This document shows, one piece after another, positions 1-33,317 of a stretch of 33,317 bases of DNA. This DNA comes from Sorangium cellulosum (GTDB lineage: Bacteria > Myxococcota_A > Polyangia > Polyangiales > Polyangiaceae). Made by a program: the position numbers and the translations under genes. The notes beneath the pieces are model-generated. The model was not told the DNA's origin. It ran no database searches and saw only the letters and a program-made list of their open reading frames with translations. Within the stretch, counting starts at the first letter, position 1; each line of letters starts with the position of its first letter. The stretch lies in NCBI RefSeq assembly GCF_001589285.1, contig NZ_JEMA01000291.1, positions 1 to 33,317 on the forward strand. Direction: 5' to 3'.

Positions 1-495
1 ACGGGCGAGGCGAGCAGCGCCACGGGCGTGAACGGCGCGCAGGACGACGACACGGCGCCCGGGAGCGGCGCCGTGTACGTGTTCGCGCGCGGCGGGGCCG
101 CGTGGACGCAGCAGGCCTACCTCAAGGCGTCGAACGCCGAGACAGGCGACGTGTTCGGGGCATCGGTCTCGATCGACGAGGACTTCCTCGCCGTGGGCGC
201 GTCCGGCGAGGACAGCAGCGCCGCGGGGTGGGGCGGCGTCGAGTCCGACAACGGCGCTCCCGAGAGCGGGGCAGCGTACCTGTTCGAGCGCTCCGGCGGC
301 GCCTGGGCGCAGGCCTCGTACATCAAGGCGGCGAACACGGGCGCGTCGGACGCGTTCGGGGCGCGGCTCGCCCTCTCGGCCACCACGCTCGTCGTCGGCG
401 CGGCCGGAGAGGACAGCAGCGCCACGGGCGTCGACGGCGACGGCGCCAGCGACGCGGCGGCCGGAAGCGGCGCCTGCTACAGCGCCCGCTGGTAG
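1..495 (+). CDS. FG-GAP repeat protein, C-terminal part (5' end outside window)
   Basis: The reading frame is open from the first base and ends with TAG at 493-495, so only the last ~164 residues are present. It contains two copies of a ~60-residue unit of the type 'SGAVYVF...W.Q.AYLKASN...D.FGASVSI....LAVGASGEDSSA', the pattern of FG-GAP (integrin-alpha-like) beta-propeller repeats. Such repeats in myxobacteria usually belong to large secreted or outer-membrane proteins; the signal peptide would lie upstream and cannot be seen. The Asp/Gly/Ser-rich loops fit calcium-binding propeller blades, which is family knowledge, not shown here. It runs convergently to the P450 gene. The specific role is unknown. 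Confidence 0.8.
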   Translation, partial: TGEASSATGVNGAQDDDTAPGSGAVYVFARGGAAWTQQAYLKASNAETGDVFGASVSIDEDFLAVGASGEDSSAAGWGGVESDNGAPESGAAYLFERSGGAWAQASYIKAANTGASDAFGARLALSATTLVVGAAGEDSSATGVDGDGASDAAAGSGACYSARW

Positions 496-526
496 GGCCC
501 GGCGCGCCACGGGAGACGCTCCGGAC

Positions 527-548
527 CCTGGCGCCATCGTCCGCCAGG
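527..548. terminator. possible bidirectional terminator hairpin
   Basis: Between two convergent genes, CCTGGCG (527-533) and CGCCAGG (542-548) form a perfect 7-bp stem with an 8-nt loop. There is no clear T-tract on either side, so intrinsic termination is only suggested by position. Confidence 0.4.
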
Positions 549-560
549 CCGATGCGAGAT

Positions 561-1937
561 TCAGCCGTCGAAGCGGACGCGCGTGCCCGCCGCGGGGCGG
601 AGCACCGGGAGGTAGCGCGGGGCCGGGAATCCGCCCTGGAGCCTTGGGCCCGAGGCAGGGAGCGTCCGCCCGAGCGCGACGAGGAACTGGACGATCTCCA
701 TCCAGGCGAGGTGATAGCCGAGGCAGAAGTGCGCGCCGCCGCCGAACTGGGCGATCTCGAGCGGCGAGATCGCCTCCTTGCGGCCGAGCCAGCGCTCGGG
801 GCGGTAGCTGTCCGGATCCGGGTAGCGCTCGGGATCGCGCGACATCAGCATCAGCGGGATCGCCACGAGCGTCCCTCCGGGGACGGTGCGGCCTTCGAGC
901 TCGAAATCGGCGACGGCGCGGCGGGCGTCGCGGGCCACAGGCGGGTGGAGGCGGAGCGCCTCGCGGAACACGGCCTCGGCGAAGGGGAAGCGGCGGAGAT
1001 CAGCGGGCGAGCGCGGGAGATCCGGCGCGCTCGACGCCTCCTCGCGGAGCGCGCGCCAGGTCGCGGGGCTCTCGGCGAGGTGGGCGACGCACCAGGCCAT
1101 GGTCGAGGCCGAGGTCTCGTGTCCGGCGAGGAGGAGCAGGCGGAGGTTGCCCACCAGATCCTGCTCCGAGAGCGGCTCGCCGTCCTCGTCGCGGGCCTGG
1201 AGCAGCGCGGGAAGGAGGCCCTTCGCCTCGCCTCGGGCGCGCACGTCGGCGAGGATCCGGCGGATGCGCGCGTCGAGCCAGCCGCGGGCGCGGAGGCCGC
1301 GGCGTCGCGGCGAGCCCGGCACGTCGAACGGCAGGTCGAGGGCCAGGAGCATCAGATCCTCGTAGTGGTGGCGCCACTCGGGGAGCTCGTCGTCCTCGAC
1401 GCCCGTGATCTTGAACATCACCTCGAGGGCCAGCTCGCGGGTCTCGCGCAGCAGCAGGACATCGCGCCGGCCGAGCCAGGAGCGGACCCTGCGCTCGACG
1501 CTCGCCGCGACGACCGCGCCGACCTCCGCGGCGTCGAGGCCTTTCGGCGAGAAGGGCCCGTTCATCGCGGTGCGGACGTGGCGGTGCGAGGCGCCGTCGT
1601 GGGCCATCAGCGTCTGACCGAAGAGGTGGCCGAGCCCGCCCTCCGTCAGATACGAGGAGTCGACGGACCTGCTCTTGAAGAGCGAGAAGGCGTCGTTCGA
1701 TGCGTGGACGAGCTGCCAGCCCTCGACGCCCCGGGTCCAGAAGAGCGAGCCGAAGCGGCGCCGGCCCTCACGGAGCAGGCCGAGCTCGTCGATGGCGAGC
1801 GCCGGCAGGTGGCCCACGACAGGGAAGCCGCCGGGGAGGATGGGGAATCCATGCCGGGTCTTGACGCGGCGGGCGAAGGGGTTGCGGCCCCGCAGGAGCG
1901 GGAGATCGGTGAAGGAGGCCGGGAGGGCGGTGCTCAT
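561..1937 (-). CDS. cytochrome P450
   Basis: Heme-thiolate monooxygenase of about 458 residues. Numbered from an upstream GTG at 1964, it shows the I-helix oxygen-activation motif AGHETS (280-285), the K-helix ExxR as EALR (335-338), the YRPERW segment (near 387-392) and the heme loop FGGGAHFCLG (407-416) with the axial Cys at 414. No membrane anchor is seen, so a soluble bacterial enzyme is likely. The loop and 'LAWMEI' following it recall CYP120/CYP26-like bacterial P450s, an impression only. ATG at 1937 is preferred over GTG at 1964; neither has a strong ribosome site. No ferredoxin or reductase gene is adjacent. It lies 135 bp downstream of the lipoprotein gene on the same strand, but nothing links them functionally. 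The substrate is unknown. Confidence 0.93.
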   Translation of the reverse strand: MSTALPASFTDLPLLRGRNPFARRVKTRHGFPILPGGFPVVGHLPALAIDELGLLREGRRRFGSLFWTRGVEGWQLVHASNDAFSLFKSRSVDSSYLTEGGLGHLFGQTLMAHDGASHRHVRTAMNGPFSPKGLDAAEVGAVVAASVERRVRSWLGRRDVLLLRETRELALEVMFKITGVEDDELPEWRHHYEDLMLLALDLPFDVPGSPRRRGLRARGWLDARIRRILADVRARGEAKGLLPALLQARDEDGEPLSEQDLVGNLRLLLLAGHETSASTMAWCVAHLAESPATWRALREEASSAPDLPRSPADLRRFPFAEAVFREALRLHPPVARDARRAVADFELEGRTVPGGTLVAIPLMLMSRDPERYPDPDSYRPERWLGRKEAISPLEIAQFGGGAHFCLGYHLAWMEIVQFLVALGRTLPASGPRLQGGFPAPRYLPVLRPAAGTRVRFDG

Positions 1938-2072
1938 GGTGGGTGCGATCCCGTCTTGTACCACCGACCCGGCGACCTCTGGCGGGATCTCCGACGCGCG
2001 CGCTGGACGAGCGCCGCCTGCGGGGAATGGAGAGGAGACGCTTCCCCGCCGGAGAGGCGCGTCAGGCGCTGG

Positions 2073-3185
<1,113 letters not shown>

Positions 3186-3527
3186 TTGTCCTCTTCCTCC
3201 CGGCAGGGGGAATGCGCAAACCGTTGATGCGCTCTCGAACCCCTGTAGATGTAGTATGCACTGGTCTCCTGTGATGAGAAACACCTGCGCGGCGATGAGC
3301 ACGATTCCCACAGCGCTGGGCGAAGGCAGAAGACGCCAGTGTGACGTCGTCCCGGCGAGTGGTCCGGGCTTGACATTCGTGTCGTTTTTCTCGTCGGGTG
3401 AAGGGCGCGCGAGGTGCGGAGTGCGCGCCGTGACCGCGCAGGCTCGAGCGAGCTTGCCGTGATCGGCGGCGAGGGAGGGCGGAGAGGAGAGGGCTTCTTC
3501 CGGCGGGCCGACCGCGTCAGGCGCCGG
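3186..3527. other. intergenic region upstream of lipoprotein copy A
   Basis: A 342-bp gap. It holds the ribosome site and leader of copy A, parallel to the region upstream of copy B, then about 100 bp that ends at the duplication junction. No credible gene or clear sigma-70 promoter on the minus strand was found. A TTGACA at about 3373 lies on the plus strand and faces away from the lipoprotein gene. Confidence 0.6.
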
Positions 3528-4646
<1,119 letters not shown>

Positions 4647-4974
4647 TTGTCCTCTTCCTCCCGGCAGGGGGAAATGCGCAAACCGTTGATGCGCGGTCGA
4701 ACCCCCGCGAACCTGGTCAGTATGCACGGAGGCCACATGGGGCGAACTACCTGCTGGATGTGAGCACGATTCCCACAGCGCCGGTGGGCCGCGCGAGGAG
4801 CCTGGGTGAGCTCTCGCCCGGCGGGGAGGCTCGGGCTTGACATTCCTGTCGTCTTCGGGTGAACGGCCCTCGCCGGAGGTGCGGAGTGCGCGCCGCGCTC
4901 GCCGCGCCGCTCCAGACGAGCCTCCTGCGCTCGCCAGGCGCTCGAACGGGCCTGCGGTCAGCCCGCCGCGCCGC
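4647..4974. other. intergenic region between cbiP and lipoprotein copy B
   Basis: A 328-bp gap between the last gene of the late cobalamin operon and the lipoprotein pair, all on the minus strand. The part from 4647 to about 4893 is the duplicated leader and promoter region of the lipoprotein gene. The remainder has no credible gene, and no strong terminator hairpin was seen after cbiP. Confidence 0.55.
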
Positions 4975-6543
4975 TCATCGCGCCTCGGCGGCGCCCGGAA
5001 CCCGCGAGTCCAGCCCCACGATGCGGTCGAGCAGCGCCCGATCGAGGCTCGCCTCCACCGCGGTGGCGAGCCGGTCGTACTCGTCGTGCCGGCTCGGGAT
5101 CGCCGGCTCGCCCGCGGGCGCGGCGAGCCCTCGCCTCGCGCGCAGGGCCGCGAGCAGCGCGCGCCGGAGCCCGTCGTTCTCGAAGATCCCGTGGATCATC
5201 GTCCCCACCACGGCGCCGTCCGGCGACACCGCCCCGTCGAGCGCCGCCTCGGCCCGGCCGCTCCTCGATTCGATCGCGAACGCCGCGCGCGCGCCGCTCG
5301 CCCGCTCGACCTGGCCCATGTGGATCTCGTAGCCGGTCAGCTCTGCTCCCCCCGCGCTCGCCGCGCCCGCCGCCCCCAGGAACGAGTCGCCGGCGATCCG
5401 CGCCCGGACCTGCGCTGTCGTCTTGGTCCGCTCGAACCGCGTCCACACGTCGAGCAGCCCGAGCCCCCGCGCCGACGGCTCGGCCGACTCGACGCCTTCC
5501 GGATCCTCGATCGCGCCGCCGAGCATCTGGCAGCCGCCGCAGATCCCGAGCGTCCACCCGCCCTGCCGGGCGCGCGCCGCCACCGCCTCGGCGAGGCCGC
5601 TCGCGCGCAGCCACGCGAGATCGGCCATCGTGCTCTTCGTCCCGGGGAGCACAACGAGGTCCGCGCCCCCGATCTCGTCCGGCCGCTCGATGAACCGCAC
5701 CGCCACGCCCCGCTCGTGCTCCAGCGGCTCCACGTCGTCGTAGTTGGATATCCGCGGCAGCCTCACCACCGCGATATCGAGCTCCCCGGGCCCCGCCGGC
5801 CCCCGCCGCCGCCGGTTCTCGAGGGCCACCGAGTCCTCGTCCGCGATCCGGAGCTGCTTCACGTACGGCACCACGCCGAGCACCGGCACGCCCGTCCGCG
5901 CCGTCAGCATCTCGAGCCCCGGCTCGAGCAGCTTGATGTCGCCGCGGAACTTGTTGATCACGAACGCTGCCACGCGCGCCCGCTCGTCGGGATCGAGCAG
6001 CGCCATCGTCCCGACCAGCGCCGCGAACACCCCGCCGCGGTCGATGTCGCCCGCGAGGAGCACCGGCGCGTCGGCGACGCGCGCGACGTGCATGTTCACG
6101 ATGTCGCGGTCCTTCAGGTTGATCTCCGCGGGGCTGCCCGCCCCCTCGATCACAACGACGTCGTGCGCCTCGCGGAGCCGACCGAGCGAGCGGGCGATGA
6201 TGTCCTTGAGCTCGCCGCGGTAGGCGAAGTAGTCGCGCGCGTGGAGGCTCCCCATCGGCTTGCCGAGGACGACGACCTGAGAGCGCGAGTCGCCCTCCGG
6301 CTTGAGCAGGATCGGGTTCATGTCGACCGTCGGCGCGACCCGCGCCGCCTCGGCCTGCACCGCCTGCGCCCGGCCGATCTCGCCGCCGTCCGGGGTCGCG
6401 AACGAGTTCAGCGCCATGTTCTGCGACTTGAACGGCGCGACCCGGAGGCCCCGCCGCTGGAACATCCGGCAGAGCGCCGTGCAGAGCAGGCTCTTGCCGA
6501 CCGAGGACGCGGTGCCCTGCACCATCACCGTGAGCGCTGTCAT
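4975..6543 (-). CDS. cbiP: cobyric acid synthase (CbiP/CobQ)
   Basis: A 522-residue glutamine-dependent amidotransferase that amidates the b, d, e and g side chains of adenosylcobyrinate diamide to give cobyric acid. The N-terminal ATP-binding domain opens with '[19 protein letters not shown]' (P-loop of the dethiobiotin-synthase-like family) followed by 'KSQNMALNS'. The C-terminal glutaminase domain has 'VVLPGTKST' near 300 and the nucleophile Cys335 in GICGGCQ, with the His in '[10 protein letters not shown]' near the end. Length is normal for the family. ATG at 6543 overlaps the stop codon of cbiB (ATGA). It is the last gene of the operon that starts with cobM at 10885. An Arg/Gly/Pro insert ('[10 protein letters not shown]') separates the two domains. 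Confidence 0.97.
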
Positions 6544-7478
6544 CGAGCGAGGCCCTCTCCAAGCGAACGCGCCGCGAGCGCGGCCGCCGCGAGCGCGGCG
6601 AAGATCAGCGCCGCGAGCACAACGATCCGGCACGCCTCGTCGATGAGCCCCCGCCGGAGCGGCTCGATCGGGTCGCCGAGGCGGTAGTGGCCGCGCTTCT
6701 CGAGCTCGACGCGGAGCAGCCCGGCCATCGCCGCCATCGGCCGCCCCGCGTTCGGGCTCTCGGTGCGCCCGCCGTCGCGGAGGAGCACGGCGAGGCCGCG
6801 GCGCGCGTCGGCGCCGCGCAGCCACCCGGCGGCGATCAGCAGCAGCGCCGTGAGCCGCGCCGGCACGAAGTTCAGCGCGTCGTCGAGCCGCGCCGACGCC
6901 TTGCCGAGGTACTCGTAGCGGCCGTGGTAGCCCACCATCGCGTCGAGGGTGTTCACCGCCCTGTAGAAGAGCGCGCCCGGCAGCCCGAACAGGGCGAAGT
7001 AGAACAGCGGCGCGACGAAGCTGTCCGACGCGTTCTCCGCGACCGACTCGATCGACGCGGCCACGAGCGCGGGCTCGTCGAGCTCCGACGGGTCGCGGCT
7101 GCAGAGGCTCCGCAGGGCGCCGCGCGCCGCGGGGACGTCGCCGGCCGCGAGCGCGTCGCGCACGCCGGAGGCCGCGTCGCGGAGCGCGCGCAGCGCGAAG
7201 GTCGGCTTCAGAAAGAGTGCTGACAAAGCGAAGCCAACGACCGGGTGCGGGGCGATCAGCGCGGCGAGCCCGGCGCCCAGGGTTGCGAACAGGCAGGGGA
7301 CGGCGAGGGCCATGAGCGCGCCGAAGAGCAGCTCGGCCACGCGCCCGGACCGCGGCGCGCGGCGCTTCAGCGCCTGGATGGCCGAGCCCATCCACACGAC
7401 CGGGTGGACGGCGGCCGGCGGCTCGCCGCAGGCGAGGTCGAGCGCGACGGCGGCGAGCAGCGCGGCCGCGGCGGTCAT
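6540..7478 (-). CDS. cbiB: adenosylcobinamide-phosphate synthase (CbiB/CobD)
   Basis: A 312-residue integral membrane protein that joins aminopropanol phosphate (or aminopropanol) to cobyric acid. Family features are '[19 protein letters not shown]' at the N-terminus, '[40 protein letters not shown]' in the middle and '[15 protein letters not shown]' towards the C-terminus. Several hydrophobic segments fit four or five membrane helices. ATG at 7478 overlaps the cobU stop codon by four bases, and its own stop overlaps the cbiP start, so it is translationally coupled on both sides. The name cobD is used for this gene in the Pseudomonas scheme and should not be confused with Salmonella CobD, a decarboxylase. 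Confidence 0.96.
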
Positions 7479-8062
7479 CGCGCGTCCTCGGCGCCGGCGA
7501 GCGCGACAGGGCCGGGGCGCAGGCGCAGGACGGCGCCCATCACGGCCACGTAGAGCTCGCTGGCCGACCGGTTCAGCCGCTGGTGCGCGCGTCCGGCGAG
7601 GTCGCGGAAGGCCCGGCCGAGCCGGCTCTCGGGCACGACGCCCATGCCCACCTCGTTCGACACGAGGACGACGTGGGGCGTCGCGGACTCCACGGCGGCG
7701 GCGAGATCCTCGATGCGCGCCTCGATGCGATCGAGCTCACGGCCCTCGGTCTCGTCGCGGAGCAGCAGGTTCGACAGCCACAGGGTGAGGCAGTCGACGA
7801 CGACGACGTCGACGCTGGAGAGCGCGGCGATGCGCTCGGGGAGCGCGACAGGCTCCTCGATGGTGGTGAACTCGTCGCCCCGCTCGCGGGCGTGCGCGGC
7901 GATGCGCGCCCGCATCTCGTCGTCGAACGGCTCGGCGGTCGCGATGAACGCGCGGCGCGCGCCGAGCGAGCGCCCGAGCGCGAGCGCGAAGGCGCTCTTG
8001 CCGGAGCGCACGCCGCCGCCGACGAGGGCGATCCGCCGCGGCGCCGCGCGCTCGCCGCTCAT
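7475..8062 (-). CDS. cobU: adenosylcobinamide kinase / guanylyltransferase (CobU/CobP)
   Basis: A 195-residue bifunctional enzyme that phosphorylates adenosylcobinamide and transfers GMP to give adenosylcobinamide-GDP. The P-loop is GGGVRSGKS (about 15-23). The family signatures '[13 protein letters not shown]' and '[32 protein letters not shown]' are complete. ATG at 8062 overlaps the end of cbiA by four bases. The length matches the single-domain CobU family. The partner genes for the final steps (cobS, cobT and a phosphatase) are not in the window and must be elsewhere in the genome. Confidence 0.97.
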
Positions 8063-9555
8063 CGCCCGAGCTCCTCCCGGTGCGCGGCGGCGCTCGCCAC
8101 GAGCCCCTCGGGGACGAGCGGGTTCGAGGCCCAGTGCGCGTGCACGTACGAGGCGAGGACGCGCTGCGCCGAGTACCCCTCGCGCGCGACATGGCCGCCG
8201 CGCCGGCGGCGCACCGAGTAGGCGTGCTCGATCGGCAGGGGCGCCTGCGCGGCCGGCGGCTCCGGCGGCGCCGGCGCGGGCTGCGCGGGGCGGAGCTCCG
8301 AGTAGCGGAACTGGTGCCCGCGGAAGCGGAGCCCGGCGCCGCCCAGGATCGTGCGCGCCTGCGTCTCGACCTCCACGTAGCCGAGCGCCTGCAGCTTCTC
8401 GCACATCACGGCCTCCGCCGGCACGAGCCCGACCATGGGGTGCGCGCGCCCGTCGAGCGTGCGGATCGCCTCGGTCAGGTACATGAGCCCGCCGCACTCG
8501 GCGTAGATCGGCCCGCCGCGGCCGGCGAACGCGCGGATCTCCGCGCGCAGCCCGGCGTTCTCGGCCAGCCGCTCCGCGTGCGCCTCGGGGTAGCCGCCGC
8601 CGAGGTAGAGCGCGTCGACCTCGGGCAGGCGCGCGTCGCGGAGCGGCGAGAACCGCACGAGCTCGGCGCCCGCGGCCTCGAGGCGGCGCAGGTTGTCCGC
8701 GTAGTAGAAGTGGAAGGCCTCGTCGAACGCCACGCCGAGGCGCACGCGGCGCTGCTGCGCCCCGCCGCTCGCCGCGGTCCCGGCGCCGGCCGCTGCCGCG
8801 ACGGGCGCAGCCTCCGCCGCCGGCGCGGTCGCCTCCGCCGCCTGCGGCAACGCCGGCGCGCTGCGCGCGATCTCGAGCAGCGCGTCGAGCCCGATCCACG
8901 CCTCGGCCTGCGCGCCCCAGTGGTCGAAGCGCTCCTCCGGGAGCGCTGCCTCGTCGGCCGTGCGCAGGCCGAGGTGGCGCTCCGGGAAGCTCTGCGCCTC
9001 GTCCCGCGGCAGCCCGCCGATCACCGGCGTCGACCGGTTCGCCTGCGCCTGCGCCTGGCGGAGGATGTCGAGGTGCCCCCGGCTGCCGACCTGGTTGCAC
9101 ACCACGGCGGCCACGCGCACCCCCGGATCGAAGCCCGCGAACCCCTGCACCAGCGCCGCGACGCTGCGGGCCATCCCGGACGCGTCGACGACGAGCGCGA
9201 CAGGCGCCTCGAGCCACTTCGCGATCTCGGCCGTCGAGCCCTCTTCTCCGGTGGGGCTCGCGCCGTCGAACAGCCCCATCACCCCCTCGATCAGCGCCAC
9301 GTCGGCGCCCGCTGCCTCCGCCGCGAACGTCGACAGGACCGCGTCCCGGCCCATCATCCAGCCGTCGAGGTTGTGCGACGTCCGGGCGACGGCGCGCGCG
9401 TGGTACGTCGGATCCAGGTAGTCGGGGCCGCACTTGAACAGCGCGACCCGCAGCCCGCGGGCGCGGAGCGCGCGCGCGATCGCCACCGTGGTGGTCGTCT
9501 TCCCGACGCCGCTCGCCGTGCCGGCGACGACGAGCCGGGGGATGGCCAGGCTCAT
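8059..9555 (-). CDS. cbiA: cobyrinic acid a,c-diamide synthase (CbiA/CobB)
   Basis: A 498-residue glutamine-dependent amidotransferase for the a and c acetate side chains of (cobalt) cobyrinate. The N-terminal domain has the P-loop 'VAGTASGVGKTT' and 'KCGPDYLDPTYH', then 'IEGVMGLFDG'. The C-terminal glutaminase domain has 'LYLGGGYPEAH' and the nucleophile Cys354 in 'IYAECGGLMYL'. An Ala-rich linker (about 238-265) joins the domains, and a Pro/Ala-rich insert sits near 430, before 'GYSAQRVLASYVHAHW', where homologs normally have a short loop. Both are probably flexible additions. ATG at 9555 shares one base with the cobO stop codon (TGATG). Confidence 0.97.
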   Translation of the reverse strand: MSLAIPRLVVAGTASGVGKTTTTVAIARALRARGLRVALFKCGPDYLDPTYHARAVARTSHNLDGWMMGRDAVLSTFAAEAAGADVALIEGVMGLFDGASPTGEEGSTAEIAKWLEAPVALVVDASGMARSVAALVQGFAGFDPGVRVAAVVCNQVGSRGHLDILRQAQAQANRSTPVIGGLPRDEAQSFPERHLGLRTADEAALPEERFDHWGAQAEAWIGLDALLEIARSAPALPQAAEATAPAAEAAPVAAAAGAGTAASGGAQQRRVRLGVAFDEAFHFYYADNLRRLEAAGAELVRFSPLRDARLPEVDALYLGGGYPEAHAERLAENAGLRAEIRAFAGRGGPIYAECGGLMYLTEAIRTLDGRAHPMVGLVPAEAVMCEKLQALGYVEVETQARTILGGAGLRFRGHQFRYSELRPAQPAPAPPEPPAAQAPLPIEHAYSVRRRRGGHVAREGYSAQRVLASYVHAHWASNPLVPEGLVASAAAHREELGR

Positions 9556-10094
9556 CAGAAATCGACCCCGATCTGCGCCTTCGCGCCCTGCTCGAACGGG
9601 TGCTTCACCGACTTCATCTCCGTCACCAGATCGGCGAGCGCGACGAGCGCGTCCGGGGCGTTCCTGCCGGTGATCACCACATGAACGTGCGCGGGCCTCC
9701 CGCGCAGCGCCTCGAGGAGCTCTTCCTCCGCGACGAAGCCGTAATTCAGCGCATACGTGATCTCGTCGAGCACCACGATGTCCTGCTCGCCGCTCCCGAT
9801 GAGCGCCGCGGCCTCCTGGAAGGCAGCGCGCGCCGCCGCCTTGTCGCGCGAGAGGTCGTCGCTCTCCCAGGTGAAGCCGCGCCCCATCACGAGGAAGGTC
9901 AGGCCGGGGAGCGTCTCGGCGAACAGGCGCTCTCCCGTCTTCCACTTCCCCTTGATGAACTGCACGACGGCGACGCGCATGCCCCGGCCGAGCGCCCGGA
10001 ACACCATCCCGAGCGCGGCGGTCGTCTTGCCCTTGCCGTGGCCCGTATAGACGATGACGAGCCCTCGTCGACCTGCCGTTGCCTCGGCGCTCAC
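9555..10094 (-). CDS. cobO: corrinoid adenosyltransferase (CobO/CobA/BtuR type)
   Basis: A 179-residue enzyme that transfers the adenosyl group of ATP to Co(I) corrinoid. It carries the family P-loop GHGKGKTT (18-25), '[12 protein letters not shown]', 'DIVVLDEITYALNYG' and the 'HVVITGRNAP' segment, and the length is typical. The start is GTG at 10094, overlapping the cobM stop codon (GTGA). A Co(II) reductase is needed for the reaction but none is obvious in this operon; the FNR-like gene at 26727-27461 is one candidate. The first ~66 codons are repeated at 17791-17988 as a truncated copy. Confidence 0.96.
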   Translation of the reverse strand: MSAEATAGRRGLVIVYTGHGKGKTTAALGMVFRALGRGMRVAVVQFIKGKWKTGERLFAETLPGLTFLVMGRGFTWESDDLSRDKAAARAAFQEAAALIGSGEQDIVVLDEITYALNYGFVAEEELLEALRGRPAHVHVVITGRNAPDALVALADLVTEMKSVKHPFEQGAKAQIGVDF

Positions 10095-10885
10095 GAGCCC
10101 TCCTCGGCCGGGCGCGGATCGCGGGGCTTCTTCTCGGCCTTGCGGAACCGGTGGCTGAACTCCGGATCATAGAGCCGCGAGTCGGCGAAATCCGTGGACG
10201 TGAGCACCCGGCCGACGAGGATCATCGACTGGCTCTTGATCCCCTCGGCCCGCACCTTCTCCCGGATGTCGGCGAGCGTGCCAGTCACGATCTTCTGATC
10301 CGGGCAGCTCGCCTTGTGCACCACCGCGACCGGGCAATCGGCGCCGTAGGCCGGGATGAGCGCCGCTGTCACGTCCTTGAGCAGGGTGATGCTCAGGAAC
10401 AGGCAGAGCGTCGCCTGGTGGCGCGCGAGCTCCTCGAGCCGCTCGGCCGGCGGCACCGGCGTGCGCCCCTCGGCGCGCGTCAGGATCACGGTCTGCGACA
10501 GCTCGGGCAGCGTGAGCTCGCGCCCGAGCGCCGCCGCCGCCGCGGTGAACGACGAGACGCCGGGGATGATCTCGTAGGGGATCCCGAGCGCCTCCAGCCG
10601 GCGCATCTGCTCGGCGGTCGACCCGAAAAGCACCGGATCGCCCGTGTGCACGCGCGCCACGTCGTGCCCCGCCTCCCTGGCCTCGACGAAGACCTCCACG
10701 ATCTGATCGAGCGTCATGCCGGAGGAGTCGATGACCCGGGCGTCCGGCCGCGCGGAGGCCACGATCTCCCGCGGGACGAGGGAGCCCGTGTACATGACGA
10801 CGGGGCAGCGTGCGACGAGCTCGGCGCCGCGGACCGTGATGAGCCCGGGGTCGCCCGGGCCCGCGCCGATGATGTAGACGCGCAT
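10091..10885 (-). CDS. cbiF: (cobalt-)precorrin-4 C11-methyltransferase (CobM/CbiF)
   Basis: A 264-residue SAM-dependent methyltransferase for C-11 of the corrin precursor. It begins with 'VYIIGAGPGDPGLITVRGAEL', the tetrapyrrole-methylase glycine loop, followed by 'GMTLDQIVE', 'VARVHTGDPVLFGS' and 'EIIPGVSSFTAAAAALGRELTLPE', all typical of CobM/CbiF. ATG at 10885 has a GAGGAG site eight bases upstream. It is the first gene of the late operon. It is separated from the other ring methyltransferases (20801-25586) by the sugar block, although its step falls between those of CbiH and CbiG. Charged residues ('KAEKKPRDPRPAEEGS') form a short tail. Confidence 0.97.
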   Translation of the reverse strand: MRVYIIGAGPGDPGLITVRGAELVARCPVVMYTGSLVPREIVASARPDARVIDSSGMTLDQIVEVFVEAREAGHDVARVHTGDPVLFGSTAEQMRRLEALGIPYEIIPGVSSFTAAAAALGRELTLPELSQTVILTRAEGRTPVPPAERLEELARHQATLCLFLSITLLKDVTAALIPAYGADCPVAVVHKASCPDQKIVTGTLADIREKVRAEGIKSQSMILVGRVLTSTDFADSRLYDPEFSHRFRKAEKKPRDPRPAEEGS

Positions 10886-10917
10886 GGGGTTTTCTCCTCG
10901 TTTCGTGCGCCGGCGAT

Positions 10918-10935
10918 CCCGCCGGGGACGGCGGG
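10918..10935. other. GC-rich hairpin in the cobM leader
   Basis: CCCGCC (10918-10923) and GGCGGG (10930-10935) form a perfect 6-bp stem, 33 bp upstream of the cobM start. It may be a leader structure or a terminator for the epimerase gene upstream. It does not match the B12 riboswitch pattern. Confidence 0.3.
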
Positions 10936-11133
10936 CGCGCGAAGCTAGAGCGATCGCGAGGCGAACGCCAGGGTGCATCGTGGCGCCTTCCCTAGCGCCG
11001 GCGCTGCCCGTCTCTCCGGCAGGCGCGGCGCCCCTGTTGCGCGCGGAGGCCCCGCTGTAGCGGCGGCGTCGCGCTCGCGCGCGGCGCCGCCAGCCGTCTC
11101 ACACGAGCTCGCCTTGGTCGAGGGGGACGCTCG

Positions 11134-12126
11134 TCAGCCGGGGTACCACGTCACCCGCGGATCATCGGGGGCGCGCACGTGGTCGAAGGCGGCGTCCGCG
11201 AGTCGCGTCAGGTTGTACTGAGGCCGCCAGCCGAGCAGAAACCTGGCCTTCGTGTTGTCCAGCCATGTCGAGCGGTAGGGCGTCTTCACCTTCACGCTCG
11301 GCAGGCCGCGGGTAGCTTCCAGGTAAGACGCCAGCTCGCCGTAGTCCACCGGCTCATCCATGCAGATGTTGAAGGTCTGCTGGCGGGCCTTCTCATGGCC
11401 GATCGCCATGAGGATCGCGGCGACGAGATCCTCCACATGCACGAAGTTACGCTTCACCGGCTTGCCGTCAGGGTCGAGCATCACAGGGACGGCGCCCGAG
11501 CGAACGTGACCCTCCGCCGCCTCGGCGCCGACCAGATCGCGCCACCTCGGCCCGCCGAACACGTCGTCACCGAACGATAGCTGGGCCTTGAAGTCGTCCT
11601 TCTCCATGATCCACGGCGCACGCAGGCAGCATCCGTTCAGATCAACCTGGACGTAGTACTGCTCGAGCATGACCTCCTCGAGCACCTTGGACAGCGCATA
11701 GCAGCCCGGGTAGGCGCTGTGCTTCTGCGCCTCCGTGACGGGGACGGGGTGAGGATAGAAGAAGTGGCCCACGCCGGCGTCGCCCCCGATGAGGATGAAC
11801 TGCTCGAACGCAGGGCTGACGCGGCAGGCCTCGAGCAGCCAGAACATGCCTTTGACGGCCACGTCCATGATGCTCTCGGGCGTCTCTTTGCTCGTCGCGA
11901 GGTGCAGCACGTGGCTCACGCCCTCCACCGCCTCGCGGGCCACGGCGCTGTGCTCGATCGACCCGCGCACCACCTCCAGGCGCGCCGTCGGCGCTAGCAA
12001 CCGGTTGTGGCACAGCGCGCGAACCTTCCATCCCTCGAACCTGGGGTCCGACAGGAACCTGCGGATGAAGGCCTGGCCGACCTTCCCCGCCGCCCCGGTG
12101 ACCAGGACTCGCTTCGTCTCACTCAT
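11134..12126 (-). CDS. NAD(P)-dependent epimerase/dehydratase-type sugar oxidoreductase
   Basis: A 330-residue extended short-chain dehydrogenase. The N-terminus has the Rossmann loop GAAGKVG (11-17), and the catalytic YxxxK is YALSK (143-147). 'KRNFVHVEDLVAAILMAI' and 'FNICMDEPVDYGELASYL' are the usual C-terminal substrate-domain motifs of this family. It could be a nucleotide-sugar epimerase or a sugar/uronate dehydrogenase. Being divergent from a mutarotase and a sugar ABC transporter, and sharing an inverted promoter/operator pair with them, it most likely acts on the imported sugar; that is inference. ATG at 12126 has an AGGG site about eight bases upstream. No metabolic partner gene is adjacent. 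Confidence 0.88.
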   Translation of the reverse strand: MSETKRVLVTGAAGKVGQAFIRRFLSDPRFEGWKVRALCHNRLLAPTARLEVVRGSIEHSAVAREAVEGVSHVLHLATSKETPESIMDVAVKGMFWLLEACRVSPAFEQFILIGGDAGVGHFFYPHPVPVTEAQKHSAYPGCYALSKVLEEVMLEQYYVQVDLNGCCLRAPWIMEKDDFKAQLSFGDDVFGGPRWRDLVGAEAAEGHVRSGAVPVMLDPDGKPVKRNFVHVEDLVAAILMAIGHEKARQQTFNICMDEPVDYGELASYLEATRGLPSVKVKTPYRSTWLDNTKARFLLGWRPQYNLTRLADAAFDHVRAPDDPRVTWYPG

Positions 12127-12233
12127 CTTGTCGCCCTCGCTCGCCGTCTCGTTCTGTTCGTCAGCCGGAGTCCCGCCTCCGCGCCGGCTACGTCAGGTCG
12201 GTGAGCGGCCCGGTGACGTAGTGCAGGCCGCGG

Positions 12234-12262
12234 ATTGTGAACGGTCACATTTTCTGTGTCAA
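12234..12262 (-). promoter_or_regulatory. leftward promoter with overlapping operator (epimerase side)
   Basis: On the minus strand TTGACA (12262-12257), a 17-nt spacer and CACAAT (12239-12234) form a sigma-70-type promoter reading towards the epimerase gene. The spacer and -10 hexamer are overlapped by TGTGAACGGTCACA (12236-12249), a 14-bp palindrome with one central mismatch. Its shape is that of a LacI/GalR-family operator. Confidence 0.6.
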
Positions 12263-12436
12263 CCCGATCGACGGGCCTGCCTCTACCTCCCCCTGGGTCA
12301 GCTCGAGGGCGGCCCGTCGACCGCGCAAATTGTCGGTGTAGCGTCGATTTCCAGGGGTATCGGATCGCATGGCCCGAGTCGCCGCGCAGGAGAGGCGGTA
12401 TCTCGGCGCCGGCCGCCTCCAGCGTCGAGATGGGAG

Positions 12437-12465
12437 TTGACACAGAAAATGTGAACGTTCACAGT
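12437..12465 (+). promoter_or_regulatory. rightward promoter with overlapping operator (mutarotase side)
   Basis: TTGACA (12437-12442), a 17-nt spacer and a weak -10 CACAGT (12460-12465) read towards the mutarotase gene. The perfect palindrome TGTGAACGTTCACA (12450-12463) covers the downstream part. It is a mirror copy of the site at 12234-12262, with one mismatch over 27 bp, which supports one regulator controlling both sides. Confidence 0.6.
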
Positions 12466-12666
12466 GGACTTGGGTGGGCGTCCTTGTGCTTCCCCCCGGG
12501 TGGGTCGTCATGCGCACCGAGACCTCCGTCGCCCGGAGCGATCTCGGCGTCGATTCCGTTGGTTCGGTCGTCACGGATGCGGGGTTGCGGCGCCGCCGCG
12601 GAGGCGCAGCGCGGTGAGCGCGCGCCGCTGGCGTGCAGGAGAGCACGGGAACGGAGGAGAAGTTCC

Positions 12667-13947
12667 ATGCGGATTGCGAGTTTTCTCGAACGGCGAGATC
12701 AGTGCAGCAGTTCTGGACGAGCGACACGGACCTGGGTCAGGCGATGCCAGGCGAGCACCGCCCTGGCGTTGCTGCTCACACTCGGCTGCTCGGGGACGCA
12801 GCCTCCTCCCGTCGCAGAGCCCTCGACGCCCGCCGCCGCGCCGGCGACGACCCCGAGCGTGCCGCCGCCCGTCCCGGAGGCGGCCCCCGCGCCGGCGAAG
12901 CCGCCCGCCATCACCAGGGCTCGTCACGGCGAGATTGCGTCTCAACCTGTGGATATTTACACGCTCACGAACGCGAACGGCCTCGTGCTCAAGGTGATGA
13001 CGTACGGCGCGATCATCACCGAGCTGCACGTGCCCGACAGGACCGGGAAGCTCGCCGACGTCGTCGTCGGCTTCGAGGACCTGGACGGCTATCTCACCGG
13101 CAACCAGTTCTTCGGCGCGACGGTCGGCCGCGTCGCCAACCGCATCCGCAACGCGAAGTTCAAGCTCGAGGGCAAGGAGTACACCCTGGCCTCGAACGAC
13201 AAGCCGCACCACCTGCACGGCGGCGTCAAGGGCTGGGACAAGGTGGTGTGGAGCGCCTCCACCGCCGAGACCCCTGACGGTCCGAGCATCCTCCTCACGT
13301 ACGTGTCGAAGGACGGAGAAGAGGGGTATCCCGGCACCGTGTCCGCGAAGACCGTCTATACCCTCACGAACCGGAACGAGCTCCGCGTCGAGATGGAGGC
13401 GGTCACGGACAGGACGACGCTCGTCAGCATGGCGCACCACTCGTACTGGAACCTCGGCGGGCACGGCTCCGGCACGATCCTCGATCACGAGCTCACGCTC
13501 CACGCGGACAGCTACACGCCCGGTGATCCGGGCGTCCCGACCGGCGCCGTGAAGCCCGTCAAAGGTACGCCGTTCGACTTCACGACGCCCAAGCCCATCG
13601 GCAGGGACATGAAGGCCGCCGGCGGGAACCCCGTCGGGTACGATCACAGCCTCATCGTCAACGGAGACCCGGCCGCCCTGCGGCCGGTGGCGCGCCTGAA
13701 AGATCCGAAGTCCGGCCGCGTGATGACGCTGGAGGGGGATCAGCCCGGTGTGCAGTTCTACACAGGAAATTTCATGGACGGCTCGAAGCAGGGCAAGGGC
13801 GCCACGTACGTGCAGCACGCGGCGCTCTGCCTGGAGACCCAGAAGTTCCCGAACGCGATCAACGTGCCGGCCTGGCGAGAGCAGCCGATCCTCAAGCCGG
13901 GACAGGTCTACAAACACACAATGATTCACCGCTTCACGGCGGAGTGA
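12667..13947 (+). CDS. aldose 1-epimerase (galactose mutarotase), lipoprotein
   Basis: A 426-residue exported mutarotase interconverting alpha and beta anomers of an aldose. ATG at 12667 follows a GGAGGAGAAG ribosome site. A basic N-terminus leads to a hydrophobic stretch and the lipobox 'LLLTLGC' (Cys41), then a Pro/Ala-rich spacer to about residue 80. The GalM fold shows 'VGRVANRI' (153-160), the catalytic His in 'PHHLHGG' (180-186), His258 in 'MAHHSYWNL', Asp326 in 'GYDHS' and the catalytic Glu390 in 'CLETQ'. All key residues are present. A membrane-anchored extracytoplasmic location just before a sugar-binding lipoprotein suggests it supplies the anomer taken up by the transporter. The N-region before the lipobox is longer than usual. 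Confidence 0.94.
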   Translation: MRIASFLERRDQCSSSGRATRTWVRRCQASTALALLLTLGCSGTQPPPVAEPSTPAAAPATTPSVPPPVPEAAPAPAKPPAITRARHGEIASQPVDIYTLTNANGLVLKVMTYGAIITELHVPDRTGKLADVVVGFEDLDGYLTGNQFFGATVGRVANRIRNAKFKLEGKEYTLASNDKPHHLHGGVKGWDKVVWSASTAETPDGPSILLTYVSKDGEEGYPGTVSAKTVYTLTNRNELRVEMEAVTDRTTLVSMAHHSYWNLGGHGSGTILDHELTLHADSYTPGDPGVPTGAVKPVKGTPFDFTTPKPIGRDMKAAGGNPVGYDHSLIVNGDPAALRPVARLKDPKSGRVMTLEGDQPGVQFYTGNFMDGSKQGKGATYVQHAALCLETQKFPNAINVPAWREQPILKPGQVYKHTMIHRFTAE

Positions 13948-13993
13948 GGGAGGCGGCCATGCTCTGCTTCGGTGTCACCGGTACGGGCGGGGT

Positions 13994-14013
13994 CGCGCGT
14001 GACGTCACGCGCG
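13994..14013. promoter_or_regulatory. perfect 20-bp palindrome upstream of the sugar-binding protein gene
   Basis: CGCGCGTGACGTCACGCGCG is a perfect inverted repeat centred 96 bp before the start of the binding-protein gene, in the 152-bp gap after the mutarotase gene. It may be an operator for a second control point inside the operon. It differs from the TGTGAACGTTCACA sites. Confidence 0.5.
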
Positions 14014-14099
14014 CGCTCCAGGGCAGCCAGCGTTGTCGGGTCGTGGACGCCGCGCAGGGCGTCGACGCGGTCAAGAGTCAATCAGCAAGGAGACGTGCC

Positions 14100-15119
14100 G
14101 TGGAAGAGACGAAGTCCTGGGGCAAGGGTTGGGCGGTCGCGGCGATTTTCCTGTCGTCGCTTGTCGCGCTCACGGGGTGCGACAAGAAGAGCGAGGGGAC
14201 GGGCGCCGCGCCCGCCCCGGGGGCCGACGCGAAGCCGAAGATCGTGAAGCTCGCCTTCGTCACCAACAACGCGAGCGAGTTCTGGAAGATCGCTCAGGCG
14301 GGCGTCCGGAAATACGAGCAAGAGAGCAAGGTCCAGGTCGACGTGAAGATGCCGCCCAACGGCACCACGGAGGAGCAGAACCAGATCCTCGAGAACCTCT
14401 CGAGCCAGGGCTACGACGCCATCGCCGTGAGCGCGATCGCGCCGGCCGATCAGGTCCCGGTGCTCAACAAGACGGCCGAGAAGAGCAAGCTCATCACGTT
14501 CGACTCGGACGCGCCGAAGTCGAACCGACTGCTCTACATCGGCACCAACAACTACGAGGCCGGCAAGGCGCTCGGCGGCCACATCGTCAAGCTCCTCCCG
14601 AGCGGCGGCAAGATGGCCGTGTTCGTCGGCATGCTGTCCGCGGACAACGCGAAGCAGCGCCTCCAGGGCATCGAGGACGCGATCGCCGGCAAGAACATCG
14701 AGATCGTCGACAAGCGCGAGGACAACACGGACCGCGCGAAGGCGCGCTCCAACGTGGAGGACATCATCAACGCGCACCCGGACCTGAAGCTCGTCGCGGG
14801 CCTGTGGTCCTACAACGGTCCGGCCATCGCGGCGGCCATCGAGGCGCTCGGGAAGAAGGGCAAGGTCCTCGCGGCCGTGTTCGACGAGGAAGAGGGGACG
14901 CTCACCGCCATCGAGAACGGCACGATCTCGGCCACGGTCGTCCAGAAGCCGTTTCAGTTCGGCTACCTGTCGAGCAAGTGGGCGCACGAGCTCGCGACGA
15001 AGCCCGACGCGGCGATGGCGCAGATCCCGGCGAGCAAGGGCATCGACACAGGCATCGACGTGATCGAGAAGGCCAACGTGGCCGAGTTCAAGCAGAAGCT
15101 CGCCGAGATGAAGAAGTGA
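14100..15119 (+). CDS. sugar ABC transporter substrate-binding lipoprotein
   Basis: A 339-residue periplasmic binding protein of the ribose/xylose/galactose class. GTG at 14100 is chosen because AAGGAG (14087-14092) precedes it by seven bases and because it gives a compact signal peptide ending in the lipobox 'LVALTGC' (Cys27). A start overlapping the mutarotase stop at 13944 would add 52 residues before the signal. The mature protein begins 'VKLAFVTNNASEFWKIAQAGVRKYEQE', the classic first strand and helix, and contains 'GYDAIAVSAIAP', 'FDSDAP', 'YIGTNNYEAGKALGGHIVKLL' and 'ISATVVQKPFQFGYLSSKWA'. It delivers the sugar to the permease encoded two genes on. The sugar cannot be named from sequence. 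Confidence 0.93.
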   Translation: MEETKSWGKGWAVAAIFLSSLVALTGCDKKSEGTGAAPAPGADAKPKIVKLAFVTNNASEFWKIAQAGVRKYEQESKVQVDVKMPPNGTTEEQNQILENLSSQGYDAIAVSAIAPADQVPVLNKTAEKSKLITFDSDAPKSNRLLYIGTNNYEAGKALGGHIVKLLPSGGKMAVFVGMLSADNAKQRLQGIEDAIAGKNIEIVDKREDNTDRAKARSNVEDIINAHPDLKLVAGLWSYNGPAIAAAIEALGKKGKVLAAVFDEEEGTLTAIENGTISATVVQKPFQFGYLSSKWAHELATKPDAAMAQIPASKGIDTGIDVIEKANVAEFKQKLAEMKK

Positions 15120-16654
15120 ACGTGACTGCGTCTCTGCCGAGCCTGCTCGCGATGAGCGCGATCAACAAGCGGTTTCCCGGCGTGGTCGCGCTGCAGGGCG
15201 TGTCTCTCTCGCTGGGGCCGGGGGAGGTGCTCGCCCTGATGGGCGAGAACGGCGCCGGCAAGAGCACGCTGATGAAGATCCTCGGGGGCGCCCAGCAGCC
15301 CGACGAGGGCGAGATCCGGATCGACGGGAAGAGGGTCACGCTCGAGAGCGTGCGCGCGGCCAAGCGCCTCGGCATCGCGCTCATCCACCAGGAGTTGATG
15401 CTGGCGCCGAACCTGGACATCGCGGCCAACATCTTCCTCGGTAACGAGGGCGGCGGGACAGGAGCGCTCCTCCGCCCGCTGCCGAAGGGCGACCTGTACG
15501 CCCGCGCCAAGGAGCTGCTTCAGCGCGTCGGCTTGACGCTCCCGCCCTCGACCCCGGTGTCCTCCCTGACCGCCGGGCAGATGCAGATGGTCGAGATCGC
15601 CAAGGCGCTCTCCCTCGACGCGCGCATCCTCATCATGGACGAGCCGACCTCCTCGCTCACGAGCGGCGAGTCGGAGCACCTCTTCCAGATCATCCACAAG
15701 CTCCGGTCGGACGGCATCGGCATCGTCTACATCTCGCACCGGATGGAGGAGGTCATGGCGCTGGCGGACCGGGTGACTGTCCTGCGGGACGGCCGCTACG
15801 TCGGGGACCTCACGCGCGCGGAGGCGACCCACGAGAAGATCGTGTCCATGATGGTGGGCCGCGAGCTGAGCGCGCACTACTTCCCGGAGAGAGGGCCGCG
15901 GAAATCGGCCGAGCCCGTGCTGGTCGTCGAGGGCCTCGTCGTGCCCGGCGCGCCCGCGCCGATCTCCTTCTCCGCCGAGCGCGGGGAGATCCTCGGCTTC
16001 GCCGGCCTCGTCGGCGCGGGCCGCACGGAGCTCATGCAGACGATCTTCGGGGTCACGCCTGCGCTCGGCGGACGCATGACGCTCGAGGGCAAGGCGTTTG
16101 CTCCGCGACGACCCAGGGACGCCATCGACAGCGGCGTCTACCTGGCGCCCGAGGATCGCAAGCGGCACGGCCTCGTGCTGCCGCTCAGCGTCGCGGAGAA
16201 CACCTCCCTTCCCGACATCGGCAACTACAACCGCTGGGGTTTCCTGGACAGGAAGAGGGAGCGCCGCGTCGCCGAAGCGGAGGTGAAGCGCTTGCGGACG
16301 AAGACGCCTGGCGTTCTCCAGCGCGTCGTGAACCTCTCCGGCGGAAACCAGCAGAAGGTGGTGCTCGGAAAGTGGCTGGCCATGAGCCCGCGCGTGCTCA
16401 TCGTCGACGAGCCGACGCGCGGGATCGACGTCGGCGCCAAGGCCGAGATCTACCGCCACATGGCCGCCCTGGCGGAGGAAGGCATCACGATCTTGATGGT
16501 CAGCTCGGACATGGGAGAGATCATCGGAATGAGCGATCGCGTCGTCGTCATGCACGAGCGGCGAATCAAGGGGGTACTGCCGCGGGAGCGGCTCAGCCAG
16601 GAGCGGATCGCCACGTTGATGACGGGCCGCGCCGACGAGGAGGCTCTGTCATGA
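15116..16654 (+). CDS. sugar ABC transporter ATP-binding protein (two nucleotide-binding domains)
   Basis: A 512-residue fused double ATPase of the RbsA/MglA/XylG class. Domain 1 has Walker A GENGAGKST, signature 'LTAGQMQMVEIAKAL' and Walker B 'ILIMDEPTSSL'. Domain 2 has the degenerate Walker A 'GLVGAGRTEL' usual for this family, the signature 'NLSGGNQQKVVLGKWL' and 'VLIVDEPTRGIDVGAK'. GTG at 15116 overlaps the stop codon of the binding-protein gene (GTGA); GTG at 15122 is the alternative. The stop overlaps the permease start by four bases, so the three transporter genes are translationally coupled. Confidence 0.95.
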   Translation: MNVTASLPSLLAMSAINKRFPGVVALQGVSLSLGPGEVLALMGENGAGKSTLMKILGGAQQPDEGEIRIDGKRVTLESVRAAKRLGIALIHQELMLAPNLDIAANIFLGNEGGGTGALLRPLPKGDLYARAKELLQRVGLTLPPSTPVSSLTAGQMQMVEIAKALSLDARILIMDEPTSSLTSGESEHLFQIIHKLRSDGIGIVYISHRMEEVMALADRVTVLRDGRYVGDLTRAEATHEKIVSMMVGRELSAHYFPERGPRKSAEPVLVVEGLVVPGAPAPISFSAERGEILGFAGLVGAGRTELMQTIFGVTPALGGRMTLEGKAFAPRRPRDAIDSGVYLAPEDRKRHGLVLPLSVAENTSLPDIGNYNRWGFLDRKRERRVAEAEVKRLRTKTPGVLQRVVNLSGGNQQKVVLGKWLAMSPRVLIVDEPTRGIDVGAKAEIYRHMAALAEEGITILMVSSDMGEIIGMSDRVVVMHERRIKGVLPRERLSQERIATLMTGRADEEALS

Positions 16655-17766
16655 GGCGCGAGCTTGGCATGACCATCGCGCTCTTCGTGATGTGTCTGGG
16701 TCTCTACCTATCGAACCCTGATTTCCTCGGGCAGTCGAACTCGATCAACACCCTGCGGCAGATCTCGATGCTCGGGATCTTCTCGATCGGCATCGGCTTC
16801 GTCATCATCACCGGCGGCATCGATCTGTCGATCGGGTCCGTGATCGGCCTGACGGGCGTCCTGATCGCGAAGCTCTCGTCGAGCCAGGCCGGCGGCCTTG
16901 GCTACTCGCTGTGGATCGGCATTCCGGCGGCGCTCGGCGTGGCGCTCTTGATCGGCCTCGGCCAGGGGCTCTTGATCACGCGGCTCAAGCTGCAGCCGTT
17001 CATCGTCACGCTCGGCGGCATGCTGTTCTTGCGCGGGGTCTCGCAGACCATCGCCGAGGGCGGCACCCTGAGCCTCGGGGGCTCGCCGCTGCTCCGCCTC
17101 GCCAACGGCGGGCTGCTCGACGTCGGCGGCGACGCGCTCGTCCCGTATCCGTTCCTGATCTTCCTCGCCGTGATCGGCCTCTCGACCTACGCGCTGCACT
17201 TCACTGTGTTCGGGCGTTACGTCTATGCGATCGGCGGCAATCGCGACGCCGCGGAGTACTCCGGCATCAGCGTGAAGCGGGTGGAGACGTCCACCTACGT
17301 GATCTCGGCGGGCCTCGGCGGCGTGGCGGGCGTCTGTTACGCGTCGTACATCGGGCAGATGTCGCAACAGGTCGGCATCGCGTACGAGATGTACGCGATC
17401 GCCGCGGCCGTGCTCGGCGGATGCTCGCTTCGCGGCGGTGAGGGCACGGTGCTCGGCGTCATCATCGGCGCCGCGGTGATGCGCGTCATCGACAACGGCA
17501 TCAACATGTTCCAGCTGCCGTACGAGGACGCCGACAGCATACGACGCATCTGGCGCCTGGACCCGAACTGGACGTTCATCATCATCGGCGCCGTGATCCT
17601 CGTCGCCGTCATCCTCGACCAGATCGTGCACATGGTGCAGGAAAAACGGCGCACCCGGCGCGCCTCCGCGGGAGCCGCCGAGTCGGCGCCGAGCCTCCAG
17701 GCGGCCGCGGCCTTCAGCGCGGCGGAGTCGCCGGTCGCGCGGGCGCCCGATCGCGAGAACGTCTGA
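16651..17766 (+). CDS. sugar ABC transporter permease
   Basis: A 371-residue membrane protein of the RbsC/XylH class (branched-chain permease superfamily). The signature '[23 protein letters not shown]' lies near residue 50, followed by '[23 protein letters not shown]' and '[23 protein letters not shown]', with about eight to ten hydrophobic helices. ATG at 16651 overlaps the ATPase stop codon (ATGA). The last ~45 residues form a basic then Ala-rich cytoplasmic tail longer than usual. It is the last gene of the plus-strand sugar operon. Only 24 bp after its stop codon begins sequence derived from the start of cobO. Confidence 0.94.
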
Positions 17767-17789
17767 GCGCTCCGGGGGCCGGGCGGATC

Positions 17790-18004
17790 GCGTCTCGACG
17801 AACAGGCGCTCTCCCGTCTTCCACTTCCCCTTGATGAACTGCACAACGGCGACGCGCATGTTCCGGCCGAGCGTCCGGAACACCATCCCGAGCGCGGCCG
17901 TCGTCTTGCCCATGCCGTGGCCCGTATAAACGATGACGAGCCCCTTTCGACCTGCCGTCGCCGCGCCGGCGCCGCCTTCCGCGCTCACGAGCCCTCCTCC
18001 GCCG
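17790..18004 (-). pseudogene. truncated copy of the cobM-cobO junction (cobO 5' fragment)
   Basis: The first 66 codons of a cobO gene (start GTG at 17988, last matching codon at 17791-17793), closely similar to intact cobO (homologous stretch 9911-10109) and including the 'gagccctcctc' sequence from the end of cobM. It diverges abruptly after 'RLFVET', then the frame runs into sequence antisense to the sugar permease gene. Differences include five extra codons near the N-terminus (GGAGA) and Lys-to-Met in the P-loop (GHGMGKTT instead of GHGKGKTT). Many changes are silent, so it was once a functional gene or was copied long ago. It can no longer make an adenosyltransferase. Confidence 0.88.
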
Positions 18005-18037
18005 ACGGGGAGAGCGCGGCACTGGCTTCGGGGCGGA

Positions 18038-18137
18038 GCCCCGGGGAAGCCAGCTTCCGGCGCGAGCGCGAAGGCTTCCGGAGCGGCGCCCCGGGGAGGC
18101 CAGCATCCGGCGCGAGCGCGAAGGCTTCCGGAGCGGC
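18038..18137. repeat. 50-bp tandem direct repeat, two copies
   Basis: Units 18038-18087 and 18088-18137 are perfectly adjacent and differ at two positions (18047/18097 and within 'cagcttccgg'/'cagcatccgg'). Each contains 'cgcgagcgcgaaggcttccg'. A shorter related piece ('ggcttcggggcggagcc') precedes the first unit. The rest of the gap to 18200 has no visible gene. Confidence 0.9.
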
Positions 18138-18200
18138 GCGGGCTGTGACGCTAGCTCAGCGGATCACTCCGAGGTCGTTGATTGACCGAGTCCCAAGCGA

Positions 18201-18803
18201 TCAAGCCGCGCGCACGACGAGCGGCTGGATGATCTTGCTAATCCACGAGAGGCCGCGTGCGCTGATTGCATCCGTCTCGGGCGGATCGGTAGTTTCTAGT
18301 GCATAGGCTACCAGGAACCGCATGCCCCAATTGATAGCCAGCCCCAACGCAATCCTTCGATTGCGATGATCCAGAATGGTCGCGCGGTCCGTCACACCCG
18401 CCTGCGCGAGAGACTCGTCGAGATGTTCCTTGAGGAGGGCGGCCGGGCTTCCTGCTACGGAGACGATCGCAGGCATGTTTGTCACCACCTCGCGAAGCTG
18501 CGGCCCGAGCACCAGCACATTCTCGATCGCCGCCTTCCATTGCCCGGCATCAGGGACAAGGTCCAGCGAGCGGCACGCGGAGGCGAGCACCAGGCACAGA
18601 GGCGTGAACAATTTGCCCGCGCTATCGCTCTCTCTCTCGTAGAGCCGCTTGGCATTGCGCGTGAGAACGCCGAGCACCGCGGCCTTTCGATGGGCCGGTT
18701 CGGACGCCACAGCGAAGACGGTCGCATCGCACAGGCGCAGCAAATCGCCGAACCATCCGGTGAGCTCCTCGGCAGCACGGTCAGCGTCGTTCGTGGTGCT
18801 CAT
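18201..18803 (-). CDS. hypothetical protein, last gene of a three-gene cassette
   Basis: A 200-residue protein that I do not recognise. It is mainly helical in appearance, with no signal peptide or membrane segment. It begins 'MSTTNDADRAAEELTGWFGDLL' and ends with 'RIALGLAINWGMRFLVAYALETTDPPETDAISARG'. ATG at 18803 starts six bases after the stop codon of the preceding gene, so the two are co-transcribed. Base composition is clearly less GC-rich than the cobalamin genes, suggesting separate acquisition. Its position behind a toxin-like domain gene makes an immunity or accessory protein possible, which is inference only. Confidence 0.75.
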   Translation of the reverse strand: MSTTNDADRAAEELTGWFGDLLRLCDATVFAVASEPAHRKAAVLGVLTRNAKRLYERESDSAGKLFTPLCLVLASACRSLDLVPDAGQWKAAIENVLVLGPQLREVVTNMPAIVSVAGSPAALLKEHLDESLAQAGVTDRATILDHRNRRIALGLAINWGMRFLVAYALETTDPPETDAISARGLSWISKIIQPLVVRAA

Positions 18804-18809
18804 GGCTCA

Positions 18810-19307
18810 TCAACCCACTCCAACGAGGACCGACCATGATGACGATGGCCGTTCGATGCACTCCTCGGGCGAGTGCATCCCCTCGAAGAACTCGTCCCCC
18901 AATGGAGGCGGCGCCGCACCCGGCGACCTCGATGCCGCCATGAGCCCCTCGAGTCCTTGCCCGGGGTGCGCCCGAATGTACTCGAAGACCTCGGCGACGA
19001 GCTCAGGCGGGAGCGAGCCCGAGGCGAGGCGACCGCTCTCGCTCGTCGCTCGTGCTCGCCAAAGGCTGACCGCGGCACGGGCGCCATCGGAGACCGACAC
19101 GACCTTGCCGCCCGACACGACCTCAGCCCCCGCCTCGACGCCGGCCAGCCATCCCTCGAACGCCTCTTGGAACCCGGGCTCTGCTTGTAGCGCGATCCGA
19201 ATGCGCTCCAAGGTGTCTGGCGAGAGCAGATCGACCAATCGAGCGAACAGCTCGTTCCTGGTCAGGTGGCCGATCCCGTACGCCGAGAGCAGTCGCTCGA
19301 GTGTCAT
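18810..19307 (-). CDS. hypothetical protein, middle gene of a three-gene cassette
   Basis: A 165-residue acidic protein without a recognised domain. ATG at 19307 has a strong GGGAGGAGG site, and it overlaps the stop codon of the upstream gene by four bases. The N-terminal part ('LTRNELFARLVDLLSPDTLERIRIALQ') looks helical; the middle is Gly/Ala/Ser-rich and the C-terminus is Pro/Ser-rich. There is no export signal. The tight coupling to the toxin-like gene upstream suggests they work together, for example as an immunity or adaptor protein. It could also be unrelated cargo of a mobile segment. Confidence 0.75.
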   Translation of the reverse strand: MTLERLLSAYGIGHLTRNELFARLVDLLSPDTLERIRIALQAEPGFQEAFEGWLAGVEAGAEVVSGGKVVSVSDGARAAVSLWRARATSESGRLASGSLPPELVAEVFEYIRAHPGQGLEGLMAASRSPGAAPPPLGDEFFEGMHSPEECIERPSSSWSVLVGVG

Positions 19308-19792
19308 CGTGCCTCCTCCCGCAGGGCCGCCACCAAGAGGTCGGCGTAGTCCCACGCTTGATCGTGCAGGTTACCCCGTATGCCAGTGCGGATCAGCCGA
19401 ATGATCTCCGCGCCGGGGATCGCCTCGCGGTGCTCGAAGAGCTTTCGTAGCCCTTCGATCTCGTAGGTCTCGTGGGCGAACACCGCCACGATCGCCTCGT
19501 CGCTCTCGAGGACTGCCTGCCGGATCTTCACGGGTATCCGTCCCCTGGCGTAGAAGTTCTCCCACCTCATGGATCCGTGGGCTTGAACGACGCACCACAG
19601 CGCGTACGCATCCGGCGGGACGAGATCATCCGCGACGATGAAGAAGACGTCTTCGGAAATAGTGATGCTGTTCCTTCGGGCGATCTGGATGGCTTCGTCG
19701 AGCGTCCTGGGCCCACCGTGCGCGGGGTTCCAAGGCAGTGTCCTGGGGCTCTGCGCCGCGCCGCGCCCGACCTCTGCCGTCTGTGGTTGCAT
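19304..19792 (-). CDS. small protein resembling a polymorphic-toxin C-terminal domain
   Basis: 162 residues from ATG 19792; GTG at 19897 would give 197. Neither start has a ribosome site, so the N-terminus is doubtful. The well-ordered core runs from 'DEAIQIARRNSITISEDVFFIVADD' to the end and contains 'SDEAIVAVFAHETYEIEGL' with an HExxE pattern at 107-111, and 'GNLHDQAWDYADLLVAAL' at 140-157. From memory, similar segments sit at the C-termini of RHS-type or other polymorphic toxins in myxobacteria; I cannot confirm this here. The HExxE could bind metal. It is followed by two small coupled genes, as toxins are by immunity genes. It may be a detached or decayed toxin tip rather than a complete protein. 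Confidence 0.6.
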   Translation of the reverse strand: MQPQTAEVGRGAAQSPRTLPWNPAHGGPRTLDEAIQIARRNSITISEDVFFIVADDLVPPDAYALWCVVQAHGSMRWENFYARGRIPVKIRQAVLESDEAIVAVFAHETYEIEGLRKLFEHREAIPGAEIIRLIRTGIRGNLHDQAWDYADLLVAALREEAR

Positions 19793-20383
19793 GTCGTCGA
19801 CATTGTCCACTGCTCGTGCTGGACCATAGCCCGGAACGTCCCGTCCCGCATCACCGGCTGCGCGGATCCCCGAGGCTGCCGTCCAGGGGGCGCCCACCCA
19901 GCCGGCAGCCGGCCGCGCGACGGAGACGGCGATCGGCTTGCTGGTTCACCTCGGTCGTTCGCCCCCACGGATCGAGCCGATCGTCCCACGTTGGGCCCGA
20001 CGGCCGTGCGTGTCGCTCCCGGCCGCTCCGTTGCCCCCCTGCTCGCGGCTGCCAACTTGGCCGCCGTGGCCGGCTGCGGAGCCGCCGCCCGTGCCGCCAT
20101 ATCGCCCTGCGCGCCGGGGGACGTGTAGCTATCCCAGTCCGCACCGAGGATCTGGGAGCTGCCAGTGGCGAGCGCCTCCACGAGCCATCCCGCAGCCGAC
20201 CGTCCAGCGACATGCGCCTGCTCCATCGTCACCAGGCTCCGCTCTTGGTGCGCTGTTTGTCAAATTAGGCGCAAGGGCGTAAAGGCGCAACAGAAGGCAA
20301 ATTTCATGCGTCTTTGCGTCTTTGCGTTGAAATCTCTCTCCTCTCGCGAGGCAGGTCCGTGGCAGGATTTCTGACCCGCGGTA
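19793..20383. other. gap between the toxin-like gene and the corrin operon
   Basis: 591 bp with no secure gene. A minus-strand frame from GTG 20232 ('MTMEQAHVAGRSAAGWLVEAL', then an Ala-rich stretch) looks protein-like for about 90 codons. It is in a different frame from the toxin-like gene and could be its broken N-terminus. The part 20256-20345 is strikingly AT-richer than its surroundings and holds the hairpin at 20268-20328. Confidence 0.55.
20268..20328. repeat. long imperfect hairpin with 8-bp periodic arms
   Basis: The arms 20270-20289 and 20307-20326 pair over 20 consecutive positions in plus-strand RNA, 16 Watson-Crick and 4 G-U, with a 17-nt loop. Each arm is built of an ~8-bp unit (gcgtcttt twice in the right arm). 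It lies 56 bp downstream of the last corrin-operon gene, so it may act as a terminator, but it also looks like a dispersed repeat. Confidence 0.65.
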
Positions 20384-20800
20384 CTAAAGGCAGCGCAGCA
20401 CGTTGTCGCGCACGAGCTGCCAGATCGGCTCCGGGATGTCCCCGAGCCACCGCGCGTCCCGCTCGACCGGCGCCTCGGCGTCGTCGAGCGGGTCGTCGGG
20501 GCTGTAGACGAGCCGCCAGAGCCGCTCGCTCACCGAGCCGTTCCTGTCGATCACGAAGCGCTGGACGAGCTTCTTCGCGAGCTCCTCGCCCTCGACGTCG
20601 AGCAGCAGCGCCGGCGCCGCCACCGTGACCTCGCGCAGCGGCTTGAGCCGGAGATACGCCCCCTTCACGAGCTCGACCTCGTCCGGCGGCTCGAACCCCG
20701 CCTCCCGGAAGTCGACAGGGGCCTTCGTGTTGCCGACGAGGTAATACTCTCCCTGGGTCTCGGCGAGGATCGCGCCGCCCAGCCTCCCTACGCGTGCCAT
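20384..20800 (-). CDS. conserved-looking hypothetical protein at the end of the corrin operon
   Basis: A 138-residue protein with no domain I recognise. It starts 'MARVGRLGGAILAETQGEYYLVGNTKAPVDFREAGFEPPDEVELVKGAYLRLKP' and ends with a charged helix 'IPEPIWQLVRDNVLRCL'. No signal peptide or membrane segment is visible. Its ATG directly follows the cbiH stop codon with no spacer (TAGATG), so it is translated with the operon. High GC and codon use match the cobalamin genes, unlike the cassette beyond it. It is probably a real lineage-specific member of the pathway or a passenger. Function unknown. Confidence 0.8.
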   Translation of the reverse strand: MARVGRLGGAILAETQGEYYLVGNTKAPVDFREAGFEPPDEVELVKGAYLRLKPLREVTVAAPALLLDVEGEELAKKLVQRFVIDRNGSVSERLWRLVYSPDDPLDDAEAPVERDARWLGDIPEPIWQLVRDNVLRCL

Positions 20801-21643
20801 CTAGACCTCCTCCGCGGTGACGCTCTCGTCCGAGAGCACGAGCGTGCGCCCCGGCGTCTGGCCCGGGAGCGCCTCCCCATCCCATGTGTACTTGTTTGTA
20901 TATCCGCGCGGGGTGACCATGTATCCCTCGAACATGAAGGTGTTGGTCGAGCCGACGAGCACCGTGGTCAGCATCCCGATCTCGTAGTCGAGGAAGTGGT
21001 CGACGTCGGTGAGCACGGCGCTCTCCAGCTTGCGGTAAGCGCTCTTCACCAGCGCGACAGGCGTCGTGCCCGCCCGGTGCTGGCGGATGATCTCCTGGGC
21101 CCGCACGATCTGGCGCGTGCGCCGCCCGCTCGCCGGATTGTAAAGGCCGATGACGAAGTCGGCCGCGGCGGCGGCCTCGAGCCGCCGCTCGATGACCGGC
21201 CACGGCGTCAGGAGGTCGGACAGGGAGATGGCGCAGAAGTCGTGCCCGAGCGGCGCGCCGACGAGCGACGCGCACGCGTTGAGCGCGGTCATGCCGGGCA
21301 CGATGCGCAGCTCCGGCGACTCGCCCCGCTTCCAGCCGATCTCCTCCAGCACCTGGAAGACGAGCCCGGCCATGCCGTACACGCCCGCGTCGCCCGACGA
21401 GATGATCGCGACCCGCCCGCCGTCCCGCGCCCGCTCCACAGCGGCGCGCGCCCGGCCGATCTCCTCGGTCATGCCGGTCTTGATGATCTCCTTGCCCTCG
21501 ATGAGGTGCTTCACCAGCCGGATGTACGTCGTGTACCCCACGATGAGATCCGACGCGGCGATCGCCTCCAGGGCGGCGCGGGACGCGTGCGCCTCGGCGC
21601 CGGGGCCGATCCCGACGATCGACAGGACTCCTTTGTCACCCAT
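20801..21643 (-). CDS. cbiH: (cobalt-)precorrin-3B C17-methyltransferase (CbiH/CobJ)
   Basis: A 280-residue SAM-dependent methyltransferase that methylates C-17 and drives ring contraction. Signatures are 'LSIVGIGPGAEAHASRAALEAI', 'GDAGVYGMAGLVFQVLEE', 'IVPGMTALNACASLVGAPLGHDFCAISLSDLLTPW', 'FVIGLYNPASGRRTRQ' and 'VLVGSTNTFMFEGYMVTPRGY'. ATG at 21643 has a GAGGAG site and overlaps the end of cbiG by eight bases. In the early-cobalt route, CbiH makes cobalt-precorrin-4, the substrate of CbiF encoded 10 kb away. CbiG directly upstream uses the product of CbiF. Confidence 0.97.
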   Translation of the reverse strand: MGDKGVLSIVGIGPGAEAHASRAALEAIAASDLIVGYTTYIRLVKHLIEGKEIIKTGMTEEIGRARAAVERARDGGRVAIISSGDAGVYGMAGLVFQVLEEIGWKRGESPELRIVPGMTALNACASLVGAPLGHDFCAISLSDLLTPWPVIERRLEAAAAADFVIGLYNPASGRRTRQIVRAQEIIRQHRAGTTPVALVKSAYRKLESAVLTDVDHFLDYEIGMLTTVLVGSTNTFMFEGYMVTPRGYTNKYTWDGEALPGQTPGRTLVLSDESVTAEEV

Positions 21644-22775
21644 GACTCTCCTCGATGGTGCGCTTCGCGAACGGGACGCGCGCCACGGCGAGCGTCATGG
21701 ACCGCCCCACGCCCTCCTCCGTGTACGCCCGCTTCGGCATGAGCAGCTTCTTGGCCCCCGCCGCGCGCAGGGCGGCCGGCTCGGCGACGCCCCGGGCGCC
21801 CACGTGCTTCTTCACGGTCTCGGACGGGTTCTCGATCCCCTCGGTCGCGTCGAGCTCCTCGGGCGTGAACGTCACGAGCGGCCACCCCCGCCGCGCCGAC
21901 AGCGCGAGCAGCGCCTCCTCGTCGGCCTTCTTGTCGATCGTCGCCAGCGCCTTCACGCATGCCGCCGAGAGCCCGTGCTCCGCGAGCAGCCTGTCGACCC
22001 CGCGCTCGACCATGTCGAGCGGCGCGCCGCGGTCGCAGCCGACGCCGAGGACGAGGCTCTTCGGCCGGTAGACGACGGCGCGCTCGACGATCGCCGGGTG
22101 CGAGCGGGCGAGGTCGCGGTCGCTCGCGACGAGGAGGATCTCCCACGCTTCCGGGTCCACGCCGTCGAGCGACGTCGCGTAGCGCACGCCGGGCGGGAGC
22201 GGCTTGTCCTCGGGCCAGAACGACGGCTCGCCCGTCTCCTGGACGAACAGCACGGGCGCGGCGTTCACGACGGCGGCGCAGCCGCGGGTCACGTTGCGGT
22301 CCGGGTCGTCGAGCGTCCAGCCGAGCTCCCGGCCGAGGATGTCGACAGTCAGCGTCCCGAGCGCGTCGGACGCCGTTGTCACCACCGGCAGCGCGCCGAG
22401 CAGCGAGGCCACCTTCTCGGTGAACGCGTTGCCCCGCCCCACATGCCCGGAGAGCACGCAGATCGAGAACCGCGCCGTGTCGTCGACGCAAACGACCGCC
22501 GGATCGACCTTCTTGTTCTTCAAGAGCGGCGCGATCATCCGCACCACGGCGCCGACGCTGATCACGAACACGTGGCAGTCGTAGGCGGTGAACGCCTCGT
22601 TGAGCAGCGGCCCCATCGGCAACGGGAGCGGCTTCGCGCCCTCCGGCGCCCCGTCGAAGAGCTTCTGCGACACGTAGAGATCCGCGCCCGGGAGCCCCTC
22701 GGCGAGCTTCCGCGCGATGGCGATCCCGTGGCGGGTGATCGCGTAGAGGGCGTACGGCTTCCGCGCGGCGATCAT
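21636..22775 (-). CDS. cbiG: cobalt-precorrin-5A hydrolase (CbiG)
   Basis: A 379-residue enzyme that opens the delta-lactone of cobalt-precorrin-5A and releases acetaldehyde. The N-terminal half has 'YAITRHGIAIARKLAEGL', 'VFVISVGAVVRMIAPLLKNKKVDPAVVCVDDTARFSICVLSGHVGRGNAFTEKVA' and 'VTTASDALGTLTVD'. The C-terminal half has 'LVLGVGCDRGAPLDMVERGVD' and 'ALATIDKKADEEALL', both typical of CbiG. Length is normal for the stand-alone protein. CbiG is a marker of the oxygen-independent route. ATG at 22775 overlaps the cbiL stop codon by four bases. Confidence 0.97.
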   Translation of the reverse strand: MIAARKPYALYAITRHGIAIARKLAEGLPGADLYVSQKLFDGAPEGAKPLPLPMGPLLNEAFTAYDCHVFVISVGAVVRMIAPLLKNKKVDPAVVCVDDTARFSICVLSGHVGRGNAFTEKVASLLGALPVVTTASDALGTLTVDILGRELGWTLDDPDRNVTRGCAAVVNAAPVLFVQETGEPSFWPEDKPLPPGVRYATSLDGVDPEAWEILLVASDRDLARSHPAIVERAVVYRPKSLVLGVGCDRGAPLDMVERGVDRLLAEHGLSAACVKALATIDKKADEEALLALSARRGWPLVTFTPEELDATEGIENPSETVKKHVGARGVAEPAALRAAGAKKLLMPKRAYTEEGVGRSMTLAVARVPFAKRTIEESHG

Positions 22776-23572
22776 GACATCTCCGGTTCGTTAACTGCCT
22801 TATCGAAGCTGCCCGGCAGCGAGGCCTCGGCCTCCCCGACGAGCAGCCCGCTGCGCTCGCCGCGCGTGACGACGACCATGGCGAAGCAGTCGCCCCGCTC
22901 GCCCTGCGCGGCGCGGAGGTCCCGGACGATCCGCTGCTCGGGCATCGTCGCCTTGGACACGAACACGGCCCGATCGAGCAGGCCTGCCCGCGTGAGCGCC
23001 TCGGTCACCTTCGGCATCTCCGGGCCGATCTTCATCAGGACCACTGTGTCGAAGCGCTTGAGCACGTCGGTCAGGTCGTCGACGCCGTACGTGGCGGGGA
23101 GGATGGCGATCCGCTCCTGCCCGTCGGCGAGCGACAGCCCGCTCACGGCCGGGACCGCTGTGACCGAGGTGACGCCGGGGACGACCTCGACCTCGAGCCC
23201 GGGGAGGCGGCGGAGCGCCTCGCGGCGGACATAGACGAACGTGCTGAAGAGCGACGGATCGCCCTCGGTGGCGAAGGCGACGGAGAGGCCGCGCGAGAGC
23301 CGCTCGACGATCTTGTCGACGGCCGCCTCGACGTAGGGCCGGACGCGATCCGGGTCCTTGCTCATGGGGAAGGTGAGGAGCAGCCGCTCCTGGTCCTGCC
23401 GCTTGCCGACGACCGGCGAGAGGATCCGGTAGGCCATCGAGGCGCCGAAATCCGAGCTGCGGGGGAGCGCGAGCACGTCCGCGCCCTCGAGCACGCGCAC
23501 GGCCCGCAGCGTGAGCAGGTCCGGCGCGCCCGGGCCGACGCCCACGCCGTGGAGCTTGCCGAGGCCGCTCAT
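22772..23572 (-). CDS. cbiL: (cobalt-)precorrin-2 C20-methyltransferase (CbiL/CobI)
   Basis: A 266-residue SAM-dependent methyltransferase for C-20. It shows 'KLHGVGVGPGAPDLLTLRAVRVLEGADVLALPRS', 'FATEGDPSLFSTFVYVRREAL', 'VVPGVTSVTAVPAVSGLSLADGQERIAILPATYG' and 'DTVVLMKIGPEMPKVTEAL', the standard order for this family. ATG at 23572 overlaps the cbiET stop codon (ATGA). It acts right after CbiX inserts cobalt and the precorrin-2 oxidation step. Confidence 0.97.
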   Translation of the reverse strand: MSGLGKLHGVGVGPGAPDLLTLRAVRVLEGADVLALPRSSDFGASMAYRILSPVVGKRQDQERLLLTFPMSKDPDRVRPYVEAAVDKIVERLSRGLSVAFATEGDPSLFSTFVYVRREALRRLPGLEVEVVPGVTSVTAVPAVSGLSLADGQERIAILPATYGVDDLTDVLKRFDTVVLMKIGPEMPKVTEALTRAGLLDRAVFVSKATMPEQRIVRDLRAAQGERGDCFAMVVVTRGERSGLLVGEAEASLPGSFDKAVNEPEMS

Positions 23573-24858
23573 GAAGCCTCCGGGGGGGACGGCGCCGCGC
23601 CGGGCGCCGCTTCCTGCGCCTTCGCCGGCTTCGTCGCGGCGAAGATGTGGATCGGGTTCAGCGCCTCGTAGCGCATGTAGCGCGCGAGCGGGACGCCGCG
23701 CGAGACCGAGAGCAGGGTGATCTCGGGGTCGAGCCCCCGCGCCCGGAGCGCGCGGTACGTCTCGGCCACGTTCTCCATCGTGATCGCGTTGACCACGAGC
23801 CGGCCGCCGGGCCGCAGCCGATCGAGCGCCGCCGTGATGATCTCCTCCATGCTCCCCTTGCTCCCGCCGACGAACACCGCGTCCGGGTCCTCGAGCGCGC
23901 CGAGCGCCTCGGGCGCGCGGCCCGCGACGACGCGCACGTTGTCGACCCCGTGCGCGCGGACGTTGTCCCTGCAGATCTCCACGCCCTCCGGGTCGACCTC
24001 GATCGCGTAGACGCGCCCGAGGGGGCAGAGCATCGCCGCCTCGATCGAGACCGACCCCGAGCCGGCGCCGACGTCCCAGACCACCGCGTCGGGGCGGATC
24101 GCCATCGACGCGATCGAGAGCATGCGCACCTCGCGCTTCGTGATCAGGCCGTTCTTCGGCATGCGCTTGGCGAAGGCGTCCTCGTGCAGGTAGGGGACGG
24201 CCGGAGCGGGCCGCCACGCCGGGTCGCTGCGCAGGAGCAGGAGCACGTTGAGCGGCCCGATGTCCTCGCACGACGCGAGCGCGGCGAGCTCGAACGCGCG
24301 CACGCGCTCGCCCGCGCCCGCGAGGCTCTCGCAGACCCACGCCTTCCAGCCGGTGTCGCCGTGCTCGAGGAGCCGCGCCGCGAGGCGGGCCGGGGAGCTC
24401 TCGCCGTCGGTCAGCACAGCGACCTTCGAGAGCCGGCGCAGGCGCGTCGCGAACCCCTCGGGTGAGCGCCCGTGGACCGACACGAACGCCGCGTCGTCCC
24501 AGGCGATGCCCGTGCGCGCGAACGCCCACTGGACCGAGCTCAGGCTCGGGATGATCTCGACGTGCTCGCCGCCGAGCTTCCGGACGACGAGCGCGCCGAT
24601 CCCGAAGAACAGCGGGTCGCCCGAGGCGAGGATGCACACGTTCTGCTCGGCCGACAGGCTCTCCACGCGGTCGAGCACGGCGGAGAGCCCGCCCTTGAGG
24701 GCGATCTTCTCGCCGCGGAACTGCGGGAAGAACTCGAGGTGCCGCTCGCCCCCCACGAGCACCTCGGCCCGCGCGACAGCGGACGCGGCGCGGCTCGACA
24801 GGCTGGCGCACCCGTCGTCGCCGATGCCGACGACGGTCACGGCGCGGCGCGCGCTCAT
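23569..24858 (-). CDS. cbiET: fused precorrin-6B C5,15-methyltransferase / C12-decarboxylase (CbiET, CobL-like)
   Basis: A 429-residue fusion. The N-terminal CbiE part (about 1-210) starts 'VTVVGIGDDGCASLSSRA' and has 'ILASGDPLFFGIGALVVRKLG' and 'VSVHGRSPEGF'. The C-terminal CbiT part (about 230-405) has 'LITKREVRMLSIA', the SAM-binding 'VWDVGAGSGSVSIEAAML' (VGAGSGS at 263-269) and 'AVFVGGSKGSMEEI'. CbiT methylates C-15 and decarboxylates the C-12 acetate, and CbiE methylates C-5. Fusion occurs in many bacteria (CobL), while Salmonella has separate genes. A Pro/Ala-rich tail ends the protein. ATG at 24858 overlaps the cbiC stop codon. Confidence 0.97.
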   Translation of the reverse strand: MSARRAVTVVGIGDDGCASLSSRAASAVARAEVLVGGERHLEFFPQFRGEKIALKGGLSAVLDRVESLSAEQNVCILASGDPLFFGIGALVVRKLGGEHVEIIPSLSSVQWAFARTGIAWDDAAFVSVHGRSPEGFATRLRRLSKVAVLTDGESSPARLAARLLEHGDTGWKAWVCESLAGAGERVRAFELAALASCEDIGPLNVLLLLRSDPAWRPAPAVPYLHEDAFAKRMPKNGLITKREVRMLSIASMAIRPDAVVWDVGAGSGSVSIEAAMLCPLGRVYAIEVDPEGVEICRDNVRAHGVDNVRVVAGRAPEALGALEDPDAVFVGGSKGSMEEIITAALDRLRPGGRLVVNAITMENVAETYRALRARGLDPEITLLSVSRGVPLARYMRYEALNPIHIFAATKPAKAQEAAPGAAPSPPEAS

Positions 24859-25586
24859 CGCGACACCTGGGCCGGCTCCGGGGCGACGGTCGCCTGCGCC
24901 GATTCCGCCGATTCCGCCGAGAGGAGCAGCAGCGCGTGGACGATGGCGACGGCGATCGGGCTCCCCCCCTTGCGCCCGCGCGCCACGATGGACGGGAGCC
25001 CGGACTCGATCAGCGCCTCCTTCGACTCCGCCGCCGACACGAACCCGACAGGCACGCCGATCACGAGCGCCGGCCGCGCGCCCTCCTCGCGGGCGAGGCG
25101 CACCACCTCGAGCAGCGCCGTCGGCGCGTTGCCGATCGCCACGATCGCCCCGTCGAGCAGCCCGAGCCGGTGCGCCTTGCGCATCGACTCGATCGCGCGG
25201 GTCGAGCCGGCCGCCGACGCGGCCTGGATGACGTCGTCGTCCGAGATGAAGCAGTGGATCTTGCAGCCGTAGGAGGCGAGCCGCTGCTCGTTCAGGCCGA
25301 CGCCGATCATCTTCACGTCGACGAGGACCGGCGCGCCGCCCTTGAGCGCCGCGATGCCCCGCGCGATCGCCTCGGGGTGGAGCCGCATGAGCGACGAGAA
25401 CTCGAAGTCCGCCGTCGCGTGGATCACGCGGCGGACGACCTGCCACTCCGCGTCCGGGAACCCGTGGTCGCCGACCTCCTCGTCGATGATCGCGAAGCTC
25501 CTGTCCTCGATGCGCCGGCCGAGCGCGGTCATCTGCCGCATGTCGTTCGCCGCGCGCGCGTCTGCACCGGTCATCGCACCGCTCAT
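24855..25586 (-). CDS. cbiC: (cobalt-)precorrin-8X methylmutase (CbiC/CobH)
   Basis: A 243-residue enzyme that moves the methyl group from C-11 to C-12 to make (cobalt) cobyrinate. 'VVRRVIHATADFEFSSLMRLHPEAI' contains the catalytic His of the family, followed by 'VLVDVKMIGVGLNEQRL', 'AIVAIGNAPTALLEVVRLAREEGARPALVIGVPVGFVSAAESKEAL' and 'GRKGGSPIAVAIVHALL'. ATG at 25586 overlaps the cbiD stop codon; an in-frame ATG at 25574 is an alternative. The C-terminal 'SAESAESAQATVAPEPAQVSR' is an extra low-complexity tail. Confidence 0.97.
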   Translation of the reverse strand: MSGAMTGADARAANDMRQMTALGRRIEDRSFAIIDEEVGDHGFPDAEWQVVRRVIHATADFEFSSLMRLHPEAIARGIAALKGGAPVLVDVKMIGVGLNEQRLASYGCKIHCFISDDDVIQAASAAGSTRAIESMRKAHRLGLLDGAIVAIGNAPTALLEVVRLAREEGARPALVIGVPVGFVSAAESKEALIESGLPSIVARGRKGGSPIAVAIVHALLLLSAESAESAQATVAPEPAQVSR

Positions 25587-26710
25587 GGCTCCTCCGCTCT
25601 GTCTTCCCCGGCGCCGCCGGCCGGGTACCGGCCGAGCAGCGCCCCGTTGAAATCGACGAGGCACGCGTGCACCTCGAGGGCGCCTCCCGCGTGCCGCGAC
25701 GTGTGCTCGACGACGCGCCGGCAGATCCCGCCGGGCACGCCGGTGAGCCCCTCGCGCTGGCACAGCTCGAGCACGTGGCGCGCGGTGTTCGCCTGCCGGA
25801 TCTCCGCCGCGATCTCGGGCCGCGCGCCGAGCTCCTCGGCGATCTGCGCGAGCAGCTCCATGCTCACCTCCGAGCCGGCCGCGTGCGTCATCATCTTGCC
25901 GTCGGCCATCTTCGAGAGCTTGCCGATCATGCCGACGATGATCGCGCGGGCGATCCGCCGCCGCGCGGCGTGGCGCACCCCGGTGCCGATGAAGTCGCCC
26001 ACCTGGATGAACGACTCCTCCGGCAGCTCCGGGTAGAGCTTCATCGCGTACGCCTCGGACTTGCCGCCGGTGGTCAGCGCCAGCGTCGCGATGCCGCGCT
26101 CGGCCGCGACGTCGATCGCCTGCACCACGCTCGCGCGGAAGGCGGCGGTCGAGTACGGCTTCACGATCCCGCTCGTCCCGAGGATCGAGATCCCGCCGAT
26201 CAGCCCGAGGCGCGCGTTGATTGTCTGCTTCGCCATCTCCTCGCCCTGGGGGACGCTGATCGTGACCGTGGCTCCGGCGAAGCCCGAGCCCTCGAGCTCC
26301 TCGAGGACCATCTCGGTGATGTTCCGGCGCGGCACGGGGTTCACGGCGGGCGCGCCGACCGCCAGCCCGAGCCCCGGCTTGGTGACGACGGCGACCCCGT
26401 CGCCGCCGCGGATCTCGACGCCCGGCTCGCGGCGGAGCTCGACCTCGGCGACGAGCTCGGCGCCGTGGGTGCAGTCCGGGTCGTCGCCGGCGTCCTTGAT
26501 GACGCTGCACGTCGCGCGCGGCCCGTCGCGGTCGCAGCGCTTCAGCGGGAAGGTCACCCGCTGCCCGTTCGGCAGCGTCGTCTCGATGGCGTCGACCGCC
26601 GCGCCGCGCGCGAGCACGCGCGCCGCCGCCTTGGCCGCGGCGGCCGCGCACGCGCCCGTCGTGAACCCCTCGCGCTGCCCTTTCGGGTCCCTCGGCCGGA
26701 GCTCTGCCAT
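25583..26710 (-). CDS. cbiD: cobalt-precorrin-5B C1-methyltransferase (CbiD)
   Basis: A 375-residue methyltransferase of the CbiD family, another marker of the oxygen-independent route. It has the N-terminal 'REGFTTGACAAAAAKAA', 'CSVIKDAGDDPDCTHG', 'GDGVAVVTKPGLGLAVGAPAVNPVPRRNI', 'GGISILGTSGIVKPYSTAAFRASVVQAIDVA' and 'IGMIGKLSKMADG'-type segments in the expected order. ATG at 26710 has AGGA seven bases upstream and lies 16 bp after the FNR-like gene. The next pathway step after CbiD is reduction of cobalt-precorrin-6A, for which no CbiJ or CobK gene is visible in the window. Confidence 0.97.
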   Translation of the reverse strand: MAELRPRDPKGQREGFTTGACAAAAAKAAARVLARGAAVDAIETTLPNGQRVTFPLKRCDRDGPRATCSVIKDAGDDPDCTHGAELVAEVELRREPGVEIRGGDGVAVVTKPGLGLAVGAPAVNPVPRRNITEMVLEELEGSGFAGATVTISVPQGEEMAKQTINARLGLIGGISILGTSGIVKPYSTAAFRASVVQAIDVAAERGIATLALTTGGKSEAYAMKLYPELPEESFIQVGDFIGTGVRHAARRRIARAIIVGMIGKLSKMADGKMMTHAAGSEVSMELLAQIAEELGARPEIAAEIRQANTARHVLELCQREGLTGVPGGICRRVVEHTSRHAGGALEVHACLVDFNGALLGRYPAGGAGEDRAEEP

Positions 26711-26726
26711 CCAGGATCCTGAACGA

Positions 26727-27461
26727 TTACAACGACTTCTTCAGCGGGTTGTTGAAGAAGCTCTCCAGGAGCACGCTGCCCTCCGGCGCGCCGAGCGAGG
26801 CGAGCCGGTCGCGGATCGGGTAGATGACGGCGCCGTCGCCCGCGCAGAGCACGGCGTCGCGGGGCCCGTCGGCGACGTGATCGCCGACGAGCGCGCACGC
26901 GCGCGCCGGCCGCTCGGGGTGGCCGACAGGGAGGAAGCCGCCGGCGACAGTCAGGCGGGCGGCGGCGGGGAGGCGCTCGCGGACGAACGCCTCGGGGACG
27001 AAATAGTCGCCTTCCTCGACGAGCCAGAGCAGGTCGAGCTGCGCGGCGCCGGCGGCGGCCGCGCTCCGCGCGATCCCGAGGGCCGCGGTGATCCCGGTGT
27101 CGGTGGCGATCACGAGCGCGCGGCCGGAGAAGCCGGGCGGGAGCCGCAGCTTGCCCCAGGGGCCGCTCCACTCGAGCTCCGCGCCCACGGCGATGTCGTT
27201 GAGCACGTTCGACGCCGGCCCGGCGCCGATGCGCTTGACCGCGATCTCGACGGCGCGCTGCTCGGCGTCGCTCGAGAGCATGGAGTAGGCGCGCTTCGCG
27301 AGCTTGCCGCCGGGCAGGGTGACCCCGCTGTTGATGATCACGTACTGCCCGCCGGCGAAGCCAAGCTCCGCGCCGTCGACGCGCTCGACGCGCAGCAGCC
27401 GGGCGCCCTGCCCGATCGGCTCCGCGTGGGCGATCCTGATCTTCGCGCTGCCCTGGGCCAT
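26727..27461 (-). CDS. ferredoxin-NADP reductase-like flavoprotein in the corrin operon
   Basis: A 244-residue protein of the FNR superfamily. It has the FAD-binding RAYS (57-60), 'GPASNVLNDIAVGAELEWSGPWGKLRLP', the pyridine-nucleotide loop 'ATDTGITAALGIAR' (from 119), 'CAGDGAVIYPIRDRL' (from 206) and a C-terminal 'FFNNPLKKSL'. There is no iron-sulfur domain, so it is a simple two-domain reductase. ATG at 27461 has GGAG about eight bases upstream. It sits between the DUF3209-like gene and cbiD. It may reduce cobalt-precorrin-6A in place of CbiJ/CobK, reduce Co(II) corrinoid for CobO, or pass electrons to the CbiX iron-sulfur domain. All three are inferences from context. Confidence 0.85.
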   Translation of the reverse strand: MAQGSAKIRIAHAEPIGQGARLLRVERVDGAELGFAGGQYVIINSGVTLPGGKLAKRAYSMLSSDAEQRAVEIAVKRIGAGPASNVLNDIAVGAELEWSGPWGKLRLPPGFSGRALVIATDTGITAALGIARSAAAAGAAQLDLLWLVEEGDYFVPEAFVRERLPAAARLTVAGGFLPVGHPERPARACALVGDHVADGPRDAVLCAGDGAVIYPIRDRLASLGAPEGSVLLESFFNNPLKKSL

Positions 27462-27483
27462 GGGTCCACTCCGTCTCCTCGGC

Positions 27484-27885
27484 TCACTCGGCCGGCGCTG
27501 ATTCCTCGGATTGCTCTGCCGGGTAGATCTCGTGAACGAAGTCGTGCATCTCCTCGAGCTCCCTGTAGAGCCGGCCGAGCCCGTCGACCTGGGCGCGGAG
27601 GTCGAGCTCGACCTGCTTCGTGAGGATGAGCAGCGAGCGCAGGTAAGGCAGCTTTGCGTCCCCCGTCGGGGTCTTCGCGACCTTCTCCTGGAGCTCGGCG
27701 AGCGACCCCTCGAACAGGCGCGAGAGGCTCCTGAGATCTCCGGCGCGCAGCATCGCCGAGACAGGACCCGGCTCGGCCGCCGCGGGGCCGAGCTCGGCGA
27801 GCTCGTGCGCGCGCTCGCCGGGGTCGTCGATGCCCAGGATGTTCATGAGCCCAAGGCGGAGCGCGGCGATCTCGTGACAGGCCAT
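27484..27885 (-). CDS. DUF3209-like small protein, first gene of the corrin operon
   Basis: A 133-residue, mostly helical protein starting 'MACHEIAALRLGLMNILGIDDP', with a Cys-His pair at residues 3-4. From memory this start matches the DUF3209 family, which occurs in haloarchaeal cobalamin clusters; I could not check it. The rest ('LYRELEEMHDFVHEIYP') looks like a helical bundle, and no catalytic motif is visible. ATG at 27885 has AGGAGA about eight bases upstream. It is followed after 22 bp by the FNR-like gene, so the two are co-transcribed with cbiD and the rest. It could be a partner or metal-handling factor. Function unknown. Confidence 0.8.
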   Translation of the reverse strand: MACHEIAALRLGLMNILGIDDPGERAHELAELGPAAAEPGPVSAMLRAGDLRSLSRLFEGSLAELQEKVAKTPTGDAKLPYLRSLLILTKQVELDLRAQVDGLGRLYRELEEMHDFVHEIYPAEQSEESAPAE

Positions 27886-28046
27886 GTCGGTTCTCCTGTG
27901 CGGCCTCCTACCAGCTAGGGAGGAGCGCGGGAAGGAGCAGGACGGGAGAAGAGAAGCGAGCGCCGCAGTGTGCGCGAGCCGTAGCGCGGTCCGGTGTCGC
28001 CTCGTCGGGCGGGGCGGCCGCGCCGCTCCGATCGGGGGTGCCGGGA

Positions 28047-28853
28047 TCAGAGCGCGTCGGTGCGCTCGAGGAGCACGCCCGCGGCGGCGACGGCGATCGC
28101 GGCGAGCGGGGCGGCGATCGCCAGCGCGGCCGGGCCGAGCCAGGCCGAGGTGGCGTCGCTCCAGAGCAGCGACGCGAGCACGCTCGCTTCCCTGAGCCCC
28201 TCGTGCGCCTCGAACGCGTCGGGCCGGTAGATGAACGCCGCCGTGGGCATCAGCGGCGCGATCCACGCGCCCGACGCGACCAGGAGCGCGTGGAAGCCGT
28301 CTCGCATCCGCGCCAGGAGCGGCAGGAGCGCCGAGAGCAGCGCGATCGCGAGCGCGACGAGGAAGAGGCCGCCGCCGAGCGCGCCGGCCACGCTGATCAT
28401 GTCGCGCGCCGCGATGTACGGCGCGACGGCGACCGCTGTACAGGCCGCGACCACAACGCCCGCCCCGGCCCCGGCGAGCAGCGAGGGCGCCGCGCGCGCG
28501 GCGAGGAGGACGCGGGGGCGGATCGGCTTGGCGAGCAGGAGCTCGAGCCGGTGCTCCTCTCGCGCCGTGACCGTCGCGTCGACGAGGCCCGCCAGGGCGA
28601 CGAAGTACGCGACGAAATAGGTGGCGAGGAGATCGTTGATGAGGAGCACGGCGGCCATCCCCTCGATGTCGAAGGCCTGCTCGAGGAAGCGGATGACCTG
28701 CGCCGGCAGGCGCACGATGAGCGCGTGGCTGCCGAGCACCACGAGCACGCCGGCGATCGCCGCGACGAGCGAGGCGCGGAGCGGGGCGCGGCGCGCTTCG
28801 AGCGCGAAGTAGCCGCGGAGCGAGCCCGCGGCGGGGGCGGCCGCCCGGGTCAT
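28047..28853 (-). CDS. ABC-2 type transporter permease (second)
   Basis: A 268-residue membrane protein with about six hydrophobic segments, for example 'LVAAIAGVLVVLGSHALIV', 'LLATYFVAYFVALAGLVD' and 'ALAIAAPLAAIAVAAAGVLL'. The cytoplasmic 'DATVTAREEHRLELLLAKPIRPRVLLAAR' is the conserved loop of NosY/ABC-2 permeases. ATG at 28853 overlaps the stop codon of the first permease gene. It is the last gene of the TetR-led operon and lies 161 bp before the corrin operon on the same strand, so read-through is possible. The substrate is unknown. Confidence 0.87.
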   Translation of the reverse strand: MTRAAAPAAGSLRGYFALEARRAPLRASLVAAIAGVLVVLGSHALIVRLPAQVIRFLEQAFDIEGMAAVLLINDLLATYFVAYFVALAGLVDATVTAREEHRLELLLAKPIRPRVLLAARAAPSLLAGAGAGVVVAACTAVAVAPYIAARDMISVAGALGGGLFLVALAIALLSALLPLLARMRDGFHALLVASGAWIAPLMPTAAFIYRPDAFEAHEGLREASVLASLLWSDATSAWLGPAALAIAAPLAAIAVAAAGVLLERTDAL

Positions 28854-29617
28854 GCTTCCATCCTCCGGACGCCCGCGGCGCCCACCGCGATGGTGAGGGC
28901 GGTGAGGGCGGTGAGCGCGAGCATGGGGGGGCCGAGCACGGCGGGGCCGAGGTGGTCGAGGCTCCCGAGGCCGAGCGCGCCGAGGGTGATCGGGTTCGCG
29001 AGGGTGAGGCTCCGCCAGGCGGGCTGGTAGAAGCCGATGAGCGAGAGGCCCACGAGGCCCCCCAGCGTGGCGAACCCGATCAGCGCCGAGGCGCCGCGGT
29101 GCCTCACCCACGCGGCGATCGCGGCGCAGAGCGCTGTCGCGAAGAGCGCCGCGAAGGCGTGGAGCGACATCGCGCCGAGGAAGGGGCCGGGGCGGAAGCC
29201 GGGGACGCGCGCCGTGAAGTAGGCGGCGCCGGCGAGCTGGGTCGCGACGTGCAGGGTCACCATCACCGCGCACGCGCTCAGCGCGCGGAGCACGAAATAG
29301 CGAGGGATCGAGAGCGGCTTGCTGGCGAGGAGCGGCAGCACGCCGGTGTCGCGCTCGCGGAGCACGACGCCGCTGGCGAGCACCACGGGGAGGAACGCGA
29401 TCACCTTGTTCATCGTCAGGTCGATCCACACGTACATGAAGACCTGGAACGGCGTGGCGTCGCCGAACCAGGCAGAGATCGCGGCGCGCACGTGATCGGG
29501 CGGCCGCGCGAGCACGACGGGGATCGCGACGAGGGCGTAGGCGAGCATCGCGACGCAGAGCCACGTCTTCCGCTCGCGGAGCGTCGTGAGGTAGTCGAGC
29601 CAGAGGAGGCGGATCAC
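28850..29617 (-). CDS. ABC-2 type transporter permease (first)
   Basis: A 255-residue membrane protein with about six helices. It begins 'MIRLLWLDYLTTLRERKTWLCVAML' and contains 'VVLASGVVLRERDTGVLPLLASKPLSIPRYFVLRAL', the loop that couples ABC-2/NosY-type permeases to the ATPase. GTG at 29617 overlaps the ATPase stop codon by four bases. It is a diverged partner of the next permease and probably forms a heterodimer with it. Export rather than import is usual for this class. Substrate unknown. Confidence 0.87.
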   Translation of the reverse strand: MIRLLWLDYLTTLRERKTWLCVAMLAYALVAIPVVLARPPDHVRAAISAWFGDATPFQVFMYVWIDLTMNKVIAFLPVVLASGVVLRERDTGVLPLLASKPLSIPRYFVLRALSACAVMVTLHVATQLAGAAYFTARVPGFRPGPFLGAMSLHAFAALFATALCAAIAAWVRHRGASALIGFATLGGLVGLSLIGFYQPAWRSLTLANPITLGALGLGSLDHLGPAVLGPPMLALTALTALTIAVGAAGVRRMEA

Positions 29618-30351
29618 GCGGCCTCCCTGCGCACGAGCGCGAGGTAGAGATCGTCCATGGTGCGCGCGCCGTGCGCGTCCTTGAGGCGCTCGACCTCGTC
29701 GCAGGCGACGAGGCGCGCGCGGTGCATGACCGCGACGCGCCGGCAGAGGGCCTCGACGTCGGAGAGGATGTGCGACGAGAACACGATGGTGACGCCGCGC
29801 TCGCGCGCGAGCGCGCGGAGCACCTCGAGGAGCTCGTGGCGGCCGAGGGGATCGAGGCCCGAGGTCGGCTCGTCGAGCAGGAGCACCGCGGGCTCGTTGA
29901 TCAGCGCCTGGGCGATGCCGACCTTCTGGGCCATGCCGGTGGAGAAGCCGCGCAGCGGGCGGTCGGCCTCGCGCTCGATCCCGAAGCGGCGCAGGAGGGC
30001 GTCGGCGCGCGCGGCCGCGACGTCGCGGGGCAGCGCGAACATCGCAGCGATGTAGTGGAGGAAGCCGCGCGCCGTCATGTCGGGGGGCAGCGAGTACGAC
30101 GCGGGCAGGTAACCCGCGTTCCGTCGGACCTCGAGCGTCTCGTGGACGACGTCGCGCCCGAGCACGCGCGCGGTGCCCGCGGTGGGCCGGGTCAGGCCGA
30201 GGAGCATGCGCAAGGTCGTTGTCTTGCCGGCGCCGTTGTGCCCCATGAAGCCGAAGATCTCGCCGGCCGCCACGGTGAAGCTCACGCCGTCGACGGCCGT
30301 GACCTTCCCGAAGCGCTTGCCGAGCGCGTTCACCTCGATCGCCTGGTTCAT
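29614..30351 (-). CDS. ABC transporter ATP-binding protein (ABC-2/NosF-like)
   Basis: A 245-residue ATPase with Walker A GHNGAGKTT, the Q-loop region 'AGYLPASYSLPPDMTARGFLHYIAAMF', signature 'FSTGMAQKVGIAQALI' and Walker B 'VLLLDEPTSGLDP' followed by the H-loop 'VFSSHILSDVEAL'. It energises the two ABC-2 permeases encoded downstream. ATG at 30351 overlaps the tetR stop codon. The family includes exporters of drugs, lipids and polysaccharides and NosF; none can be singled out. Confidence 0.93.
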   Translation of the reverse strand: MNQAIEVNALGKRFGKVTAVDGVSFTVAAGEIFGFMGHNGAGKTTTLRMLLGLTRPTAGTARVLGRDVVHETLEVRRNAGYLPASYSLPPDMTARGFLHYIAAMFALPRDVAAARADALLRRFGIEREADRPLRGFSTGMAQKVGIAQALINEPAVLLLDEPTSGLDPLGRHELLEVLRALARERGVTIVFSSHILSDVEALCRRVAVMHRARLVACDEVERLKDAHGARTMDDLYLALVRREAA

Positions 30352-31049
30352 CGCTTGCTCCTCGCGCGCGACGCTGTCGCGCGCTGCTTCGTGGGGATCG
30401 TGTTCGTGGAGGTCGTCTCCGTGGAGGTCGTCGCGGGGCGCGCGGCCAGGCCGGCGCGGAAGATGTCGGCGATCGCGTCGAGCGTGCGCTCGCCGGCGAA
30501 GGCGCTGAACGACGTGACCAGCCCGAGGTGCTGGGGCGCGAAGCGCAGCACGCCGAGGACGAAGGGGATCGCGTCGCGATCGACGTCGGGCCGGATCTCG
30601 CCGCGCGCGATGCCCTCGTCGACCCAGCCGTTGATCTGGGCGAGCTGCGCCTTCGCGGCGGCGGCGCTCGCGGCGTCGTCGAGCAGGCGGAGCGCGCGGA
30701 GGTCGGGGTCCTCGCGGAGGAGCTTGCCGAAGAGCGGCTCGGCCGCCTGCTGGCGGTAGGCGAAGCGGAGGGTCGCGACGAGGCGATCGAGCGGGGACTC
30801 CAGGCCGAGCACCTCGGCGGCGAAGCGCGCGCGGATCGCGGCGAACGATCGCTCGACCACCTCGCGCAGGAGCGACTCCTTGTCGGCGAACTCGAGGTAG
30901 AGGGCGCCCTTCGCGCAGCCGGCCTCGGCGGCGACGGCGTCGAGGTTGGTGCCCTTGAACCCGCGCTCGATGAAGTGGCGCCTGGCGGCTTCGAGGATCC
31001 TGGTGCGCCGCGCAGGGTCGCGGGGCTTGTCGGGGCGGCGAGCTGGCAA
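30348..31049 (-). CDS. TetR-family transcriptional regulator
   Basis: A 233-residue regulator with the N-terminal HTH 'RRTRILEAARRHFIERGFKGTNLDAVAAEAGCAKGALYLEFADKESLLREVVE' (about 14-66) and a variable helical ligand domain. A Thr/Arg/Ser-rich tail ends the protein. The likely start is TTG at 31049; no other start codon fits before the HTH. It has no ribosome site, and the transcript probably begins at or within two bases of it. It heads the operon with the ABC-2 transporter and very likely represses its own promoter through the palindrome at 31060-31083. The inducing ligand is unknown. Confidence 0.92.
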   Translation of the reverse strand: MPARRPDKPRDPARRTRILEAARRHFIERGFKGTNLDAVAAEAGCAKGALYLEFADKESLLREVVERSFAAIRARFAAEVLGLESPLDRLVATLRFAYRQQAAEPLFGKLLREDPDLRALRLLDDAASAAAAKAQLAQINGWVDEGIARGEIRPDVDRDAIPFVLGVLRFAPQHLGLVTSFSAFAGERTLDAIADIFRAGLAARPATTSTETTSTNTIPTKQRATASRARSKR

Positions 31050-31084
31050 GGTACTTATATGACTGATCCGGACATCTGAGTCAA
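31047..31084 (-). promoter_or_regulatory. tetR promoter with operator; likely leaderless transcript
   Basis: On the minus strand TTGACT (31084-31079) is the -35 element. The -10 is CATATA (31061-31056, 17-nt spacer) or TATAAG (31059-31054, 19-nt spacer). The start point would fall on the TTG start codon at 31049-31047. A 24-bp imperfect palindrome with perfect 5-bp arms TGACT/AGTCA (31060-31083) fills the spacer, the usual place for a TetR operator. Confidence 0.65.
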
Positions 31085-31163
31085 ATTTGGTAGCGACCCG
31101 CGGCGGGACGGGGTGAGCGGAGCACGGGTCACGCGAGGAGGCGCGCCGGCCTGGCGCCGCGCC

Positions 31164-32351
31164 TCACTGCATGATGTCGTCGACGAGCCGCGCCACGAGC
31201 CGGTCGCCGAGCAGGTGCTCTTCCACGAGGTCCTTCGCGTCCTCCTCGCGGACGCCGCGGTACCAGACCCCGTCCGGGTAGACGGCCACCGTCGGCCCCT
31301 CGCCGCAGCGCCCCATGCACGACGTCCTCGTCACGCGGATCTGCTGCTGCTGGCCCGCCTGCTTCAGGCGCCGGCGCAGCGCCTCGAGCAGCGCCAGGCT
31401 GCCGCGGTCCACGCAGTCGGCGTTGCCGCAGACGAGCACGTGCTTGCGCAGCGAGCGGTGCGCGTGCGGGTGGTTCGACGCCTGCGTGTGCGTCAGCGTG
31501 TGGCGGACGCTGTAGAGCATCGCCTTCAGCCCGCCGACCTCGCGCGCGAGGCCCGGCAGGGCCGTGCGGTACATGCATGTGTCGCAGGGGAGGGGCGCCT
31601 CGCCGGCGAGCGCCTGGCGCGCGCGCTCGTCGATGAGCCCGGACAGCGCGCTCGACCGGCCGAGGTGCGGCGCGAGCGACGCGCGGATCCACGGGTACGT
31701 CGCCGAGAAGCGGTCGACCTGCTCGGCGAGCCTGGTCATGAGCCGCCCGGCGAAGAGGAAGTAGGGGACGACAACGACGCGCTCGGGCCGCTGGCGCGCG
31801 ACGCGCTCGAGCGTCTCCTCGACCGAGGGCCGGGTGATGCCGATGAAGGTCGGCTCGACGAGCTGGAGCCCCCGGCCCTCGCCGATGAGCCGCGCCATCT
31901 TGCAGAAATCGCCGTTCGCGTCCGGGTCGCTGGCCCCGCGCCCCACCACGACGAGCGCCGTCCGGGCGCGCGCCGCCGGCTCCTCCGGCAGCACGGACGC
32001 CGCCCGCTCGAAGGCGATCTCCGCGAGCGCCGGGTGCACGCCGAGGGGCCGCGCCGCGGAGAAGCGCACGCCCGGGAAGGCGGCCCGCGCCTGCTCGAGC
32101 GCGAGCGGGATGTCGTTCTTCACGTGCCCCGCCGCGAACAGGAAGAGCGGCACGACGGCCACCCGGGACACCTGCGCCGCGAGCGCCGCGAGCGCGTCGG
32201 CGAGGTGCGGCGTCGCGAGCTCGATGTAGCCGTGCTGCACGACGAGCCCGGGCCGCGCCGCGCGGTGCTCGGCCACGAGCGCCTCGAACTCGGCGTTCGA
32301 CGCGGCGTCGCGGCTGCCGTGGCCGATCAGCAGGAGCCCTTCGTCATGCAT
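31164..32351 (-). CDS. cbiX: sirohydrochlorin cobaltochelatase with C-terminal [2Fe-2S] ferredoxin domain (long CbiX)
   Basis: A 395-residue protein that inserts cobalt into sirohydrochlorin. Residues 1-125 form the active chelatase half with metal-binding His11 ('LIGHGSRD') and His76 ('FAAGHVKND'). Residues 130-245 are the second half, where both His are replaced by Arg ('VGRGASDPDAN', 'FAGRLMTRL'), as expected for CbiX. A CDTCM motif (Cys256, Cys259) and a His-rich stretch (284-304) follow, then a thioredoxin-like ferredoxin domain with Cys308, Cys313, Cys345 and Cys349 ('VCGNADC', 'SCMGRC'). Early cobalt insertion marks the oxygen-independent pathway. ATG at 32351 lies 25 bp inside the end of cbiO. 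The Fe-S role (redox sensing or electron transfer) is not known. Confidence 0.95.
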   Translation of the reverse strand: MHDEGLLLIGHGSRDAASNAEFEALVAEHRAARPGLVVQHGYIELATPHLADALAALAAQVSRVAVVPLFLFAAGHVKNDIPLALEQARAAFPGVRFSAARPLGVHPALAEIAFERAASVLPEEPAARARTALVVVGRGASDPDANGDFCKMARLIGEGRGLQLVEPTFIGITRPSVEETLERVARQRPERVVVVPYFLFAGRLMTRLAEQVDRFSATYPWIRASLAPHLGRSSALSGLIDERARQALAGEAPLPCDTCMYRTALPGLAREVGGLKAMLYSVRHTLTHTQASNHPHAHRSLRKHVLVCGNADCVDRGSLALLEALRRRLKQAGQQQQIRVTRTSCMGRCGEGPTVAVYPDGVWYRGVREEDAKDLVEEHLLGDRLVARLVDDIMQ

Positions 32352-33175
32352 GCGAGCGCCTCCTCCAGGGTGAGCGGAAGTCCTGCGCGGCCGCGCGGCT
32401 CGGCCGGGGTCATCCGGGTCCAGAGCTCCGCGACCCACGGCCGCCGCAGGCGCGCCCGCGCGAGCAGCTCCCCCCGCGCGAACACCTCCCGCGGCGGCCC
32501 GTCCGCGAGGACCTGCCCGTCGCCGAGCAGGACCGCGCGCGTGGCGAAGAGCGGCACGAGATCGACAGCGTGCGTCGCGGTGACGAGCGTGGTCCCCTGC
32601 TGCTCCGAGAGCGCGCGCAGCGTCCGGCACAGGGCGAGCTCGCCCTCGGGGTCGAGCCCCGCGGTCGGCTCGTCGAGCAGCAGCACGCGCGGCTGCATCG
32701 CGAGCATCCCGGCGATGCACGCGCGCTTGCGCTCGCCGAAGCTCAGCGCCTCGATCGCGCGATCGGCGAGGTGCGCGATCTGCACGGCGGAGAGCGCCGC
32801 CTCCGCGCGGCGCCGCGCCTCGGGCGCGGGCAGGCCGAGGTTGCGCGGGCCGAAGAGGACGTCGTCGAGGAGGGTCGCGCCGAGGAGCTGGTCGTCCGGG
32901 TCCTGGAGCACGAGCGCGGCGCCCGCGGCGACGGCGTCCGACGGCGAGCCGACGCGGCGGCCCGCGATCTCGACGCCGCCGCCGGGCGCGGGGAGGAGCC
33001 CGACGAGCGCGCGGAGCAGCGCTGTCTTGCCGGCGCCGTTGCCGCCGAGCACCGCCACGGACTCGCCCTCGGCGACGTCGAGGCGCACGTCGCGCAGCAC
33101 GGCCGCGCAGCCGCGGTAGCCGATCGCCGTCGCGCGCATCGCGATCGCCGGCGCGCGCAGCGCGATCGCGCTCAC
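32327..33175 (-). CDS. cbiO: cobalt ECF-type ABC transporter ATP-binding protein (CbiO)
   Basis: A 282-residue ATPase of the energy-coupling-factor cobalt importer. It has Walker A GGNGAGKT, the Q-loop 'VLQDPDDQLLGATLLDDVLFGPRNLGLP' characteristic of CbiO/EcfA, signature 'LSFGERKRACIAGML' and Walker B 'VLLLDEPTAGLDPEGE' with His in 'TATHAVDLV'. GTG at 33175 overlaps the stop codon of cbiQ (GTGA). The stop codon lies inside cbiX, so import and chelation are translationally coupled. The ~35-residue C-terminal extension after 'DGPPREVFARGELLARARL' is common in CbiO. Confidence 0.95.
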   Translation of the reverse strand: MSAIALRAPAIAMRATAIGYRGCAAVLRDVRLDVAEGESVAVLGGNGAGKTALLRALVGLLPAPGGGVEIAGRRVGSPSDAVAAGAALVLQDPDDQLLGATLLDDVLFGPRNLGLPAPEARRRAEAALSAVQIAHLADRAIEALSFGERKRACIAGMLAMQPRVLLLDEPTAGLDPEGELALCRTLRALSEQQGTTLVTATHAVDLVPLFATRAVLLGDGQVLADGPPREVFARGELLARARLRRPWVAELWTRMTPAEPRGRAGLPLTLEEALACMTKGSC

Positions 33176-33317
33176 CCCGCGCCTCCCGCGGCCACGCAGA
33201 GCGTCAGCGCCAGGGCGGCGGCGGCGGCGAACGCGAGGTTCGCCGCGGGCGCGCTCGCGCGGCGGTCGGCGACCGGGAGCTTGCCCCGGTAGCCGCGGAG
33301 CTGCATCGCGACGGCGG
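33172..33317 (-). CDS. cbiQ: cobalt ECF transporter transmembrane protein CbiQ, C-terminal end
   Basis: The last ~48 codons of a gene continuing past the right edge. The readable end is 'AVAMQLRGYRGKLPVADRRASAPAANLAFAAAAALALTLCVAAGGAG'. 'AMQLRGYRGK' matches the coupling-helix region of CbiQ/EcfT proteins, and a final membrane helix follows. The TGA stop codon overlaps the cbiO start (GTGA), the usual cbiQ-cbiO arrangement. CbiM/CbiN would be expected further upstream, outside the window. Confidence 0.75.
   Translation of the reverse strand, partial: AVAMQLRGYRGKLPVADRRASAPAANLAFAAAAALALTLCVAAGGAG

Follow-up and report, generated by a model that had tools for sequence, protein, structure and literature searches.

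The question raised by this locus is how cobalt-precorrin-6A is reduced in a cobalamin gene cluster without CbiJ/CobK, and whether the flavoprotein encoded next to cbiD, which has a predicted ferredoxin-NADP reductase fold and is called FNR below, takes over that step. The gap is two decades old and concerns organisms whose pathway is nearly complete in other respects. Passages of earlier reports describe CbiJ as missing in deltaproteobacteria other than Desulfuromonas, i.e., in most of those studied in 2004 (PMC545781), in Geobacter, except for a G. lovleyi plasmid (PMC3543383), and in archaea, Thaumarchaeota included (PMC4303638), while another lists EC 1.3.1.106 as a pathway gap in haloarchaea, next to unassigned cluster genes (PMC8305020). 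These passages name no replacement.

The cobalamin cluster in the window and its flavoprotein

The window, i.e., the whole stretch of 33,317 nucleotides of Sorangium cellulosum DNA that was analysed, carries a cluster that reads, along the direction of transcription, CbiX-CbiX-[2Fe-2S] ferredoxin (CbiX-Fdx), DUF3209, FNR, CbiD, CbiC, CbiE-T, CbiL, CbiG, CbiH, and orf138, followed, after an interruption downstream of orf138, by CobM/CbiF, CobO, CbiA, CbiB, and CbiP (Table 1). CbiL, CbiH, CbiD, CbiE, CbiT, CobM/CbiF, CobO, CbiA, CbiB, and CbiP score over NCBIfam cut-offs, and CbiG and CbiC over Pfam cut-offs. We observe that the set of the cobalt-early (anaerobic) pathway (CbiX, CbiL, CbiH, CbiF, CbiG, CbiD, CbiT/E, CbiC, and CbiA) is present, and the Pfam and NCBIfam matches bear out the first-pass annotation, which held that all ring steps from CbiL to CbiA are encoded except that of CbiJ/CobK.

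Table 1. Features of the cobalamin cluster in the window.
Feature	Position	Strand	Basis or remark
FNR-fold flavoprotein, 244 aa	26727..27461	-	Pfam FAD_binding_6 and AlphaFold model
Two CbiX domains fused to thioredoxin-like [2Fe-2S] ferredoxin	31164..32351	-	Pfam
DUF3209 protein (PF11483), immediate upstream neighbour of FNR	27484..27885	-	Pfam; solved relative 2EHW
CbiD	25583..26710	-	TIGR00312
CbiC, precorrin-8X methylmutase, start codon inferred	24855..25586	-	PF02570
CbiE-CbiT fusion, start codon inferred	23569..24858	-	TIGR02467, TIGR02469
CbiL/CobI, start codon inferred	22772..23572	-	TIGR01467
CbiG	21636..22775	-	PF11760, PF11761, PF01890
CbiH/CobJ	20801..21643	-	TIGR01466
orf138, no family match	20384..20800	-	Co-travels with FNR; fused to CobJ in Leptospira
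CobM/CbiF, start codon inferred	10091..10885	-	TIGR01465
CobO, corrinoid adenosyltransferase	9555..10094	-	NCBIfam
CbiA/CobB, start approximate	8059..9555	-	NCBIfam
CbiB	6540..7478	-	NCBIfam
CbiP/CobQ, start codon inferred	4975..6543	-	NCBIfam
Cobalt-type ABC transporter ATPase	32327..33175	-	Best matches below curated cut-offs

With respect to the surroundings of these genes, CbiX-Fdx and DUF3209 are separated in the window by TetR-like and ABC transporter genes (identified by eye), and the cluster is split at 10978-20384 by approximately 9 kb of seemingly unrelated genes (epimerase, mutarotase, and ribose-type ABC transporter, by eye). Unlike in the window, cobM directly follows orf138 in So ce26 (L039). 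On the minus strand, at about 17.8-18.0 kb, a second cobO start appears to be present in truncated form, and two adjoining frames of about 400 aa with a Cys-rich C-terminus (2073-3311 and 3528-4736) look by eye like a tandem duplication.

The first-pass annotation had placed an FNR-like flavoprotein directly before cbiD, and its coordinates, 26727-27461, prove exact: the frame, on the minus strand, opens with an ATG at 27461 and lies 22 nt downstream of DUF3209 and 16 nt upstream of cbiD, with a third-position GC of 0.98, the same as for cbiD. The sole Pfam match of the protein is FAD_binding_6 (PF00970, 6.1e-10), and this is unchanged at E <= 1. Its FAD motif, KRAYS, occupies residues 56 to 60, and R57-A-Y-S60 as well as G81, S84, and N85 are invariant in all 10 orthologues, in agreement with the RxYS and GxxS patterns that we take to be the FAD motifs of the FNR superfamily. 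The earlier description of the FAD motif (RAYS) as intact therefore stands, but the same word is too strong for the nucleotide motif. Residues 119 to 125 read ATDTGIT, and ATDTGITA and AGDG occupy the usual GGTGxxP and CGPxxM sites (both when aligned to 1krh, the first only when aligned to 2eix), without a match to NAD_binding_1 (PF00175) in Pfam, also at E <= 1. Compared with the ferredoxin-NADP reductase/oxygenase reductase superfamily (PF00970), the protein thus has KRAYS, GxxSN, and the overall fold in common and differs by ATDxGITA/AGDG, by the missing PF00175 match, and by having no ferredoxin domain of its own.

The AlphaFold model predicts an FAD barrel and one nucleotide-type domain, i.e., the FNR fold, and Foldseek ranks phthalate dioxygenase reductase, an electron donor to [2Fe-2S], as its best match. 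CobK consists of two Rossmann domains, according to a passage of PMC4663756, and this two-Rossmann, flavin-free architecture of CbiJ/CobK is not that of the model. Furthermore, the CbiJ/CobK models find no match in the protein (Pfam PF02571 at E <= 1; NCBIfam TIGR00715 at E <= 0.001). The Pfam models of siderophore-interacting proteins (ferric-siderophore reductases) find no match in a scan with the whole library, and structurally these proteins match no better than many other FNR-fold proteins. Comparisons between Sorangium strains show that purifying selection on FNR is weaker than on its neighbours (dN/dS of 0.44-0.49 versus 0.12-0.21 for CbiD, DUF3209, and CbiG).

Orthologues of the flavoprotein and the conserved gene run

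A genome scan recovered relatives of FNR in three Sorangium strains and in MAGs of Planctomycetales (L042), Deltaproteobacteria (L043), and Elusimicrobia (L044); a plasmid search added two records of Leptospira interrogans, and a profile search of 395 genomes from the phylum of G144 added G144, G511, and G694. With the FNR profile, true members reach 327-401 bits and other FNRs in the searched genomes at most 88, a comparison from which a broken second copy in So ceGT47 (L045; 137 and 85 bits) was set aside. This broken copy (L045, 9925-10588) is accompanied by the first CbiD residues and lies approximately 125 kb from the intact cluster.

Gene order is strongly conserved in all ten loci, Leptospira included, with CbiX-Fdx, DUF3209, and FNR followed by cbiD in nine and by cbiC-cbiD in the remaining one (L044). 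DUF3209 directly adjoins FNR in 9/10 loci and is about 4 kb away in So ceGT47 (L040), and the gap between CbiX-Fdx and DUF3209 holds other genes in the window, L039, and L041 and measures about 1.4 kb in L044. The extra genes occupy different gaps (DUF3209-FNR in So ceGT47, L040 5617-10001; CbiX-Fdx-DUF3209 in the window, So ce26, and So0157-2), so that the strains do not share one break point. In the eight FNR-type loci that reach that far, orf138 follows cbiH (L043 and L044 end too early), and its Leptospira counterpart is fused to the CobJ C-terminus; no orf138 was seen in the FNR-less clusters opened. For orf138 itself we find no family match in Pfam at E <= 1 or in NCBIfam, and its low-confidence model (pLDDT 66.5) gives no fold match at E <= 0.001. 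CbiA hits in the relatives' loci were left out of the comparison, and a Candidatus Manganitrophus plasmid (L038) with CbiD and CbiC, in which neither FNR nor DUF3209 is matched, was excluded from the counts.

A cobalamin riboswitch was found in all five loci scanned (L036, L039, L041, L042, and L141). In L141 and L036 it precedes CbiX-Fdx by approximately 160-210 nt, and in L039, L041, and L042 it is found further upstream, before a cbiO-like gene. None is detected in the window at the gathering threshold, where the equivalent site would fall near or beyond the edge. Across eight taxa, FNR identities correlate with CbiC identities (r = 0.94 over 28 non-independent pairs), as would be expected of a block inherited together.

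The Leptospira counterpart (WP_000160081.1) is orthologous to FNR, 34% identical, and found in the same gene order; it corresponds, by gene order in the table of PMC4758666, to LB_163, the "flavodoxin reductase". Fouts et al. (2016; PMC4758666) list LB_163 under that name in their cobI/III cluster table, which gives it no step. The same source reports that L. santarosai 1342KT and L. alstoni 80-412 have lost the LB_163 counterpart by deletion, with the remaining listed cluster kept, attributes these deletions to culture in B12 medium, and cites conflicting growth data on the B12 need of Leptospira. Among the titles and abstract openings retrieved in literature searches, none proposes an FNR for the cobalt-precorrin-6A step and none assigns a step to LB_163.

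Distribution of CbiJ, FNR, and DUF3209

No CbiJ is found in the host genome (11.86 Mb assembly) with PF02571, nor with TIGR00715 at E <= 1, and CbiJ is over cut-off in none of the nine genomes with an FNR orthologue, three closed Sorangium chromosomes among them. This is the outcome of the whole-genome cbiJ/cobK search that the first-pass annotation had put forward as a check. An overlooked CbiJ in the host is ruled out by the two models over the whole genome together with a blast of six CbiJ proteins. When these six were compared with 15 loci, the sole hit covered 43 residues in L142 (E = 4e-4), and in G694 a CbiJ hit of 16.4 bits, below cut-off, fell inside a 474-aa frame; we take both as chance. 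The host assembly consists of 1269 contigs with 7.94% contamination. Contamination is nevertheless an unlikely source of the cluster, as the same cluster is present in the three closed Sorangium genomes, with FNR 82-88% identical.

The phylum of the host is not usable for a test of anticorrelation, because in its sample of 140 genomes the FNR orthologue occurs once (522 bits, next 57), CbiD twice, and CbiJ over cut-off not at all (two hits below cut-off). A sample of 246 genomes from the phylum of G143 contains 23 with CbiD, and these 23, together with G000, G127, G140-142, G144, and G145, form a set of 30 CbiD genomes that was searched for CbiJ, FNR, and DUF3209 (genome completeness is unstated for G140-G145 and for the phylum samples of G143 and G144). 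CbiJ is over cut-off in 18/30 (in G374 by a fragment only) and FNR is present in 7/30, with no overlap, and G511 and G694 are two more FNR carriers without CbiJ over cut-off. CbiJ is thus found in 0 of 9 FNR carriers versus 18 of 23 non-carriers with CbiD (Fisher P = 7e-5; P = 0.007 after collapsing the FNR carriers to four lineages), values that ignore kinship among non-carriers and in which all CbiJ genomes come from one phylum sample. This is the anticorrelation among CbiD genomes that the first-pass annotation had predicted.

We observe an equally good anticorrelation for DUF3209. It is present in nine of the 30 CbiD genomes, namely the seven FNR carriers, G127, and G190, none of which has CbiJ; conversely, CbiJ occurs in 18 of the 21 CbiD genomes without DUF3209, and DUF3209 in 0/18 CbiJ genomes. 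Searched over their entire genomes, G127 and G190 encode DUF3209 but neither CbiJ nor FNR. G166, G173, and G211 have CbiD and lack CbiJ, DUF3209, and FNR alike. In the control set of 14 genomes, no CbiJ passes the cut-off in Thermus composti and Haloferax volcanii, both with DUF3209, or in Sulfolobus acidocaldarius and Methanosarcina acetivorans, which carry CbiD and lack DUF3209; Methanocaldococcus jannaschii does have a CbiJ over cut-off (PF02571), in contrast to the archaeal picture of PMC4303638. DUF3209 therefore goes with CbiJ absence, yet accounts for only part of it.

CbiX adjoins DUF3209 in Thermus pTT27, Halorubrum, G127, and G190, and no FNR or CbiJ is seen in the cluster stretches of Thermus pTT27 and Halorubrum. 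Pfam detects a ferredoxin domain on CbiX in 5/6 proteins tested (all but Thermus), as well as in the window. Cys, Glu, and His residues are conserved in DUF3209; its pairing with CbiX, which accompanies CbiJ absence more widely than FNR does, is seen in the window (27484-27885), L036, L037, L134, L135, and L120/L148. Five clusters from the 18 CbiJ genomes, chosen for cbiD and cbiJ nearby on one contig, look different: CbiJ follows CbiH in 5/5, DUF3209 and orf138 occur in 0/5, and CbiX is short or joined to CbiC in 4/5, with none seen in the remaining one, L144. There are thus two or more types of operon, and within the CbiJ-less one a subset carries FNR, together with orf138, as an addition. 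FNR is not a general CbiJ replacement, since DUF3209-type CbiJ-less clusters exist without it, and operon type confounds its relation to CbiJ, since DUF3209 anticorrelates equally well; the association of FNR itself with the loss of CbiJ could reflect lineage. The idea of the first-pass annotation that FNR may replace CbiJ is partly supported by the anticorrelation and the fixed place and is weakened by the equal DUF3209 pattern and by G127 and G190, which have DUF3209 but neither CbiJ nor FNR.

Proposed role of the flavoprotein

FNR is very likely some dedicated redox part of the CbiJ-less cobalt-early B12 pathway, given the riboswitch that precedes the run in related loci, the fixed position, the predicted FAD fold, and the lack of CbiJ in its carriers. 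It could serve one of three reductions, i.e., that of cobalt-precorrin-6A, that of cobalt-factor III at ring contraction, or that of Co(II) to Co(I) for CobO. A redox change is known to accompany the ring contraction of cobalt-factor III at CbiH. We favour the cobalt-precorrin-6A step, because only the gene for that reduction (CbiJ) is missing in the carriers and because FNR adjoins cbiD in 9/10 loci, and we give a direct cobalt-precorrin-6A reductase a probability of roughly 0.4, with donor, substrate, and reaction all inferred. The electrons for the FAD in the beta-barrel would come from NAD(P)H in an atypical binding mode or from the CbiX-fused [2Fe-2S] domain, and reduced FAD would then transfer a hydride to cobalt-precorrin-6A, the CbiD product, in a two-electron step before CbiT and CbiE. 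The proposed step is the same as that of CbiJ/CobK (PF02571, TIGR00715), a reduction after CbiD/CobF, with a fold (flavin barrel and nucleotide-type domain, as modelled) and a sequence unrelated to theirs. To our knowledge, an FNR-fold precorrin reductase has no precedent. The complete picture, in which an unrelated new precorrin-6A reductase with a remodelled nucleotide site receives electrons for its FAD from the CbiX-fused [2Fe-2S] and passes a hydride to cobalt-precorrin-6A, within a second operon type (CbiX-Fdx, DUF3209, FNR, orf138) that dispenses with CbiJ, seems rather unlikely to hold in all its parts. FNR-type operons occur in Sorangium, Leptospira, and lineages recorded as Planctomycetales, Elusimicrobia, and Deltaproteobacteria.

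Several points speak against a direct reductase. Another solution must exist in G127, G190, Thermus pTT27, and Halorubrum; DUF3209 is more widespread than FNR with an equal CbiJ anticorrelation, and the CbiJ-less G166, G173, and G211 lack both. Furthermore, the motifs of the NAD(P)H site are altered, FNR is under weaker constraint than the genes around it, the association comes from few lineages because the block is inherited together, FNR stands apart from DUF3209 by about 4 kb in So ceGT47, and it is reported as deleted in two Leptospira strains (PMC4758666).

A role as the electron carrier of the module is possible but doubtful. FNR would then exchange electrons with the CbiX-fused [2Fe-2S], and CbiX-Fdx, DUF3209, or orf138 would do the missing reduction or the one of ring contraction at CbiH. 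In favour of this, CbiX-Fdx and DUF3209 share the gene run with FNR in 10/10 loci and also occur in CbiJ-less clusters without FNR, where a general reductase could substitute; the usual partners of FNR-fold proteins are [2Fe-2S] centres, to which the best Foldseek match passes its electrons; and orf138 occurs only alongside FNR within the stretches covered. Against this role, DUF3209 is small, and its conserved Cys/Glu/His residues read as those of a metal handler beside a chelatase rather than of a reductase, and orf138 offers neither a Pfam match at E <= 1 nor, in its low-confidence model, a fold match. If instead a general, unrelated reductase replaced CbiJ, or the step were non-enzymatic or non-canonical, FNR would be an accessory, e.g., in cobalt or flavin recycling. 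The reported absence of CbiJ from many archaea, several deltaproteobacteria, and Geobacter, as far as the passages cited above go, fits this, as do the controls Thermus, Sulfolobus, and Methanosarcina acetivorans, with CbiD and no CbiJ over cut-off. We regard it as quite improbable, as it leaves unexplained both the kept place of FNR before cbiD/cbiC in distant lineages and the co-divergence of FNR with CbiC over the non-independent pairs.

In enteric bacteria, a flavin reductase or flavodoxin carries out the reduction of Co(II) to Co(I). By analogy, FNR might act on the Co(II) corrinoid and provide the Co(I) form to CobO, the adenosyltransferase, like CobR in the aerobic pathway, which is likewise a flavoprotein of B12 synthesis. 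We judge this unlikely: FNR is found beside cbiD or cbiC and never beside cobO in 10/10 loci, and every B12 producer needs Co(I), so that CbiJ absence in the carriers would stay unexplained. FNR also belongs to another family than CobR, with no Pfam match, also at E <= 1, to PF01613, which we take to be the flavin reductase-type family of CobR.

As a direct cobalt-precorrin-6A reductase, the preferred reading, FNR offers a concrete, single-gene, testable candidate for CbiJ replacement in one set of lineages, and the pairing of DUF3209 and CbiX with CbiJ absence shows where to look in some of the remaining ones. In G127, from the phylum of the host and without CbiJ or FNR, the region upstream of cbiD encodes a flavin reductase of PF01613 (L119, 5000-5545), possibly a CobR-like or other reductase. 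In G190, a second ORF near the DUF3209/CbiX-Fdx pair (L148, 3194-3808) contains a stretch 34% similar to the CbiX-fused ferredoxin domain.
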